From: Adhaeribacter aquaticus DSM 16391
GTDB taxonomy: Bacteria; Bacteroidota; Bacteroidia; Cytophagales; Hymenobacteraceae
Length of the DNA stretch: 64,000 bases
Reading direction: 5' to 3'
NCBI RefSeq assembly: GCF_000473365.1
Contig: NZ_KI421517.1
Location: 124,001-188,000, forward strand
The notes beneath the pieces are model-generated. The model searched no databases, was not told where the DNA came from, and worked only from the letters and a program-made list of their open reading frames with translations. A program made the translations under genes and the position numbers. This document shows, piece after piece, positions 1 through 64,000 of this stretch; the first letter of the stretch is position 1, and each line of letters starts with the position of its first letter.

Positions 1-211
1 TGTGTTTTTTAGGCATTAAACATTTTTACAAGCACCTATAAAAATTTAAAAAATTAATAATAAAATGCAATTTTATTATATTACATAAGCTTTGTTTTTT
101 AATATTTTAAAGCTTAACAAAACAATTTATAAACGTTGCATTTTTAAAGAAGAACAAAAAAAGCAGCTTGATTAATTTTTAGAAACCATTTAGTTAAAAC
201 AAAAAAACAAC

Positions 212-439
212 ATGAATAACACCGACTACGCTACTTTATGGGAATTTTGCGATGGCGCTACCACCTGGGGAGAAGGACAAGCTGAATTTGAATCTTTCAA
301 AAACGAAGTTAATTCAGATATTAAAGCATATGCACAACCTTCCGGCTTTTTGTACCCACAACTAAAAAACTATGCTAAAACTATTTTAGGTTCAGTATTT
401 AAAAGTAAAATCAGAAGCATGGAAGCCACTGCTGCTTAA
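212..439 (+). CDS. Small hypothetical protein (75 aa)
   Basis: The ATG start follows a very A-rich leader typical of Bacteroidota translation starts, with no Shine-Dalgarno site. The product is acidic-to-neutral and rich in aromatic residues (Tyr, Trp, Phe), with no signal peptide, membrane segment or cysteine pair beyond a single Cys near residue 13. I recognise no family. Amino acid use looks protein-like rather than like translated AT-rich spacer, which is the main support. It stands alone, with about 490 bases of apparently non-coding sequence after it. Confidence 0.45.
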   Translation: MNNTDYATLWEFCDGATTWGEGQAEFESFKNEVNSDIKAYAQPSGFLYPQLKNYAKTILGSVFKSKIRSMEATAA

Positions 440-927
440 CCATTTCGACTGCATAAACAGAAATAAACCAAATGAGCCTGCCTTAGCGGAAAATTCTCCT
501 GAGGAAATATCTACAGTAAAAGGAAACTATATAATCCTTTTTGGTCATTTAAGTTAGAAAACATTGAGGAAGTAATTGGGTCACGGCTTTGGGCAGCAGG
601 CACCTAACTAGCTTAGTATCGCCCCAAATGTTGGGCGGCACAGCTATTAAATAGTTCGTTTGGCCTTATATTAAGAGATTACTTCCTGGTTGCTCATCAG
701 GCATATGCTTCAGATACTTTATATTTTAAATGGACTATGAAAAATTTCTTTAGCTTAAACCCAACTGTACCTGTTTATCAATTGTAAAAAGAACAGCTAA
801 GTTCGTCCAAGGGAAAAACGCAAATCAATTACTAAATAAACTAATCATAATGTCGCTAATATGGTGGTTCCCCATAACAAATCTTGCGGAATTTGAGCCT
901 GGCGATCGTAGTAAACTTATTTTATTT
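440..927. other. Intergenic stretch without a recognisable gene
   Basis: About 490 bases lie between the small gene at the left edge and the GNAT remnant. Both strands are broken by frequent stops. It is somewhat less AT-rich than the true spacers nearby (for example around 540-700), so it may hold decayed coding sequence, but I cannot name what was lost. Confidence 0.5.
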
Positions 928-1204
928 TCAAATCCATTCTAATTTATTCGCAGCTATAGTTTCTGACGCTAACTTACTATTTGGCTGTACCACGAAATCA
1001 TTTTTCAGGTAAAATTTTAATGGTGATCTATAATACTCCTGGTTTTGTTTTAAGTAACAACCATGATTAATTACCCAACCGCTAAATTTTGTTTCCTGTT
1101 CTTTAAACTTTAACAAAAGCTTAGAACCGTAACCTTGACCGTGCAGACTACCATCCAAAATAAGCACAAACCAGTTTTCCAAATTCCTCTTAAAAACGCA
1201 CCCC
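928..1204 (-). pseudogene. N-terminally truncated GNAT acetyltransferase remnant
   Basis: The reading frame encodes only the C-terminal half of a GNAT-type N-acetyltransferase. It has the acetyl-CoA-binding motif A (HGQGYGSKLL, of the type Q/R-x-x-G-x-G) and then the usual final strands ending near a KLEW tail. The frame is open upstream to a TGA at about 1205-1207 but contains no ATG; the first possible start is a TTG at 1182. The N-terminal strands that should precede motif A are absent, because the sequence upstream runs straight into the 3' end of the DD-peptidase gene. I call it a gene fragment left by a deletion. A short functional protein started from TTG is possible but would lack half the fold. 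Confidence 0.6.
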
Positions 1205-1246
1205 CAGGTAACTGGAAGCCTCTTTCAAAAGCTAAGAAATTTCCTG

Positions 1247-2617
1247 TTAATACTTCTCATGTATTTCAGTTATTATCCGTTCCATTTCATCCCTGATAAC
1301 CGAGGAAGCCACTTTATAATTATTATTCATAAAACTAAAGAGTAAAGTTTTGCCGCTCTTAGTAAGCAGGTAGCCACTGTGGTTATGCACATGAGCCAAG
1401 GTTCCGGATTTACCAAAAACAAAGGGAACCGGAGCTTTATAAATATTCCGGAAGGTACCAGGCCGACCACCGGTAGCCAACAGAGGAAGCAGCCGGTTAT
1501 GGGAACGTTCATTTTGCAGCTTCTGCAACAAGGCTATGATGGTACGGGGAGTACATAAATTTATGGTAGATAGCCCAGAGCCATCTACCCAAACAGGAGC
1601 ATCAGGTAAATCAGCTAAATAAGTTTTTAAGGCAAACTGAATGCCTTTTTCTACCGAAAGCGTGTCTGATTTAGTTCCCGAACTTAAGACCATTAACTGC
1701 TCCGCAAATAAGTTGTCACTTACCTGCAACATGCGCTTATAAACTGAATCGGCCGGTAAACCCAAAAGTACTTTCCCTCCTTTAGGAACTGTTCTTTTTA
1801 CCAATTTTACCGGTCGCTTTAGGGTATCTGCCAAAAGTTTTACTGTAAGTTCAGCAGAAGTAATAAAAGGTACTTCCATAGAAAAATCAGGGGCAGCAGA
1901 TTTTGGGAAATAAGTGAAATTATTAGTCCGCCAATCCCGTAAAATAGCGGTTTGACTAGTTTGCTGACCTGCTACTACGCTGACATTACTTTTGAAGGTT
2001 GTTGGGGTAATCGAATATGGTTTAGCTTTGTTGGTAAACTTTACTACATTACCATAAATGGGAAATATACTTCGTTCCGGCTGGTAATAGTAATTGTAGT
2101 CGTCCCAACTCCAATTAGGTGCAAATGCAGTACTGGCAAAAGGTGCGGTTATATAATAAAGTTTCTCTTTTCTATTCTTTAAGAACTCATAAGCAGTAAC
2201 ATTCTTAAGATCCATATGCAAAAAGGATGGATCGCCGGTGCCCCAGAATAATAAAGAATCGCCAGTTACAAAATATTTAAGAGCCGGAATAGAATCACCT
2301 AGCATCTTGAGGCTGGCATAAAAGGTAAATAGTTTGGTGTTAGAGGCTGGCACAAAATATTTATCAGCGTTATGGGCTACTACCATGGAGTCGAGTTGCT
2401 GATCGTATAGAGCAAAGCCTATAAACCGCTGGTATTTAGTTTCTGAATCCAGAATGCGCAGTTTGATTGCCTGCGGCCCAAAAGAGGGTGGTTCCGATTT
2501 GCTAGAAACTACTTTTTGCACATTACTACAAGCTGAAAGAATTCCTAAACTAACCAACAAAATATAATAAATATACCTAGTGGCCAGGGTATAAAGAAAG
2601 GTATTGGTTACTTCCAC
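1247..2617 (-). CDS. dacB: D-alanyl-D-alanine carboxypeptidase/endopeptidase, PBP4 family (peptidase S13) lipoprotein
   Basis: This is a penicillin-binding protein of the DacB/PBP4 type, which trims or cleaves D-Ala-containing peptide cross-links of peptidoglycan in the periplasm. The three active-site motifs are in order: SNTK at residues 92-95 (SxxK, with the nucleophile Ser92), SDN at 300-302 (SxN) and KSG at 403-405 (KTG-like). A DGSGLS segment at 345-350 is also typical of the family. The N terminus has a hydrophobic stretch ending in a lipobox with Cys30, so the protein should be membrane-anchored. The length (456 aa) fits the family. The listed ATG is the first in frame; a start slightly further in is possible. 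The gene is monocistronic as far as I can see. Confidence 0.9.
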   Translation of the reverse strand: MEVTNTFLYTLATRYIYYILLVSLGILSACSNVQKVVSSKSEPPSFGPQAIKLRILDSETKYQRFIGFALYDQQLDSMVVAHNADKYFVPASNTKLFTFYASLKMLGDSIPALKYFVTGDSLLFWGTGDPSFLHMDLKNVTAYEFLKNRKEKLYYITAPFASTAFAPNWSWDDYNYYYQPERSIFPIYGNVVKFTNKAKPYSITPTTFKSNVSVVAGQQTSQTAILRDWRTNNFTYFPKSAAPDFSMEVPFITSAELTVKLLADTLKRPVKLVKRTVPKGGKVLLGLPADSVYKRMLQVSDNLFAEQLMVLSSGTKSDTLSVEKGIQFALKTYLADLPDAPVWVDGSGLSTINLCTPRTIIALLQKLQNERSHNRLLPLLATGGRPGTFRNIYKAPVPFVFGKSGTLAHVHNHSGYLLTKSGKTLLFSFMNNNYKVASSVIRDEMERIITEIHEKY

Positions 2618-3344
2618 TTACTAATTATTTTCTCCTTTAAACTTTTTTAATACTTTCTGTTTAAACCAAATCTGATGCCTGCTCTTTTGCAAGGCAGGAG
2701 CAAGTTACACCGTGAATTATTGTACCCAATAGTTACTGGATAATTCACTCCTGGCCACTAGCCTTTTACTACCTATTTACCTAATGCAATCTCCAGGGGC
2801 AAACCAGAAAAAATAAAATATTAACACTAGTTAAACTCATCTTTTCTATATAGACCCATTGCAACTCCTACATTTATATAGGGCGTATTTACTTTTTTCG
2901 TTTACCTTCCTAATACAGGTGAAACATTTACCTTAACTAATATACCATTATTAATAATAAACCAGCACAATATTGAAATTTGAGAGCATAAATTAAACTT
3001 AAGGTTTTACTTATTTAAATAAAAACAACTTTTATAGATTACAATAAATTTTAAAAAAAATAGAAGCATAGCTAAAAATGCAATAACTGGTATATATTAA
3101 ACGGTAAAAGAGTAACTTATTAAGTTAAATCAGGTATTATATAAATGGTACCGTATATAGTATTTATAAAGTTGTAATCTGCACCAGAAACAAATAGGTT
3201 ACGTTTAATGTGTTAGTAACTTTAAGTTTTAAGCCATTGGAAATCATACCCAATAACACAGCTAAAAGATTAACTTATTTTCTGGTTGTCTTATTTGAGA
3301 TTTAAATTTTAAAGCTTATATTAATTTAACCGTATAAGATCATT
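2618..3344. other. Long AT-rich intergenic region
   Basis: About 730 bases lie between the divergently arranged dacB and a small gene. It is very AT-rich with stops in all frames. It must hold the promoters of both flanking genes, but I could not fix a convincing -33/-7 pair. I see no tRNA, repeat or clear hairpin. Confidence 0.5.
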
Positions 3345-3590
3345 ATGGAGCTTTCTGAATTTAATCGTAATTCTGTTCCTAAACGGGCTGAAATTGTTTG
3401 GGACAGCGGATCTATGCTTTGTGTCAGGTGCACAGATGATGCCAGTGTTTTGCTTTATAATATGGGCAAGTTTTTTGCGGAGGTTTGGTACAATCCTGCT
3501 ATGAACAATATTATTTATGTAAAGGGTTTTAAAAGCATAAATTGTTTAGAACCATACTTAGAACTGATAAGCTTAGACGATTTAAATTAG
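3345..3590 (+). CDS. Small conserved-looking hypothetical protein (81 aa)
   Basis: A compact 81-residue cytosolic protein with no signal peptide or membrane segment. It has a regular alternation of hydrophobic and polar residues suggesting a small beta-rich domain (residues about 15-65), with two Cys near residues 26-29 and one near 67. From memory it resembles a short protein family of Hymenobacteraceae, but I cannot give a function. The ATG start lies in an A/T-rich leader. It stands alone between two long AT-rich spacers. Confidence 0.65.
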   Translation: MELSEFNRNSVPKRAEIVWDSGSMLCVRCTDDASVLLYNMGKFFAEVWYNPAMNNIIYVKGFKSINCLEPYLELISLDDLN

Positions 3591-4014
3591 ACCATTCTTC
3601 TTTTTTACCCATTATATTATCCGGCTTATTAGCTACTTCCGGCAGGAATCTCGCCCCTATAATAAATTAAACCTAATTGCCTCCTTTCGAATTAACTCAT
3701 AAGTACTCCCCTTATAAACAATAAATAAACTAGTTAGACATTCAAGGCCTACCATTTATTCAAAATTCAATTAGTATACCCTTATATTATTCGCAAAATT
3801 ACATCATTTTAACCTGTATTTATATAATTATCCTTATATATGAACTTGAAAATATTAAAATAAATATTGAAATTATGAAACAATACAAAATTTGAGGAGT
3901 AGTAACAATATACAATCACCTGATCTTTAGCACTATACCTTTAACCTAGCATATAACTATGTTCTATCAATATATTTTATAAAGTATTATTCACTAACCT
4001 AAAACTTTTGCTGT
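3591..4014. other. AT-rich intergenic region
   Basis: About 420 bases without an open frame. It presumably contains the promoter of the secreted duplicated protein at 4015, which has a stretch reading AAAACTTTTG just upstream of its start. No hairpin or repeat stands out. Confidence 0.5.
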
Positions 4015-4635
4015 ATGAAAAGAATTCTACTAATCACCGCCCTTATCTGCTCCACCATTAATTTTAGTGAAGCACAATCTCAAGACCAGAAAGATCTAGC
4101 GAAAGTGAGGAGAATTAACGGGGTAGAAGCGTACATTTTATGTGAACCCCTGAGGGACTATGAGGTTCTGGTAGATGCAGGAACTGGCTTAAAAGCAGAA
4201 TCTCTTTTAACCGGAGGTATAGTAAATAAAACAATATCAGATAGAGTAGAGCAATTTATCAGAAAAGTGACCAAAGAAAATGGCCGAGTGGATGCGGTAA
4301 TTTATAGTACAGGCAGAAGAATTGTGGGTGTGCAGTTTAAAGATAAAGCAACTCCTGAAACCAAAGGATTAGCTAAAGTATCAAAAGTAAATGGTTACCC
4401 TGTTTTTGTAATGAACGAACCTGTGTTAGAATACGAATCTCTTGGCAGTAAATCCGGCGGAATAAAAGTTAAATCAATTGTTACCGGCGGTGTAATTAAC
4501 AATTCTATTGAGGAGGATGTACAACAAATGGTAAAAAGAGCTCAAAATCGTGCTGCTGATGCCATTTTATTTGAAGGAGGCCGGGAAGCAACTCCCATTC
4601 AATTTAGAGCAAAAAGTCAAGTATTAGCAAAATAG
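4015..4635 (+). CDS. Secreted hypothetical protein made of two tandem repeats
   Basis: The protein starts with a classical signal peptide (residues 1-20, ending SEA before Gln21). The mature part is two copies of one domain of about 85 residues, at roughly 28-111 and 119-200. Each copy opens with LAKV, two variable residues, V/I-N-G, then has EP followed by YE, a TGG(I/V) motif, a helix with a regular hydrophobic pattern, a D-A-(V/I)-(I/L) strand, a G-R pair and QF(K/R) near the end. I do not recognise the family. The layout looks like an internal duplication of a small alpha/beta domain. A strong bidirectional terminator follows. Confidence 0.7.
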   Translation: MKRILLITALICSTINFSEAQSQDQKDLAKVRRINGVEAYILCEPLRDYEVLVDAGTGLKAESLLTGGIVNKTISDRVEQFIRKVTKENGRVDAVIYSTGRRIVGVQFKDKATPETKGLAKVSKVNGYPVFVMNEPVLEYESLGSKSGGIKVKSIVTGGVINNSIEEDVQQMVKRAQNRAADAILFEGGREATPIQFRAKSQVLAK

Positions 4636-4674
4636 CTTATCTGAAAGCAGAATATTACCAAGCACCTCTAATGG

Positions 4675-4714
4675 AAACAAGCAAGGCGGGAGAATTTTCC
4701 CGCCTTGCTTGTTT
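4675..4714. terminator. Bidirectional rho-independent terminator
   Basis: A perfect 17-bp inverted repeat (4675-4691 and 4698-4714) with a 6-base loop and a GC-rich core (AAGGCGGGA) flanked by A and T runs. It lies between the convergent genes ending at 4635 and 4744, so it can stop transcripts from both sides. Confidence 0.9.
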
Positions 4715-4743
4715 CTGGTAATTAAAGTTTCCAGGACTCTTCC

Positions 4744-6153
4744 TTAAAAGTTGCTCAGATTTAAGCGACCACCGGTAACACATTTACCCGATAATGAAGT
4801 TGTTGGAATAGTAGTACTTAGAATAGCATTTTTAATGGCCGCGGCAGATGCCCCTGGATTTTTTGCAGCATAAAGAGCCACTCCTCCCGTTACGTGCGGC
4901 GTAGCCATGGAAGTACCACTATAAGATTCATACAAATTAAATGCTGTAGTGGAATAAATTCCGGAACCCGGAGCTCCTAAATCCACAGTAGTAGCACCAA
5001 AGTTAGAGAAGGATGATTTATTTCCGGCAGAAGTAATAGAAGCCACAGAAATAACATTCGCTAAATTATAATTAGCTGGATAGTTGGCCGTAACGTCATT
5101 ATCATCTCCTACCCCATCACTGCCACCATTACCGGCTGCCGCCACAAATAAAATTTCTTTAGATTTAGCGCGGGCAATTGCATCATAAAGAGCCTGTGAG
5201 TAACCTCCGCCACCCCAAGAATTATTGCTGGCGACAATATTTAATCCATGCCGGTTTTTCAGGTCTGTCAGGTAATCAATTGCTTTTATGGCATTGGCAG
5301 TAGTACCACCTCTTCGCCCTAAAAATTTACAAGAAATCATGGTTATGTTCCAATTCACTCCCACAACACCAGTACCGTTACTTTTGGCTCCAATAGTACC
5401 GGCCACGTGGGTTCCATGGTCATCTAAAGAGCCTTTATTACCACCATCATATATGGTGTTGTTATTCCCGTCAAAATCCCAGCCGTTAACATCATCTACA
5501 TACCCATTGCCATCATTGTCTTTTCCATCCACCGGATCATATGGGTTAGTCCATACCTGCCCATTTAGGTCCGGGTGGTTAAACTGCACCCCTTCATCAA
5601 TAATACCAACTACCACAGAAGCAGAACCTGTATTTCCGTTGGCCCATGCTTCAGCTGCCTGAGAACCAAATTGATTAGCCGGTGAAGAAGCATCACCGTA
5701 CATGCCCCAAAGCGAGCTATTTGTAAAATAAGTATCTGTAGAAGCAGTACTATGATTATATATATAGTTTGGTTCTGCAAATTCCACTTCCTCTGCTCCC
5801 TTTACTTTAGCGATAGCTTCTAAAGCTGCCAGTGGCGTTTTTAAAACTAAAACGCCTTCCTTGTCGCCAATTCGTTCCATGGCTTTAGTCAGAATCTTTT
5901 CATTTACTCTTCCACTTATTCGGGCCAGCACATTATTTTTAGCATTTTCAGAAACCCCAGCTTTAAATTTAACCAGCACCTCATTGGCCACATAATCTTT
6001 ACCCGCTTCCCCTGCGGCATCTGCGGTTTGAGTGATTTCTGCAGTAGCCGATGGTCCTTCTAACGAGGTTTCACAACTTCCTAAAGCAAAGATTGAAAGC
6101 AAACTCAACGCTACTAAAGACCTTCCTGCCATTTTTGTATTATTCCATCTCAT
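4744..6153 (-). CDS. Subtilisin-like serine protease (peptidase S8), lipoprotein
   Basis: A subtilase with a complete catalytic triad: Asp186 (IIDEGV), His246 (DDHGTHVAG) and Ser415 (GTSMATPH), with the oxyanion Asn342 in a GNGG motif. Residues about 55-132 form a propeptide of the fervidolysin/subtilase-inhibitor type that includes YVANEVLVKF and ends at AEPNY. The N terminus carries a lipobox with Cys27, so the enzyme should be lipid-anchored before any processing. A calcium-loop-like segment rich in Asp, Gly and Asn (DGKDNDGNGYVDD) follows the first catalytic residue. At 469 aa it ends shortly after the catalytic domain and has no C-terminal sorting domain. It is likely a surface or periplasmic protease. 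Confidence 0.93.
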   Translation of the reverse strand: MRWNNTKMAGRSLVALSLLSIFALGSCETSLEGPSATAEITQTADAAGEAGKDYVANEVLVKFKAGVSENAKNNVLARISGRVNEKILTKAMERIGDKEGVLVLKTPLAALEAIAKVKGAEEVEFAEPNYIYNHSTASTDTYFTNSSLWGMYGDASSPANQFGSQAAEAWANGNTGSASVVVGIIDEGVQFNHPDLNGQVWTNPYDPVDGKDNDGNGYVDDVNGWDFDGNNNTIYDGGNKGSLDDHGTHVAGTIGAKSNGTGVVGVNWNITMISCKFLGRRGGTTANAIKAIDYLTDLKNRHGLNIVASNNSWGGGGYSQALYDAIARAKSKEILFVAAAGNGGSDGVGDDNDVTANYPANYNLANVISVASITSAGNKSSFSNFGATTVDLGAPGSGIYSTTAFNLYESYSGTSMATPHVTGGVALYAAKNPGASAAAIKNAILSTTIPTTSLSGKCVTGGRLNLSNF

Positions 6154-6568
6154 AGGTATAAAATTTAAAGTGTGTATATAATTGGTCTACTAATTCACCA
6201 AAACAAAACTAAGCACCTTGTATTAATAAAGGGTAATATTTTGTTTTATGTAATCTAAAATAAGTAGCTATTAATTTAAAAGAAAGGAATTATACTAAAT
6301 AAAAATAACTTGTATTTTATTAATAAAATTTTTAATCAAGCAATTATATAATAATAGCAAAAGAAGTTCAAAAATAAGGTTGGGTAGGCATTCATTTAGC
6401 TAATCCTCCACCTGCAAACATCCATTTGGTTATTTACTATTTTATTTATTTCGTTATCTAAATAATTTATAACCTTTAAGCAACTAAGGTCTAATCCCAA
6501 GCTTTTCTATTAAACCAGATTTTACTTTTTAACCGCCATAAATTCAACCTTAATACTCTTTTACAACT
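6154..6568. other. AT-rich intergenic region
   Basis: About 415 bases between two minus-strand genes. It contains no open frame of note. Its right-hand side is downstream of the Nudix gene and its left-hand side upstream of the subtilase, so the subtilase promoter must be here. I found no clear terminator hairpin. Confidence 0.5.
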
Positions 6569-7147
6569 TTATAGAATATTATGCAGTTTTATATACTGTA
6601 ATAACATAATGGTTTTTCCATCTTTGATTTCCCCGGTGGTAATCATTTGCATGGCTTCATCTATGGCTATTTCCACTACCTCTATGTTTTCCTGCTCTGC
6701 GGCTAATCCTCCTCCCTGATGTACCTGCATGGTTTTAGAATATTCGGCTATAAAAAAGTGAACAAGTTCGGTTACAGAACCAGGCGACATATACGCCTCA
6801 AAAATTTTCTGAACGTCTTTTACCTGATACCCGGTTTCCTCTTCTGTTTCCCGTCTGATGCAATCTTCTTCGTGTTCCTTATCCAGCAAACCTCCACAAG
6901 ATTCAATTAGCATCCCCGATTCGTTCCCGTTTACATAGGTTGGCATTCTGAACTGCCTGGTAAGTACAACTGTCTTTTGTTCCCGATTGTAGAGTAGAAT
7001 GGTGGCGCCATTACCCCTATCATATGCTTCCCGGCTTTGCCTTTCCCAAGTGCCATCTTTATTAAGATAATCAAATGTTATCTTTTTCAGGACATACCAA
7101 TCATCAGCAAGTACTTCTGTTTTAACAATGTTTACTCTTTTATCCAT
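6569..7147 (-). CDS. nudK: Nudix hydrolase, GDP-mannose pyrophosphatase (NudK)-like
   Basis: The Nudix box (G-x5-E-x7-R-E-U-x-E-E-x-G-U) is intact at residues 85-107, with the metal-binding glutamates in RETEEETGY. Size (192 aa) and the features around the box, including the RQFRMP strand at about 65-70 and AYMSPGS at about 118-124, match the NudK/ADP-sugar pyrophosphatase branch, which hydrolyses GDP-mannose or related nucleotide sugars in the cytosol. Substrate specificity within the branch cannot be read from the sequence. It is a single gene with AT-rich flanks. Confidence 0.85.
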
Positions 7148-7373
7148 GTAAAATAATAAAATTAGATTGCATTCTCCGGAAACTAAATAAAGGAGATTTA
7201 TTGATAACTTTTTGACCTTTGGCTCTAAAAAACCATTTATTTACTTTCTAAATACTTATTTATAGCACAAGTCTTTGTGGCTTAATATAGAAGAAATTTT
7301 TTATTATTAACTATGCCCTTGTAAACTTCAACTACCTAAATTTGACGTTATTAAAATAAAGTAATTAAACTTT

Positions 7374-7487
7374 ATGGAATGGTATCATTGGTTAATTTGG
7401 TTAGCAGTTATTACGCTGGCCTTATGGTTTAGGGCCTGGGTTAGTAAAAAGCAGGATAAAAATCAAAAGTCCGGTAACCGCAAATAG
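7374..7487 (+). CDS. Possible single-pass membrane microprotein (37 aa)
   Basis: The ATG opens a 37-codon frame starting MEWYHWLIW, with a hydrophobic helix at residues about 5-22 and a basic, polar tail (KKQDKNQKSGNRK). This is the layout of a small inner-membrane protein with a cytosolic tail. It sits about 75 bases upstream of a second frame of the same style. There is no clear Shine-Dalgarno site. Such a short frame could arise by chance, hence the low confidence. Confidence 0.35.
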   Translation: MEWYHWLIWLAVITLALWFRAWVSKKQDKNQKSGNRK

Positions 7488-7560
7488 GTGGTTGAGCAGC
7501 CGAAAAAACAGGTTCAAATGTAAAATATCAAATATCTTTTTGCCGTTTTTAGATCATGGA

Positions 7561-7647
7561 ATGGTTGACTATATTCTGATTGCTTTTGCAGTAATCGCAG
7601 GAGTATTATTAAGAGATACCTTTTTTCCCCGAAGGCCCAGAAGGTAG
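7561..7647 (+). CDS. Possible single-pass membrane microprotein (28 aa)
   Basis: A 28-codon frame with a hydrophobic helix (residues about 4-17, ILIAFAVIAGVLL) followed by a short, strongly basic tail (PRRPRR). It follows another membrane microprotein frame in the same orientation, and the two may form a pair. The start ATG has GGA immediately before it, too close to be a normal ribosome binding site. Support is only compositional. Confidence 0.3.
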   Translation: MVDYILIAFAVIAGVLLRDTFFPRRPRR

Positions 7648-7799
7648 TTTCTTTACCCATATTCAATAAACTCCGGGGTATTTGTGAAGTACACTTTTCT
7701 AGTATTACTATGTAAACCTAAAACAGAACATTGGGAGAGATGAAATAACTTCGGACTTTTACTAGCTATTTTCTGCGAAGCAAATACAAGGAAGGCTCT

Positions 7800-9008
7800 T
7801 CAGAAGGAAAAAAACTCGGCTATCATAAATGAAATAACCGATATAACGAATCCAAACATAAAGAAGGCATAAGCAAAACGAAGCTTTTTATATTTCTTCT
7901 CTAAAACAAGTCCCAGGTTAAAATTGTCGCGAATCATGCTGCCGTACAAATAATCTTTATCCTCCATCATTACATTAATACCGAATTCATAATCTTCAAA
8001 ACGCATATTATAAAAATTACCAAAGAACAATAGGTTTCCTTTTTTTCTTTTTATATCCTCTAAAGTTATAGTCCCTCCCTGAACTGAAGGCATGGTAACC
8101 AGAATAGCTGCCACTAAAGTCACCAACGAAGTAATCAGGAAAAGAATGGCTGGAATAAGAAAGTGAGGTTCATCGGAAATTTTCCGGAAAAGAAAAGAAA
8201 CAATAACCGAAACAATAACCGAATTAATAGTAAGTAAAATATGCGCTTTATTATCAGCCATATCGCTTAGGTGCATGTGATTAGCAGCTGTTATCCGAAA
8301 CATGGTTTCAACCCCTCGTTCGGGCTTTTTAGCCTTATTTTCCTTGTCCTTTATTTTAGGTTTATCTGCTTCATTTGGTTTTTCCGGAACTATGGATTTT
8401 GCTTGTTCGGCCTCAGAAGCTAATACTTTTAACCTTTGCAGGTTTTCATTCTTACCTTCTGCCAGTAGTTTTCTACAATATTCGGTCTGGAATTCGTGCT
8501 TTTCTAACAGCTTAAACCCTATATTGTACCACACATCGTTCGTTATTTCCTGTTTTATGCGTAGCTCGGTTTCTTCTTTAACCTGCCGGTCGGTAAACTG
8601 AAAATGGCTGGTGCCAAAATGAAAAACATCTGCATCGGCTAATATTTTACCTATTTCGGAAACCGGATTTTGGGGCATTTTGGTCGCCATAATGGCTTTC
8701 TGCACCTCCGTTATAAAATTCTCCGAAGAGCTTTCTTCTCTTAAAAAGGAAGCTGCCATTTCTGCACTTTTTTCTTCGTGCAAATCGTGGGAGGTAAACA
8801 AATAGCCTACATCATGAAACCAGGCCGCAATCAGTAAAGCTAAATAATCTGTTTCAGTTAAACTAAACTGCCCTGCAATAACATCAGCCATGCGTACAAC
8901 CTCTTCGGTATGCTTCAGGTTATGATAGGTAAACTCCTTCCGTGGGTTTTGCACATAGATTTTCCTCACATAGGCAGATGTTTTATATAGCAACCCAACA
9001 GTACTCAT
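7800..9008 (-). CDS. HD-domain protein fused to a PycTM (DUF5706) membrane module
   Basis: Residues about 25-130 are an HD phosphohydrolase domain with metal ligands His33, His65-Asp66 and an Asp at 125 or 127 (ADAD). Residues about 205-232 are a highly charged linker. Residues about 233-400 match the PycTM/DUF5706 module: an R-x-x-A-x-N start, the signature ADNKA at 251-255, two hydrophobic helices at about 257-275 and 283-305, and a last pair of hydrophobic segments at about 377-400. PycTM domains are the membrane effectors of Pycsar anti-phage systems, where cyclic pyrimidine nucleotides trigger membrane damage. The HD fusion is widespread in Bacteroidota, and its nucleotide substrate is not known to me. 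No cyclase gene lies beside it. Confidence 0.82.
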   Translation of the reverse strand: MSTVGLLYKTSAYVRKIYVQNPRKEFTYHNLKHTEEVVRMADVIAGQFSLTETDYLALLIAAWFHDVGYLFTSHDLHEEKSAEMAASFLREESSSENFITEVQKAIMATKMPQNPVSEIGKILADADVFHFGTSHFQFTDRQVKEETELRIKQEITNDVWYNIGFKLLEKHEFQTEYCRKLLAEGKNENLQRLKVLASEAEQAKSIVPEKPNEADKPKIKDKENKAKKPERGVETMFRITAANHMHLSDMADNKAHILLTINSVIVSVIVSFLFRKISDEPHFLIPAILFLITSLVTLVAAILVTMPSVQGGTITLEDIKRKKGNLLFFGNFYNMRFEDYEFGINVMMEDKDYLYGSMIRDNFNLGLVLEKKYKKLRFAYAFFMFGFVISVISFMIAEFFSF

Positions 9009-9145
9009 TAGTAGTTTTTTGAAGTAAGTAATGTTCTATCTGTCCGAATTATAAATATACATTCATGCTGGTTTCATAAAATCTATCTACTAAAGAAAAC
9101 CAGGTGACGCAGCCGCATAATTTATATTAAACAGACAGATACAAT

Positions 9146-9181
9146 TTTTCAGCTATGGCCTTATACGTCCATAGCCGAAAA
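9146..9181. other. Hairpin downstream of mreB
   Basis: A near-perfect 13-bp inverted repeat (9146-9158 and 9169-9181, one mismatch) with a CTATGG core lies between the mreB stop and the start of the HD-PycTM gene. It lacks a good T run on the minus strand, so it may be a weak terminator, an mRNA 3'-end stabiliser or an operator. Confidence 0.5.
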
Positions 9182-9246
9182 TTAAGTTAGGTGCTTTTTC
9201 GCCTTTTAAATTAAAAGAGGAACCGAAGAATTTTATTACAACTGAA

Positions 9247-10269
9247 TTAGCGCATCAGGAAAGTAAAACGGCCAATATTTTGTAAGGCAATGCCGGTACC
9301 TCTGGCTACAGCCCTTAATGAGTCTTCGGCTACATGTACCGGAAGTTTAGATTTAGCGGCAATTCGTTTATCTAAACCACGTAGTAAGGCACCGCCACCG
9401 GTAAGGTAAATACCGTTCTGGTAAATATCGCCGGCAAGTTCGGGGGGGGTTATTTCCAGCGCTTTCATAACGGCATCTTCCATTTTAGCCACTATTTTAT
9501 CTAAACAATGGGCTATTTCTGAGTAACTAACCTTTATTTGTTTCGGAACTCCACTCATAAGATCCCGCCCCAGAACAGGATAATCTTCAGGTGGATTATC
9601 CAAATCGGTTAATGCTGACCCAACTGCCAGTTTTATTTGTTCCGCCGTCCGTACACCAATCATTAAATTATGCTGCTGCCGCATATACTGTACAATTTCA
9701 GCATCAAAAGCCTGGCCTGCCACTTTTATAGACTGGTCGCAAACAATACCACTTAGCGCAATAACCGCTATTTCGGTAGTACCGCCACCAATATCAATAA
9801 TCATGTTGCCGGTAGGCTCTTCTACATTTATACCAATGCCCAATGCAGCGGCCATGGGTTCCTGAATTAAATAAACTTCCTTAGCTCCAGCTGTTTCAGC
9901 TGAATCCCGGATAGCCCTTTTTTCTACCTCCGTAATACCCGCCGGAATACAAACTACCATGCGCAAGGAAGGAGAAAGCCAACTTCTCCGCAGGTCCAGC
10001 ATCTTAATAAGGCCTCTGATTAAATGTTCCGCAGCGTTAAAGTCAGCAATAACGCCATCCATTAATGGTCTAACAGTCCGAATATTCTCATGGGTTTTTC
10101 CTTCCATTTGCATAGCCTTATTACCAACTCCCACAACTTCATTTGTAGTTCGGTTAAAAGCAATGATAGATGGTTCGTCTAGAACAATCTCATTATTATG
10201 CATTATCAGGATATTAGCAGTTCCTAAATCAATTGCTATATCCTGAGTTAAAAAATTAAATAATCCCAT
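9247..10269 (-). CDS. mreB: Rod shape-determining protein MreB (stand-alone copy)
   Basis: A bacterial actin that polymerises on the inner membrane and guides lateral cell-wall synthesis. The nucleotide-binding segments are present: phosphate 1 (DLGTAN at 14-19), the connecting EPMAAALG segment, phosphate 2 (DIGGGTTEIAV) and the adenosine motif (YLTGGGALLRGLD). I place the start at the ATG at 10269 rather than at the ATG 30 bases upstream, because it is preceded by a strong GAAAGGAG site at normal spacing and gives the canonical MGLFNF N terminus. The product is 340 aa. Position 20, usually Thr in DLGTANT, is Ile. No mreC, mreD or pbp2 gene adjoins it, so it is either a second MreB or a relocated main copy. 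Confidence 0.9.
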   Translation of the reverse strand: MGLFNFLTQDIAIDLGTANILIMHNNEIVLDEPSIIAFNRTTNEVVGVGNKAMQMEGKTHENIRTVRPLMDGVIADFNAAEHLIRGLIKMLDLRRSWLSPSLRMVVCIPAGITEVEKRAIRDSAETAGAKEVYLIQEPMAAALGIGINVEEPTGNMIIDIGGGTTEIAVIALSGIVCDQSIKVAGQAFDAEIVQYMRQQHNLMIGVRTAEQIKLAVGSALTDLDNPPEDYPVLGRDLMSGVPKQIKVSYSEIAHCLDKIVAKMEDAVMKALEITPPELAGDIYQNGIYLTGGGALLRGLDKRIAAKSKLPVHVAEDSLRAVARGTGIALQNIGRFTFLMR

Positions 10270-10579
10270 AGTCTCCTTTCTTTCCGTTGCAGACCGCAAA
10301 AGTAGGCTTTATTGTTTGTTAAGATCAAAAACAATTAAAAGAAATAACGCGCCTCCTGCAAATTTTATTTTGTAATTACTTTTCCAGGCCTCATGATACT
10401 TGCCTCAGTACTTTACAAAAAACTGGTTTATACTTTACTAGTAAAAATATTTAGTAAAGGTAACTCCTTATTAAGCAACACAATCAAAATTCATCCTTTC
10501 CTCCCCCTTTCAATACTTTCGCCACTTTAAATGCCTCTAAAAACATAGCTTTCTTTTTTTCCGTTAGTCATTTTTCAAG
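10270..10579. other. Divergent promoter region with a short palindrome
   Basis: About 310 bases between mreB (minus) and the AI-2E family gene (plus). It contains an 8-bp inverted repeat CTTTACTA/TAGTAAAG (10433-10440 and 10452-10459, 11 bases apart), which could be an operator. No open frame is present. Promoters could not be placed with confidence. Confidence 0.4.
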
Positions 10580-11626
10580 ATGAATACTGAACGCATAAAT
10601 ATAGGTCGCCTCAATAAAATTTTAATTGCCATTTCGCTGGTATCGTTGCTAATGTTCCTGGGAAAATTATTTCTGGTACCAGTAGCTATAGCGGCATTTT
10701 TTGCGATGCTGCTCTTCCCGATAACTTTAACTTTGCACCGCCGGGGCTTATCTCAGTCTTTTGCCGCCCTTTGTGCCATAGGTATGCTCCTGATTACGCT
10801 CGGCTTTTTAGGTGTGATTATCAATTACCAAATATCAGCTTTACAAGAAGACTTACCGGAATTGGAAGTAAAACTTGAGGAGAAAACGCACCGGTTGCAA
10901 TGGCTTTTATCTCAAACAACTGATATCACTACAAAGGAACAGGACAATATTATAGAAGAGAAAAAACCGGATATTGTAAAAGCAATGTATAAAGTATTAA
11001 AAAATGTAACGGTACAAAGTTTATTCTTATTATTACAGACTTTTATTGTACTTACTTATACTTTCTTCTTTCTTATTTATCAGCATAAAATACAAACCTT
11101 CTTTGTCAGGTTAAAACTTTTTAATAATCAAAAAGAATCTAAAATTTTACTGGCCCGCATCTCTCGAGTTGCCCACGATTATTTAAAAGGCACAATTATG
11201 GTAATCTCTCTTTTGGGTATCATATATGCTTTGGGTTTTTGGGCCATCGGACTGGAGCATGCCCTGCTATTTGCCGTAATTACAGCCTTACTAAGAGTTG
11301 TACCCTATTTTGGCTCCTTTTTAGGCATTGCTTTTCCTATAGCCTTTGCCATTCTTACAAAAGACTCTTTTTGGTACCCGGTAATAGTGGTGCTGTTTTT
11401 TATGGTTACCCAATTATTAGAAGCGAACTTTTTAACTCCTTATATAACGGGTTCGCGGGTAAAATTAAATCCGTTGGCTACTATAATGATTATTTTATTG
11501 GGCAATTTACTTTGGGGAGTACCCGGTATGATATTATTTGTACCCTTATTTGGTATACTAAAAGTAATTTTTGATGAAATACCTGCACTGCAACCCTATG
11601 GGTACATACTTGGTAAAGAAGAATAG
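10580..11626 (+). CDS. AI-2E family (PerM/UPF0118) membrane permease
   Basis: A polytopic inner-membrane protein of 348 aa. It has a pair of helices at the N terminus (about 12-50), a third at about 60-85, a soluble charged stretch (about 88-145) and then a cluster of C-terminal helices (about 145-340) including PYFGSFLG and the GSRVKLNPLATI segment characteristic of the family. Members have been linked to export of autoinducer-2 and to Na+/H+ antiport; the substrate here is unknown. The gene has its own start after an AT-rich leader and is followed by a short tandem repeat and a small gene on the same strand. Confidence 0.85.
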   Translation: MNTERINIGRLNKILIAISLVSLLMFLGKLFLVPVAIAAFFAMLLFPITLTLHRRGLSQSFAALCAIGMLLITLGFLGVIINYQISALQEDLPELEVKLEEKTHRLQWLLSQTTDITTKEQDNIIEEKKPDIVKAMYKVLKNVTVQSLFLLLQTFIVLTYTFFFLIYQHKIQTFFVRLKLFNNQKESKILLARISRVAHDYLKGTIMVISLLGIIYALGFWAIGLEHALLFAVITALLRVVPYFGSFLGIAFPIAFAILTKDSFWYPVIVVLFFMVTQLLEANFLTPYITGSRVKLNPLATIMIILLGNLLWGVPGMILFVPLFGILKVIFDEIPALQPYGYILGKEE

Positions 11627-11662
11627 TCAAACTCCATTTTTTTATGACTAACAACTGATTTA

Positions 11663-11688
11663 AGTAATAAGTAAAAGTAATAAGTAAA
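11663..11688 (+). repeat. 13-bp perfect tandem duplication
   Basis: AGTAATAAGTAAA is present twice without a gap (11663-11675, 11676-11688), between the permease gene and the next small gene. It is probably a slippage product. It lies 24 bases before the GTG start of the small gene and could affect its leader. Confidence 0.85.
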
Positions 11689-11712
11689 ACCCACACTACA
11701 ACCTAAAACCAC

Positions 11713-12021
11713 GTGAGGCTCGTTCAAATTTTACTCCCATTGTTTAACAATGAATTTGAGGTATTCCCAAAGGACCATTATATAGAAATCCGGGAAGAGT
11801 TAACTGAAAAGTTTGGTGGTATTACTACCTATTCCCGTACACCGGCTACTGGTTTATGGAAGGAAAATGAAAACAAAACAGTGAAAGATGATATAATTAT
11901 TTATGAAGTAATGGCAGAAAATTTAGACCGGGTTTGGTGGGAAAAATTTAAAGAAGAACTGGAAAAGAAGTTTAAACAAGATACAATTATAATTCGCTCC
12001 TGGGAAATTGAGGTAATGTAG
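11713..12021 (+). CDS. Conserved small hypothetical protein (102 aa)
   Basis: A cytosolic alpha/beta protein that begins with a hydrophobic strand (residues 2-11) and has a FGGIT-YSR-P-GLWKEN segment in the middle and a WW-containing helix near residues 75-90, ending in an isoleucine-rich strand. From memory, this arrangement matches a small family of uncharacterised proteins found in many bacteria. No catalytic site is evident. The start is a GTG at 11713; no ATG in frame lies near. It follows the AI-2E permease gene by 86 bases and may be cotranscribed with it. Confidence 0.65.
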   Translation: MRLVQILLPLFNNEFEVFPKDHYIEIREELTEKFGGITTYSRTPATGLWKENENKTVKDDIIIYEVMAENLDRVWWEKFKEELEKKFKQDTIIIRSWEIEVM

Positions 12022-12264
12022 ATCGTTAAACCTATAATCAAGAATTCAATTTTAAACGTTAAAATTAAAATTGTTCTTTAATTAAATTTTTGATTAAAAC
12101 TTAAAGAATATTCTTCCCCCTTCAACTTTGAATTCACTTCAGTCCGACTTTATATTTTGGAAGGTTAATCAGTATTATTTAATATTATTAAATAAGTTTG
12201 TAGTACTACATCAATCAGTTAAATTGTTTGTATTGTAGGTTATCCACCTTAAAACTTATTTAAT

Positions 12265-12849
12265 ATGAAGAGGATATTACTTTTTTCTGCATTATTTCTA
12301 AGTGCGGTATCTTTTAGTCAGGCACAAACTGCAGCCACTCCTTCCCCCATGACTTTATCTACTACTGCTTTTCCGGATGGAAGCCGTATTCCGATAAAAT
12401 TTAGCCAGGCGGCCCCGGGAGCAGCACCCGGCGAAGGTACCTCGCCCGCTCTAACCTGGACCAATGTGCCAGCCGGAACCCAGAGCTTTTTACTTCACAT
12501 GCACGATGTTGATGTAACCCGAAACAAAACTACCGACGACCAATTACATTGGTTGGTATGGAATATTCCGGCTACTGCTACTGGCTTGCCGGAAGGAGTA
12601 CCCAAAGGAGCTCAACTAAAAGATGGTTCTTACCAGATTAGCGCTACCGGTCTAGTTTACCGGGGGCCTGGTGCCGCCGCAAATGGCCCTTTGCATCATT
12701 ATATTTTTGAAATTTATGCCTTAGATACTAAAGTAAACCTTCCTCCTACCACTGATGCATTTGAAACCCGCACCAAGGTAATGCAGGCTATTCAGGGGCA
12801 TGTTTTAGGGAAAGCTGCTTATTCCGGCTTATTCAAAAGACCTGAATAA
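12265..12849 (+). CDS. Secreted YbhB/YbcL (PEBP/Raf kinase inhibitor-like) protein
   Basis: A signal peptide (residues 1-20, ending SQAQ) is followed by a phosphatidylethanolamine-binding-protein fold. The family marks are the SPALTW strand at about 53-58, the MHDVD ligand-site segment with its Asp residues, HWLVWNIP, and the GPG-x-HHY-F segment at the C-terminal side. Bacterial PEBPs have no firmly established role. The next gene, a carboxylesterase, starts 40 bases downstream on the same strand, so the two probably form an operon and may act on the same class of lipid or ester substrate. Confidence 0.88.
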   Translation: MKRILLFSALFLSAVSFSQAQTAATPSPMTLSTTAFPDGSRIPIKFSQAAPGAAPGEGTSPALTWTNVPAGTQSFLLHMHDVDVTRNKTTDDQLHWLVWNIPATATGLPEGVPKGAQLKDGSYQISATGLVYRGPGAAANGPLHHYIFEIYALDTKVNLPPTTDAFETRTKVMQAIQGHVLGKAAYSGLFKRPE

Positions 12850-12889
12850 ACTCATTACTTTAAACCAATATTCAACAACTAAATAATCT

Positions 12890-14539
12890 ATGCACTTTCT
12901 TAATAAAATGTTTTGTGCCTGGCTGATAACTTTTCCGTTACTGCACTTAACCCAGGCCCAAACTAAAAGCACTTCGAATAGTACTTCCAACCGTGTTACT
13001 ATTGCAAACGGACAGGTGGAAGGCTCTGTTGAAAAGAGTGGTATCCGGTCCTTTAAGGGCATTCCGTTTGCGGCTCCTCCGGTTGGTGAACTCCGTTGGA
13101 AAGCTCCTCAACCAGTAAAAAATTGGCAAGGCGTAAAAAAAACGACACAATTTGGGCCACGTGCAATGCAATTGCCATTGTTCGGCGACATGAATTTTCG
13201 CTCTAATGGGGTAAGTGAAGACTGCCTTTACCTAAACGTCTGGACGCCGGCCAAAACGGGCAAAGAACGTTTACCTGTTCTGGTTTACTTTTATGGCGGA
13301 GGCTTTGTGGCTGGCGATGGTTCTGAACCCCGGTACGATGGCGAAAGTATGTCCCAACGAGGTATAGTAGCAGTAACCGTAAATTACCGGCTGGGTGTAT
13401 TTGGATTTATGACTCATCCGGAACTAACGCAGGAATCGCCGAATAAGGCTTCCGGCAATTACGGCCTGATGGACCAAAGTGCTGCCCTAAAATGGGTAAA
13501 ACAAAACATAGCTGCTTTTGGTGGCGATCCTAATAAAATAACTATTGCCGGAGAATCTGCTGGCTCTTTTTCCGTGAGTGCCCAAATGGCTTCGCCTTTA
13601 TCGCGACATTTAATTGCCGGAGCAATTGGTGAAAGTGGGTCTTTGTTAGCCCTACAACCAACTACCAAACTCGCTCAGGCTGAACAGGAGGGCGTAAAAT
13701 TTGCTCAGAGCTTAGGAGCAAACTCTTTGACCGCTTTACGGGCACTACCGGCCCAGGAGCTTTTAGAAGCTACCGGCAAACCGGGTACTCCGCGCTTTCC
13801 GGTAGTAGTAGACGGTTACTTTTTTCCTAAGGCACCGGCCGATATCTTTGCAGCCGGGGAGCAAGCCCATGTGCCATTACTGGCGGGCTGGAACTCAGAA
13901 GAACAAAACGCCCGATCTGTTCTAGGTCAGGATGCTCCGACCCTGGAAAACTACACAAAAGCCTTACAAAAACTTTACGGAGAAAATGCAGGGGAAGTAT
14001 TAAAAGCTTATCCGGCCACTACTGATGCCGACGCAACCCAGGCTGCTACCAATTTGGCTAGCGACCGATTTATTGGTTTTAGTACCTGGAAGTGGATAGA
14101 TGTACATAGCAAAACGGGCGGAAAACCGGTTTACCGGTACATGTACTCCCGTCCGCGACCAGAAATGACCCCAGAAATGGGTAACGCTGTACCAGGTTTA
14201 GCCGGTGGGGTAATCAGAAACCCGGATGCATCCGCTAAAAAAGCAGCTCCGGCACGTGGAGCAGTACACTCCGCTGAAATTGAATACGCCCTAGGGAACC
14301 TGGGGACAAACAAGGTTTATGCCTGGACTCCGGAGGATTATAAGGTATCAGAAGTGATGCAAGGTTATTTTGAGAACTTTATTAAAACTGGCAACCCAAA
14401 TGGAAAAGGTTTACCAACTTGGCCAGCTATCAAAAATGGGGCACCAGCTCCAGTTATGCATATTGATGTTAATACCCGATTAGAAACTGATAACACCCGT
14501 GACCGTTACCTGGTTCTGGAAAAATTAGCTACTAAATAA
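12890..14539 (+). CDS. Secreted carboxylesterase (type B, alpha/beta hydrolase)
   Basis: A large alpha/beta hydrolase of the carboxylesterase B/cholinesterase family (549 aa). Residues 1-24 are a signal peptide ending TQAQ. The catalytic triad can be read as Ser223 in GESAGS, Glu338 in NSEEQ and His460 in VHSAEIEY; the oxyanion loop is YGGGF at 135-139. The early EDCLYLNVW segment at 110-118 is a family signature. It hydrolyses carboxylic esters of unknown identity outside the cytoplasm. It follows the PEBP gene closely and ends before a strong terminator. Confidence 0.92.
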   Translation: MHFLNKMFCAWLITFPLLHLTQAQTKSTSNSTSNRVTIANGQVEGSVEKSGIRSFKGIPFAAPPVGELRWKAPQPVKNWQGVKKTTQFGPRAMQLPLFGDMNFRSNGVSEDCLYLNVWTPAKTGKERLPVLVYFYGGGFVAGDGSEPRYDGESMSQRGIVAVTVNYRLGVFGFMTHPELTQESPNKASGNYGLMDQSAALKWVKQNIAAFGGDPNKITIAGESAGSFSVSAQMASPLSRHLIAGAIGESGSLLALQPTTKLAQAEQEGVKFAQSLGANSLTALRALPAQELLEATGKPGTPRFPVVVDGYFFPKAPADIFAAGEQAHVPLLAGWNSEEQNARSVLGQDAPTLENYTKALQKLYGENAGEVLKAYPATTDADATQAATNLASDRFIGFSTWKWIDVHSKTGGKPVYRYMYSRPRPEMTPEMGNAVPGLAGGVIRNPDASAKKAAPARGAVHSAEIEYALGNLGTNKVYAWTPEDYKVSEVMQGYFENFIKTGNPNGKGLPTWPAIKNGAPAPVMHIDVNTRLETDNTRDRYLVLEKLATK

Positions 14540-14558
14540 ACAGACCCAATATTAAATT

Positions 14559-14590
14559 AAAAAAGGCCTGGTAATCCAGGCCTTTTTTTT
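14559..14590 (+). terminator. Rho-independent terminator after the carboxylesterase gene
   Basis: Stem AAAAAAGGCCTGG (14559-14571), 4-base loop TAAT and CCAGGCC followed by eight Ts (to 14590). Confidence 0.93.
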
Positions 14591-14639
14591 AGTCTCTTAA
14601 TTATAAAATGTCAACTCTCCATTTTCTATGGAAAGTATA

Positions 14640-15032
14640 TTAGTTATGATAATTCTCTTTAGGTGAAGGTGTTTGATCACCCAAACCAGAGTAAAAAGAG
14701 TTTATAGAAGTAGAGAACTGCTCCCATATATCTGCTAATTCTTGTACACCGGTAATATCCAACAAAGGAAACTCCTTAATTTGCCCTTGCCAAAAAACTG
14801 CTGTTTGGTTTACAAATTTGGCCGCATCTTCTACCGTAGTAAAAGGCTTTTGGTCTTTATCGGTATAAATCTTTTCAGAGAAAGACTTACTTACATCAAA
14901 TGGGCTTTCCCCCATTAATTCAATAAGGTAATTTCCTTTGCCCCGATCACTCCCGTACAAATTTGGTTCCAGACGTAGTTTAAGATTCAATGTTCGAACT
15001 TCAACCATATCTATTCTGTTCCTAATAAACAT
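14640..15032 (-). CDS. Hypothetical protein (130 aa)
   Basis: A soluble protein of about 130 residues with no signal peptide or membrane span. The central part (about 60-95) resembles a helix pair containing YTDKDQKPF and VNQTAVFWQG; the C terminus is Ser/Pro/Asn-rich. I do not recognise a family. A second in-frame ATG lies eight codons in. It is transcribed alone, convergent with the carboxylesterase gene and separated from it by that gene's terminator. Confidence 0.6.
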   Translation of the reverse strand: MFIRNRIDMVEVRTLNLKLRLEPNLYGSDRGKGNYLIELMGESPFDVSKSFSEKIYTDKDQKPFTTVEDAAKFVNQTAVFWQGQIKEFPLLDITGVQELADIWEQFSTSINSFYSGLGDQTPSPKENYHN

Positions 15033-15271
15033 GAGGCTATTAAATTAGATAAATTATATAATATAAGCAAAAAAAGCTTATTTTTGTTTTAATAATACAA
15101 ATTTAAGGTAAAATATTTACATTAATTTATATTTTAATATTTAGCTTTTATCTTCGCCACTACTGCAACAACTTTCGTACACGGTTAATTCATTTTGCTT
15201 ATAAAGAATATAAGCGTTTAATTCTATTTTTGTTTTAAACTATATCTGATCTTTTAACTAAACTTTTACAA

Positions 15272-15721
15272 ATGGGAGTTTTTAACGAATCGACAAATTT
15301 ACCCCATATTACTTACCAACCTCAGAATGAACAAGAAGCCTGGATAGCCATTATGCATGCTTGTATTGCTGTTGATGAAGATGTAGCCGAAGAAGAATTG
15401 GACGAGTTGGCTCAAACTTTGGCTAATAAAGAATTGTTTGAAGGCCATAACATCCTGGAGTATTATAAAACGGTAATGTTGGCTCATACCCAGATTGGCA
15501 GCAAACAATTAATTGATAACAGTGTTGATTTTATTTCACCAGAATATAAGGCGACCTTATTTGCCCTAATTATTGAGTTGGTTTTGGCGGACGGAAGAAT
15601 AGACGAAAAAGAAAGAGAATTGATTAAATACCTTTATTCTGCTTTGGATATGGAAGTAGATTTAGCAAATAAAATAGTGGAGGTTATTTTAATTAAGAAT
15701 AAGGGGAACGGTATATTTTAA
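15272..15721 (+). CDS. TerB-like protein
   Basis: A small all-helical protein (149 aa) resembling TerB/DjlA N-terminal domains. The hallmark is the ADGRIDEKERELI segment at about 109-121, with an acidic residue cluster that resembles the metal-binding site of the family, and an earlier related helix (VDEDVAEEELDEL at about 33-45). Members are associated with tellurite resistance and with membrane-linked stress and defence complexes, but stand-alone copies are common in Bacteroidota without known function. No other ter gene is nearby. Start ATG follows an A/T-rich leader. Confidence 0.72.
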   Translation: MGVFNESTNLPHITYQPQNEQEAWIAIMHACIAVDEDVAEEELDELAQTLANKELFEGHNILEYYKTVMLAHTQIGSKQLIDNSVDFISPEYKATLFALIIELVLADGRIDEKERELIKYLYSALDMEVDLANKIVEVILIKNKGNGIF

Positions 15722-15830
15722 AATCCTGTAGTAAAAATTAATTTGAGGTATATCAAAATTTCCGGCTGTTCGTTCATTTATCAAAAGCCTATGAAGGTTA
15801 GCTTCAAACTAAACGAATAGACCAGTTGGA

Positions 15831-16412
15831 ATGAGAAGACTATTTTTACTTGCCCTAATTTTATTATCATTTTTTAGTACCGCAACCGCCCAATACAATA
15901 AATATCCAAAATCTAAAAATCAGAACCTGCTTAATTATATTAATCAGTACCGGGCAGCTTATGGTTTACCCAAAGTAGTTTATGATGATGGGTTAGAAGA
16001 AGCGGCCCGCCTCCAGGTACTGGATAACTATATAAAAAAGAAATTTAAAAAACGGGGCGATGATGTGAATAAACTTCATCAAAACGCCCGTTTCCCCCGT
16101 ATCCGGGACCGGGTAAGTGCAGTTGGAGTAGCAACCGCAGGTGAGAACTGTGCCGAGATTTGTTATGCCAAGGCAGGCATGAACAACCAACCGTTAAACA
16201 GGGCCATAAGTCCATTTAAGAGCCTTGAACAATTAATGTTTACCCAATACCAGCGGTCTCCTGGTCATAATGCTATTATACTTACTCCCCAATATACCCG
16301 CGTTGGCATCCACACCATTTATGATGGCAAATATGTATATAATACGGTAGTTTTTATGACGGGCAACGCCAGAATAAACAAAAAGACTCAACGCTTAATT
16401 GCTTCTAATTAA
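15831..16412 (+). CDS. Secreted CAP-domain (SCP/PR-1) protein
   Basis: A signal peptide (residues 1-20, STATA before Gln21) leads into a CAP-fold domain spanning most of the 193-residue protein. The opening helix (LLNYINQYRAAYGLPKV) is typical, followed by an internal segment with AGENCAEICY, and RSPGHNAIILTP, which corresponds to the S-x-x-H motif of CAP proteins. The function of bacterial CAP proteins is largely unknown; some bind lipids or sterols. Two Cys within six residues could form a disulfide in the periplasm. Confidence 0.82.
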   Translation: MRRLFLLALILLSFFSTATAQYNKYPKSKNQNLLNYINQYRAAYGLPKVVYDDGLEEAARLQVLDNYIKKKFKKRGDDVNKLHQNARFPRIRDRVSAVGVATAGENCAEICYAKAGMNNQPLNRAISPFKSLEQLMFTQYQRSPGHNAIILTPQYTRVGIHTIYDGKYVYNTVVFMTGNARINKKTQRLIASN

Positions 16413-16537
16413 AACAGGAAACAACTGAACGGCTAAAAATGTGATAAACCTGCAAAGGTATTCCTAAGCATTAGTGTTAGCCCTTGCTTTAACTCTCCGG
16501 GATAAATTTCGTAGCGGATAAAGATAAAAAAGGAGCT

Positions 16538-17443
16538 ATGATAAAACCGTCTTATTTACAAGCAGGTGATAAAATAGGCGTTATAAGTACCAGTAATTTT
16601 ACTGAAGAAAGCTATATAAACCAGCTCTTAGATATCCTGAAGTCCTGGCAACTAGAACCTGTACTAGGTAAAACCATCGGCCCCCGGGCGGGCAGTTTTG
16701 CCGGACCAGATGAGTTGCGAAAAAACGATCTGCAGGAAATGCTGGATAATGATGCAATTAAAGCTATTCTACAAACTACAGGAGGCTATGGGATATTTCG
16801 GATAATAGACCAGGTAAGCTTTCGCAACTACAAGTACAAGCCCAAGTGGATAGTGGGTTACAGCGATACCACCTTTTTACATAGCCACCTGCAAGGTTCG
16901 CTTGGTACAGCCTCCATCCAGGCCACTATGGCCGCCGATTTAGAAGCAGGATATGAGGAAGCCTCGTGGGAAAGTTTACGCAAAGCACTCTTTGGCGAAG
17001 AATTATCTTATACCATTAAAACCCATCCTTTAAACAGAGCGGGAGTGGCAGAAGGCATCCTGGTAGGAGGAACTGCCAGTATTCTATGTAATGCCAAGGG
17101 TACTTTTTCTGAGGTTAACACAAACGGTAATATTTTATTTTTAGAGGAAGTTGGAGAAAAGCATTTTCGTTTAGACAGCTACATTATGTCGTTGAAAAAG
17201 GCCGGTAAATTCAAGTATTTAAAAGGACTGATTATTGGGCACCTGACCGACATTTTGGAAGACGAACCGCCTTTTGGCATGACCCCGGAAGAAATTATTC
17301 ATAATGCTGTTAAAGAATTAGATTTTCCGGTTTGTTTTGGTTTCCCGGCTGGACATAGCAGCCCTAATCTGGCTTTAAAATTTGGAATTCCGGTTAGGCT
17401 CCAGGTAACAACGTCAGGTTCCACCATTCGTTTTATGGAATAA
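16538..17443 (+). CDS. ldcA: LD-carboxypeptidase (muramoyltetrapeptide carboxypeptidase, peptidase S66)
   Basis: A cytosolic serine peptidase that removes the terminal D-Ala from murein tetrapeptides during cell-wall recycling. The Ser-Glu-His triad can be assigned as Ser109 in GYSDTT, Glu203 in FLEEVGE and His273 in AGHSSPN. Length (301 aa) is normal and there is no signal peptide. A clear AAGGAG site lies 3 bases before the ATG, unusual in this window and probably a sign of strong translation. The next gene begins about 50 bases downstream in the same direction. Confidence 0.93.
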   Translation: MIKPSYLQAGDKIGVISTSNFTEESYINQLLDILKSWQLEPVLGKTIGPRAGSFAGPDELRKNDLQEMLDNDAIKAILQTTGGYGIFRIIDQVSFRNYKYKPKWIVGYSDTTFLHSHLQGSLGTASIQATMAADLEAGYEEASWESLRKALFGEELSYTIKTHPLNRAGVAEGILVGGTASILCNAKGTFSEVNTNGNILFLEEVGEKHFRLDSYIMSLKKAGKFKYLKGLIIGHLTDILEDEPPFGMTPEEIIHNAVKELDFPVCFGFPAGHSSPNLALKFGIPVRLQVTTSGSTIRFME

Positions 17444-17495
17444 ATACTAAAATATTTCCCGGAGTTATTTGAACGCAAGCCTTAAATATTCGATT

Positions 17496-18212
17496 ATGCC
17501 CCAATCCTTTATCCTTACTTGTGAACACGCCGGCAATAATATTCCTGCTGCCTACGAGCACCTATTCTACGGACAGGAAGAAGTACTTTATAGCCATAAA
17601 GCCATAGATTTTGGGGCCTTATGGTTAGCAAAATCTATGGCTAAATATAATAAGTTGCCGTTTTATTTTACCAGTACTTCACGTTTACTGGTAGAAGCAA
17701 ACCGGTCTTTAGATAATGAAGAATTGTTTTCCCAATACACCAAAAACTTACCCGAACCAGCTAAGGAAACGATACTGGAACAATTTTACTTCCCACACCG
17801 GAAACAGGTAGAATCTGCCATTAAAAGTGAGATTACAAATGGCAACCAAGTCATTCATTTAGCAGTGCATACCTTTACTCCAGCTATGGATGGAAAAGTA
17901 CGCGAAACCGACATTGGAATTTTATTTGACCCGGTCCGTTCTTTTGAACAAAGAATAGCAGATATATTTAAAATCGGATTACTTGCCCAAAACTCTGATC
18001 TTAAAGTTCAATATAATTCGCCTTACCCAGGTATAGCCGACGGCTTACCAACCTACTTACGAAAACAATTTACCGACCCGCACTACGCAGGCTTTGAATT
18101 AGAAGTAAATCAGAAATTTTTCTTAAGCGGCGAAAAGAAAGGATGGAATGCCTTGATTAGAAACCTGACTGCTGCTTTAGCATTAGTAATAAAAAATCAA
18201 ACCAAGTACTAA
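17496..18212 (+). CDS. N-formylglutamate amidohydrolase family protein
   Basis: A zinc-dependent amidohydrolase fold related to HutG. The first conserved motif (LTCEHAGN, residues about 6-13) follows the chosen ATG directly; later marks are DFGALWLA at about 42-49, the arginine-containing SRLLVEANRS at about 64-73, HLAVHTFTP at about 121-129 and the acidic ELEVN near the end. A TTG 27 bases upstream could also start the frame and has a GGAG before it, but the ATG gives the family's usual N terminus. Closeness to ldcA suggests a role in amide or peptide salvage rather than histidine degradation, since no hut gene is nearby; this is inference. Confidence 0.85.
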   Translation: MPQSFILTCEHAGNNIPAAYEHLFYGQEEVLYSHKAIDFGALWLAKSMAKYNKLPFYFTSTSRLLVEANRSLDNEELFSQYTKNLPEPAKETILEQFYFPHRKQVESAIKSEITNGNQVIHLAVHTFTPAMDGKVRETDIGILFDPVRSFEQRIADIFKIGLLAQNSDLKVQYNSPYPGIADGLPTYLRKQFTDPHYAGFELEVNQKFFLSGEKKGWNALIRNLTAALALVIKNQTKY

Positions 18213-18485
18213 GAGTAAAACTATAGTAAAATAATTACTTAAAGCCTTTAAAAAGTATAACGGTTGTTATCAAAAAAAATTTGGCCGTAGACTTTAAGGG
18301 CTATGGCAGATGAGCTTGGTAGTCCTAATAACTTCATTAAGATTATTTTAGTAAAATTAAATTTGCTTTTATATTTCCTTTTCTCCCTTTTCCGTCCTTA
18401 ATTTATTGTTTGTTTTACAGTAAGCTTCGGAAAAAGCTTGGCATTTAAACAATTTCCTTTTCTATAAACTTTTAAAAGCTTCTTT

Positions 18486-20651
18486 ATGAAAAGAGTCCCC
18501 TTTCTTTTTTTATTCTTTTTTTTGTTCTTAAAAATTGCCGTTGCCCAAAAAGTGAAAGTGGTTTATAACAAAGCCTTACCTCAGGCTGGTTATGCTGCCG
18601 ATCGGCTACAAAAAGCGTTAGCAAAGAAAGGTTATACCCTGAATAACGGAAGTACTGATTATACTATTAATCTGGAAATTAAATCAGGTGCCTTAGGTAA
18701 AGAAGCTTACAAAATTACGACCGAGAATAAAAAAATCACCATTACTGGCGGCGATGCTACGGGCTTAATCTATGGCAGTTTAGCTATAGCCGAAGACTTA
18801 GGCAATGGAACAGCTTTACAGAATATTAAAGCCGCTAGCGAAAAGCCTAATCTACCTTTCCGGGCCATAAAATTTGACTTGCCTTGGGATACCTACCGCC
18901 ACAGTTACTCCCTGGATCAGCACTACGAAACCTGCCGGGATTTAAATTACTGGAAAGCTTTTCTGGATATGATGGTAGAAAACCGGTTCAATGCACTAAC
19001 GCTTTGGAACCTGCACCCTTATACCTACATGATTAAAGCCAAGAATTTCCCAGAGGCCACCCCCTTCAGTGATAAAGAATTAAAACAGTGGCAGGAGTTG
19101 CATCGGGGAATTTTTAGAATGGCTAAAGAACGAGGCATAGATACTTACCTTATCCCTTTTAACATATTTGTAAGTCCCGAATTTGCCAAAGCTCATAATG
19201 TGGCTATGGATAACCTGGAACATCATTTCTTTGTAGACGGGGATACCTCGGCTATTATAAAACGCTATACCCGCGAAAGTGTAACCCAGGTTTTGCAGGA
19301 ATACCCGGATTTAACAGGTTTTGGTTTAACGCTTGGCGAGGGTATGGGAGGCATGACTCCGCAGCAACGGGAAGACTGGATGCAAGAAGTTATAATTGCT
19401 GGCATGCGTAATGCCAACCGTAAAACGAAACTAGTACACCGCATTCCTTTCTCCGGCAATACCGGCTCTTTAGGAGCCACCTCCGTAGAAATGGAACAGA
19501 TAACCCGCCGGGGAATAGAAAAAGAAGCCGCCATGCCTTTTATAGAAGGGCCGGTTTGGGCCGATTTAAAATTTAATTGGTCGCATGCGCACTCTACCCC
19601 TAAATTAATTAAAGTACACGGCGGTAAATTATATGGCACCTACTGGAATCCCGTACCTAAAGATTACAAAATAACCTGGACAGCCCGCAACGAGGATTTC
19701 TTTTGCCTACGCTGGGGTGTACCTGGCTTTGTGCGGGAACATATTGCTCAGAATAGCCCCGAATATGTAGGTGGTTATTTCATAGGTTCTGAAACGTATA
19801 TTCCTGCTTTAGATTATTTTACCAAAATAGGCGGACCAGTAGATTGGAAATATGCTTTTGAACGGCAATGGTTATTTTATAAAACATGGGGCCGGTTACT
19901 GTATAATCCAACTACTCCTGATGCCTTATTTAAAGCAGAATTTACCCGTCGCTATGGCCCGAAAGCCGAAAACTTATTGGCTGCTTATACCCATGCCGGT
20001 ACTACTCCCCTACGCTTAGCTTCTTCATTCGACTTTACCTGGGACTTTTCTCTATATAGTGAAGGCTTTCTGGCGCTCGATCCGGTAAAGAAAAGTGTAG
20101 ATTATATTTCAGTTGATCGTCAGATTAATCAACCGGTATTGGACCCGGATTATGTTTCGGTGAAAGATTATGTAAAGACTATAACTACCGGCGGTACTTT
20201 TGAAAAGAATAAAATTACCCCCCTGGTACTGGCTAAGATGCTGGAGGATGATAGTAATAAAGCATTAGACTTAGTTAAGGACATAAATCCTGGCAATAAC
20301 AATACCTTTATGTATGAAGTGGCCGATGTAAAAGTCTGGGGTAACCTGGGATTATATTTTGCCGAAAAATTGCGGGGAGCGGTGGACTTACAAACCTACC
20401 GAACCAAAGGTGGCGAAGCAAACAAACAGAACGCTGTAAAACACCTGGAAAAATCTTTAGAATATTGGGATAAAGTAGTAGCCATTACTTCTCCTATTTA
20501 CAAAGAAATGCCACTGGTTCATTTTAGTGAGCAGCCAGGAAATACTAAAGAACAAAATGATAAGCTGCGCTTCCACTGGTCTATTTATCGGCCAGAAGTA
20601 GCTAAAGATATAGAAGTTGCCCGGGCAGCCAAGGCAAATTCCATTCAATAG
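18486..20651 (+). CDS. Secreted glycoside hydrolase with GH20/GH67-like N domain and TIM barrel
   Basis: A 721-residue exported protein (signal peptide 1-21). Residues about 22-120 look like the alpha/beta N-terminal domain shared by beta-hexosaminidases and alpha-glucuronidases, ending with GGDATGLIYGSLAIAEDL. Residues about 125-480 read as a TIM barrel: LPFRAIKFD, NRFNALTLWNLHP, TGFGLTLGEGMGG and MPFIEGPVWADLKFNW form successive strands. Glu285 (LGEG) and Glu354 (IEGP) are candidate catalytic acids. The C-terminal 240 residues are mainly helical. I cannot place it in a defined GH family, so the substrate is unknown; hexuronic acid or amino-sugar glycans are plausible. The gene stands alone and has its own terminator. 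Confidence 0.7.
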   Translation: MKRVPFLFLFFFLFLKIAVAQKVKVVYNKALPQAGYAADRLQKALAKKGYTLNNGSTDYTINLEIKSGALGKEAYKITTENKKITITGGDATGLIYGSLAIAEDLGNGTALQNIKAASEKPNLPFRAIKFDLPWDTYRHSYSLDQHYETCRDLNYWKAFLDMMVENRFNALTLWNLHPYTYMIKAKNFPEATPFSDKELKQWQELHRGIFRMAKERGIDTYLIPFNIFVSPEFAKAHNVAMDNLEHHFFVDGDTSAIIKRYTRESVTQVLQEYPDLTGFGLTLGEGMGGMTPQQREDWMQEVIIAGMRNANRKTKLVHRIPFSGNTGSLGATSVEMEQITRRGIEKEAAMPFIEGPVWADLKFNWSHAHSTPKLIKVHGGKLYGTYWNPVPKDYKITWTARNEDFFCLRWGVPGFVREHIAQNSPEYVGGYFIGSETYIPALDYFTKIGGPVDWKYAFERQWLFYKTWGRLLYNPTTPDALFKAEFTRRYGPKAENLLAAYTHAGTTPLRLASSFDFTWDFSLYSEGFLALDPVKKSVDYISVDRQINQPVLDPDYVSVKDYVKTITTGGTFEKNKITPLVLAKMLEDDSNKALDLVKDINPGNNNTFMYEVADVKVWGNLGLYFAEKLRGAVDLQTYRTKGGEANKQNAVKHLEKSLEYWDKVVAITSPIYKEMPLVHFSEQPGNTKEQNDKLRFHWSIYRPEVAKDIEVARAAKANSIQ

Positions 20652-20680
20652 TTTGTTTTAACAGAAAGTTAAATTTATCC

Positions 20681-20730
20681 AAACCTTAAAGTACCTAAAG
20701 GCAAAAGCTTATAGGTGCTTTAAGGTTTTT
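20681..20730 (+). terminator. Rho-independent terminator after the glycoside hydrolase gene
   Basis: A 16-bp inverted repeat (20681-20696 and 20713-20728) with one G-T pair, a 16-base loop and a T5 tail. Confidence 0.85.
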
Positions 20731-20966
20731 CTATTAAAGGCCATTTACCTCAATCCGGGATTTTTAATCACTCTCTGGGCAGTTAATAAGGTGAGATCTA
20801 ATATTTTGGATACACCTTCCCTTATATATTGCTTCTTATTTAAAATATTTAAAAAATTTCTTCTAATTAAACTGTTATAAACAGATTACAGGACCCAAAC
20901 TGGCAGCAACACCTTTTTATATTAACTTTCGTATAAAAATCTATAAAAGATCTTAAAAGGGTTTGT
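20731..20966. other. Spacer upstream of a small gene
   Basis: Together with the terminator this makes a stretch of about 315 bases without a gene. It is AT-rich and presumably carries the promoter for the small gene at 20967; nothing else was seen. Confidence 0.5.
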
Positions 20967-21248
20967 ATGGATTTGGACTTTACAGGGTTTATCGAAACGG
21001 AGTGCGGGAAGAAGTTTAAGATTGATATTTTTGATCAATTAGCCCTTGGCGTTTTGCAAAGTGAGAAGTTTTTAGATGACCCATCTCTTGTGCCAACTAC
21101 TTTTTCTCTTTATAAGACCATTACTGATTTATACTTATTGGAAATTACCCGTTTTGACGAAGAGAAAGATAACTTAATTACGACCTACAAGATTTTATCG
21201 GAAGCAGAAGCTGCGCCTTATCTGGATAATTGTTACATTAGTATCTGA
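20967..21248 (+). CDS. Hypothetical protein (93 aa)
   Basis: An acidic, soluble protein of 93 residues with two Cys (about 13 and 90) and no signal peptide or membrane helix. Alternating hydrophobic residues between 50 and 80 suggest beta strands. I do not recognise it. It is convergent with the MFS transporter gene at 21418, with no strong terminator visible between them. Confidence 0.6.
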   Translation: MDLDFTGFIETECGKKFKIDIFDQLALGVLQSEKFLDDPSLVPTTFSLYKTITDLYLLEITRFDEEKDNLITTYKILSEAEAAPYLDNCYISI

Positions 21249-21417
21249 GGCCTTACCATCCAACTTAAAAACAAGCGTAACTATTCTAAACCTGAATGTT
21301 TACGCCTGTTTTTTATTTAATTTTAGACCTTACCATTTATACTTTAACTATCTCGGTTACTCTTTTCCAAATAAGCCAAGCTGGTTATGTTTTCTCAACT
21401 TCAGCAAGCAAGTTTAT

Positions 21418-22644
21418 TTATTCTTCTAAAAAATTAAGGTCTTTACCAAAGGTTTCTTTTAGCTGCGATAGCGCAAGCAGCGCAATTATAACTGTAATTC
21501 CGCCCACTATTGCTGCGCCATTTAGCACCCCAAATTGCACCCGAAGCGCTAAAAACATAGGGGTAATAATATTAACACTACCCCGCACAAAGTTAGGAAC
21601 AGTAGTAGCCACTGTTGCACGTAAATTGGTACCAAACTGTTCGGCCGCAATGGTCACAAACAAAGCCCAATAACCTATAGAGAAACCTAACGCCATACAA
21701 ACTCCATAAACAATTCCTGAATGCTGAAGCGGTACAAATAAGTAAACGATAATAGACAGTGAGGTAAGTAATATAAATGTAAGGACTACTTTCCGGCGAC
21801 TTCTTAATAACTGGCTCAGCAAACCACTGGAAAAATCTCCAATTGAAAGCCCTATATAAGCAAACATAATGGCTTTACCGGCAATAATAGGTTCGGGAAC
21901 GCCCATTGCGGCTCCAAATTCAGGCGAAAAGGTAACTAAAATGCCTATTACAAACCAAATAGGTAAACCAATCAGGATGCAGCTTAAATACTTTGAAAAT
22001 TGCTTACCAGATGTAAATAATTGCAAAAAATTGCCGCGGCTTACCTGCTTTTCTTTTACCTCTTTAAAAATTCCTGATTCAAAAACACTTACTCGCATTA
22101 ATAATAGCAATAACCCTAACCCACCCCCAATAAAGTAAGCTATCTGCCAATCAAAAAGATCAACAACAAAATAAGCTAAAACTGCCCCTAAAACCCCTAC
22201 CGAAGCTACCAAAGATGTACCATAACCCCGGATTTCTTTAGGTAGAATTTCGGAAACTAAGGTAATACCGGCCCCCAGTTCACCGGCCAGTCCTACTCCG
22301 GCAATAAACCTCAGAATAGCATATTGATTTACGGTTACTACCAAACCATTAGCAATATTAGCTAAAGAATAAAGTAAAATTGACCCAAATAAGACGGAAA
22401 GCCTTCCTCGTTTATCTCCTAAAATACCCCAAAGTATACCACCAATAAGCATGCCGGCCATCTGCATATTAATTAGCCGAACTCCTTGCTCCAGCAATTC
22501 AGATTCAGGAACTCCCAAAAACTTTAAACTGGGAATTCTTACAATACTAAAAAGTAACAGATCATATATATCTACAAAATATCCGAGTGCGGCTACAATA
22601 ACGGGTACTTTTAGCAGTTGCCGTAGCTTAGAAGGCTCTGTCAT
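21418..22644 (-). CDS. MFS transporter (sugar/acid symporter type)
   Basis: A 408-residue major facilitator protein with 12 predicted helices. The loop 2-3 motif GDKRGR (about 73-78) and the RFIAGVGLAGELGAG segment at about 113-127 are typical of sugar/metabolite-H+ symporters. It lies 42 bases downstream of the ROK kinase gene in the same direction, so the pair probably forms a transport-and-phosphorylation unit. The substrate is not readable from sequence; a hexose, amino sugar or sugar acid that the kinase can trap is the simplest guess. Confidence 0.88.
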   Translation of the reverse strand: MTEPSKLRQLLKVPVIVAALGYFVDIYDLLLFSIVRIPSLKFLGVPESELLEQGVRLINMQMAGMLIGGILWGILGDKRGRLSVLFGSILLYSLANIANGLVVTVNQYAILRFIAGVGLAGELGAGITLVSEILPKEIRGYGTSLVASVGVLGAVLAYFVVDLFDWQIAYFIGGGLGLLLLLMRVSVFESGIFKEVKEKQVSRGNFLQLFTSGKQFSKYLSCILIGLPIWFVIGILVTFSPEFGAAMGVPEPIIAGKAIMFAYIGLSIGDFSSGLLSQLLRSRRKVVLTFILLTSLSIIVYLFVPLQHSGIVYGVCMALGFSIGYWALFVTIAAEQFGTNLRATVATTVPNFVRGSVNIITPMFLALRVQFGVLNGAAIVGGITVIIALLALSQLKETFGKDLNFLEE

Positions 22645-22686
22645 TTATGGTTATAAACTACTAGTAGAAAAATAAATTATAATAAA

Positions 22687-23595
22687 TTAAGCGGTAAGCA
22701 TGGCTGCTCCAAATACGCCTGCGCTGTCGCCTAACTTTGGTTTCAATAAGGAAATTTCAGGTTTATTATTAAATACACGTGTCTTTAAGGCTTCTACCCC
22801 TTCGTTATAAAGTAACTCTATATTACCTACACCACCTCCAACAACAATAGCATCCGGATCCAGAATATTTATAACTACGGCCAGTGCTTTACCAAAAAAA
22901 TGAATTAACCGATCCATGGTTTCCTTAGCTACCGGATCGTTTCCTTCCTGGTAACGTTTTACAATTTCTGGTAATTTTAACGCTTGGCCACTTCTATCTG
23001 CATAAAATCGTTGTAAGGCAGGCCCTGAAATTACGGTCTCTACACAACCAATCCGGCCACAGTAGCATTTCCCACCTGATTCATCCAGAAAATTATGTCC
23101 CCACTCGCCAGCTATACCTTGTTTGCCCTGTACGACCCTATTATTTACCACAATACCCCCGCCAACGCCAGTACCTAAAATTAAACCTACTACTACTTCG
23201 GCATTAGGAAATACATCAGGCACAATTCCTAAATTAGCCTCGGCTAACGCAAAGCAGTTGGCATCGTTACTGGTAAAAACCGGCACTCCTAAAACAGCTT
23301 CTATATCACTTCTGAAAGGCTTATCATTCATGCAGGTGGTATTGCTGTTCTTCATGGTCTTGGTAACCGGATCTATAATACCTGGTGTACCCATACCAAT
23401 ACTGGTTGGCTGCAAACCAGTTTCCTCTTTCAGCAATTGTACCAGGGTTTTAATTTGATTCAGGATATGTTCATACCCTTTTTCTGACTCGGTACCTACC
23501 CGGGTGCGGGCTAATATCTTGAAAGGATTACCGGGCTCTAATACAACACCCTCAATTTTGGTTCCACCTAAATCAATTCCCCAAAGTGGCTGCAT
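22687..23595 (-). CDS. ROK family sugar kinase
   Basis: An ATP-dependent sugar kinase of the ROK family (302 aa). It has the N-terminal phosphate loop DLGGTK (8-13), the catalytic Asp111 in SNDAN, GTGVGGG at 141-147, and the zinc site made by His167 (GEWGHN) and Cys177, Cys179 and Cys184 (CYCGRIGC). The sequence is compatible with glucokinase, fructokinase or N-acetylglucosamine kinase; I cannot decide between them. It is the first gene of a two-gene unit with the MFS transporter. Confidence 0.9.
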   Translation of the reverse strand: MQPLWGIDLGGTKIEGVVLEPGNPFKILARTRVGTESEKGYEHILNQIKTLVQLLKEETGLQPTSIGMGTPGIIDPVTKTMKNSNTTCMNDKPFRSDIEAVLGVPVFTSNDANCFALAEANLGIVPDVFPNAEVVVGLILGTGVGGGIVVNNRVVQGKQGIAGEWGHNFLDESGGKCYCGRIGCVETVISGPALQRFYADRSGQALKLPEIVKRYQEGNDPVAKETMDRLIHFFGKALAVVINILDPDAIVVGGGVGNIELLYNEGVEALKTRVFNNKPEISLLKPKLGDSAGVFGAAMLTA

Positions 23596-23762
23596 AATTC
23601 TGTTCCTTTTTTATAATTTCTGAAAATATTTATAGAAGATTATTATACTTTAAATCTGATTAAAAGTGGCTGCCTTTTTCATTAAATTATTTCAAAACTA
23701 ATGCTTCAAATATAGGTAATTTTAAATGTATAAGAAGCTGTGAGCTTAAAATAAGGCAATAA

Positions 23763-23794
23763 AAAACTCCTGCCGGGGGTCTGACAGGAGTTTT
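23763..23794 (-). terminator. Rho-independent terminator of the PQQ sugar dehydrogenase gene
   Basis: A 10-bp inverted repeat (23763-23772 and 23785-23794) lies 20 bases after the stop codon at 23814 and ends in a T6 run on the minus strand. On the plus strand it also ends in T-rich sequence. Confidence 0.88.
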
Positions 23795-23813
23795 ATTTTT
23801 TAAAGTCAAGAAT

Positions 23814-25028
23814 TTAGCTTCCTGGTTTTAGCTTATATATTTTGCCAGAGGTATAAGCCAGCACGTACAAATTATTTTGGGCATCTTCGCCGAAGGAAGA
23901 AAGTGGTACATCTAATTTACCTATCTGCTCATTTTTTACTGCTTTATTTCCTTCATAGGTAAGTGCCCAGATATTACCACTCACATAATCGCCATAAATA
24001 TACTTACCCTCTAAACCAGGTAAATTTTTATCATGACTTACATAACCGCCTGTGATAGACAACCCGGTACTGGCACCGTGTGGGTAAGTCCATATTGGCA
24101 ACTTAAGATTAGTTTTGTCGCAGTTAGCCGGATTAAAGCAATTATTTGCCTCCATTAAACGCCAACCATAATTACCACCTTTTTCTATTATATCAACTTC
24201 TTCAATTTCATCTTGTCCCACATCGGCAGCCCAAAGTAGTCCTGTTTTCCGGTCAAAATTAAAGCGCCACGGGTTACGCATACCATAAGCAAAAATTTCT
24301 TCCCGAAATCCTTCTGTGTTGTTTTTAAATGGATTATCGGCAGGAATACCATACTTCATTGAACCAGCTGCATTATCTACATCAATCCGAATGATCTTAC
24401 CTAATAATTCTTTTCGGTTTTGGCCGTTATTTAAGGGGTCGCCGCCACTTCCTCCATCGCCCGAAGCAATGTACAAATATCCATCGTTACCAAAAGCTAC
24501 CTTACCTCCATTATGGTTGCTGTAAGGCTGCCGGTAGGTCAACAATATTTCTTCACTCTTCGGATCAGCTGTATTTGGATTGCCCTGATTTACTTTAAAC
24601 CTGGAAATATAAGTTGTTAATGGGTTGCCTCCGGTATAATTTACATAGAAATAGCCATTTTCTTTAAACTTCGGATGGAAAGCCAAACCCAACAGCCCTC
24701 TTTCACCGCCACTAACTATTCTATCCGTAATATCTAAAAATACGGGGGCAGTTTTTACATCCGCCTGGTTAGGGAAAACATGAATTTTACCTTTTTGCGC
24801 AATCACAAAAATCCTATCTGTACCATCATCGGGGCTGGTTAATTCTACTGGCAGATCGATAACTAAATTAGGGAAAGCGGCAGTAAGCGTATATTGACCA
24901 GTAGGAACAGAAGGAGCACTAGCAGCATTATTTGTAGAAGGATCGTTTCCCTTTTGGCCGGAGGAAGGATCGCAACTGGAAAAAATAAGCGCCAAAGGTG
25001 CTAATAAAACTAATTTTGAAATTTTCAT
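23814..25028 (-). CDS. PQQ-dependent aldose sugar dehydrogenase (glucose/sorbosone dehydrogenase family), lipoprotein
   Basis: A six-bladed beta-propeller of the GSDH family, which oxidises aldoses at C1 to lactones using pyrroloquinoline quinone. Family marks are the SGGERGLLGLAFHP segment, YVNYTGG, NHNGGKVAFG(N)DGYLYIASGDGG and YGMRNPWRF(N)FDR with WAADVGQDEIEE(V). The N terminus has a lipobox at Cys19 and a Ser/Asn/Pro-rich linker, so it is exported and anchored. Length (404 aa) fits the soluble aldose dehydrogenase branch. No PQQ biosynthesis gene is in the window, so cofactor supply cannot be judged. Confidence 0.9.
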   Translation of the reverse strand: MKISKLVLLAPLALIFSSCDPSSGQKGNDPSTNNAASAPSVPTGQYTLTAAFPNLVIDLPVELTSPDDGTDRIFVIAQKGKIHVFPNQADVKTAPVFLDITDRIVSGGERGLLGLAFHPKFKENGYFYVNYTGGNPLTTYISRFKVNQGNPNTADPKSEEILLTYRQPYSNHNGGKVAFGNDGYLYIASGDGGSGGDPLNNGQNRKELLGKIIRIDVDNAAGSMKYGIPADNPFKNNTEGFREEIFAYGMRNPWRFNFDRKTGLLWAADVGQDEIEEVDIIEKGGNYGWRLMEANNCFNPANCDKTNLKLPIWTYPHGASTGLSITGGYVSHDKNLPGLEGKYIYGDYVSGNIWALTYEGNKAVKNEQIGKLDVPLSSFGEDAQNNLYVLAYTSGKIYKLKPGS

Positions 25029-25195
25029 AAATTCTTTTTAGCAATTTAAAACGTGTTAGGAAAATAGCTTAGATACCTAAAAATCAATCTAAAAATAAAG
25101 CAAGAATAAACCTATACTATTGTAAATACGGAACATACAGGTTTAAGTAAATTTATTTTAAAAAACCTATATTCTAACGTTCTGAAAGGCTAAGA

Positions 25196-25203
25196 TATAT
25201 TTG
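25196..25203 (+). promoter_or_regulatory. Candidate Bacteroidota -7 element upstream of cysC
   Basis: TATATTTG matches the TAnnTTTG consensus of the Bacteroidota primary sigma factor and lies 52 bases before the cysC start. No good TTG box is found at the expected -33 distance, so support is partial. Confidence 0.3.
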
Positions 25204-25255
25204 ATTGTTACGTTTATAAAAATCCTACGTACAGCCGAGGGTAAAGATTATAACT

Positions 25256-25852
25256 TTGAACAAAGCTCTTCACCGAATTCACTCCCAGCATGCAAAGGCG
25301 TTAAAGCATGCTATTTTAAAACAGCGTCCGCTTGTTATTTGGATGACCGGTTTACCTGCCTCCGGCAAAAGTACTTTAGCCAGAGCATTAGAAACCCGAT
25401 TGTTAGAAGAAGGTTATTTCACCCAATGGATGGATGGAGACAGCTTACGATTGGGCCTTACCAGCGATTTAAGTTTTAGTGATGCAGATCAGGAAGAAAA
25501 TATCAGGCGTTCTTCGGAGGTAGCTAAGTTATTTCTGGAAAGTGGCATTATTACCATCTGTACTTTTATTAGTCCAACTAGCCATATACGCTCCATTGCC
25601 CGTAACATAATTGGTGTCACTAACTTCATGGAAGTATACTTGAATTGCTCTTTAGAAACCTGTGTGCAACGCGATGAGGAAAACTTGTATGGCCGGGCTT
25701 TACGTGGTGGAGTAGTTAATCTATCGGGCGTCAGTTTTCCTTATGAAGCTCCGGACCGACCCTCGCTGGAGCTATTTACTGGTTATCATTCCATAGAAGA
25801 TTGTACAAATCAACTAATGGAGGCAATTATTCCCCGCATAAGGCCTTTATAA
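25256..25852 (+). CDS. cysC: Adenylylsulfate (APS) kinase, orphan
   Basis: A cytosolic kinase that phosphorylates adenosine 5'-phosphosulfate to PAPS, the sulfate donor. The P-loop GLPASGKST is at 32-40, DGDSLR at 60-65 and the APS-kinase signature SFSDADQEENIRR at 73-85; a late SGVSFPYEAP matches the substrate lid. Length (198 aa) is normal. The start is a TTG, because no ATG exists in frame before the P-loop until the one two residues ahead of it. A TAACTTTG that would fit a -7 box overlaps this TTG, so the start is not certain. The sulfate adenylyltransferase genes cysD and cysN are not beside it. Confidence 0.88.
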   Translation: MNKALHRIHSQHAKALKHAILKQRPLVIWMTGLPASGKSTLARALETRLLEEGYFTQWMDGDSLRLGLTSDLSFSDADQEENIRRSSEVAKLFLESGIITICTFISPTSHIRSIARNIIGVTNFMEVYLNCSLETCVQRDEENLYGRALRGGVVNLSGVSFPYEAPDRPSLELFTGYHSIEDCTNQLMEAIIPRIRPL

Positions 25853-25976
25853 ATATAAAATATTATTTCACCTTTTGCCGTATCGCTAAAGTTTTAACTT
25901 TATCTTCCTGACTTAGTTACTTATTGTTAGAATTGGCTTATACTGTTTGTTTTCCACCATTTTAAACTAGCTTAGC

Positions 25977-27077
25977 GTGCCTTATAAAACTAGCTTCCGG
26001 TCTTTTAACCTAATTCTCAGAAACATTATCTGGGCCAGCGCAGGACTATTACTATTTACCAGCGGTTGTCAGGAAAATAAAAAGCAAACTTCCGCCCAGT
26101 CTGTTTCCTCTCAGGTTAGGCCAGTAAAAGCAGATAGTACAGTCCGGCCAGTTAAGCCAGCATCTTCCCCAGACACGGCAATTGCAGACTCCACTACCAG
26201 GAAAACAGCTAAAGCTCCCTTAAAAGCTAATCAGGATAGTCTGCGAAAAAATCTCCCCGGTTGGCCGGTTAAAGGACCAGAACCATTGCCCGGAGCCGTT
26301 TTACCCGGTAACCGGATCATAGCTTATTACGGCAATCCGCTCTCAAAAAGAATGGGTATCCTTGGGGAATTGCCACCAGAACAAATGTTCGCAAGACTGG
26401 ATAAGGAGGTAGCAGCCTGGCAAAAAGCCGACCCGAACACACCTGTGAAACCTGCTTTTCATGTAATTGTAGTAACTGCCCAGGGTAAGCCCGGGCCCGG
26501 AGGTAAATACCGGCTGCGCATGTCTGATCATGTGGCAGAAAAGGTAATTGGTTGGGCCAAACAAAAAGACGCCTTAGTTTTTCTCGATATTCAGATTGGG
26601 CAGAGCACCTTACAAGAGGAATTGCCCCGGCTGATACCTTTTTTAAAACAACCAAATGTGCACTTAGGGATAGATGCTGAATTTGCCATGCAAGGCAATG
26701 GGGTTCCCGGGCGACGTGTTGGTTCTTACGATGCTGCTGATATCAATTATGCCACTTCTTTGTTGGCCAAGTTAGTTGATGAGCATCAAATTCCGCCCAA
26801 ATTGCTCATTGTTCATAGGTTTACCCAACGCATGATAACCAACTATAAAAATATTAAGTTAGACCCCAGGGTACAGATTGTAATGCATATGGATGGATGG
26901 GGCTCACCGGCACTAAAAAGAAGTACTTATTCCCGCTACATTCAGCGTGAGCCTGTACAGTTTACTGGGTTCAAGGTCTTTTATAAAAACGATGTCCGGA
27001 AACAAGGTTGGCGCCTGATGACCCCGGAAGAAATATTACGTCTGCAGCCCCAACCACTTTACATTCAGTATCAATAA
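25977..27077 (+). CDS. Conserved hypothetical lipoprotein
   Basis: A lipobox ends at Cys31 (LLFTSGC). It is followed by a low-complexity linker rich in Ser, Thr, Pro and Lys (about 32-100), then a globular domain of about 260 residues. The domain reads as alternating strands and helices: RIIAYYGNP, FHVIVVTAQG, ALVFLDIQIG, VHLGIDAEFAM, PKLLIVHRFTQ, VQIVMHMDGWG and FTGFKVFYKND. This suggests a TIM-barrel-like fold with Asp/Glu-rich strand ends. I do not recognise a characterised family. The start is GTG at 25977. Confidence 0.68.
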   Translation: MPYKTSFRSFNLILRNIIWASAGLLLFTSGCQENKKQTSAQSVSSQVRPVKADSTVRPVKPASSPDTAIADSTTRKTAKAPLKANQDSLRKNLPGWPVKGPEPLPGAVLPGNRIIAYYGNPLSKRMGILGELPPEQMFARLDKEVAAWQKADPNTPVKPAFHVIVVTAQGKPGPGGKYRLRMSDHVAEKVIGWAKQKDALVFLDIQIGQSTLQEELPRLIPFLKQPNVHLGIDAEFAMQGNGVPGRRVGSYDAADINYATSLLAKLVDEHQIPPKLLIVHRFTQRMITNYKNIKLDPRVQIVMHMDGWGSPALKRSTYSRYIQREPVQFTGFKVFYKNDVRKQGWRLMTPEEILRLQPQPLYIQYQ

Positions 27078-27230
27078 TAAAGCAAAAAGCTTAAACTGAA
27101 ATAGTAAGGTAATATAATTTAACTCTATTTTATATAAGTAGAGTAAAGGATAACTGTTGCCTAATTATAAAATAAAAGTATTAGGCTGTAGAAAATTTTA
27201 CTTTCTAAAAAGCGGTAAATTATTAGAGTC

Positions 27231-27638
27231 TTAAAGCCAAAGGTTATTTGCCTGGTAAGCATTAACCTTATAATTCTTACTTAACTTTTCATCCTGGTTA
27301 TGCTTCCGAATAAATTCTTCCGACAAATATAATTCGCCCATATGCATTGGCATCTCCGGATTTACCAGGTGAACATAATCTTTTAAAAAATTAGTAAATA
27401 ATTCATCTACATACAGCGAATTAGGCACCTGCTTTAACAAACACATAGTTATCGAAAGTAAGTGATTAATTTGAATGTCTTTGGAATGTAAAGCTATATC
27501 TAAAGAATCAAACGAGTCGCCACATTTATCTATTTCTCCGATGTGATGATAAGCAGCAAGGGTAGCATTTAATTTGTGAATGATTGTGTAATAAAAATTC
27601 TCGGATTCCATCTCCTTATTATCCTTCAAGGTACTCAT
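27231..27638 (-). CDS. Hypothetical helical protein (135 aa)
   Basis: A soluble, mostly helical protein with no recognised domain. I start it at the ATG at 27638 (MSTLKDN), because the 13 codons upstream to an ATG at 27677 form an odd hydrophobic stretch that overlaps T-rich leader sequence; the longer form (148 aa) cannot be excluded. Notable segments are LAAYHHIGEIDKCGDSFDSLDIALHSKDIQ in the first half (positions about 26-55) and a terminal LWL. No operon partner. Confidence 0.55.
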   Translation of the reverse strand: MSTLKDNKEMESENFYYTIIHKLNATLAAYHHIGEIDKCGDSFDSLDIALHSKDIQINHLLSITMCLLKQVPNSLYVDELFTNFLKDYVHLVNPEMPMHMGELYLSEEFIRKHNQDEKLSKNYKVNAYQANNLWL

Positions 27639-27864
27639 TTGTTTCTTTACGGATAACAACACAAACAGTAACACCAAAACAGAACTTTTTTAAGATTTTT
27701 TTATATTTTAAAAAACTAATATTCTCATCAGCTACCTGGCTAACAATAACATAACACTATTTCAGGAACTATTTAAGCCTAGAAAAGGTATTGGGTTTAA
27801 CTGGTACAAGGCTAAAAAGCATATACTCCCATAGCCCTTTAATCAGCCAGTTTTAAATAAATCT

Positions 27865-28737
27865 TTGATGAAATATTTATTATTATTGCTTTTGCTCTGC
27901 GCACAAATTAGCTATGCTCAGTCTGATTCCACCTATACCTCAGATTCTCAGCTACCTGCTGGCACTAAAACAAAGCCTGCTGCTAATGAAGTTTATAATT
28001 ATCGTAAAGCCGGCTATTTAAATGCAGCCAACTTAGATACACTCCCTTATCGCAATGTAGTCCGTTCAAATGTAGATGTTAAAAGTTTGGTTTTGCCCTC
28101 GCTAATGCTCGGTTACGGCTTGATTACTTTAAATAACCGGTCCTTACTGGCAACCAATGAATTTTTACAAGACCAACTGCAAGAACAATATCCCGGTTTT
28201 AACAGCAAACTGGACGATTACACCCGGTATGTTCCTCTAGCCGCTGTATATGGCTTAAATCTGGCCGGAGTAAAAGGTAAAAACGACCTGGTAAATATGA
28301 GTATGCTTTTTGTGCTCTCCAGCTTTCTAAGCAATACATTTACCAAAAACTTGAAAAACATGGCAAAGGAACAGCGCCCAAATAATACAACATTCGATTC
28401 CTTTCCTTCTTTACATACCAGTTCTGCCTTTGCCAAGGCTGAACTATTGCGTCAGGAATATAAACACCTTAGTCCTTGGTATGGCATTGCCGGTTATTCC
28501 TTTGCAGTAGCTACCGGAGCTATGCGGATGCTAAACAACAGGCATTGGTTTTCAGATGTAGTAGCGGGAGCAGGTGTTGGCATATTATCTACCCGGATAG
28601 CGTATGTGGTGTACCCGTGGCTACAAGAGAAAATTGCCCAAGGCCGCTATAAACAGTTAATGGTAGTACCCACTTATGAGCGTGGTGGCTTTGGCCTGGG
28701 CATGAGCTACAATTTAAATCAGAAACAAAAACGTTAA
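27865..28737 (+). CDS. PAP2 family phosphatase (secreted or membrane-associated)
   Basis: A type 2 phosphatidic acid phosphatase domain with all three motifs: K164-x6-R171-P172, PSLH at 181-184 (PSGH variant with Leu), and R221-x5-His227-x3-Asp231. Residues 1-18 form a signal peptide. Hydrophobic segments at about 75-92, 123-136, 142-160, 205-220 and 232-250 fit a membrane-embedded six-helix bundle. Likely substrates are lipid phosphates such as undecaprenyl diphosphate or phosphatidic acid. The stop codon is touched by the long terminator that follows. Confidence 0.88.
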   Translation: MMKYLLLLLLLCAQISYAQSDSTYTSDSQLPAGTKTKPAANEVYNYRKAGYLNAANLDTLPYRNVVRSNVDVKSLVLPSLMLGYGLITLNNRSLLATNEFLQDQLQEQYPGFNSKLDDYTRYVPLAAVYGLNLAGVKGKNDLVNMSMLFVLSSFLSNTFTKNLKNMAKEQRPNNTTFDSFPSLHTSSAFAKAELLRQEYKHLSPWYGIAGYSFAVATGAMRMLNNRHWFSDVVAGAGVGILSTRIAYVVYPWLQEKIAQGRYKQLMVVPTYERGGFGLGMSYNLNQKQKR

Positions 28738-28802
28738 AATAATAACTATAAAAAAGCCTCCCGCACCAAAAGTACAGGAGGCTTTTTTATAGTTATTATT
28801 TT
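28736..28802. terminator. Bidirectional terminator with a 26-bp perfect stem
   Basis: Perfect inverted repeat 28736-28761 and 28777-28802 with a 15-base loop. The core GCCTCC/GGAGGC is flanked by A6/T6 runs. It serves the convergent PAP2 and subtilase genes, overlapping the PAP2 stop codon by two bases and ending three bases before the subtilase stop. Confidence 0.93.
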
Positions 28803-28804
28803 TC

Positions 28805-30439
28805 TTATTTAGCGCTCATTGATTCCGCTAGCTTAACCGCTTCATAGGCATTTACAATACCACCCGTTACGGATAACTCATCAAATTTTACTAATTCCGG
28901 ACGCTTATCTTCCGAAGGTTTATTTACCCGTTTATCAGTATACTTAACTGTAGATTTTAGAATAATCTCCCGAATTTGTTCAGCAGTTAAGTTAGGGAAA
29001 TAAGAGAAAAGTAAAGCTCCTATTCCGGCTGTTACCGGAGCCGCCATACTGGTTCCACTATTATTTTTATATTTTTGGCTAGGGATAGTGGAATAAATAT
29101 CTACACCCGGTGCAAATACATCAACTGTCTTCTTACCATAGTTAGAAAAATCCCCCACAAAGTTAGTGGCATCTCCCCAGGACGAAGCGCCTACTTCTAC
29201 CCAGTTTTTAACTTCTTTATTTTCATCTATTTTTTTAGAAGGGTAGTTGTGGGCATTATCAATGTTTTTAGAATCATTTCCGGCTCCATGCACCAATAAT
29301 ACACCTTTAGAAGCTGCGTATTTTATAGCATCATCTACAGCTTCTTTATTTGGAGAATATTCTTTACCAAAGCTCATATTTATAACTTTAGCCCCATTAT
29401 TTACCGCATAATAAATGGCATTAGCAACGTCTTTATCACGTTCGTCTCCGTTTGGCACGGCCCTTACCACCATAATTTTCACGTTATCGGCAATACCTTT
29501 TATTCCAATTGCATTGGTACGGTTGGCAGCAATAATACCGGCCACGTGGGTACCATGTTCGGCAAAAGGACCTACTACATCATTATTCCCATAGCCCTTT
29601 TCTTTTATGTTATTCGGGTCATCGCCCACAATTTCCCGGGAATCGTAATTAGGATTCAGGTTATATTTTAGCTTTTCCAGAAAATAATCTTCCCCCTCGG
29701 CAAAAGCTTCTTTAGTAAGCTTATTCTGAGCCATGTACTGGATCATAGTTTTGGCCTGAGCTACTTGTTCATTGGCTGGTTTTAGTTTCTCTAATTCTTC
29801 CAGCGTATATTCGTCTTTGCCCATGGCTCCCTGCACAATCCCATTAGCCATTTTGAAGGCTTCATTCAATTTCTGAAATTGTTCATATTGGGCTTCGGTT
29901 TCTTTCAACTCATATTCAAAAGCTTTTTTAATTTGCAGGTATTGTTCAAAACCTGCTTTATCTTTTTTCTTAAACTTTTCTGCCTGGGCTCCTTCAAATC
30001 TATTTTTTAAGGTTACATACAGCCTGGTTAGCTCCTGGGTGTCATATTTTACATTACGGCCATCTTTCCCGCCAATAAAGTTCCAGCCATGCACATCATC
30101 AACATAACCGTTTTTATCATCATCTACTCCATTTCTGGGCACTTCTTTTTCGTTCGTCCAGATTTTGTCTTTCAGATCTTCATGGTTAATATCTATACCA
30201 CTATCAATTACGGCCACTACTACTGTTTTGGAAGAACGGTTTTTTAAATATTCGTAAGCTTTTTCAGTACTTACTCCTGGCACTCCATTTTGTACCGGAT
30301 CCAGGTTAAACCAGTTTATAGGTGCTTTTCCTGCAGTATCAGCTACAATACTCAACGTCTGCCGTGCAGGCACAGCCGCCTGAGTTGCACCTAAAGAACC
30401 AAAAAAGAGACCCAAAGCCAATAAAGAGGTTGGTTTCAT
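28805..30439 (-). CDS. Secreted subtilisin-like serine protease with a long helical insertion
   Basis: A peptidase S8 with signal peptide (residues 1-21) and triad Asp79 (VIDSGID), His295 (EHGTHVAG) and Ser464 (GTSMAAP). The distance from Asp to His is about 216 residues instead of the usual 40-60. The extra segment (about 130-275) is charged and rich in Lys, Glu and Gln, and reads as long amphipathic helices. A calcium-loop-like NGVDDDKNGYVDD precedes it. This architecture recurs in Bacteroidota. It has no lipobox and no C-terminal sorting domain. Confidence 0.92.
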   Translation of the reverse strand: MKPTSLLALGLFFGSLGATQAAVPARQTLSIVADTAGKAPINWFNLDPVQNGVPGVSTEKAYEYLKNRSSKTVVVAVIDSGIDINHEDLKDKIWTNEKEVPRNGVDDDKNGYVDDVHGWNFIGGKDGRNVKYDTQELTRLYVTLKNRFEGAQAEKFKKKDKAGFEQYLQIKKAFEYELKETEAQYEQFQKLNEAFKMANGIVQGAMGKDEYTLEELEKLKPANEQVAQAKTMIQYMAQNKLTKEAFAEGEDYFLEKLKYNLNPNYDSREIVGDDPNNIKEKGYGNNDVVGPFAEHGTHVAGIIAANRTNAIGIKGIADNVKIMVVRAVPNGDERDKDVANAIYYAVNNGAKVINMSFGKEYSPNKEAVDDAIKYAASKGVLLVHGAGNDSKNIDNAHNYPSKKIDENKEVKNWVEVGASSWGDATNFVGDFSNYGKKTVDVFAPGVDIYSTIPSQKYKNNSGTSMAAPVTAGIGALLFSYFPNLTAEQIREIILKSTVKYTDKRVNKPSEDKRPELVKFDELSVTGGIVNAYEAVKLAESMSAK

Positions 30440-30794
30440 ATATAAATTTTAGTCGATTAAAAAATGTAAATAAGCAATAATTACCTGGTAATTAATATAA
30501 TATTCATACTATATTAAACTCCTTTACCAGATTAAAATCTCCATGTTAGTAAAGCAATAACTTTACCAATTGTAACGCATTAGCAGGTACAGGGTTGATT
30601 TATATTAGTTAAGCTCAAGTTCCTGAACTATTACCAACCAGCCTGAGAATAATAAGTTTTTATCCTTAGGAAGGATTGCCCTTTACCTGATAAGTATAAC
30701 GCTAAACAACCAGTTTATTTTTTACCCGCAGCTACTTATGAAAAGCGGTGCCTGCAATTCAGAAGATTTAACTTCAGCAAATTCTGTCATAAAA
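30440..30794. other. AT-rich intergenic region
   Basis: With the following terminator, about 430 bases lie between two minus-strand genes. It should contain the subtilase promoter. No open frame or repeat was found. Confidence 0.5.
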
Positions 30795-30824
30795 AAATGG
30801 TTGCCTTGGATAAAGCAACCATTT
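30795..30824 (-). terminator. Rho-independent terminator of the gluconolactonase-like gene
   Basis: A 10-bp stem (30795-30804 and 30815-30824, AAATGGTTGC/GCAACCATTT) with a T7 run on the minus strand, about 45 bases after the stop codon. Confidence 0.88.
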
Positions 30825-30869
30825 CCTAAATTTAAACATTTAACAATAAGTGTTTACTAAAGCTAGATT

Positions 30870-31805
30870 TTAGTTTGCACCTTTTACCTGCATGGGTAAT
30901 ATAAACACCGATTCCAGGGCTGTAATAAATAAGGTTTTACGATCCTTTCCTCCAAAGGTAGCATTTGCCGTCCAGCCGGAAGGAACCGGTATATGCTCAA
31001 TTTTTTCACCTTTAGCATTATATACTGTAATACCTCTTCCGCATAAATATACATTGCCACGGCTATCCATAGACATGCCATCAGATCCTTGGTCTACAAA
31101 CAGTTGGCGGTTTGTTAAGGAACCATCTTTATTAATCTGAAACTTATAAGTTTTATTTCCTTCAACATCGGCTACATACAAAGTCTTACCATCTGGCGTA
31201 CCTATGATACCATTAGGTTGCTGAAAATCTTCTGCTGCCACCACGGCCTCATTTTTACCTTTTGGTAAATAATAAACTTTTTTTCCTCCCAAGTTAGGGT
31301 CCGGGCTCTTTCGGTCCCAATACGGCCGTTGGTAATAAGGATCAGTAAAATAAATATCTCCGTTTGGATGTATCCATAAGTCGTTCGGGCCATTGAACGT
31401 ATGACCTTTAAAATCTTTAACCAGCACAGTTACTTTTTTATCCGGGCTTATTGACCATAACTGCCCTTCCTCATCAGCACAAGTAATTAAATTGCCTTTA
31501 TTATCGAAGTACATGCCATTTGATCTTCCGGTCTTTTCCAGGAAAACGGAGAATTCCCCGTCTGTACTGTACTTCCAGATTTTATCATTGGGCTGATCCG
31601 TGAAATAAATGTTTCCCTGTTTATCTGCCGCGGGGCCTTCTGTAAAAGAAAATTGTTTGGATAAAAGTTGAAGTTGGGCACCCGGTGCAACTACGCTACC
31701 TGTTTGTTCATTACCAGAGGCAGCCGGCTGCTTAGCTGTGCACTGATAAAAAAATACAGAAAGGGCAAGTAAGGCTAATTTCTTCATCATAATATTTTTC
31801 AGCAA
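30870..31805 (-). CDS. SMP-30/gluconolactonase family lipoprotein
   Basis: A six-bladed beta-propeller of the SMP-30/gluconolactonase/LRE family (311 aa), which typically hydrolyses aldonolactones in a metal-dependent way. Marks are FTEGPAADKQGNIYFTD near the start (the metal-ligand Glu), NGPNDLWIHPNGDIYFTDPYY in the middle, QQPNGI and DGMSMDSRGNVY towards the end. A lipobox at Cys22 makes it an exported lipoprotein. The start may be the ATG a few codons in (MKKLALL). The product of PQQ sugar dehydrogenases is a suitable substrate, which links it to two other genes in the window. Confidence 0.88.
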   Translation of the reverse strand: MLKNIMMKKLALLALSVFFYQCTAKQPAASGNEQTGSVVAPGAQLQLLSKQFSFTEGPAADKQGNIYFTDQPNDKIWKYSTDGEFSVFLEKTGRSNGMYFDNKGNLITCADEEGQLWSISPDKKVTVLVKDFKGHTFNGPNDLWIHPNGDIYFTDPYYQRPYWDRKSPDPNLGGKKVYYLPKGKNEAVVAAEDFQQPNGIIGTPDGKTLYVADVEGNKTYKFQINKDGSLTNRQLFVDQGSDGMSMDSRGNVYLCGRGITVYNAKGEKIEHIPVPSGWTANATFGGKDRKTLFITALESVFILPMQVKGAN

Positions 31806-32090
31806 GATAAAAAAAAATCTTTAAGCTGCTTTATTCCCTTTTATTTCTGATAACTCTTTCATTGGAGACCAATTAGATTAAAACTTTAAAAGGAAACCCA
31901 TTGATTTTTAGAATACTTTATTTGAGTTTTTTATAACCCACTATAAATCAATACCTACTTTTATCATTCTTCAGATTTTCTTCAGAATTATGTAGTAATA
32001 TCGTAGTATAATATTCGTGGTAGGTATTATAATTTGCTTTAATTAAACTGTTAGAAATCTAAAACAGGTTCCTGCTTTTGGTTAGCATTT
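31806..32090. other. AT-rich intergenic region upstream of the candidate small RNA
   Basis: First part of a 571-base gap. It is AT-rich without open frames and should hold the promoter of the gluconolactonase-like gene to the left and of the candidate RNA to the right. The stretch TATAATTTG near 32032 is close to, but does not fit, the TAnnTTTG consensus. Confidence 0.45.
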
Positions 32091-32208
32091 ATAGCCATCG
32101 ACTCTATTTTTATTTTTTGCATTTAAGATTGAGTAAGTTTAGTGGATTTTTCTGCTCAGTTTTGCAAAGAATAAGCCCCCAAAATTTAGGTCGATGGCTA
32201 TTTTTTTG
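32091..32208 (+). ncRNA. Candidate structured small RNA with terminator-like closing stem
   Basis: A perfect 12-bp outer stem (32091-32102 with 32190-32201, ATAGCCATCGAC) closes an 87-base interior and is directly followed by a run of seven Ts. Inside, a second long helix can be drawn around TTTGCA/TGCAAA (extended by U-A and G-U pairs) and a third around TTGAGT/GCTCAG. The nested rod ending in a T run is what a free small RNA or a leader attenuator would look like. Open frames crossing it are Phe-rich and not protein-like. It matches no RNA family I can name; it is shorter than typical 6S RNA. Confidence 0.4.
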
Positions 32209-32376
32209 TTTCTACATTAACTGCTTTATTTTTCTTGTCTTTATTATTCCCTTATTTTCTGCTAATCCTGATCAGGAGACTTTTAAGGATTAATAATTAT
32301 TTAAAACCAGATATTTAACTCCCAAAGTTTACTGCCGTATCCTTATAATCTTGGTACTAAAATTAAAACGGAAGCT

Positions 32377-32874
32377 ATGAAAGAGTTAAAAGATTTAAAT
32401 GACGTGCTGCTGAACGAAATTCAGTCGTTGTATAGTGCAGAAACATTGATAATTGCTGGTTTACCCCGAATGATAGAGAAAGCCCACAACGAAGAATTAA
32501 AGGCAGCTTTTACCCAGCATTTAGCAGAAACAGAACGCCAACGGGAGCGCCTGGAGCAAATAGCTAAACAATTTAACATTGACCCAGATGATGTAGGCAA
32601 TCCGAGTTTAAAAGGTTTAATTGCCGAAGGTGAAAAATTAATGCACAAAGATGCTGCGCCGGAAGTAATGGATGCTGTACTGCTTGCCGCAGCTCAAAAA
32701 ATAGAACACTATGAAATTTCTGGTTATGGAACCGCCGCCTACCTGGCCGAAGAATTGGGATTAAATAATGTTGCGCAGCTCCTCCGCCAGACATTAGAAG
32801 AAGAACAAAAAACGGACACCATTTTAAATAACCTGGCTAAAAATAGAATAAACCGCAAGGCTTTAGAGGTATAA
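32377..32874 (+). CDS. DUF892 ferritin-like protein (YciF family)
   Basis: A four-helix-bundle protein of 165 aa in the YciE/YciF family. The carboxylate and histidine ligands expected of a di-iron-like site are visible: E in LYSAET (about 21), E and H in KAHNEEL and HLAETE (about 36 and 50-53), and E/H in KIEHYEISGYG (about 108-117). These proteins are stress-induced in enterobacteria, with unclear function. The gene follows the candidate small RNA by about 170 bases and ends before a convergent terminator. Confidence 0.9.
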   Translation: MKELKDLNDVLLNEIQSLYSAETLIIAGLPRMIEKAHNEELKAAFTQHLAETERQRERLEQIAKQFNIDPDDVGNPSLKGLIAEGEKLMHKDAAPEVMDAVLLAAAQKIEHYEISGYGTAAYLAEELGLNNVAQLLRQTLEEEQKTDTILNNLAKNRINRKALEV

Positions 32875-32916
32875 GCGCCGTGTTAATACATAATAAACGT
32901 TAATACAGAATAAACG

Positions 32917-32945
32917 AAAAGGCCGAAAATTACATTCGGCCTTTT
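32917..32945. terminator. Bidirectional terminator between DUF892 and GH3 genes
   Basis: An 11-bp stem AAAAGGCCGAA/TTCGGCCTTTT (32917-32927 and 32935-32945) with a 7-base loop. It sits between convergent genes. Confidence 0.88.
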
Positions 32946-32959
32946 TGCTTTTTAGTTAG

Positions 32960-35944
32960 CTATTGTCGGGAGGCTTGTTTTCTGTTTGCCTCTTCTATTG
33001 CATCATAAATAACCTGCTGCACATTGGTACGGGTATTAAGTTGGCTTAACTTGTTATTATTCCGGCTCGGATATACCCGGTTCGATAAGAAAACATAAAC
33101 CAAATTGTGTTTTGGATCTACCCAAGTAAAAGTACCGGTAAAACCGGAATGACCAAAACTTTCTGAGCTAGCTCCTTTCGCTGCATTGCCATTCTCTATA
33201 TAAGGTGAATTTACTCTGTCAAAACCCAAGGCTCTACGATTGGTTGGGCAAAACTGGCAATTGGTATAGGTATTTAAAGTAGCTTCAGAAATATACCGGC
33301 GGCCAGCTACCTGCCCTTTTTGCAAATACATCTGCATGAGCTTTGCTAAATCATTGGCGTTACCAAACAAACCAGCATGCCCCGATACGCCACCCAACAT
33401 GGCTGCACCTTCGTCGTTTACTGTACCATGTAACAACTGTTTCCGGAACAACGAATCGTACTCTGTAGGTACAATCCGATTATTGGGAAAATGTTGTTCA
33501 GGTTTAAAGGTTAGCGTAGTAGCCCCCAGTGGTTCATAAAAATTCTTCTGCAAGTAATCTTCAAAGCTTTGCCCGGTTAATCGCTGAACAATTATCGGGT
33601 ACAAGTAAAATGATAAATCACTGTATACATAACCAGCTTTTTCGTTTAGCGGTGAATCCTTTATTTGTTCATAAATCTTTTTTGGATACTTCCGGTGCAT
33701 ATACAGGTTTTGCGCTACTTTAATGGGAAAACGGGCAGATGAATCAGTTTTAAAGGTAAACCACTTAAATTTACCATTCTTCTTCATGGTATTTTGCCAG
33801 AAAGGAATCCAGGCTTTCAGGCGGGCCTGATGAGCTAATATTTCTTTGAAAACCAGATTTTCCTTACTCGACCCCTTGAATTCAGGTAAATAGTCGCCAA
33901 CAGTTTTATTGAAGTCGAATTTACCCTCGTCCTGTAACTTCATCAGAGCAGCCATAGAGGCACTAACTTTGGTAACAGAAGCTAAATCATATAAATCGGT
34001 ATTTTTAACGGGCACTTTATTTTCGTAGGTATGGTATCCGAATGATTTTTGGTAAATCACATTTCCGCCTTTGGCTACCAATACCTGAGCACCCGGTATA
34101 GCTTTTTCCCGAATGGCCAGGTTCACTAAAGAATCTATCCGGCTAAACGTTTTTGAACTCAAACCTGCATCTTCGGGATAACTGTATTTAAACCGGCTTC
34201 CTTCTTTTGTTTGTAAGCCGGCCTGAGCTTTGAACGTACTGGAAACCGTTACCGGTAATTTACCCTGAGCACCACTTCCTCCAAAAATAATCTGAGCAGC
34301 AATTTCCTGAGAGTTTTTAGATTCCTGATAAGCTGTTATCAATCCACTAACTTTGGTTAAATCCTGAAACTTTCCCAGGGCATAGGCATTTCCGAAAACA
34401 CTGACAATAGTAGGTTTGGTGCGGGCCAGTTCTTTTATAAAAAGTACTGTTTCCGGGCCAACTCCATAATTAGCCGCAGGACGGGAGCTTAAATCATGCA
34501 CCCCGGCAATAACTAAATTATATTGCTTTAGTTTATTTTTTAAATTGTGTAAATAGTCCAGATTACTGTTGGCAGGCAAGTACAGGTAATCAACCGCCAC
34601 ATAATCGGAAAGCTTTTGCTGAAATGCAGTTGGAGCATTGGTACCAATAGCTAAAGCTGCAATTCGTAACGTATCCAGGCGTTGCAGCGGCAGCATGTAC
34701 TTACTGTTACGCAATAAAGTAACCGACATTTCGCTTAACTTCCGGTTGATATACTCGGCTTTGGAGTTGTTTAAATCCTGGTAAAGGTTTTTAAGTGGCA
34801 CCGATTTATAATTATTTAGTCCTGCCCAATATTTAGCTGCCAATACCCGCTTACACCGTTCGTCAATTTCTTGCTGGGTAATCATTTTTTTGGCAATTGC
34901 TTCTTTTACCATACTAATAGCCTTGCCTAAATCTTCTGATAACTCCAATACATCATTGCCCGCTAAAATGGCTTTTAGATCGGCCAAACCATTAGGAAAG
35001 TTATTGGTAACCCCCTTCATGTTCATGGCATCTGTAAAAATCAGTCCTTTAAAGCCAAGCTCTTTCTTCAATATATCGGTTACTATTTTTTTAGATAGCG
35101 TGGAAGGTAAATTAGCCGTTGAATCTAAAGAAGGAATATTCAGGTGGGCAACCATTACACTACCCAGCCCTTTTCTCATAATCTCCCGGAAAGGGTACAT
35201 TTCCAGGGAATCCAGGCGCTTACGGTTGTAATAAATTTTAGGTAAAGAATAATGGGAATCTACATTGGTGTCGCCATGACCCGGGAAGTGCTTGGCATTA
35301 GCTAAAATGCCATTATCCTGCATACCCTTCATATAGGCATACCCTTTACGTGCCACGTTGTATTTATCCTCGCCAAAGGAGCGGAAATTAATTACCGGAT
35401 TTTCTGCATTATTATTTACATCTATTACCGGGGCAAAATTAACATGCATGCCAATGCGCTTAAACTGCCGGGCAATTTCAGCTCCCATTTCGTAGATCAT
35501 TTGCTCATCCTGAATGGCGCCCAACCCCATTTGGTACGGAAACTTGGTAGTGCTATCCAAACGCATACCAAGCCCCCACTCGGCATCCATTGCTATCAAC
35601 AATGGTACCTTAGATACACTTTGGTAGTAATTGGTAAGTTTGGCTTGCCGAACAGGACCTCCCTGGAAAAAAACCAATCCCCCAACTTTATACTTTTTAA
35701 TAACGCGGGCTACAGAATCTTCAAAAGCTTTATTCTTATTAGAATAAGCCGCTATCATCATAAGCTGGGCAATGCGTTCATCCGGAGACAAGGTAGCAAA
35801 AACCGAATCTACCCACTTTTGGTTATACTTTAAAAAAGGTGGATTAGCATCAGCGGCTCCCTGCAGCCGGTAATTAGTGTCCTGGGCAAACCCTTCGGAT
35901 AAAAAACAACAAAAAAGGGCAAAGGCAAAAAATAATCTTTTCAA
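32960..35944 (-). CDS. GH3 beta-N-acetylhexosaminidase fused to a serine beta-lactamase-like hydrolase
   Basis: A 994-residue exported protein (signal peptide 1-20). Residues about 40-375 are a GH3 catalytic domain of the NagZ type with KHFPGHG at 218-224, DSH at 229-231 (the His-Asp acid/base pair) and the nucleophile candidate Asp305 in TDAMNM. Residues about 400-580 form a GH3 C-terminal-like alpha/beta domain. Residues about 595-985 are a class C beta-lactamase/DD-peptidase-like domain with SVTK at 656-659, Tyr774 in YSD (instead of YxN) and HSG at 932-934. The pairing suggests combined attack on glycan and peptide or ester parts of murein in the periplasm. The architecture recurs in Bacteroidota. 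Confidence 0.92.
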   Translation of the reverse strand: MKRLFFAFALFCCFLSEGFAQDTNYRLQGAADANPPFLKYNQKWVDSVFATLSPDERIAQLMMIAAYSNKNKAFEDSVARVIKKYKVGGLVFFQGGPVRQAKLTNYYQSVSKVPLLIAMDAEWGLGMRLDSTTKFPYQMGLGAIQDEQMIYEMGAEIARQFKRIGMHVNFAPVIDVNNNAENPVINFRSFGEDKYNVARKGYAYMKGMQDNGILANAKHFPGHGDTNVDSHYSLPKIYYNRKRLDSLEMYPFREIMRKGLGSVMVAHLNIPSLDSTANLPSTLSKKIVTDILKKELGFKGLIFTDAMNMKGVTNNFPNGLADLKAILAGNDVLELSEDLGKAISMVKEAIAKKMITQQEIDERCKRVLAAKYWAGLNNYKSVPLKNLYQDLNNSKAEYINRKLSEMSVTLLRNSKYMLPLQRLDTLRIAALAIGTNAPTAFQQKLSDYVAVDYLYLPANSNLDYLHNLKNKLKQYNLVIAGVHDLSSRPAANYGVGPETVLFIKELARTKPTIVSVFGNAYALGKFQDLTKVSGLITAYQESKNSQEIAAQIIFGGSGAQGKLPVTVSSTFKAQAGLQTKEGSRFKYSYPEDAGLSSKTFSRIDSLVNLAIREKAIPGAQVLVAKGGNVIYQKSFGYHTYENKVPVKNTDLYDLASVTKVSASMAALMKLQDEGKFDFNKTVGDYLPEFKGSSKENLVFKEILAHQARLKAWIPFWQNTMKKNGKFKWFTFKTDSSARFPIKVAQNLYMHRKYPKKIYEQIKDSPLNEKAGYVYSDLSFYLYPIIVQRLTGQSFEDYLQKNFYEPLGATTLTFKPEQHFPNNRIVPTEYDSLFRKQLLHGTVNDEGAAMLGGVSGHAGLFGNANDLAKLMQMYLQKGQVAGRRYISEATLNTYTNCQFCPTNRRALGFDRVNSPYIENGNAAKGASSESFGHSGFTGTFTWVDPKHNLVYVFLSNRVYPSRNNNKLSQLNTRTNVQQVIYDAIEEANRKQASRQ

Positions 35945-36180
35945 AATATCGCTGGTACTAAAGCTATTCTTATCTTATTTATACTTTTAATCTTCGCTTT
36001 TCATAAAAGATTAAAAGCATTTTGAATCCTATAACAAAAAGGACTTCATTGGCAATTAATAAAGTAACAGATTAAATCTGAAGAATTTCTGTACTTCAAA
36101 TATAAACTTAAATATTCAGCAGCGAAATATATTATTTTGATTATGAAATGCTTTACTTGGTAAAATGTTTATATAAAGGT

Positions 36181-37137
36181 TTAGTTTAACCGTAGCTCCA
36201 TTTGCAAATTTGCTCTTTCGTAAGGAGATGGCTTGCCTGTAATTTTATAAAACCCGAACTTATGGTATAAATTAATTGCCGGTTTAAGCATCGTATTGGT
36301 TTCAAGAAATAATTTATCGGCCTGTAATAGGTTTGCTTTATCAATGGAAGCCTTCATTAAAAGTTCACCTATACCTTTACCCTGTACTTTTGGACTAACA
36401 GCCATTTTCGCTAACTCATAAGTATTTTCTTCCATTTTTAATAAAGCCACTACTCCCACTATTTCGCCTTTATATTTAGCCATTATGATGTGGCCCCCTT
36501 TATCTAAAATATATGCTTGCGGATTATTTAAAGAGAGTAAGTCTTTTTCTTCTAATCTAAAATACTTTTCAATCCACTCTACATTTAATTTTTTAAAATC
36601 TTTCTGGAAATCTGGCGCATAGTCTACAATTTCTATTTCCATACAGTCGGTTTGTTTTTTCTTAACAGCAACACGTTTATACAAGCTTTGCCGCTCCAGC
36701 AAATACTCAATTTCTTCTATGCCTTTCCATAGATCGTACTGCATTTCATTTAATAATTCTTCGGCTGCTTCTCCTACAGCATCTGTTTGTTTTTTTAGTT
36801 TTGGCACTAATGCTTCTCCTTCGGGAGTTAAGGAGAGCAAGGTTCTTCGCCCATCCGCCAGGTCTTTTATTTCCTTAACCAACCCCTGCTTTTTCATTTC
36901 TTTTATTACCTGACTTACCGAGGCATGGCTTTGTTTGATAGCCTGAGAAATTTCCATTACCCCCATTTCCTTTTGTTCGGCCAGCATATAAAATACCGGA
37001 AACCATCTGGGCTCCAGATTTACCTCATATAATGCATATATTTTATTAGCATCTTCAGTTAGCATTTCACTTAGTTTTCGTAAACGGCTACCTAAAGCCA
37101 TTTTGCCAGTTCGTTCATAAAAATCCATAAGCGACAT
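36181..37137 (-). CDS. MarR-type regulator fused to a GNAT acetyltransferase
   Basis: Residues about 1-150 form a MarR-family winged helix (AEQKEMGVMEISQAIKQSHASVSQ as helices 2-3, then the wing ADGRRTLLSLT). Residues about 165-318 are a GNAT domain with motif A VQGKGIGELLM. Such two-domain proteins are thought to regulate their own locus and acetylate a small molecule or protein; no target is known. It lies 63 bases downstream of the SpmAB-like gene in the same direction, so it is probably cotranscribed with it. Confidence 0.88.
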   Translation of the reverse strand: MSLMDFYERTGKMALGSRLRKLSEMLTEDANKIYALYEVNLEPRWFPVFYMLAEQKEMGVMEISQAIKQSHASVSQVIKEMKKQGLVKEIKDLADGRRTLLSLTPEGEALVPKLKKQTDAVGEAAEELLNEMQYDLWKGIEEIEYLLERQSLYKRVAVKKKQTDCMEIEIVDYAPDFQKDFKKLNVEWIEKYFRLEEKDLLSLNNPQAYILDKGGHIIMAKYKGEIVGVVALLKMEENTYELAKMAVSPKVQGKGIGELLMKASIDKANLLQADKLFLETNTMLKPAINLYHKFGFYKITGKPSPYERANLQMELRLN

Positions 37138-37200
37138 TATTTACGTAAGTAGTTACACAAATATATTAGTTAATGGCAAAGCGCCAAAAAACCTTAAAAA

Positions 37201-38433
37201 TTAATGAAAGAAAAGATAAGAAAGCCAGATAGCGGCTACTGCACCCGCTAAGTCAGCAATTAAGCCGCAGCTAACGGCATAGCGGGTTTTCTTTATACCA
37301 ACCGAGCCAAAGTAAACGGCTAATATATAAAAGGTGGTTTCGGTGCTTCCCTGAATAACACTTGCCACCCGACCCACAAAAGAATCCACGCCATAGGTTT
37401 TCATGGCATCCAACATTAACCCCCGGGCACCACTTCCACTTAAAGGACGCATAAAAGCAACCGGTAAGGCAGGCACAAAATCAGTGTTTACTCCCGCCAA
37501 GCGAAATAAATAGCCTAACCCATTGACCACCAGATCCAACGCACCTGATGCCCGAAATACCCCAATTGCCACCAGCATGGCCACCAGGTAAGGAATTATA
37601 TTGATGGCTACCATAAAGCCTTCTTTCGCTCCTTCAATAAAGGCTTCATAAACATTTACCTTCCGGAGCCAGGCTAAGGTCACAAAAGAAACAATAATGG
37701 TAAATAAAATTAAATTGCTGGCTACTTTCGAAATAAGCGAAACCTGTTCCTGGCTAATAGTCGAAAAATAATATATTAAAAGACCCACTACTACGCAAAG
37801 GCTTCCTATATAAGCCAAAATTACAGAGTCAAATAAATTTATTCGCTGGTAAATGGCTACAGTAATCAAACCTACCAATGCACTGATTACTGTAGCCAGA
37901 AGTAAAGGAATAAATACATCAGTGGGGTCTACAGCTCCTAATTCGGCCCGGTAAACCATTATACTAATTGGGATAATAGTAAGACCAGCCGTATTAAGTA
38001 CCAAAAACATTATTTGGGCATTAGAGGCTGTATCTTTTACCGGGTTAAGCTCCTGCATTTCTTTCATGGCTTTTAATCCTAATGGAGTAGCTGCATTATC
38101 CAGGCCTAGCATATTAGCTGAAAAATTCATTAAAATAGAGCCGAATACCGGATGATTTTTGGGTAACTCCGGGAACAACCGGTTAAAAAAGGGGCCTACC
38201 AATCGGGCTAATATGGCTATAATTCCTCCTCGCTCCCCTACTTTCATTAAGCCTAACCATAAGGTCATTACGCCGGTTAATCCTAAAGATATTTCGAAAC
38301 CTGTTTTTGCATTTTCAAAAGTACTGCCTACTAAAGAAGCAAATACTTCGGTATCATGTAAGAATATTAATCTAAAAAGAGCAATAACAAAGGCAATGAG
38401 GAAAAAGGCTATCCAGAGATAATTTAAAGCCAT
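37201..38433 (-). CDS. Fused SpmA-SpmB nucleoside-recognition membrane protein
   Basis: A 410-residue polytopic protein carrying two Gate (nucleoside recognition) domains. The N-terminal half matches SpmA (GLMKVGERGGI at about 61-71, SANMLGLDNAATPLGLKAM at about 108-126) and the C-terminal half SpmB (PLSGSGARG at about 333-341, GSTETTFY at about 364-371). In spore formers these are two separate spore-maturation proteins. In this non-sporulating lineage the fusion presumably transports a small metabolite, but the substrate is unknown. It precedes the MarR-GNAT gene. Confidence 0.88.
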   Translation of the reverse strand: MALNYLWIAFFLIAFVIALFRLIFLHDTEVFASLVGSTFENAKTGFEISLGLTGVMTLWLGLMKVGERGGIIAILARLVGPFFNRLFPELPKNHPVFGSILMNFSANMLGLDNAATPLGLKAMKEMQELNPVKDTASNAQIMFLVLNTAGLTIIPISIMVYRAELGAVDPTDVFIPLLLATVISALVGLITVAIYQRINLFDSVILAYIGSLCVVVGLLIYYFSTISQEQVSLISKVASNLILFTIIVSFVTLAWLRKVNVYEAFIEGAKEGFMVAINIIPYLVAMLVAIGVFRASGALDLVVNGLGYLFRLAGVNTDFVPALPVAFMRPLSGSGARGLMLDAMKTYGVDSFVGRVASVIQGSTETTFYILAVYFGSVGIKKTRYAVSCGLIADLAGAVAAIWLSYLFFH

Positions 38434-38562
38434 GCTTCAGAAAATGAAAATAAATATGGCTACAATATAAGGATAGAATTTAAAATTTTAAGCTACTCGT
38501 TTTAATTGCCAGGCTTCTAAATCAGTAAAATTTTTTGACTTAGCAACGATTTCATTAAAAAC

Positions 38563-38599
38563 AAAACTCCAGTACATTCTAGGAATATACTGGAGTTTT
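38563..38599 (-). terminator. Rho-independent terminator of the PQQ dehydrogenase gene
   Basis: A 12-bp perfect stem AAAACTCCAGTA/TACTGGAGTTTT (38563-38574 and 38588-38599) lies 26 bases after the stop at 38625 and ends T-rich on the minus strand. Confidence 0.88.
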
Positions 38600-38624
38600 T
38601 ATTTAGCTATTTACCGTTCTAAGT

Positions 38625-40817
38625 TTATGGCAAAGCAAAAGCAATGTATTTGCCACCTGGTTTTAAGCCTCTGGCTCCACCAGCTGCAATTACCACATAT
38701 TGCTTACCACCGGCCATATACGTGATAGGGGTAGCAAAACCACCGGCTGGTAATTGGTATTCCCAAACAACTTTTCCTGTCTTTTTATCAAAAGCCCGGA
38801 TACGTTCGTCTCTGGTAGCAGCAATAAATACCAAACCACCTGCGGTAGAAACCGGTCCTCCATAACTTTCGGTGCCTGTAATTGGAATACCTTTTTTAGT
38901 TAATTCCGGGAACTCACCTAGAGGCACCCGCCATAAGTATTCACCAGTATTTAAGTCAATAGCATTAAGCGTGCCCCAAGGGGGTTTGATAGCCGGATAA
39001 CCGTTCTGATCAGTAAACCTTTTCCAAACTTTGTTTACATACTGCGGCACGTACGGGAAGCTTTGTTTACCAGCCTCCTGAGCCGGACCATTCTCAGCAT
39101 GTTCGCTGGCATCTTTATCGGCTGAGCTCTCTTTATTTAACAAGAACCGAACAATTGCGTCGCGGTTTTCTTTTGGAAGATGCGAGAAGGCGGGCATCCG
39201 ACCACTTCCTTTTTCCAGGAGCGCCATAATACCAGCGGCGTTGTATTTTTTATCTATATTTACTAAACTCGGGAAATCAGAGCCACTTCCTTTGCGGTCC
39301 CGGCCATGGCATACTGCACAGTTAGCCAGGTAAAAGCCATTACCTTTAGAAACGGAAGCAATCTCTTTGTTCCGGTCTTGTTGCGAAACCATTTGCAGAA
39401 TCCAGGGTTCATCATTGGAGTTCTGGTAAAGGATCCCACCCGGATCAATTGAGTTACCACCCCATTCTGCACCACCACTGTAACCAAACAAGATGGTACC
39501 TTTTTCGTTAGGCGGCGTAAATTTGTGATCGGTACGCATGGCTTCCCAACCTTTTTTCACATAATCATGGGCTTCCGGAGAGATGTTGGTGATATCATCG
39601 TCTGTAAACACCTGATGAGCAAACGGAGCTGGTTTTAACGGATACTTTTGCGTTGGGTAAGGATGTTCGCCTGGTAAACCATTAGTTGGAACTGGTCTTT
39701 CCTCTACCGGGAACAAAGACTCCCCGGTATCCCGGTTTAGTACATAAACCAAACCATCTTTAGTAGCCTGTACTACTACATCTACCATTTTGCCGTTATG
39801 TTTTACGGTAGTTAAGTTTGGCGGACACGGATGATCGCGGTCCCATAGGTCGTGGTGAATAGTTTGATAATGCCAAACGCGTTTACCGGTTTCGGCATCC
39901 AGTGCCATGATACAGGTAGCAAACAAATTAGCGCCTTCCCGATCGCCGCCATAAAAGTCAGAAGCAGGAGAACCAGTACCAAAATACACTGTACCCCGTT
40001 TTTCATCTAAAACAATACCGCTCCAATTATTAGCAGCACCAATGTATTTATAGGCATTTTTAGGCCAGGTATCATAACCATATTCGCCTGGTTGCGGAAT
40101 AGTATGGAAAACCCATTTTAATTTACCGGTTACCACATCAAAACCCCGCACGTGCCCCGGAGCAGCATCACCTGATTCCGACACACTTGAACCTACTACA
40201 AAAGTATTTTTATATACTATGCCAGGAGTGGTAGCGGTTACCGAAAGTTTACTTACATCATGGTCCATACCAGTCTGTAAACCATCATGTAAATCGGCCA
40301 TTCCATTTTTACCAAAAGATTCTATTTTAGAACCTGTTTTGGCATCAATAGCATATAGGTTAGATCCTACACTATATAATATACGTCTGTCGTCGCCATT
40401 TTCCCAATAAGCAACTCCCCGATTGGTATTAAATTTCTGATCGTCTTTCAGGGGCTCAAACCGCCAAAGTTGTTGGCCAGTTTTTGCATCAAGCGCAAAT
40501 AATTTTAATTCAGGTGTTGTTCCGTACAAAACACCTCTTACCACAATTGGCTGACATTGAATGGCTTTAGGTCCTTGGCGTTTAGCCGGATCTACTGGTT
40601 CAGATGCATCATACTCCCAGGCAATCTGCAGATTCTGCACATTCTCCAGGTTAATTTGGGTTAAAGGCGAATAACGGTTACCAGCTTTGTTGCCCCCATA
40701 ATTAGGGTAATCCAAATCTTTGATATTGGCACTAACCGCATTTTTATCCCTTCCGGGATTTACACAACTCCCTAACAGCAATAAGCCTATTGCCAAGGGT
40801 TTGATTGTATACTTCAT
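38625..40817 (-). CDS. PQQ-dependent dehydrogenase with an inserted cytochrome c site, lipoprotein
   Basis: An eight-bladed quinoprotein dehydrogenase of the glucose/alcohol dehydrogenase type (730 aa). Blade motifs include LFALDAKTGQQLWRF, IYAIDAKTGSK-type repeats, IMALDAETGKRVWHYQ and YVLNRDTGESLFPVEE. A cytochrome c domain interrupts the propeller: heme motif CAVCH at 500-504 with Met541 (SGRMPAF) as likely axial ligand, after which propeller sequence resumes (GTLNAIDLNTGEYLWRVPLGEF). A lipobox at Cys18 anchors it. It oxidises a sugar or alcohol in the periplasm and passes electrons to its own heme. It is the last gene of the minus-strand run that begins with the sigma factor at 54.8 kb. 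Confidence 0.9.
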   Translation of the reverse strand: MKYTIKPLAIGLLLLGSCVNPGRDKNAVSANIKDLDYPNYGGNKAGNRYSPLTQINLENVQNLQIAWEYDASEPVDPAKRQGPKAIQCQPIVVRGVLYGTTPELKLFALDAKTGQQLWRFEPLKDDQKFNTNRGVAYWENGDDRRILYSVGSNLYAIDAKTGSKIESFGKNGMADLHDGLQTGMDHDVSKLSVTATTPGIVYKNTFVVGSSVSESGDAAPGHVRGFDVVTGKLKWVFHTIPQPGEYGYDTWPKNAYKYIGAANNWSGIVLDEKRGTVYFGTGSPASDFYGGDREGANLFATCIMALDAETGKRVWHYQTIHHDLWDRDHPCPPNLTTVKHNGKMVDVVVQATKDGLVYVLNRDTGESLFPVEERPVPTNGLPGEHPYPTQKYPLKPAPFAHQVFTDDDITNISPEAHDYVKKGWEAMRTDHKFTPPNEKGTILFGYSGGAEWGGNSIDPGGILYQNSNDEPWILQMVSQQDRNKEIASVSKGNGFYLANCAVCHGRDRKGSGSDFPSLVNIDKKYNAAGIMALLEKGSGRMPAFSHLPKENRDAIVRFLLNKESSADKDASEHAENGPAQEAGKQSFPYVPQYVNKVWKRFTDQNGYPAIKPPWGTLNAIDLNTGEYLWRVPLGEFPELTKKGIPITGTESYGGPVSTAGGLVFIAATRDERIRAFDKKTGKVVWEYQLPAGGFATPITYMAGGKQYVVIAAGGARGLKPGGKYIAFALP

Positions 40818-41093
40818 AAATGGTTTATTATAGTTTATTTAAAGTGGCAAACGTGTTTCAGCGCTTCTATTTTTAATTAAAAGTCTGAAATATTGAATAT
40901 TAGTTCTTTATTGGAAAGATAATTTCCCTTATCTACCTTCCCCGCAGAAGCCCAATTTAAGTTTGTACGGTTTAAGTATTATCAAATTTATTTAAAAATT
41001 TAAACTATACCAAGGCTAAGCGGAGGGTAATTATATTTAATTTAAATCTAGCAGGTTTAAATTTATATTTTTTGCAACAGAATTAAGCAGGCT

Positions 41094-42074
41094 TTATTTC
41101 TTATCCTTCACATAAAATTCGTAAGAATTTACCCATTTAAATTCCTGACCAGCTTGAGCTTTAACATTAATATAAGGTTCCGGGCAAGATGTTGTAGAAC
41201 TAGACCAGAAGATCATTTTAGCCAGAGGCTTATCTCCTTTAATTTTTACACCGGCCCCGGTTTTTAGATTTTCTATCTGAAAATTATAATCTTTTTCTGT
41301 AGCTCCATAACCTGTGATATCACCAAGGTATACATTCTCATTCCGCTTTAACTCCCGCAGATAATTTAGTTCGCTTCCGTTTATTTCGGCTACAGTACCA
41401 ATTCCCTGGCCTTTGCCCACAATGTCAAATGGAAATTTGATTTTTATAGCCGGGCCAGTTGGTTCTTTATCAATTACAAAAAAGTTGTGGTTGTATACAG
41501 TAGTTTCAATAAGCTTCTGCCCTGTATTTTTTAAGCTATGCTCTAAAACTAATTCAGGCTTACCCTTTACCAGTTTTACAGTTTTCCGGTAGATATAAGA
41601 ATACCCTGATGCATCTTTTAATTCATGCGTAAATTCTACTTTGTCTTTTCCTGGTTTCACTTTCCAGGTGCCGGCATTAGCAATATCATAAAGCGAAAAA
41701 ATAGAATAAGGTTTTTCATCTGCCTTACGTAACATTCCCACCCCAATTTTTAAAAACTCGCCCCCTACCGGAGCGGATTCATAACCTATTTGGGTAAACT
41801 CCTCAACCGGTCCGGTTATGGCATCATTTTTCTTTGGATCATATGTACCAAACCACTCTTCAAAATAACTATGTCCCTTATAATTTAAGGAATTAATAAT
41901 CCCTGACCAGTCAAAACGGGTTGCCTGGTAATATCCGGTTTCTTTATTTGGTAAGCTTAATTTAGCGCGTACCAAACCATTAGTAATTTCAACCTGCCGG
42001 GTATCAACAAGTGAAAAAGCAAAACTGAAAACGCTAAATAGTATAAAGCAAAAAAGGTAATTTCTTTTAACCAT
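41094..42074 (-). CDS. Secreted galactose-mutarotase-like beta-sandwich protein
   Basis: An exported protein (signal peptide about 1-21) of 326 aa with a pattern of many short beta strands. The order VRAKLSLPNKETGYYQATRFDWSG, VEFTHEL, YIYRKTVKLVKGKPELVLEHSLKN and TTVYNHNFFVIDK resembles aldose-1-epimerase/galactose mutarotase-fold proteins, with His in YNHNF near the position of a catalytic His. Family assignment is by pattern only. It sits between the PQQ dehydrogenase and the mannonate dehydratase-like cluster on the same strand, which supports a role on a sugar. Confidence 0.6.
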   Translation of the reverse strand: MVKRNYLFCFILFSVFSFAFSLVDTRQVEITNGLVRAKLSLPNKETGYYQATRFDWSGIINSLNYKGHSYFEEWFGTYDPKKNDAITGPVEEFTQIGYESAPVGGEFLKIGVGMLRKADEKPYSIFSLYDIANAGTWKVKPGKDKVEFTHELKDASGYSYIYRKTVKLVKGKPELVLEHSLKNTGQKLIETTVYNHNFFVIDKEPTGPAIKIKFPFDIVGKGQGIGTVAEINGSELNYLRELKRNENVYLGDITGYGATEKDYNFQIENLKTGAGVKIKGDKPLAKMIFWSSSTTSCPEPYINVKAQAGQEFKWVNSYEFYVKDKK

Positions 42075-42580
42075 TATTAAGTTAATTTAAGCACTTATGG
42101 TTTAGAAAAGAAGTATTGATAGGGGAAATGGTCAGGTATTCTCCGAAATTCTTCAATTATTAATTTATTTATTAAGGAGGAGTACTTTTTAGCTTAACAG
42201 CAGAATTACCCTTATCAGATTATTTTCTTTATCTAAAATATAAGCAAAGATTAATAATCTAGGGAATAATCCCTAATTTAATTTAAATTAGAACTATTCT
42301 TGGAATAGCGTCAATCATAAAACATCAACTTATATTTACTTTTAGTATAAAGTTTTAAGGATTTTTCAGAATTACTTTAGAAGTAACTTGAGAGAAGGTA
42401 AATCAGCACTTTACAAAAGTGGGCAGAAGCAGGTGGTTACTGATCCTGGTGTAAGTACAGGATTTTGGATTTTATCAAAATCCATTAGATTGGGTCAATT
42501 CTTTACTTGGCCCCACCAATATTTCACCTACCACAATAAAATAAAGGAGAGGAGCCAAGTCACTAAAGAATTGTTTAAAA
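42075..42580. other. Intergenic region between mannonate dehydratase cluster and mutarotase-like gene
   Basis: With the palindrome that follows, about 560 bases contain no convincing gene. A 65-codon TTG-started frame on the plus strand is probably chance. The gap suggests that the mutarotase-like gene has its own promoter rather than relying on read-through. Confidence 0.5.
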
Positions 42581-42624
42581 TTTAAAGTTAACTGTTTGTT
42601 GAATTACAAACAGTTAACTTTAAA
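42581..42624. terminator. 19-bp perfect inverted repeat after the last dehydratase-like gene
   Basis: Arms 42581-42599 and 42606-42624 with a 6-base loop (TGAATT) lie 8 bases after the stop at 42633. It is AT-rich with a GTTAAC core. It is likely the operon's 3'-end terminator or stabiliser, though the T run is part of the stem. Confidence 0.75.
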
Positions 42625-42632
42625 CTTGCATT

Positions 42633-43796
42633 TTATGCTTTACGCGGTCCGGCTTTACTAACAGCTTCCATTAAGCCGCGCATATAACCAATGGCAAATA
42701 AATTACCTAATGCCATATAACCTGGGCGGGTGTTTTCTTCCCCGTACATGGTAGGCACGTGATCCGGACGAATTGAACCTTTGAAACCAATGTCATAGTA
42801 AGCCTTCATGGAGGCATACATATCTATCTGGCCTTCGTCGTGGAAGGTTTCGGTAAATTTGGTGCTAGGTAATTTTCCGCTTAAATCCTGAACATTCCGG
42901 AAGTGAACAAAATGAATTTTACCAGCTTTACCCCAGCGTCTGATTAAAGCTGGAATATCCGTTCCCATTAAAGAGAAGTTACCCTGGCATAAAGTAACGC
43001 CATTAAATTTGCTAGGCATTATTTTCAGAGCGCGGTCAAAGTTCTCTACCGTATTCATGATCCGTGGGATACCCTGGATGCTATGTACTTGTGGATCATC
43101 TGGGTGAAGCGCTAACTTCATTTCAATTTTTTCCGCTTCCGGTACTACTGCCTTCAGGAAATATTCCAAATTCTTCCACATGGCTTCTTTGGAAACTTCG
43201 CCGTATTGGGTAAGCGGCTTGTTTTTTACATCATCGTAATCAAAGGCTGTTACTAATGCTCCACCACGTCCAGGGCGGTCCATTTGGGTACGGGCCCAGC
43301 TAATTACCGGCATCCAGTTGTAGCAAATTACATCAACCCCGGCTCTTTTTAAGTTTTTCATGAAGGTGATGAAGTTAGAAATTTCTTCATCTCTTCCGGC
43401 TAAACCTAATTTAGTTTGTTCGCCAAGCGAAGGAGGCCCTTCCACGGTATTATAGTTTAATCCTACTTTTTTATAAGCATCCACCACACCCTTGATTGCT
43501 GGATACTCCCAAGGCTTAACGCCAGAAACTCCAGATAAACGGGGATCAATACCAGCAACTGCACCAACTGCATCAATTTGTTTTGCCAGTTCTACTAATT
43601 GCTTATTCGCCTCAATACCAGCAAAGTAAGCATTACTCATTTGCATCCCGGCATCTTTCGCCATGGATTGTAATTCAGCCTTGGCTTTAGCACTCTGAGC
43701 AAAAGATTCTGACACAGCAGAACCAACGCCTCCAATAGAAAGTGCCGCGGCCAAAGAAGCACTCTTTTTAATAAAATCTCTACGATTATCCTTCAT
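42633..43796 (-). CDS. Mannonate dehydratase-like TIM-barrel protein with Tat signal (copy D)
   Basis: A UxuA-family protein (387 aa); mannonate dehydratase converts D-mannonate to 2-keto-3-deoxygluconate. The metal ligands known for the family are conserved: His231 (HPDDP), Cys270 (LCQGN), His298 (VHFRN) and Asp345 (RPDH). The N terminus NRRDFIKKSASLAAAL is a twin-arginine signal, and a cleavage site (SFAQ, about 31-34) follows, so the folded metalloprotein should be exported to the periplasm. E. coli UxuA is cytosolic, so location is the odd feature. It is closely related to copies A and B, and the fourth in the cluster from the SusD side. Confidence 0.82.
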   Translation of the reverse strand: MKDNRRDFIKKSASLAAALSIGGVGSAVSESFAQSAKAKAELQSMAKDAGMQMSNAYFAGIEANKQLVELAKQIDAVGAVAGIDPRLSGVSGVKPWEYPAIKGVVDAYKKVGLNYNTVEGPPSLGEQTKLGLAGRDEEISNFITFMKNLKRAGVDVICYNWMPVISWARTQMDRPGRGGALVTAFDYDDVKNKPLTQYGEVSKEAMWKNLEYFLKAVVPEAEKIEMKLALHPDDPQVHSIQGIPRIMNTVENFDRALKIMPSKFNGVTLCQGNFSLMGTDIPALIRRWGKAGKIHFVHFRNVQDLSGKLPSTKFTETFHDEGQIDMYASMKAYYDIGFKGSIRPDHVPTMYGEENTRPGYMALGNLFAIGYMRGLMEAVSKAGPRKA

Positions 43797-43956
43797 CGTT
43801 TTTTGTTTGTTTAATAAATTTAGTGGCAGTTTAATCTTTCAGCATGTATAGGCAACTACAGAAAGATATACAAATAAGCATTTTTTTTTCTTTTAAGCAA
43901 CTTAACCGGGGAGTAGTTGAGGCTTTTAAAGCCATATCACTTTTTATTTCAGCAAC

Positions 43957-45129
43957 TTAAGCTTTTACCTTAGTTTTACTTACCGATTCGGCTAATGCGC
44001 GCATATACCCAATAGCATATAAAGTTCCTAAATCCATATAACCTGGCCGCTCATTGGTTTCGCCATACATAGTAGGTACGTGATCTGGCCGAATGGCTCC
44101 TTTGAAACCAATGTCATAGTAAGCCTGCATAGCGGCATACATATCTATCTGGCCTTCGTCGTGAAAGGTTTCGGTAAATTTGGTGCTAGGTAATTTACCA
44201 CTTAAATCCTGCACGTTTCTAAAGTGCACAAAGTTGATTTTACCTGCCTTACCCCAACGTCGGATTAAAGCCGGAATATCCGTTCCCATTAAAGAGAAGT
44301 TGCCCTGGCACATCGTTAAACCACTGTATTTATTAGGCATTATTTTCAGCATGCGGTCAAAATTTTCTACCGTATTCATGATACGTGGTACACCCTGAAT
44401 ACTGTCTACCTGCGGATCATCCGGGTGCAACGACAGGTTCATACCAATCTTCTCGGCCTCTGGTACCACAGCCTTTAAGAAATATTCCAGATTTTTCCAT
44501 AGAGCTTCCTTGGTAAAGGCTCCAAACTCGGTAAGCGGTTTATTTTTTACATCTTCGTAATCAAAAGCCGTAACTAAAGCCCCACCCCGTCCCGGGCGGT
44601 CCATTTGGGTACGCGCCCAGCTAATTACCGGCATCCAGTTGTAGCAAATTACATTTACTCCGGCTATTTCTTTCAGATTCTTCATAAAAGCAATAAAATT
44701 TGCTATTTCTTCATCTCTTCCGGCCAAACCTAATTTAGTTTGTTCACCTAAAGTTGGAGGTCCTTCCACTACGTTCCACTTCATACCTGTTTTATCCCAA
44801 GCTTCTTTTACCGTTTTAATAGCTTTAGGCTCCCAAGGTTTTAATCCTGCTAATAAAGGGTTTTCAGGTCTCAGGCTTGTTACAACGCCATTTACGCCCA
44901 TTTGTCTGGCAAAAGGAACCCTCTTGGAATCTACGGTTCTAATGGAAAGTGAAAACTCCATACCGGCATCTTTGGCCATACCAGCTAAATCTGCCTGCGA
45001 GGTAGGTTCCTTGCCTTCTTCTATGCTGGTAGCATTGGATTTAGAGGAGCAAGCATTTAATCCGGCCATTGAAATGGCTGCAGCCAAGGAGGCGCTTTTC
45101 TTTATAAAATCTCGGCGGTTATCTTTCAT
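43957..45129 (-). CDS. Mannonate dehydratase-like Tat lipoprotein (copy B)
   Basis: A second UxuA-family copy (390 aa) with all four metal ligands: His235, Cys274, His302 and Asp349. The twin-arginine segment NRRDFIKKSASL is the same as in copies A and D, but here the hydrophobic part ends in a lipobox (GLNAC, Cys27), predicting a Tat-exported lipoprotein. Downstream of about residue 115 it is nearly the same protein as copy D, while the N-terminal 100 residues of the mature part differ more. Nucleotide identity with copies A and D is high over long stretches, for example around the FHDEG and RPDH region. Confidence 0.82.
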   Translation of the reverse strand: MKDNRRDFIKKSASLAAAISMAGLNACSSKSNATSIEEGKEPTSQADLAGMAKDAGMEFSLSIRTVDSKRVPFARQMGVNGVVTSLRPENPLLAGLKPWEPKAIKTVKEAWDKTGMKWNVVEGPPTLGEQTKLGLAGRDEEIANFIAFMKNLKEIAGVNVICYNWMPVISWARTQMDRPGRGGALVTAFDYEDVKNKPLTEFGAFTKEALWKNLEYFLKAVVPEAEKIGMNLSLHPDDPQVDSIQGVPRIMNTVENFDRMLKIMPNKYSGLTMCQGNFSLMGTDIPALIRRWGKAGKINFVHFRNVQDLSGKLPSTKFTETFHDEGQIDMYAAMQAYYDIGFKGAIRPDHVPTMYGETNERPGYMDLGTLYAIGYMRALAESVSKTKVKA

Positions 45130-45199
45130 AAATAAATGTTTAGGTGAATTTTAGGGTGGATAATAGGGTTCGGATTGGTATTATTTTTAGGAAAGAAAT

Positions 45200-46393
45200 T
45201 TAAACTTTGGCTCCCGTGCCGTTGGCAGATACTACTGCCTGCATCATAGCTTTGGCGTATGCTACATTATACGCCTGGGCAGCATACCCGCCTCCTCCCG
45301 GATATTTGATTCCTCCGGGTTGCATTACCGTTCCGCCGGTATGTTCCCGGTCATAGTCTAATTCCCGCGGGTGCTCCGGATACAGGCCAAACTGGTAACC
45401 CTGTTGAAACACTTCCTGCATTACTGCAAACAGATTAACCTGGCCTTCATCAAAGAAAACCTCCTGGTACTTTACATAAGGTTTTTCAACGGTTACATTG
45501 CGGTAGTGCATGTGATTAATGCGATCGCGGGCCCCCATATACCGAAGTACTTCAATTGGATCCTCCCCTAATTCCCTGACTACGCCACAATCATAGGTCA
45601 TTCCGTTAGCCGGACTATCCACAATAGCAAGCAGGCGCTTCCAATCATTGAATGTGGCCAGAATTTGAGCATGCCCATGTGATACAGGAATTGGGGGATC
45701 ATTGGGATGCATGGCCATGCGTACTCCGGCTTTTTCTGCTACCGGAATTATGGCCTTTACCAGATAAGTTAAATTGTTCCAAAGACTTTCGGCCGTTTGT
45801 GGCGTACCTAAGGCCGGATCATGTGGCGCATCTTTACCTCTTTCGTAATCAAAAGCCGTAGTACCGGCTCCGCCCCGAGCTTTTACTTCATAATAGCCTT
45901 CCATCAGCCGGTGCGCATAAAAGTTATACTCTATTACTGGTAGCCCTGCTACTCCGGCTGCCCGGATAGAATCCTGCAGAAGCTTAATTTCTTCATCCCG
46001 GCCTTCCCGCCCGTAAACGGTATTTGGAAAGCCTCCAATCATCATGTTAATTACGGTTAGGCCTTCTGGTTTAAACCGGTCCATTATTTCCCGTAGCCCT
46101 TTTTCTGTCCAGGGCATTTTAGGTCCGTTTACCAACACATAATCAACTCCTAACTGTTTTAGCTTGCGCATTTCTGCCAATGAGGCATCCCGGTCAGCAA
46201 GTACACAAAGCTTGGGCATACCCTCCCCGAATGTTACCGGCCACTCTACCTGGCTGGTTGCACCCACCGATTTTAGCCCTGCCCTTTTCTCATTTTCTTT
46301 ACTTCTAGACTCCGAACAGCCACTTAAGCCGGCAACTGAAAGAGCAGCTAAAGCAGTACTTTTTATGATAAAATCTCTGCGGTTTTCTTTCAT
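45200..46393 (-). CDS. Divergent mannonate dehydratase-like Tat lipoprotein (copy C)
   Basis: A distant member of the cluster (397 aa) with the same Tat-type start (NRRDFIIKSTALAAL) and a lipobox at Cys26 (GLSGC). The first three metal ligands are kept: His229 (HPNDPP), Cys269 (YDCGV) and His296 (MHYRN). The fourth position reads YPEHP, so Glu340 replaces Asp in RPDH, and the Arg before it is lost. The segments GRDEEI and FFDEGQVNLF are shared with the other copies. The C terminus has a Gly-rich insertion (GGIKYPGGGGY). It lies between copies A and B. It may act on a different sugar acid or be a sugar-phosphate isomerase/epimerase-type enzyme. Confidence 0.75.
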   Translation of the reverse strand: MKENRRDFIIKSTALAALSVAGLSGCSESRSKENEKRAGLKSVGATSQVEWPVTFGEGMPKLCVLADRDASLAEMRKLKQLGVDYVLVNGPKMPWTEKGLREIMDRFKPEGLTVINMMIGGFPNTVYGREGRDEEIKLLQDSIRAAGVAGLPVIEYNFYAHRLMEGYYEVKARGGAGTTAFDYERGKDAPHDPALGTPQTAESLWNNLTYLVKAIIPVAEKAGVRMAMHPNDPPIPVSHGHAQILATFNDWKRLLAIVDSPANGMTYDCGVVRELGEDPIEVLRYMGARDRINHMHYRNVTVEKPYVKYQEVFFDEGQVNLFAVMQEVFQQGYQFGLYPEHPRELDYDREHTGGTVMQPGGIKYPGGGGYAAQAYNVAYAKAMMQAVVSANGTGAKV

Positions 46394-46426
46394 ATTTATT
46401 CTTTATTAGCCTATGAATTTGGAATA

Positions 46427-46456
46427 ACTCCGGCCCCCACTAAGCCGGGCCGGAGT
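46427..46456. other. GC-rich intercistronic hairpin between copies A and C
   Basis: A perfect 10-bp inverted repeat ACTCCGGCCC/GGGCCGGAGT (46427-46436 and 46447-46456) stands out from AT-rich surroundings. There is no T run on the minus strand, so it is more likely an mRNA stability or processing element than a terminator. Confidence 0.6.
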
Positions 46457-46494
46457 GTATTCTAAATTAAGACATACCCCTATATCTTATTTCT

Positions 46495-47631
46495 TTAGGC
46501 TTTCGCCCCAGCTTTGGCAATTGATTCAGCTAATCCACGCATGTAGCCAATGGCATACAGGGTGCCTAAGGTCATGTAGCCCGGGCGGGTGTTTTCTTCC
46601 CCGTACATGGTAGGCACGTGGTCTGGCCGGATAGTGCCTTTAAAGCCAATATCATAGTAGGCTTTCATAGAGGCATACATATCTATCTGGCCTTCGTCGT
46701 GGAAGGTCTCGGTGAATTTGGTACTAGGTATTTTACCGCTCAAATCCTGCACGTTCCTAAAATGCACAAAGTTTATCTTACCGGCCTTACCCCATCTTCT
46801 TATTAAAGCCGGAATATCAGCACCCATTAAGGAAAAGTTGCCCTGACACATGGTTAAACCGCTGTACTTACTCGGCATGATCTTGAGCATGCGGTCAAAG
46901 TTTTCGACACTGTTCATGATGCGGGATATACCCTGAATGCTGTGTACCTGCGGATCATCCGGGTGCAACGACAAGTTCATACCTATCTTCTCAGCTTCCG
47001 GTACAACTGCTTTCAGGAAGTACTCCAGGTTCTTCCACATGGCATCTTTTGAAACCTCGCCGTATTTTGTAAGTGGCTTATTTTTAATATCCTCATTATC
47101 AAAAGAAGTTACCAAAGCGCCTCCTCTACCGGGTCTGTCCATGGTAGTGCGGGCCCAGCTGATTACCGGCATCCAGTTATAACAGATTACATCTACCCCT
47201 CCGTATTGCTTCAGATTCTTCATGAAGGTAATGAAGTTACTGATCTCTTCATCTCTGCCAGATAGGGCCAGCTTGGTTTGCTCACCTAAAGAGGGTGGCC
47301 CTTCCACTACGGTCCATTTCATACCTTCTTTCTCCCAGGCTTCTTTCGTTGCTTTTATAGCTTCTGGGTCCCATGGTTTTAGTCCTTCTATACGTTTTAC
47401 CCCCGATACTGCATGCATGACATCTATTTGCTTGGCATAAGGTACCCGGGGCGAATCCGGACTCATGGCAAAGGCAAACTTCATTCCCCCGTCTCTGGCA
47501 AAAGCCTTGGCTGAGGCGGGAGCTTTATTCGCTGCCTGGGTTTGGGAAAAAGCAGTTGTTACGCCGCCAACTGATAAGGCTGCCGCTAAGGAAGCACTTT
47601 TCTTAATAAAATCTCTTCTATTGTCTTTCAT
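46495..47631 (-). CDS. Mannonate dehydratase-like TIM-barrel protein with Tat signal (copy A)
   Basis: The first of four UxuA-family genes after SusD (378 aa). Ligands His223, Cys262, His290 and Asp337 are all present, in HPDDP, MCQGN, VHFRN and RPDH. The N terminus has the same NRRDFIKKSASLAAAL twin-arginine signal, with a cleavable site around residues 28-35 and no lipobox. It follows SusD by 91 bases that contain a perfect hairpin. Its position directly behind the SusCD pair suggests that the SusCD substrate, or a product of it, is the enzyme's substrate. Confidence 0.82.
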   Translation of the reverse strand: MKDNRRDFIKKSASLAAALSVGGVTTAFSQTQAANKAPASAKAFARDGGMKFAFAMSPDSPRVPYAKQIDVMHAVSGVKRIEGLKPWDPEAIKATKEAWEKEGMKWTVVEGPPSLGEQTKLALSGRDEEISNFITFMKNLKQYGGVDVICYNWMPVISWARTTMDRPGRGGALVTSFDNEDIKNKPLTKYGEVSKDAMWKNLEYFLKAVVPEAEKIGMNLSLHPDDPQVHSIQGISRIMNSVENFDRMLKIMPSKYSGLTMCQGNFSLMGADIPALIRRWGKAGKINFVHFRNVQDLSGKIPSTKFTETFHDEGQIDMYASMKAYYDIGFKGTIRPDHVPTMYGEENTRPGYMTLGTLYAIGYMRGLAESIAKAGAKA

Positions 47632-47677
47632 GATAATTTAATTTGGTGGTGGAAATTATTTGCGGGAAAGAGAAGAA

Positions 47678-47707
47678 TGTCTTGTCCTGATTAATCAGGA
47701 CAAGACA
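47678..47707 (-). terminator. Hairpin between susD and the dehydratase-like genes
   Basis: A perfect 13-bp stem (47678-47690 and 47695-47707, TGTCTTGTCCTGA) with a 4-base loop lies 15 bases after the SusD stop. On the minus strand it is followed by TTCTTCTCTTT, a weak T-rich tail, so it may act as a partial terminator that lowers expression of the enzymes relative to SusCD. Confidence 0.65.
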
Positions 47708-47722
47708 ATAAATTATTGGTAG

Positions 47723-49327
47723 TTATTGCTTATCCCACCAAACGCGGGTAGTATATAAATCCGGGCCCTGGTTTTTAATAGCGTTTTCTACACTTGCTGT
47801 ATTCAATGATTTTTCCTCGAAGGAATACATCAGGCGTCTTAAAGGCTGTCCGCCTGTAGCATTTAAAGGATAATTAATGGTCTGAAGATTTGGTACACCT
47901 GTCCGGCGCCAGTTAGACCAGGCTTCGAAAAAGTCTAAATACATATAATGAGCCAGGTAAAACTGGGTATGTATCTGTCTGAATTTCTCTTCATCGCTAC
48001 CTGTTAACGGATGAGAGGCGATATATTCGGCAATTTCAGCTGGTGTTATAACCACATTAGCCACTGAACTGTTAGGATACAAAGTAGAAGACTCCATATT
48101 TGCTCTGATGCCTTTGTGGTAATGCTCTTCTGCTGTACCAGGGCCCCAACCTCTTAAAGCTGCTTCTGCCAATAAAAACTCTACTTCTGAGTAACTTAAA
48201 ATAATAGATGGCGCAGAAAAATTGGCTATGGTAGCTGTATTTGGCTCTGATAATTCTTTTAGCATTTCATTCTTCCAACCCGGAATGGCTGTAGCAATGG
48301 TGTTCGGATCATAACCATTAGGCAAGGCTTTTTGCTTATCAGCCGCAGTAGTTTGTGCAATAACCTGTCCCTGTCTGGCATCAATGTTACCTTCCCATAA
48401 AGTCATGTAAAAAGGTATGCGGGGATCGTTATTAGCCTGCAGTAAATCCAGAAAAGTTTTTCCCATTTTTACCAAACCTAAGCCTTGATTCCCTTCCGGT
48501 AAACTTTCCCTTTTCAGCTCACGGGCATCCCAGTTCCAGGTATTTTCATTATTAGGCGCATGTCTTAGTAAGGCTATATCAGCATTACTTTGAATTAGCC
48601 CTCCGGCAATAGCTTTTTGGGCCCACTCTTTTGCCATAGCTGGATCCACCTTGGTTAATCGCATAGCTAAACGTAGCATTAATGAATACCCAAAAGATTT
48701 CCATTTTGGCACACTTCCATTATAAATAACATCCGCTGCCCCAAACGAAGCTTTAGCAGGATCTAATTGCTTAAGGGCCGCCTCTAAATCCTGTAGCATC
48801 CACGGATAAATCTCTGATTGCTTATCGTAAGCAGGCTTGAATTTACCTTCGGGGGCCCCGACCGCTTCTTTGTAAGGCACATCGCCGTAGGCATCTGTAA
48901 CCCGATGTAAAGCGAATATTCTCCAGATTTTGGCCATGCCATTTTGGTTTACCAAATCCGGCTTATTTTCTGTTTCCTTGATAATGACCATTAACTCCCG
49001 CAAATGAGAGGTATAAACCGTCTCAAAAAAGTTGCCGGTCTGGGCGTTTACAATACCTTTTTCTCCATACCAGAAGTTTTGTAAAGTAGCATGATATTGC
49101 ATAATACCCGAAGCAAACTTAATGTTGGTGCGGTTCCGGTCATTTGTTCCGGTACCAACGGTTCTGATTAAGCTATTGGTAAACAATGGCCCCACAGCTG
49201 GCTGCGTATAAGCATTCGGATTGATGTTCATTTCCTCGAACCCCTTATCACAAGAAGTTAAGAGCATAACTGCCAGTACTCCTGTTTTTATAGTTACAGC
49301 GGCAATTTTGTTTTTTATATAATTCAT
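47723..49327 (-). CDS. susD: SusD/RagB-like nutrient-binding outer membrane lipoprotein
   Basis: A 534-residue SusD-like protein of the branch starting CDKGFEEMNINPN, with lipobox Cys26. It is mostly helical with the TPR-like scaffold of the family (for example MAKIWRIFALHRVTDAYGDVPYKEA at about 124-148, positions of the conserved YGDVPY motif). It caps the SusC barrel on the cell surface and binds the oligosaccharide or glycoside to be imported. It is immediately downstream of susC (49 bases) and precedes the dehydratase-like enzymes. Confidence 0.93.
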   Translation of the reverse strand: MNYIKNKIAAVTIKTGVLAVMLLTSCDKGFEEMNINPNAYTQPAVGPLFTNSLIRTVGTGTNDRNRTNIKFASGIMQYHATLQNFWYGEKGIVNAQTGNFFETVYTSHLRELMVIIKETENKPDLVNQNGMAKIWRIFALHRVTDAYGDVPYKEAVGAPEGKFKPAYDKQSEIYPWMLQDLEAALKQLDPAKASFGAADVIYNGSVPKWKSFGYSLMLRLAMRLTKVDPAMAKEWAQKAIAGGLIQSNADIALLRHAPNNENTWNWDARELKRESLPEGNQGLGLVKMGKTFLDLLQANNDPRIPFYMTLWEGNIDARQGQVIAQTTAADKQKALPNGYDPNTIATAIPGWKNEMLKELSEPNTATIANFSAPSIILSYSEVEFLLAEAALRGWGPGTAEEHYHKGIRANMESSTLYPNSSVANVVITPAEIAEYIASHPLTGSDEEKFRQIHTQFYLAHYMYLDFFEAWSNWRRTGVPNLQTINYPLNATGGQPLRRLMYSFEEKSLNTASVENAIKNQGPDLYTTRVWWDKQ

Positions 49328-49376
49328 AAATTAGGTAATTAAAGATTTTGTGATGAACAATCTTTTCAGCTAAATA

Positions 49377-52300
49377 TTAAAGTCTAATGCTAAGATTAAA
49401 GCCATAAGTGCGGGTAGAAGGCAACCCAAAATTTTCTAACCCCTGCGCATTTCCACTGCTGTAGTTGGCTTCGGGATCTACGTGTTTGGTAGTTCTGTAA
49501 AGAATTAACAGGTTACGCCCCACAAAGGAAACATTAGCTGATTGGAAAGGCGTTTTGGATAATAAAGAAGCTGGTAAATTATATCCTAAGCTTAAAGACC
49601 GAAGTTTTATAAAGTCTGCTTTTTCTACAAATTCGCTGGTAATGCTGTTCCACAAACCTTTGTAATAGGTTTCGGCCGGAACGGTTCTGGTAAACGCTTC
49701 TCCTTTTTCGTTTACACCATTAACTGTTACACCGGTTTCCCGCACGTTATTTTCAACGGTACGCTTATCTAATCCAAATTGTGTTCCGTAGGCACTGGTT
49801 GCCGAATAAATACTTCCGCCCCACCGGCTATCTAATAAAATGCTCAGGTTAAAATTTTTGTAATTGAAATCATTATTTAACCCTATTGCTAATGGAGGAA
49901 CGCCTTTACCTAATGGAACAATTGGGCTGGCAATTGGCAGACCATTAGAGCTGTTATAGATAATCTGGCCATTGGCATTTCTGGAATAAGTACTGCCGGC
50001 AATCATACCGAAAGGCTGCCCCTGGTAATGCGTAATCCAACCGTTTTCGGTTCTGGTAGTAGCCCCTGGCAAACGCAAGCTGGTTAATCCTAAATCCGGC
50101 GCAATTGAAATTACTTCGTTTTTATTATAGGCCATGTTGTAGGTAATATTCCAGGCTAAGCCACTTTCTGTTTTTATTGGCGTACCGTTCAACATTAACT
50201 CAACGCCCCGGTTTTTCATTTTACCCACATTCAAGGCCACAGCTGTATAACCACTGGCATGAGGAAGGGAGGCGTTTACTATATCATTGGTAGTAGTCCG
50301 GTCATATACCGTTAAATCTACACCAATGCGGTTATTGAACAACCGGGTTTCTATCCCGGCTTCAGCAGTTGTAGAAGTATAAGGCGTTAATAAAGTAGGT
50401 AAAGTAGCGCTGGTAACATTCATTAATGTTTGTCCTAAATGCTGCTGCGATTGTGCAGAATAGGTTTGGGTAATGGCATAGGCGTTAGGAGCACCACCAC
50501 CAACCTGCGCCCAGGAAGTTCTAACTTTAGCATAATCTAACCAGGCTGGCTTGGTATTCCAGGCATCGGAAGCAACAAAGCTTAACCCAACAGATGGGTA
50601 AAATAAGCTGTTACCTTTTGGGGTTAATGTAGAAAACCAATCATTACGACCAGTTAAGGTTAAATATAAGTAATTGTTGAAATCAATATCGGCAGAAGCA
50701 AACAAAGAGTTTATACCGAATTGGCTATAATTAATACCAAAGTTTTGGCTCCGGCCATTGGCAATAAAATACTCGTTCGGGCGGTTAAACTGACCACTGG
50801 TAAGGTTAATTCCATCAAATGAATTACGCATTTGGTTTCCACCACCCAATAAATTTACTGTAAACCGGCCAATGTCTTTTTTAAAGCCGAGCGTTCCTTC
50901 AATGTTGGTCTCGCCTTGTAAACTCTGATCCGTGGTCATGGAACCTGGCTGGTTAAAAGCTAAACCTGTTGGCTGAATAGCATAGCCATCAAAATTAATT
51001 TGATCTATACCAAAGCGGGCACGGGCATAAAAGAAGTCGGTAATATTATAAGTAGTACTGAAAGAGCCTATAAACCGTTTTTTAGTATCTCCATTTCTTA
51101 CTTTGTTTATTGCAAAATAAGGATTGGTAGCATATTCATAATCACTCCATTTAAACTCGTTGCCATTGGGTAAATAGCCGGGAGCCAGTGTCCGAACATC
51201 GATGTTATTTGCCAGCAGTTGTGCACCAGTATTAGGGTTTAACTGAAAATCTGCCAAATAAGTACGATTCTTAACATCTTCAATATTGTACTGGGCATTT
51301 CCTTCAAACACAATCTTTTTAGATAAAGTAGCGCTGGCACTTAAATTGAAGGTTTTGATATTCATCGTATTATTAGGAATAATAGCCTTGTTATCTAAAT
51401 TGGAAGCTGAAAAACGAAATCTTGCTACTTCATTGCCTCCAGATAGTGCCAGGGTATTCACGAAGTTAGTACCAGTCTGATAGAAATTTCTAAAGTTGTT
51501 GCGCTGCGCAGCATAAGGTCTGGTTTGTCCATCTGGTTGAATTACCGCAGACCCATCTAATTTGGCACCCCACGACATTCTGCCATTGGCAATAGCCTGA
51601 GCCTGGGTAGTTGGAGCTACTCCCTGCGAACCTGAACCATATTGGTATTGCCAGTCTAACAGGTTAATGGCTTGTTGAAAGGTATAGTTAGTGTTATACT
51701 CTACTCCTAATCCTTTTTGGACACTGCCAGATTTAGTGGTAATTAAGATTACCCCATTTGCTGCCCTGGCACCATAAAGTGCCGCAGCCGTACCACCCTT
51801 TAATACTGAAATACTTTCAATATCATCCGGGTTAATACTGGCTAAACCATCTCCACGATCAATTCCACCAAAAGTACCTGCAGATCCCTGGTTATTGTTG
51901 GTGATGGGCATACCATTTACCACATATAAAGGCTGGTTATTACCATTTAAAGAACCATTACCCCGAATAATGATACGGCTTGAACCAGCCGGCCCACCTG
52001 AGGTGCCGGAAGCTGTAACTCCGGCCACTCTACCGGCTAACGCATTTCCAACATTTATTTCCCTGGCTCTGTTTAAGTTTTCACCGCCTACCTCAGACAC
52101 CGCATAAGTTAAAGCTTTCTTCTCTCTTTTAATACCCAAAGCTGTTACCACAATTTCATCTAAGGCTTTGGAATCATCTGCTAAAGCAACATTAATGGTT
52201 GCATTGCCATTAAAAGGTACCTCTTTAGAGGTAAAACCAATAAACGAGAAAACCAATATCCCATTATTAGCAGGTGTACTTAATGAGTAAGAACCATCAG

Positions 52301-52829
52301 CCTGGGAAGTTGTACCAGTTGTTGTACCTTTAACCAGTACTGTAACCCCGGCTAAAGCTTCTCCGGCTACCGAAGTAATTTTACCAGTAATAGTAGAAGC
52401 GGCAACTTCTATTTTGGACTCTAACTGGCTGATACTTTCTTCATCTCCTTTAACTGCGCTACTGGTAGTAACCCGTTTTAAAACAATTTCTCCGCCTATT
52501 GGCTCATAATCTATTCGTAAAGGAGTAAGTAAATCACTCAGAACTTTAGCTAATTTCTGGTTACTTACATTGATGGAAACTTTGCGGGTGGCCGGGATAA
52601 GCTGAGGACTGTACACAAAATGAATCCCGCTCCGGTTTTCTATTTCACTTAAAACTGTTTTTAATTCAGTATTATTCATTTTAACTGAAATAGGCAGATT
52701 AAGTGCTTCCTGAGCTTTGCTATTTTTAGCGAGAACCGTGGTGGTAAGTAAACATAAGAGTAATATTTGAGCTAAAGCATTTTTCGAAAACTTTAACCAT
52801 AACTCTCGTTTAATAAAAGTAATTTTCAT
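49377..52829 (-). CDS. susC: SusC/RagA TonB-linked outer membrane transporter with STN signalling domain
   Basis: A 1150-residue TonB-dependent transporter. After the signal peptide (about 1-40) comes an STN domain (about 45-118), which in other systems contacts FecR to signal substrate binding. Then a carboxypeptidase-D regulatory-like domain (about 146-232), the TonB box/plug start (EIVVTALGIKREKKAL), the plug (to about 365, ending with the family's GAAANGVILITTK-type segment) and a 22-strand barrel. The STN domain fits the sigma/anti-sigma pair encoded upstream, which makes this a trans-envelope regulated transporter. The barrel ends in an aromatic-rich FNLSIRL. Confidence 0.95.
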   Translation of the reverse strand: MKITFIKRELWLKFSKNALAQILLLCLLTTTVLAKNSKAQEALNLPISVKMNNTELKTVLSEIENRSGIHFVYSPQLIPATRKVSINVSNQKLAKVLSDLLTPLRIDYEPIGGEIVLKRVTTSSAVKGDEESISQLESKIEVAASTITGKITSVAGEALAGVTVLVKGTTTGTTSQADGSYSLSTPANNGILVFSFIGFTSKEVPFNGNATINVALADDSKALDEIVVTALGIKREKKALTYAVSEVGGENLNRAREINVGNALAGRVAGVTASGTSGGPAGSSRIIIRGNGSLNGNNQPLYVVNGMPITNNNQGSAGTFGGIDRGDGLASINPDDIESISVLKGGTAAALYGARAANGVILITTKSGSVQKGLGVEYNTNYTFQQAINLLDWQYQYGSGSQGVAPTTQAQAIANGRMSWGAKLDGSAVIQPDGQTRPYAAQRNNFRNFYQTGTNFVNTLALSGGNEVARFRFSASNLDNKAIIPNNTMNIKTFNLSASATLSKKIVFEGNAQYNIEDVKNRTYLADFQLNPNTGAQLLANNIDVRTLAPGYLPNGNEFKWSDYEYATNPYFAINKVRNGDTKKRFIGSFSTTYNITDFFYARARFGIDQINFDGYAIQPTGLAFNQPGSMTTDQSLQGETNIEGTLGFKKDIGRFTVNLLGGGNQMRNSFDGINLTSGQFNRPNEYFIANGRSQNFGINYSQFGINSLFASADIDFNNYLYLTLTGRNDWFSTLTPKGNSLFYPSVGLSFVASDAWNTKPAWLDYAKVRTSWAQVGGGAPNAYAITQTYSAQSQQHLGQTLMNVTSATLPTLLTPYTSTTAEAGIETRLFNNRIGVDLTVYDRTTTNDIVNASLPHASGYTAVALNVGKMKNRGVELMLNGTPIKTESGLAWNITYNMAYNKNEVISIAPDLGLTSLRLPGATTRTENGWITHYQGQPFGMIAGSTYSRNANGQIIYNSSNGLPIASPIVPLGKGVPPLAIGLNNDFNYKNFNLSILLDSRWGGSIYSATSAYGTQFGLDKRTVENNVRETGVTVNGVNEKGEAFTRTVPAETYYKGLWNSITSEFVEKADFIKLRSLSLGYNLPASLLSKTPFQSANVSFVGRNLLILYRTTKHVDPEANYSSGNAQGLENFGLPSTRTYGFNLSIRL

Positions 52830-52887
52830 AAATTTGTTTGTTTTGTTGAGTTAGTTTGCATAAAGACCAATTAGGACAAGACATAGT

Positions 52888-52962
52888 AATTCCTGGCATC
52901 GGCAAATGCATGGAATTGAAAGCGTAGGATGAGCAGATAGTGGTAGGACACCATCTGCTCAT
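52888..52962. other. Two hairpins in the fecR-susC spacer
   Basis: One inverted repeat pairs 52888-52899 with 52906-52917 (AATTCC...GCAT / ATGC...GGAATT, 10 of 12 positions). A second pairs 52929-52938 with 52953-52962 (ATGAGCAGAT/ATCTGCTCAT, perfect). The T-rich tail of the second lies on the plus strand, where no gene ends, so they are more likely leader structures of the susC mRNA than a fecR terminator. Confidence 0.55.
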
Positions 52963-53032
52963 TTTCTTTTTGATAAGTAATTTCTACATCATAGGCATCT
53001 ATAAGTATTTTAAATAAATATGAAAGGAGCTA

Positions 53033-54085
53033 TTAATCTTTACATCCTCTTCCGGCTATTATATATTTAAAGTCGTCTGTTTTATAGTTAGCCCCGATAG
53101 ATAAACAAATCATTTCTAGTTTCACATCAACCGGCTGATATAAAAATGAAGCAGTCAGCTTACAATTTTTAAGTTCCGGATTCATGAATTTTATGGAAAC
53201 CTTGTATTGGTTTTCTAATCGGCTTATTACCTCTTCTAATGGTGTATTATTAAAAGTTAGCTTTTCTACATTTTGAATACTAGCCCAATAAGCCGGGTCT
53301 AAATTTGCCTTCTCTAACTTTGCTGACGCTGGTTCTAAAACAGCCTTCTGGTTTTTTACCAGGCAAATCACCTGCTTTTTATCTTCAGAAAACAAAGCAG
53401 CAACTTTAGGTTTAGGAACAGCTACTGCCACTTTACCGCTTCTTACTAATACCTCAGATTTTTTACCTTCCCCGTTAAAATCTACACTAAAGCTTGTTCC
53501 CAAAACTTTTATAGCCATTTTGTGTCCATAAACCCAGAAAGGTCGCCTGGCATCTTTCGCTACATCAAAAAAAACTTTCCCCTTTACTACTACATCACGT
53601 TTATTATCGCTAAAGACGGCTGGGTAACTTATACTGGAACCTGGCTCCAGCCACACAATAGACCCATCGCCTAGCGAAACTCTTTGGGTACCAGAAGAAA
53701 AATTATGTTTCTCAGCATAAGCAATTCTTTTTAGCTCTAAACTTATGGCATATTTATAATTATAAGCACCTAAACCCAGGGTTAATAACAGCATTGCAGC
53801 AATACTTAACCACTGTACCTTATTACTATTAAAAGCTAACTTATTTTTTTGTGCAGGACCTATTATTACCGGCTGCCCGATTTCAGTTAATTTATTTTGG
53901 ATATCTTCCCAATTCTTAGCCTGCTGTTGTTCTAAATCAGACGGAGACACTTCAGGAATAATAAATCGTGATTTTCCTAATTCATTATACCAATCTGAAA
54001 TAGTTGCCTCTTCTTCCGGAGAACTGGTACCAGCCAGGTACTTATCAATAAGTTTTTCCAGATTTTCCTGTTCCTTATTTTCCAT
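53033..54085 (-). CDS. fecR: FecR-family anti-sigma factor
   Basis: An inner-membrane anti-sigma regulator of 350 aa. The cytosolic N-terminal part (about 1-85) should hold the sigma factor. One membrane helix lies at about 91-107. The periplasmic FecR domain (about 125-225, with SLGDGSIVWLEPGS and FFDVAKDARRPFWV) is followed by a C-terminal DUF4974 domain (about 275-345, with LTFNNTPLEEVISRLENQY). The DUF4974 part is related to the STN fold and receives the signal from the SusC STN domain. It is encoded 141 bases downstream of its sigma factor and 203 bases upstream of susC. Confidence 0.93.
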   Translation of the reverse strand: MENKEQENLEKLIDKYLAGTSSPEEEATISDWYNELGKSRFIIPEVSPSDLEQQQAKNWEDIQNKLTEIGQPVIIGPAQKNKLAFNSNKVQWLSIAAMLLLTLGLGAYNYKYAISLELKRIAYAEKHNFSSGTQRVSLGDGSIVWLEPGSSISYPAVFSDNKRDVVVKGKVFFDVAKDARRPFWVYGHKMAIKVLGTSFSVDFNGEGKKSEVLVRSGKVAVAVPKPKVAALFSEDKKQVICLVKNQKAVLEPASAKLEKANLDPAYWASIQNVEKLTFNNTPLEEVISRLENQYKVSIKFMNPELKNCKLTASFLYQPVDVKLEMICLSIGANYKTDDFKYIIAGRGCKD

Positions 54086-54226
54086 ATAAGAGGAGCTCGA
54101 TCATAATTTAGAGGCAGATTCAATAGTAAAGCCAGCTACCGAAGCGCTAACCCTAAAAAAATAAATAAATATTTTAAAATAATTTTCAGATATGGCTAAA
54201 GCCGCTACCTAGGTAACCAGAGTCAG

Positions 54227-54802
54227 TTAAGAAAGAAATGAAAACGCTATTGCCGGAACGACAAAATCTTTTAAGAACCCTCGCAAGTGTTTTAAAGCTT
54301 TTGTAATATGATATTCTACAGCTTTGTCTGTTAGCTGCATATCTGTGGCAATTTCTTGTGTAGTTTGGTTGTGAAGCCGGCTTTTTTCAAAGACTTGCCG
54401 GGATTTAGTTGATAATGAGTCCAGGCCCTGCTTAAATTTAATCTCTAATTCCCCTGCAACAACTGCTTCCTCGGTACAATTAGTTGATGCGTTTGAATTA
54501 AGCGTTAATTTGTAGTTGTTTCTGACCGTCTGGGCCTGGTAATAATTAATAATAATGTATTTAATGGCAGAAAATAAATAAGCCTCTAAGCTGCTATTTA
54601 TTTGAACTGTCTTCCTCTTTACCCAAAGGTTTAAGAACAATTCCTGAACAAGCTCTTCTGCAATTTCTTTTACACCAATCTTGCGGTAGGCCACTGCGTA
54701 TAATTTAGACCAATACCGGTTATATATTTCTTTAAACGCATTCCCATCCTCTCCCCAAAGGGCAGAAAGTAGTTCTTCATCGTTTAAATTCTTGTATATC
54801 AA
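54227..54802 (-). CDS. ECF RNA polymerase sigma factor, FecI/Bacteroidota type
   Basis: A 191-residue extracytoplasmic-function sigma factor with region 2 at about 22-88 (FKEIYNRYWSKLYAVAYR, then ELVQELFLNLWVKR) and region 4 at about 125-175 (TTQEIATDMQLTDKAVEYHITKAL). It should direct transcription of the susCD operon once FecR releases it. The start is a TTG at 54802. The only upstream ATG is followed by an in-frame stop after two codons, and no internal ATG would keep region 2 intact. The TTG may keep expression low. Confidence 0.92.
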   Translation of the reverse strand: MIYKNLNDEELLSALWGEDGNAFKEIYNRYWSKLYAVAYRKIGVKEIAEELVQELFLNLWVKRKTVQINSSLEAYLFSAIKYIIINYYQAQTVRNNYKLTLNSNASTNCTEEAVVAGELEIKFKQGLDSLSTKSRQVFEKSRLHNQTTQEIATDMQLTDKAVEYHITKALKHLRGFLKDFVVPAIAFSFLS

Positions 54803-55222
54803 GCCCTAATACATAAAAGAGTTAAGCCAAATATATATTAATTTCATAATTAAAAAAAGCGCACATTTATACTCCAAAATTTACTTTTATTAAATAGCTA
54901 ATTGCATACCTGATATCTTTTTAAAAATTTTACAAAAAACCAGATTGTTTTAATTTATTTTTAATGTTACCCAAAAAAAATTAATCTTCTGAAACTTTAA
55001 ATATTGAACTCTTTTTTATTTCTTTGGACATTCCTTCTCCATTTGGATATTTTTTTTACCTACTATTTATTTAAACGGTTAAGCTGATATTCTCAATTTA
55101 ATATTTACTATTTTTAATCCCTTTTTATTATTATTCAAAAAAGATTCAGAAATTTATACCATACCCGAGAATAAAGGAACTAAGCTAACTACTGCTTAAA
55201 TAAGGAACCTTATAACTCCAAT
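54803..55222. other. Divergent intergenic region upstream of the sigma factor and the TPR gene
   Basis: About 420 bases of very AT-rich DNA between divergent genes. It holds a candidate -7 element for the sigma-factor gene. No open frame, repeat or strong hairpin was found. Confidence 0.5.
54828..54835 (-). promoter_or_regulatory. Candidate -7 promoter element for the sigma-factor operon
   Basis: On the minus strand this reads TATATTTG, a full match to the Bacteroidota TAnnTTTG consensus, 25 bases upstream of the TTG start. No clear TTG box lies at the -33 distance, so the call is tentative. Confidence 0.33.
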
Positions 55223-55840
55223 ATGATAAAACCTTACATATTAACTTTTCTCTTCCTTCTTTACTTTTCAACTTTAATAACTGGTCAGGCCCCAACCGCT
55301 AAAGTTTTTCTGGAGGAAGGAAATATCCGGTTTCGGGATAAGGATTACACTGGTGCTATTTTATCTTATTCAAAAGCCATTGAATTAAAATCTGATTTAG
55401 CGGAAGCTTATAACAATCGTGGTTTAAGCAAGGCTAATTTAAAAGATTTTAAATCCGCCCTTACAGATTATAACAAAGTTGTTGCCTTATCCCCGCAGAA
55501 TGCAGATGCCTATTATAACAGAGGCTTAGCTAAAGCTGGATTACATGACTTGCCAGGGGCCATTGCAGATTATGGCAAAACCTTGGAATTACGCCCCAAT
55601 TTTGCTCCTGCTTATTATAACCGGGGATTGGCCAAAGGTTTGTTACTGGATAACAAAGGAGCTATTCCGGATTTTAAGAAAGTTACTGAACTGGATCCAA
55701 AAGATGCAGGTGCTTTCTTTTTATTAGGAGCCGCTCAATATAATTCTGGAGACCGTAAAAACAGCTGCATTAGTCTTCAGAAAGCCAGCCAGTTGGGCCA
55801 TGCAAAGGCAAAAGCTTTACTGGAAAAAAACTGTAAATAA
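55223..55840 (+). CDS. Secreted tetratricopeptide repeat protein
   Basis: A signal peptide (about 1-21, LITGQ) is followed by five consecutive TPR units covering residues about 28-200. The repeats carry the usual A-x-x-x-Y-N-R-G and A-x-x-D-Y/F-x-K-x-x-x-L-x-P pattern, such as AYYNRGLAKGLLLDNKGAI. The final repeat contains a Cys (about 182) and the protein ends in NCK. TPR proteins act as scaffolds; the partner is unknown. It is transcribed divergently from the sigma-factor operon and in the same direction as the bacilliredoxin gene. Confidence 0.88.
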   Translation: MIKPYILTFLFLLYFSTLITGQAPTAKVFLEEGNIRFRDKDYTGAILSYSKAIELKSDLAEAYNNRGLSKANLKDFKSALTDYNKVVALSPQNADAYYNRGLAKAGLHDLPGAIADYGKTLELRPNFAPAYYNRGLAKGLLLDNKGAIPDFKKVTELDPKDAGAFFLLGAAQYNSGDRKNSCISLQKASQLGHAKAKALLEKNCK

Positions 55841-55937
55841 ATCTTACGTAGATAAGAATTAATTTAGGAATCTTTCCTGCTAATGGAAGGTTATGTATCT
55901 TTACGTTTTAATATTCTAGAAAATAAAGTATATAATC

Positions 55938-56360
55938 ATGGCAATGTATCCTGAATATATGGTGGCGCCCATCCGCGAAGATTTAACTTCTGCCGGTTTT
56001 GAGCAATTAATGACCCCAGAAGAAGTAGAGAAAGTATTATCCGAAACGGAAGGTACTGTTTTAGTAGCAGTAAATTCAGTTTGTGGTTGCGCGGCTTCTA
56101 AAGCTCGTCCAGCACTTAAAATGGCTGTTTCTTCTTCTGATAAACGTCCGGATAAATTAGTAACTGTTTTTGCAGGTATGGAAACTGAAGCGGTAGCCAA
56201 AGCACGCGAGCACATGCTTCCTTATCCTCCATCGTCACCTTCAATCGCGTTATTTAAAAATGGCGAATTGGTGCACATGATTGAACGGTTCCACATAGAA
56301 GGCAATGAATTAGTAAGAATTGTAGACAACCTGAAAGGTGCATTTGAAGATCATTGCTAA
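55938..56360 (+). CDS. Bacilliredoxin, BrxA/BrxB (YphP/YqiW) family
   Basis: A thioredoxin-fold protein of 140 aa with the CGC active-site motif at 49-51 (NSVCGCAASKARPAL), the signature of bacilliredoxins. In Bacillus these remove bacillithiol from protein thiols. Whether this organism makes bacillithiol cannot be seen here, though many Bacteroidota do. An additional Cys is the last residue (140). The PPSSPSIALFKNGE segment carries the cis-Pro region. A perfect bidirectional terminator follows. Confidence 0.93.
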   Translation: MAMYPEYMVAPIREDLTSAGFEQLMTPEEVEKVLSETEGTVLVAVNSVCGCAASKARPALKMAVSSSDKRPDKLVTVFAGMETEAVAKAREHMLPYPPSSPSIALFKNGELVHMIERFHIEGNELVRIVDNLKGAFEDHC

Positions 56361-56374
56361 TCTTAGGTTACCAA

Positions 56375-56416
56375 AAAATAAAAAAGCCGCTGACTATTCA
56401 GCGGCTTTTTTATTTT
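56375..56416. terminator. Bidirectional terminator, 19-bp perfect stem
   Basis: Arms 56375-56393 and 56398-56416 (core AGCCGCTGA/TCAGCGGCT) with a 4-base loop CTAT and A/T runs on both sides. It serves the convergent bacilliredoxin and purD genes. Confidence 0.94.
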
Positions 56417-56431
56417 AGAAAAATAGAGTTG

Positions 56432-57709
56432 TTATTTTAAATCAAAGCCAATATCGCGACGATAATAGCGATCTTTCCAGATAACTTTTTCGGCAGCTGC
56501 ATTCACAGCAGCTAAAGCCTCGGCCATAGAATCGCCTAAAGCTGTTAATGCTATTACCCGACCACCATTACTCAAAACATCCCCCTGTTCATTTAAACTG
56601 GTTCCGGCATGAAAAGCAACAACATCTGTTAGTTGTTCTAATCCTGAAATAACATGGCCTTTTTCATATTCATCCGGGTAACCACCAGCCACCAGCATTA
56701 TGGTAGTGGCCGTTTTGGAATCAATTTCTAATTTAATATTACCTAAATCGCCATCGTGTAATGCCCGGAAAAGCTCAAATAGATCGGTTTTAATGCGCGG
56801 TAGTATGGCTTCTGTTTCCGGATCTCCTAAACGTACATTATATTCAATCACGTACGGATCCCCGTTTACGTTCATCAAGCCAATAAATAAAAAGCCGGTG
56901 TACGAAATATTTTCCGTTTGTAACCCATGCAAAGTCGGCTTTACCACCCGCTCCTCTACTTTCTGCATAAAAGAGGCATCGGCAAAAGGCACCGGCGAAA
57001 CAGCCCCCATACCACCGGTATTTAAACCAGCATCAGCTTCTCCTATCCGTTTATAATCCTTGGCTTCCGGTAACAGCACGTATTCCTTTCCATCAGTCAA
57101 AATAAAGGCAGAAAGCTCTATTCCCTGTAAGTATTCTTCTATCACCACTTTGCTGCCGGCATTACCGAACCGCCCCAGGTGTAACATGCCATCTAAATGA
57201 TAACTTGCTTCCTCAAACGTTTGAGCTATTACTACACCTTTACCGGCTGCCAAACCATCTGCTTTAAGTACTACCGGATAGCTATGGCCTTTTAAATATT
57301 CGAGGGCCTGCTCAAAATCAGCTTCTGTAAAAGTCTGGTACCGGGCAGTAGGAATCTGGTATTTCTGCATAAACTGCTTTGAAAAATCCTTACTACCTTC
57401 CAGTTGGGCACCTTCTTTACTTGGGCCTACCACCAAAATATTTTTTAAATAATCGTGGCTCAAAAAATAATCATGAATGCCCGCTACCAAAGGAACTTCT
57501 GGCCCCACCACTACCATCATTACATTAAAATCGGTAGCAAACTTGGCAAGCGCCTCAAAGTCGGTTACAGCAATGTCCACATTGGTAGCAATTTGAGCTG
57601 TTCCGGCATTTCCGGGCGCCACAAATATTTTATCCGTATACTGGCTTTGGCGCAATTTCCAAGCCAATGCATGCTCTCTCCCGCCCGATCCGATAATTAA
57701 AACGTTCAT
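56432..57709 (-). CDS. purD: Phosphoribosylamine-glycine ligase
   Basis: The second enzyme of de novo purine synthesis: it joins 5-phosphoribosylamine and glycine with ATP to give GAR. It is an ATP-grasp enzyme with the N-terminal IIGSGGREHALAWKL signature, the SKDFSKQFMQKY and LKADGLAAGKGV(V)IA segments, and LGDPETEAI(L)PR near residue 290. I start it at the ATG at 57709 (MNVLIIGSGG), giving the usual 425 residues, not at an ATG 36 bases upstream whose extra residues have no family counterpart. Housekeeping, monocistronic. Confidence 0.96.
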   Translation of the reverse strand: MNVLIIGSGGREHALAWKLRQSQYTDKIFVAPGNAGTAQIATNVDIAVTDFEALAKFATDFNVMMVVVGPEVPLVAGIHDYFLSHDYLKNILVVGPSKEGAQLEGSKDFSKQFMQKYQIPTARYQTFTEADFEQALEYLKGHSYPVVLKADGLAAGKGVVIAQTFEEASYHLDGMLHLGRFGNAGSKVVIEEYLQGIELSAFILTDGKEYVLLPEAKDYKRIGEADAGLNTGGMGAVSPVPFADASFMQKVEERVVKPTLHGLQTENISYTGFLFIGLMNVNGDPYVIEYNVRLGDPETEAILPRIKTDLFELFRALHDGDLGNIKLEIDSKTATTIMLVAGGYPDEYEKGHVISGLEQLTDVVAFHAGTSLNEQGDVLSNGGRVIALTALGDSMAEALAAVNAAAEKVIWKDRYYRRDIGFDLK

Positions 57710-57797
57710 GTTAATGGTAAAATTAAACTTACTAACCTGTAGCAAGTGGGTTAAAAGTACATGTAAACTATTGTTTACAATTTAGAGGCGTGAAAAT

Positions 57798-57837
57798 AAT
57801 AAAGAGTTACCAGAATAAATACTGATAACTCCTTATT
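57798..57837 (-). terminator. Rho-independent terminator of recQ
   Basis: A 16-bp imperfect stem (57798-57813 and 57822-57837, two G-T type mismatches) with an 8-base loop and a T-rich tail on the minus strand, 18 bases after the recQ stop. Confidence 0.78.
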
Positions 57838-57855
57838 ATAAAATCTAACCTTATT

Positions 57856-60036
57856 TTAGTTTGCGTACTCTGATAAGAACTTAATCCGCATTAATCGCAA
57901 ATCTTCTTCTGTATAATCATCTGTACCCAATTCCTGTAAGGCTACAGCAATATTATCGGTACTTGCGTGCAGGAAATAATCAGTAATTTCTTCCTGCCGT
58001 TCGTCGTCTAATAAGCCATCAATGTAGTAGTCTAAATTAAGTTTGGTACCAGAGTAGCAGATATGTTCAATCTCTTCAATTAGCTCGCCCATGGTAATAT
58101 CTTTGGCAGCAGCTATTTCCTCCAGGTCCATCTTCTTATCAATCTGCTGAATAATGTAGATTTTAATTTTAGATTTATTAACGGCTGATTTTACCACTAC
58201 ATCATTGGCCGTTACAATATCATTATCTTCTACATACTTAGCAATCAGGTCCAGGAAGGGTTTGCCAAACTTCTGTACCTTACCCATGCCTACTCCGCCA
58301 ATATGAGCCAAATCGTCTTTGGTAGTTGGGTAAGTGGTGGCCATTTCTTTTAAAGAAGGATCCTGGAAAAGCACGTAAGGTGGAAGATCTTTTTCCTTCG
58401 CCAGCTTTTTCCGCAAGCCTTTAAGCAAATCAAACAATACAGCATCGTGACCGGTTGAAGCCTGGGATTCTTCTTTCTCTTCTTCTTTCTGAACTTCTTC
58501 TTCGAAGTTATGGTCTTTCGCTAATTGTATCGGATAAGAGTTCTGAATGTAATCTAAGCCTTTTTGTGTTATTTTCAGGACTCCAAAATTTTCGATATCC
58601 TTCTCAATAAATTCAGAAAGTAAGATCTGGCGAATAACGGAATTCCAGAATTGGGCATCATGATCGTCTCCCTGACCAAATACTTCTAATTTGTCATGCC
58701 CATAGCTTTCCACGTACTGGTTTTTCATACCGGTTAAAACCGCAACCAGGTGGTCCATACCAAAACGTTGCTCCGTCTGCACCACCGTTTCTAAGGCTAG
58801 TTTTACTTCTTCTTCCGCTTCAAACTTTTCTTTCGGATGCAAACAGTTATCGCAGAAGCCACAATCTTTTTCGTAAGTCTCGCCAAAGTAATGTAGCAAT
58901 TGCTTCCTACGGCATACTGCTGAATCAGCATAGGCGGCCATTTCCTGCAGCAGCAATTTTGAATTATCACGCTCAGTTACCGGTTTATCTTTACTAAACT
59001 TTTCTAGTTTTACGATGTCATCATAAGAGTAAAACATTAAGCAGTTTCCTTCCATCCCATCACGTCCGCCTCTACCAGTTTCCTGATAATAACCCTCAAT
59101 GGATTTAGGTGTATCATAATGCACTACAAACCGCACATCCGGCTTATCAATACCCATACCAAAGGCAATGGTGGCTACAATTACATCTGCATCCTCATTC
59201 AGGAAAGCGTCCTGGTTGGCCATCCGGATATGAGAATCCAGACCGGCGTGGTAAGGCAGGGCTTTTACATCATTTACACGTAGTAACTCGGCAATTTCTT
59301 CTACTTTTTTGCGGCTTAAGCAATAAATTATACCGCTTTTACCTTTATGCTTTTTAACATATTGGATTAATTGCTTTTTGGTATTGTGTTTCGGCCTTAC
59401 TTCATAATACAGATTGGTCCGGTTAAAGGAAGTTTTAAATACCGAAGCATCATCCATTTGCAGGTTCTTCTGGATATCCAGCTGCACTTTTGGAGTTGCG
59501 GTGGCCGTTAAAGCTATGATTGGCAGATTACCAATGTTGTCGATTATTCCCCGAATTTTACGGTACTCTGGACGAAAATCGTGTCCCCATTCCGAAATAC
59601 AGTGGGCTTCGTCTATGGCTACAAAGGAGATATTCGCCTTTTGTAAAAAATCAATGGTTTCTTCTTTCGTTAACGATTCTGGCGCAACATAAAGTAATTT
59701 AACCTGCCCGCTGATAGTTTCTTTCTTTACCTTCGTTATTTCCGACTTGGTTAAAGTAGAATTTAAGAATTGCGCATTGATACCAAAAGCGTTTAATTGA
59801 TCCACCTGATTTTTCATCAGGGCGATAAGAGGCGAAATTACTATAGCTGTGCCTGGCAGAACGATAGCTGGTAGTTGATAACATAATGATTTACCTGCCC
59901 CGGTCGGCATAATCACAAACGTATTATTGCCTTTTATTATATTATTTATTATTGCTTCCTGGGTTCCTCTAAATTGATTATGCCCAAAAACTTCTTTTAA
60001 TTTGTCTTTTAAATTTACCTCTTCAGTAACTAACAT
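57856..60036 (-). CDS. recQ: ATP-dependent DNA helicase RecQ
   Basis: A superfamily 2 3'-5' DNA helicase for recombination and fork repair. Motif I PTGAGKS is at 44-50, motif II DEAH at 142-145 followed by the RecQ aromatic loop CISEWGHDFRPEY. The RQC zinc site has four Cys (VCRRKQ ... CGFCDNC) at about 375-405. An HRDC domain (about 530-600, FDLLKGLRKKLAKEKDLPPYVLF) and a further C-terminal helical domain complete the 726 residues, which is normal for the Bacteroidota long form. It is divergent from kdsD with 80 bases between. Confidence 0.96.
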   Translation of the reverse strand: MLVTEEVNLKDKLKEVFGHNQFRGTQEAIINNIIKGNNTFVIMPTGAGKSLCYQLPAIVLPGTAIVISPLIALMKNQVDQLNAFGINAQFLNSTLTKSEITKVKKETISGQVKLLYVAPESLTKEETIDFLQKANISFVAIDEAHCISEWGHDFRPEYRKIRGIIDNIGNLPIIALTATATPKVQLDIQKNLQMDDASVFKTSFNRTNLYYEVRPKHNTKKQLIQYVKKHKGKSGIIYCLSRKKVEEIAELLRVNDVKALPYHAGLDSHIRMANQDAFLNEDADVIVATIAFGMGIDKPDVRFVVHYDTPKSIEGYYQETGRGGRDGMEGNCLMFYSYDDIVKLEKFSKDKPVTERDNSKLLLQEMAAYADSAVCRRKQLLHYFGETYEKDCGFCDNCLHPKEKFEAEEEVKLALETVVQTEQRFGMDHLVAVLTGMKNQYVESYGHDKLEVFGQGDDHDAQFWNSVIRQILLSEFIEKDIENFGVLKITQKGLDYIQNSYPIQLAKDHNFEEEVQKEEEKEESQASTGHDAVLFDLLKGLRKKLAKEKDLPPYVLFQDPSLKEMATTYPTTKDDLAHIGGVGMGKVQKFGKPFLDLIAKYVEDNDIVTANDVVVKSAVNKSKIKIYIIQQIDKKMDLEEIAAAKDITMGELIEEIEHICYSGTKLNLDYYIDGLLDDERQEEITDYFLHASTDNIAVALQELGTDDYTEEDLRLMRIKFLSEYAN

Positions 60037-60116
60037 GATTATGGGGAAGATTATTATATAAGAGAATCTTATATTTTTAAATTTTCAGCTATTCTTTTTC
60101 TTAACACAAATTTAAC

Positions 60117-61088
60117 TTGAATATACCAAAAAATTTTAAATTAATTGCAAAAAAAGTATTAGAAGAAGAAGGAAATTCTATTCATCGACTGATTGATTTT
60201 TTAGATGAGAGTTTTGACTCTTGTGTGGAGGCTATTTTAGCCACCAAAGGGCGTGTAGTAGTTACCGGAATTGGCAAAAGCGCTCATATTGCCTCTAAGA
60301 TTGTAGCTACTCTTAACTCCACAGGTACCCCCTCTTTATTCATGCATGCCGCCGATGCCATACACGGCGATTTAGGTATGATTCAGGCCGAAGACTTTGT
60401 TATTTGCATATCCAAAAGTGGCAATACACCAGAAATAAAGGTATTAGTGCCCTTATTGAAACGAAAAGGTTCTAAGCTTGCCGCCCTTGTTTCCAATACC
60501 GATTCGTATTTAGCGCAACAAGCCGATTTTATTTTAAATGCTACAATAGAAAAAGAAGCTTGTCCGCACAATTTAGCGCCTACTACCAGTACAACGGCTG
60601 CCTTAGCCCTAGGTGATGCCTTAGCGGTTACATTATTGGAAAGCCGCCATTTTAGTTCGCAGGATTTTGCCAATTTACACCCGGGTGGCTCCTTGGGTAA
60701 ACAACTTTATTTAAAAGTTTGCGATATTTACCCGGAGAATGCGGCACCACACGTTACAGAAAAAGCAAGTTTAAAAGAAATCATTATTGAGATTTCATCT
60801 AATAGATTAGGGGCTACCGCTGTGTTAGATTCGGTTTCCAAAAAATTAATTGGTATAATTACAGATGGAGACTTGCGGCGAATGTTAAATAAATATGAAT
60901 CTATTCAGGATATTCTGGCTAAGGATATCATGACCGCCTCGCCTCTTACCATTGATGCCGATGAATTTGCTACCGCGGCTTTGGCATTAATGCAAGAAAA
61001 AAATATTACGCAATTAGTTGTAACAAAATCTGATAACTTTGCAGGCTTTGTACACTTGCATGATCTACTAAAAGAAGGATTAGTTTAA
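60117..61088 (+). CDS. kdsD: KpsF/GutQ-type D-arabinose-5-phosphate isomerase
   Basis: It interconverts ribulose 5-phosphate and arabinose 5-phosphate, the first step toward KDO for lipopolysaccharide. The SIS domain spans about 35-170 (GIGKSAHIASKI, HAADAIHGDLGM, SKSGNTPE, then APTTSTTAALALGDALA), and two CBS domains fill about 205-323. The start is a TTG at 60117 in an AT-rich leader; the next ATG would remove the first SIS strand. The stop overlaps the next gene's ATG by one base (TAATG), so the two are translationally coupled. Confidence 0.93.
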   Translation: MNIPKNFKLIAKKVLEEEGNSIHRLIDFLDESFDSCVEAILATKGRVVVTGIGKSAHIASKIVATLNSTGTPSLFMHAADAIHGDLGMIQAEDFVICISKSGNTPEIKVLVPLLKRKGSKLAALVSNTDSYLAQQADFILNATIEKEACPHNLAPTTSTTAALALGDALAVTLLESRHFSSQDFANLHPGGSLGKQLYLKVCDIYPENAAPHVTEKASLKEIIIEISSNRLGATAVLDSVSKKLIGIITDGDLRRMLNKYESIQDILAKDIMTASPLTIDADEFATAALALMQEKNITQLVVTKSDNFAGFVHLHDLLKEGLV

Positions 61089-62167
61089 TGAATAATCAGG
61101 AAAACACATTTGTAGTTATCATGGCTGGCGGAATAGGCAGCCGGTTCTGGCCTTTTAGCCGTACCAATAATCCAAAACAGTTTCATGACGTTTTAGGCGT
61201 TGGCTCATCTATGCTTCAAATGACGGTAAAACGGTTTGAGGAGGTTTGCCCTAAAGAGAATGTTTTTATTGTTACCAACACAGATTATAAAAGCTTAGTA
61301 AAGGAACAGTTACCTGAACTCTCTGATAACCAGATTTTATGTGAACCAATTGGCCGCAATACAGCCCCGGCTATTGCCTTTGCCTGCTATAAAATTTCTA
61401 AAATTAATCCGGATGCCAACATAATTGTTGCACCAGCTGATCATGTTATTTTAAACGAAAGATCTTTCATAGAAATAATCAACCAGGCTGTAAATGCAGC
61501 TGCAAAAGAAGATGTATTGCTTACGTTAGGCATCACCCCTAGCCGTCCCGATACGGGATATGGGTATATTCAGTTTATAGATGAAGGCAACCTCCTGAAG
61601 AAAGTAAAAACCTTTACTGAGAAACCAAATCTGGAAATTGCACAAATGTTTTTAGCCAGTGGGGACTTTGTTTGGAACTCTGGCATCTTTATCTGGAATG
61701 TAAAAAGCATTCTAGCCGCGTTTAATAAATTTTTAGGCGAAATAGCCGAGATATTTAATGAAGGCCAGACTTGTTTAAATACCGAACAGGAAATGGAGTT
61801 TATAAACCGTGCTTATTCTCATTGCCGCAACATCTCCATTGATTACGGAATAATGGAGAAAGCTGATAACGTATATGTTATTTTGAGCGAATTTGGCTGG
61901 TCTGATTTAGGCACCTGGAACTCTTTATATAGCATTAGCCAGAAAGATGAAGCCGGCAATGTGGTAGATGGTGATGTTATGCTTTACGATACCAAAGACT
62001 GCATCATTAAAACTCCCAAAGACCGTTTAGTGGTGGTACAAGGCATGGATAACTTTATTGTTGCCGAATACGGTAATGTATTAATGATCTGCAAAAAAGA
62101 TGAAGAACAAAGAGTTAAGGACTTTGTGGCTGATGTAAAGACCAACAAAGGAAATGGCTATAATTAA
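61088..62167 (+). CDS. manC: Mannose-1-phosphate guanylyltransferase
   Basis: It makes GDP-mannose from mannose 1-phosphate and GTP for surface glycans. The nucleotidyltransferase signature VIMAGGIGSRFWPFSR is at about 10-25, with PKQF following, and the sugar-binding TPSRPDTGYGYI and FTEKPN segments are in place. At 359 aa it is the short form, without a fused isomerase domain. Its start overlaps the kdsD stop, giving a two-gene operon that joins KDO and GDP-mannose precursor supply. A long terminator follows. Confidence 0.94.
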   Translation: MNNQENTFVVIMAGGIGSRFWPFSRTNNPKQFHDVLGVGSSMLQMTVKRFEEVCPKENVFIVTNTDYKSLVKEQLPELSDNQILCEPIGRNTAPAIAFACYKISKINPDANIIVAPADHVILNERSFIEIINQAVNAAAKEDVLLTLGITPSRPDTGYGYIQFIDEGNLLKKVKTFTEKPNLEIAQMFLASGDFVWNSGIFIWNVKSILAAFNKFLGEIAEIFNEGQTCLNTEQEMEFINRAYSHCRNISIDYGIMEKADNVYVILSEFGWSDLGTWNSLYSISQKDEAGNVVDGDVMLYDTKDCIIKTPKDRLVVVQGMDNFIVAEYGNVLMICKKDEEQRVKDFVADVKTNKGNGYN

Positions 62168-62178
62168 AGCTTAAAAAC

Positions 62179-62237
62179 AGCTGAAACAAAATAAGAAAGG
62201 GCCGGGTATACCGGCCCTTTCTTATTTTGTTTCAGCT
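62179..62237. terminator. Bidirectional terminator, 27-bp perfect stem, overlapping the rlmB 3' end
   Basis: Arms 62179-62205 and 62211-62237 with a 5-base loop (GTATA). The core is AAAGGGCCGG/CCGGCCCTTT. The right arm covers the last codons and stop of the minus-strand methyltransferase gene, so part of that gene's coding sequence doubles as a terminator arm. Confidence 0.94.
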
Positions 62238-63031
62238 AATCGTTGCCTTAGTACTTCAAAAAGCATAATGCCGCTGGCCACCGACACATTTAACGAACTG
62301 ATTTGTCCGATCATTGGAATTTTAACCCGCACATCGGCTTTCTTTAAGTACTCCGGTGAAATTCCATCTTCCTCACTACCCATTAAAATAGCCGTAGGTC
62401 CGGTAAAATCTAATTGAGACGAAGTAATATCGGTATCGCTTTTTTCTGTACAAGCTACAATCTGAATACCAGACTGCTGTAAAAAATGTAGCGTATCCTT
62501 TAAATTATTTTCCCGGCAAACCGGAATTACATTTAGCGCTCCTGCCGATGTTTTTAAAGCATCTCCGTTTACCTGAGCGGCTCCTCTACTCGGAATTACA
62601 ATAGCATCTACTCCCAAGCACTCTGCATTGCGGGCAATGGCACCAAAATTCCGGACATCAGTTATCCGATCCAAAATCAATAATAAGGGCACCTTACCTT
62701 TTTCATAAATATCAGCCACAATATTATCCAGCGGCATATAGGTAATAGCAGCTAAATAAGCTATCGCCCCCTGGTGGTTTTTACGGGTAAGTGTATCCAG
62801 CTTTTCAGGTGGCACCAAAGCTACCGGTACGTTAGCACGATGGGCCAGTTCTGTTATATCCTGGGTTATGCTGTTTTTCTGACCTTTTTGCAAGTAAATG
62901 CGCTCCAATCCTTTGCCAGCATTTAATGCTTCCAGAATGGGCCGTAAGCCAAAAATCATTTCAATTTTTTCGGCACTCTCACTACGTGGTGCCCTAAAAT
63001 TTACTCCTCTTGAATAATTCCTTTTCTCCAT
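62222..63031 (-). CDS. rlmB: 23S rRNA (guanosine-2'-O-)-methyltransferase RlmB (TrmH/SPOUT family)
   Basis: A SpoU-type methyltransferase that methylates G2251 of 23S rRNA. The substrate-binding N domain (about 22-95, FGLRPILEAL...) is followed by the knotted SPOUT domain with motif 1 LDRITDVRNFGAIAR(NAE), motif 2 ILMGSEEDGIS and motif 3 IPMIGQISSLNVSVASGI. I start it at the ATG at 63031 (MEKRNYSR), giving 269 aa. It overlaps the upstream GWxTD gene by 31 bases, which indicates coupled translation. An ATG 21 bases earlier is also possible. Confidence 0.93.
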   Translation of the reverse strand: MEKRNYSRGVNFRAPRSESAEKIEMIFGLRPILEALNAGKGLERIYLQKGQKNSITQDITELAHRANVPVALVPPEKLDTLTRKNHQGAIAYLAAITYMPLDNIVADIYEKGKVPLLLILDRITDVRNFGAIARNAECLGVDAIVIPSRGAAQVNGDALKTSAGALNVIPVCRENNLKDTLHFLQQSGIQIVACTEKSDTDITSSQLDFTGPTAILMGSEEDGISPEYLKKADVRVKIPMIGQISSLNVSVASGIMLFEVLRQRLAETK

Positions 63032-64000
63032 TTTTCGACGGTGCTGTACCATACAAACTCATAATCCGGACGCCGAACCAGTTCGTAATGATTTTCTGTA
63101 AAGGTATTGGGTTTTTTAATGAAATTAAATTTTAATTCTGTACCCCTTGATTGTCTGCGGGTATACGTCCACTCCTCAACATTAAGCCGATTATTGACTA
63201 TATCTGGTTTACCAAAAATTATGTACATCATGCCTCTATCCGACAACCAACCAGCCTTGTGCGATGAGAAAAACTGATTTGCTTCTTCTACCCGCGTGTA
63301 AAACACCTTAATTAGCCGCTTAGCCAAATTTTTATCTTGTTGAGCAATATCTAACCAAAAACGATCCAGGGCCTTTTTAGGTTCTGAGGCTTTATATAAC
63401 TTCTCGCGTTCGGCGGCACTGGTCATATACACCAACGGCTCAATTAATTCTTTGGCCGTATTTAAAAAAGGAAAGTTATTTTCCCCAACCAACAGACCTT
63501 TGCTATCGGCTCCATTTCCAATTAAATATAAACCCGCATTATGTAAACTAATAATGGTATCAACGGGTGCTTCAGTAGCTTGAATAATGTCCATAGTAGG
63601 CGCAACGACCTTACCCGTTAATGAAAAAGGAGGAATGGCCGGCCCAAATTCTGCCGCATATTGTTTTACTTGAATGCTGTTATTGTCACTTGAACCTTCT
63701 ATTCTAAAACTCTCCGAGTTATTGACATATTGCCGGAACAATGGGATGGCAGTAGCTGGTCCTGAAAAATAGAACTTCTGATTTAAGGTACCTTTGGATA
63801 AAGGAACTTTAAAATATAATATATCTTTTTCGTCAGTGCTGTGTTTTAGCTGCAAGTTTACTACTCCCGGAGGTATAAAGTTTATTACCGGAATGGTAAA
63901 ACTAATCCAGTAATAACTTTCTTCTGATTTTAACCGACTGAAAAAATCAGCTACTGTATCCTGCCGAATAACTTCAGATTTTACATTATTAGTAGTTAAT
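63001..64000 (-). CDS. GWxTD domain protein, 5' end outside the window
   Basis: A Bacteroidota protein with the GWxTD-type motif (here GWLSDRG, in KAGWLSDRGMMYIIFGKPD) near its C-terminal end. The frame is open all the way to base 64000 with no ATG in that stretch, so the gene starts beyond the window. The TTG at 63855 is internal: coding-like sequence (for example DFFSRLKSEESYYWISFTIP) continues upstream of it. The function of GWxTD proteins is unknown; many are periplasmic. It precedes and overlaps rlmB. Confidence 0.88.
   Translation of the reverse strand, partial: LTTNNVKSEVIRQDTVADFFSRLKSEESYYWISFTIPVINFIPPGVVNLQLKHSTDEKDILYFKVPLSKGTLNQKFYFSGPATAIPLFRQYVNNSESFRIEGSSDNNSIQVKQYAAEFGPAIPPFSLTGKVVAPTMDIIQATEAPVDTIISLHNAGLYLIGNGADSKGLLVGENNFPFLNTAKELIEPLVYMTSAAEREKLYKASEPKKALDRFWLDIAQQDKNLAKRLIKVFYTRVEEANQFFSSHKAGWLSDRGMMYIIFGKPDIVNNRLNVEEWTYTRRQSRGTELKFNFIKKPNTFTENHYELVRRPDYEFVWYSTVEKWRKGIIQEE

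Follow-up and report, generated by a model that had tools for sequence, protein, structure and literature searches.

The window analysed here is a 64,000-nt stretch of contig NZ_KI421517.1 of Adhaeribacter aquaticus DSM 16391, to which all coordinates refer. An initial annotation had placed at 42633-54802 a one-strand locus in the order sigma factor, FecR, SusC with an STN domain, SusD and four UxuA-like genes, and the order, strand and coordinates proved correct; Pfam and NCBIfam searches confirmed the families of these eight genes. They are given here together with two non-coding elements and the next two genes on the strand.

54227..54802, minus strand, ECF sigma factor of the Bacteroidetes type, TTG start (TIGR02985 Sig70_bacteroi1, 136 bits; cut-off 126.4)
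53033..54085, minus strand, FecR anti-sigma factor (PF04773 and PF16344, FecR and FecR_C)
49377..52829, minus strand, SusC TonB-dependent transporter (TIGR04056 OMP_RagA_SusC, 648 bits) with an N-terminal STN signalling domain barely above threshold (PF07660, 29.2 bits; cut-off 28.4)
47723..49327, minus strand, SusD lipoprotein, SusD-like_2 (PF12771, 264 bits)
47678..47707, minus strand, hairpin with a 13-bp stem between SusD and gene D (pattern match only)
46495..47631, minus strand, gene D, predicted M-type (ManD-like), Tat-type dehydratase (PF03786, 274 bits; ManD residues kept; TIGR01409 above cut-off)
45200..46393, minus strand, gene C, C-type, divergent ManD fold with Tat motif and lipobox (PF03786, 124 bits; residue comparison; own clade)
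43957..45129, minus strand, gene B, M-type, Tat-type, possible lipoprotein at Cys27 (PF03786, 265 bits; residues; TIGR01409)
42633..43796, minus strand, gene A, M-type, Tat-type (PF03786, 277 bits; residues; TIGR01409)
42581..42624, no strand assigned, terminator-like A/T-rich inverted repeat of 19 pairs directly past gene A (pattern match only)
41094..42074, minus strand, galactose-mutarotase-fold protein with a signal-type N-terminus (identified by a fold test)
38625..40817, minus strand, PQQ-dependent dehydrogenase with a cytochrome c domain and a lipoprotein-type signal (PF01011, 632 bits; PF13442)

All four enzyme genes passed the UxuA family model PF03786 (cut-off 23.7), so the description "four UxuA-like enzymes" stands at the level of the family, but the four are of two kinds, A, B and D on the one hand and the divergent C on the other. 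The narrower UxuA subfamily model NF003027 (cut-off 191) was matched by A, B and D at 248, 246 and 248 bits but not by C (106 bits), and all four missed the UxuA equivalog TIGR00695 (cut-off 199.55), with A at 174.1, B at 165.9, C at 84.5 and D at 175.7 bits. BLAST identities are 72-74% among A, B and D, and 27-32% between C and these three.

A, B and D retain the ManD active-site residues (in D: H223, C262, H290, D337, H338 and Y352), whose metal-binding and catalytic roles are assigned from ManD structures. Across 87 M-type sequences, a count that leaves out L057, a far tree outlier, and L100_2_1015, which groups with unexported cognates (89 with both), E110, R161, H223, D226, H290, R292, E308, D337, H338 and Y352 were kept in every one and C262 and K120 in 86 each. 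When those two sequences are labelled M, the M label needs three changes on the tree, and the other 49 M-type sequences form one clade (98). Between D178 and W199, M-type, C-type and cytosolic cognate proteins have 20-23 residues, compared with 79-80 in 12 canonical UxuA proteins, and about 58 residues of cytosolic UxuA are absent from A, B and D.

Gene C has D in place of the ManD Cys, E in place of the Asp and G in place of the Tyr, a pattern found in all eight C-type proteins, and these eight members form a clade of their own (SH-aLRT 100). Searching the PDB with a C-type profile gave, at E 0.001, no chains other than those of ManD (3ban, 1tz9 and 4eac). The xylose-isomerase-like barrel model AP_endonuc_2 matched all four proteins, above its cut-off only in C (52.8 bits versus 31.1). 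In view of the altered metal ligands and the lack of the catalytic Tyr, we rejected for C the proposal that all four are mannonate dehydratases; judged by its residues, gene C is a separate subfamily of the ManD fold.

The NRRDFI motif claimed for the four N-termini was present in each, and the two cysteines were where they had been said to be, LSG-Cys26 in C making, as judged by eye, a good lipobox and LNA-Cys27 in B a weaker one. The predicted Tat signals were borne out in part: TIGR01409 (cut-off 16.7) recognised A (19.6), B (17.7) and D (19.9) but found no match in C, and the Pfam TAT_signal model stayed below its cut-off in the same three and had no match in C. The genome encodes TatC (224.5 bits). 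A twin-arginine motif occurs in 93 of 100 proteins of at least 325 aa in the cluster of relatives (cluster 0), in 21 of 23 MR_MLE proteins and in 0 of 12 canonical UxuA proteins, and the canonical UxuA of the same genome lacks the Tat extension. Since each protein has a twin-arginine signal and the genome encodes a Tat translocase, A, B, C and D are predicted Tat substrates.

Placing the limits of the locus at 42633-54802 captured its eight genes, but the system seems wider and its functional neighbourhood may extend to 38625. The mutarotase-fold gene, whose product gave no Pfam or NCBIfam match up to E 1, and the PQQ dehydrogenase gene, relatives of which lie in 8 of 73 related same-strand runs (defined below) and in locus L198, are likely members. 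They are separated from gene A by 558 bp containing the terminator-like repeat, which suggests that they form a separate transcript; terminator-like sites numbered 22 in the region, with 18.3 expected (sd 5.2), and a promoter scan gave no excess (43 versus 44.8 in shuffles). A PqqE search of this genome gave three matches, all below cut-off, and 14 of 14 control genomes also had sub-cut-off matches, so this model gives no evidence of PQQ synthesis in the genome and the PQQ enzyme would need a scavenged cofactor. A lactonase gene at 30870-31805 was not accepted as a member: it lies 7 kb off, is 30% identical to the lactonase of L198 and has no match among the clustered loci at E 1e-8.

The locus has the SusC/SusD pair of a PUL, but the Pfam scan found no glycan-cleaving family among the eight genes. 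That the system lacks such an enzyme, as first proposed, is true of the window locus and not of all relatives, since GH127 and GH43 genes (L084) and a GH3 gene (L063) lie in the same-strand runs there. Glycoside hydrolase genes were not adopted as a defining part, being found only in these two of five relatives (L063, L065, L066, L079 and L084; ten proteins scanned). Outside the locus, a GH3/beta-lactamase fusion lies at 32960-35944.

In one scan, at least 575 places were confirmed to encode a relative, exported or unexported. We surveyed the best 80 hits and counted 73 loci as exported M-type; the other seven were truncated or had a wrong start (L077 and L120), were lost to the ORF filter (L134 and L135) or were unexported (L136-L138). 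Families of neighbouring genes were defined as single-linkage BLAST groups named from one or a few scanned members, so SusC and SusD of other lineages can escape the counts that follow, and 33 of the 73 same-strand runs extend to the edge of the fetched DNA. SusC or SusD occurred in 18 of the 73 runs, and an RraA-like, MR_MLE, PQQ dehydrogenase or SBF symporter gene in 23; by family, the numbers were RraA 18, SusD 17, SusC 16, MR_MLE 16, PQQ 8 and SBF 8. As a control we took 20 loci with canonical UxuA from the same order: one run held RraA and MR_MLE, none held SusC and one held SusD, with SusC in the stretch but outside the run at four loci (Fisher p = 0.012 and 0.044, kinship ignored). The linkage to SusCD proposed at the outset thus recurs elsewhere, in those 18 runs, in a genome of the same genus (G177, L048) and in one of another class (G395, L198), but it is missing from 55 of the 73 runs. 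Neither SusC/SusD nor RraA, MR_MLE, PQQ or SBF was found in 41 of the 73, so the link is not obligatory. An RraA-family gene was present in all seven genomes with a full-length exported M-type protein (E <1e-130), compared with 62 of 291 genomes overall (p 1.5e-5, kinship ignored). Beyond A. aquaticus, then, gene sets of this kind are found in further Bacteroidota and in a single genome of the Planctomycetota.

In the genome of another class, locus L198 reads on one strand sigma-FecR-SusC-SusD-C-M-RraA-MR_MLE-SBF-MR_MLE-PQQ-SGL. Its SusD belongs to PF07980/PF14322 and that of the window to PF12771, so these loci do not all draw their transporter pair from one lineage. In the Planctomycetota MAG (L135), MR_MLE, RraA and M genes are consecutive, with export-type N-termini by eye and an RR motif. 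Genes for exported lactonase-type proteins adjoin the PQQ gene of L198 (SGL) and the M gene of L079 (PF10282). A second locus in the A. aquaticus genome has one SusCD pair followed by six MR_MLE, three exported RraA and four MR_MLE genes. It also holds an FAH-family gene and two aldehyde dehydrogenase genes, candidates for Weimberg-type cytosolic enzymes that matched only general families or sub-cut-off models. Around 20 RraA loci of the order, hand-picked from the RraA-family list of the genomes, we found within 19 kb MR_MLE at 17 (at four of them on the opposite strand only), SusC at 13, SusD at 13 and SBF at 11. The RraA cluster has a hydrophobic N-terminus (median best 12-residue hydropathy 2.64, 22 of 22 at or above 1.4), unlike an unexported RraA cluster (0.61, 0 of 5) and canonical UxuA (0.73, 0 of 12), although the test is crude, with three of five PfkB kinases also passing 1.4. 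An exported dehydratase and an exported RraA-like gene stand together in 18 of the 73 runs, in L198 and in L135. Genes for RraA, MR_MLE and SBF are all absent from the window locus. The system nevertheless has a likeness to a broader group of SusCD loci that encode predicted exported RraA-like aldolases along with Tat-type MR_MLE dehydratases.

Taken together, the gene content, export-signal motifs, active-site residues and recurrent linkage favour, with a probability of roughly 0.6, a locus for SusCD-fed, extracytoplasmic, non-phosphorylative catabolism of sugar acids before uptake across the inner membrane; from them we infer the substrates, the reaction of each enzyme, the order of steps, the localisation, the role of RraA as an aldolase and that of the two downstream genes. 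The sigma/FecR pair, signalled through the STN domain of SusC, would switch the locus on, and SusCD would carry a sugar acid into the periplasm or, alternatively, a sugar for subsequent oxidation by the mutarotase-fold protein and the PQQ dehydrogenase encoded nearby. The M-type enzymes would dehydrate an aldonate to a 2-keto-3-deoxy acid. The C-type protein may catalyse a similar reaction that also depends on a metal; it might epimerise its substrate or dehydrate another stereoisomer. Tat-type MR_MLE (enolase-superfamily) dehydratases would fill this role in related loci and at other places in the genome. Exported RraA-like aldolases, encoded in related loci and in the second locus of this genome, would cleave the keto-acid, yielding an aldehyde and pyruvate; the product would then enter the cell through an SBF-type symporter. 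More tentatively, at somewhat less than even odds, these parts would add up to a complete Entner-Doudoroff-like, non-phosphorylative pathway outside the Bacteroidota cytoplasm, with SusCD import, mutarotase, PQQ dehydrogenase and lactonase leading to the aldonate, dehydratases of two folds, RraA yielding pyruvate and SBF uptake, the window holding its ManD-fold branch.

Instead of dehydrating aldonates, the exported ManD-fold proteins might act in the periplasm as isomerases, epimerases or lyases whose substrates are oligosaccharides, keto-glycosides or uronates, with loss of the 58-residue segment opening the active site to larger molecules. The shortened D178-W199 segment, the missing Cys, Asp and Tyr of the C-type, the AP_endonuc_2 matches and a GFO/IDH/MocA gene in 4 of the 73 runs would all fit. 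We nevertheless consider this unlikely, because the M-type proteins keep the ManD residues examined, no other enzyme family that we counted is as frequent a neighbour as MR_MLE and RraA, and unexported, lid-less ManD-like cognates adjoin, together with an RraA-like gene, the glucuronate isomerase gene UxaC and an SDR gene in L049 and L055. The possibility that the four are simply cytosolic UxuA proteins of the usual kind whose N-termini were misread, to which the sub-cut-off or absent TAT_signal matches might point, is hardly credible given an RR-motif extension that is conserved across the clade, recognised by TIGR01409 in three of four proteins and missing from the canonical UxuA of the same genome; the conserved extension and the segment loss likewise led us to reject an ordinary cytosolic UxuA cluster.

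For the wider system, breakdown of aromatic or hydroxy acids seems improbable. RraA would then be a 4-hydroxy-4-methyl-2-oxoglutarate or CHA-type aldolase or an oxaloacetate decarboxylase and the barrels would process lignin-derived acids, consistent with a Dioxygenase_C gene close to the locus in G177 (L048 4015-4752) and with the RraA matches, all sub-cut-off, which ran from NF006093 (uncharacterised) through FAH-family to CHA-aldolase/oxaloacetate-decarboxylase and other models. Named-function models for the PQQ, SBF, MFS, RraA and MR_MLE neighbours mostly fell below their cut-offs. Those that bear on substrate argue the other way: MR_MLE neighbours had galactonate or mannonate dehydratase as top models (one of four above cut-off), the best models, both below cut-off, were the D-galactonate transporter family for an MFS neighbour and the glucose/quinate family for the PQQ enzyme, and genes for a PfkB kinase, a KDPG aldolase and a lactonase turned up in single loci. 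Non-catalytic binding or sensing of sugar acids within the SusCD complex, as two possible lipoproteins near SusD and four tandem copies might suggest, is very improbable in view of the nearly complete conservation of metal and acid/base residues across the 87 M-type sequences.

Extracytoplasmic sugar-acid catabolism would set the locus apart from the systems it resembles. A, B and D share with cytosolic UxuA/ManD (PF03786; PDB 3ban, 1tz9 and 4eac) the fold family and the active-site positions compared, but the window proteins carry Tat-type signals, lack the 58-residue segment and fall below the equivalog cut-off, and in C the ligands differ and the catalytic Tyr is missing. Regulation and SusC/SusD architecture are those of a Bacteroidota PUL with sigma/FecR control, but in place of a glycoside hydrolase or polysaccharide lyase there are enzymes resembling sugar-acid dehydratases; in Gramella, PULs have been reported in which UxuA accompanies other genes for hexuronates (PMC4891872). 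Within our partial coverage of the literature, we found no description of a SusCD system with exported sugar-acid dehydratases. The non-phosphorylative Entner-Doudoroff and Weimberg-Dahms pathways employ a lactonase, an aldonate dehydratase and a 2-keto-3-deoxy acid aldolase, and the same logic would apply here, but with export signals, an outer-membrane importer alongside and aldolase-like genes of the RraA type. PQQ dehydrogenases carry out direct periplasmic sugar oxidation, and the window too has a PQQ-family dehydrogenase with a cytochrome c domain nearby, but here dehydration would come next in the same compartment.

The dehydration of sugar acids and the aldol cleavage that follows are usually seen as reactions of the cytosol. 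If the enzymes are periplasmic, SusCD loci can host small-molecule catabolic routes beyond glycan cleavage, which would go some way towards accounting for SusCD operons with many dehydratase and RraA genes (SusC and SusD at 13 of the 20 chosen RraA loci). It would also provide testable substrates for many unexplained exported proteins among the relatives and would put two unrelated folds, the ManD-type barrel and the enolase type, in one exported role. If the complete pathway holds, it would place chemistry of the central-carbon type in the periplasm.

The initial annotation placed eight genes correctly at 42633-54802 of the window; all are on the minus strand, and family searches upheld their identities as a sigma factor, FecR, SusC with an STN domain, SusD and four UxuA-family (mannonate dehydratase) proteins, here called A to D. 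It had read those four as one kind of enzyme; their family membership stands, but A, B and D are of an exported ManD-like kind (M-type), whereas C is of a divergent kind (C-type). Elsewhere, the 5.17-Mb host genome (G000), whose largest contig contains the window at 124001-188000, carries two canonical UxuA genes, neither with a signal, and a single orphan gene related to gene C. A UxuA remnant (a 53-aa frame with a stop) at G000:C1 3275944-3276129 (L059 7945-8130) adjoins a gene that by eye resembles UxaC.

A, B and D share 72 to 74% pairwise identity (BLAST) and match solved ManD structures (D against 3ban, E = 8.8e-45), whose compared positions they retain. Among 87 M-type proteins, E110, R161, H223, D226, H290, R292, E308, D337, H338 and Y352 are invariant, and K120 and C262 have one exception each; we take their ligand and acid/base roles to be those of the ManD structures. 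A quick tree groups 49 of the exported M-type proteins in a single clade (support, 98) separate from canonical UxuA, with two more rows labelled M outside it and a tool warning that long branches meet. Both M-type and C-type proteins lack ~58 residues of canonical UxuA, such that 20 to 23 residues separate two fixed columns, versus 79 to 80 in the canonical enzyme.

The eight C-type proteins fall in a clade of their own (SH-aLRT, 100), and in all of them the ligand Cys is replaced by D, the ligand Asp by E and the Tyr by G; ManD chains were nonetheless the only PDB matches of their profile. Seven of the genes adjoin an M-type gene in SusCD loci (the window locus, L048, L060, L065, L066, L099 and L198), and the eighth is the own-genome orphan. 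C-type genes are rare: of 291 genomes in a sample of the order, 2 carry one (G000 and the same-genus G177; the other five genomes over the threshold have M-type matches), as do 2 of 395 in a sample of the phylum (G000 again, and G395).

All four window proteins have NRRDFI at the N terminus. A Tat motif was found in 93 of 100 cluster proteins 325 aa or longer and in 0 of 12 canonical UxuA proteins, and the genome encodes TatC. Its enolase-superfamily dehydratases (MR_MLE) number 22 matches, and in the 20 lying in fetched stretches the strict twin-arginine pattern occurs in 17 and an RR pair within the first 70 residues in 19. Five of five RraA-like putative aldolases of the genome have a hydrophobic N terminus by a crude test that three of five PfkB kinases also pass.

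Related gene orders were found well beyond the window.

Gene orders at related loci (PQQ, PQQ dehydrogenase; SBF, symporter family)
L198 (same phylum, different class), all on one strand: sigma, FecR, SusC, SusD, C, M, RraA, MR_MLE, SBF, MR_MLE, PQQ, SGL lactonase
L066 (Flavobacteriaceae MAG): sigma, FecR, SusC, SusD, C, M, M, MR_MLE, RraA, PQQ, SBF, PfkB kinase, KDPG-type aldolase
L048 (G177, same genus): sigma, FecR, SusC, SusD, M, C, M
L135 (Planctomycetota MAG): MR_MLE, RraA, M, consecutive, each with an export-type N terminus by eye
G000:C1 2069026-2094451 (own genome): one SusCD pair, then six MR_MLE, three RraA, four MR_MLE

The G177 order is that of the window minus one M gene; its SusC is split into three frames (L048 12923-16388) through sequencing error or decay. 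The SusD proteins of L198 and the window belong to different Pfam families. In five Dyadobacter loci (L104, L109, L112, L114 and L115), a single M gene directly follows sigma-FecR-SusC-SusD, with a ~315-aa protein (cluster 51) after it in four. Proteins of another family are encoded repeatedly next to exported M genes (L062, L063, L064, L067, L069, L086, L087, L100 and L133); the L100 member, the only one scanned, has DUF362 and a regulator-type propeller.

A scan of genome contigs gave at least 575 related places, and among the best 80 an exported M-type gene was recognised at 73. In the same-strand runs around it, 33 of which extend to the limit of the retrieved sequence, we counted RraA-like genes in 18, SusD in 17, SusC in 16, MR_MLE in 16, FecR in 11, PQQ in 8, SBF in 8 and glucuronyl-esterase-like genes in 6. 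The SusCD linkage of the initial annotation recurs, with SusC or SusD in 18 of these 73 runs, but is missing from the other 55; at least one of RraA, MR_MLE, PQQ and SBF is present in 23, both groups in 9 and neither in 41. Among 20 canonical UxuA control loci of the same order, one run held RraA and MR_MLE, none SusC and one SusD, SusC lying in the stretch yet outside the run in four; Fisher p values for exported-M loci versus this one-order control, kinship ignored, were 0.012 and 0.044. RraA occurs in 62 of the 291 order genomes, including all 7 in which an exported M-type gene is full length. At 20 RraA loci of the order, hand-picked from the genome list at one per genome, we found MR_MLE at 17 (at four of them solely on the opposite strand), SusC and SusD at 13 each and SBF at 11.

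The own genome shows a striking expansion at G000:C1 2069026-2104308 (L167 to L169), with ten MR_MLE and three exported RraA genes at one SusCD pair; close by lie genes for two aldehyde dehydrogenases, a member of the FAH family, one more MR_MLE and RraA, and an SBF protein. A second MR_MLE/SusCD island lies beside a KDPG-type aldolase gene (L171-L172, G000:C1 3664813-3686409). Identical 452-aa MR_MLE proteins encoded at distant sites (G000:C1 3685051-3686409 and 1012239-1013597) imply recent duplication. At L173 (G000:C1 950451-955151), an exported RraA-like gene lies close to a second PQQ gene on one strand. Within the window, outside the locus, are a same-strand GH3 and beta-lactamase-domain fusion (32960-35944) and, 7 kb past the window's PQQ gene (38625-40817), an SGL (gluconolactonase-like) protein with a lipoprotein-type signal (30870-31805), a possible partner of the locus.

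Among the open-licence literature matches listed (titles and abstract openings), we found no description of SusCD loci that encode exported proteins of the mannonate-dehydratase-like, RraA-like or MR_MLE kind; subscription papers and preprints fall mostly outside that scope, and an earlier description is possible.

The locus is confirmed as real, and the system seems wider than first described. Its simplest account is extracytoplasmic sugar-acid catabolism, a coherent but putative scheme in which sugar would be oxidised outside the cytoplasm, the lactone opened, the acid dehydrated by a dehydratase of one of two unrelated folds, the product cleaved by an aldolase where RraA occurs, and keto acid or pyruvate taken up by SBF or MFS proteins. 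For SBF the best models are PanS/BASS and for the MFS neighbour the galactonate family is closest, both under the cut-off. Unexported lid-less (without the ~58-residue segment) ManD-like and RraA-like genes lie beside UxaC and SDR in L049 (G177) and L055 (G180), which suggests that dehydratase and RraA act in successive steps of hexuronate use. Glucuronyl-esterase-like genes adjoin M in six loci (five Cyclobacterium and one Lunatibacter), and L084 has GH127/GH43 genes; together with UxaC beside the cytosolic cognates, these point to uronic or aldonic acids of plant cell walls as candidate substrates. Of these putative steps, the window locus itself encodes just dehydration and, probably, oxidation; the remaining ones would be supplied from other loci in the genome.
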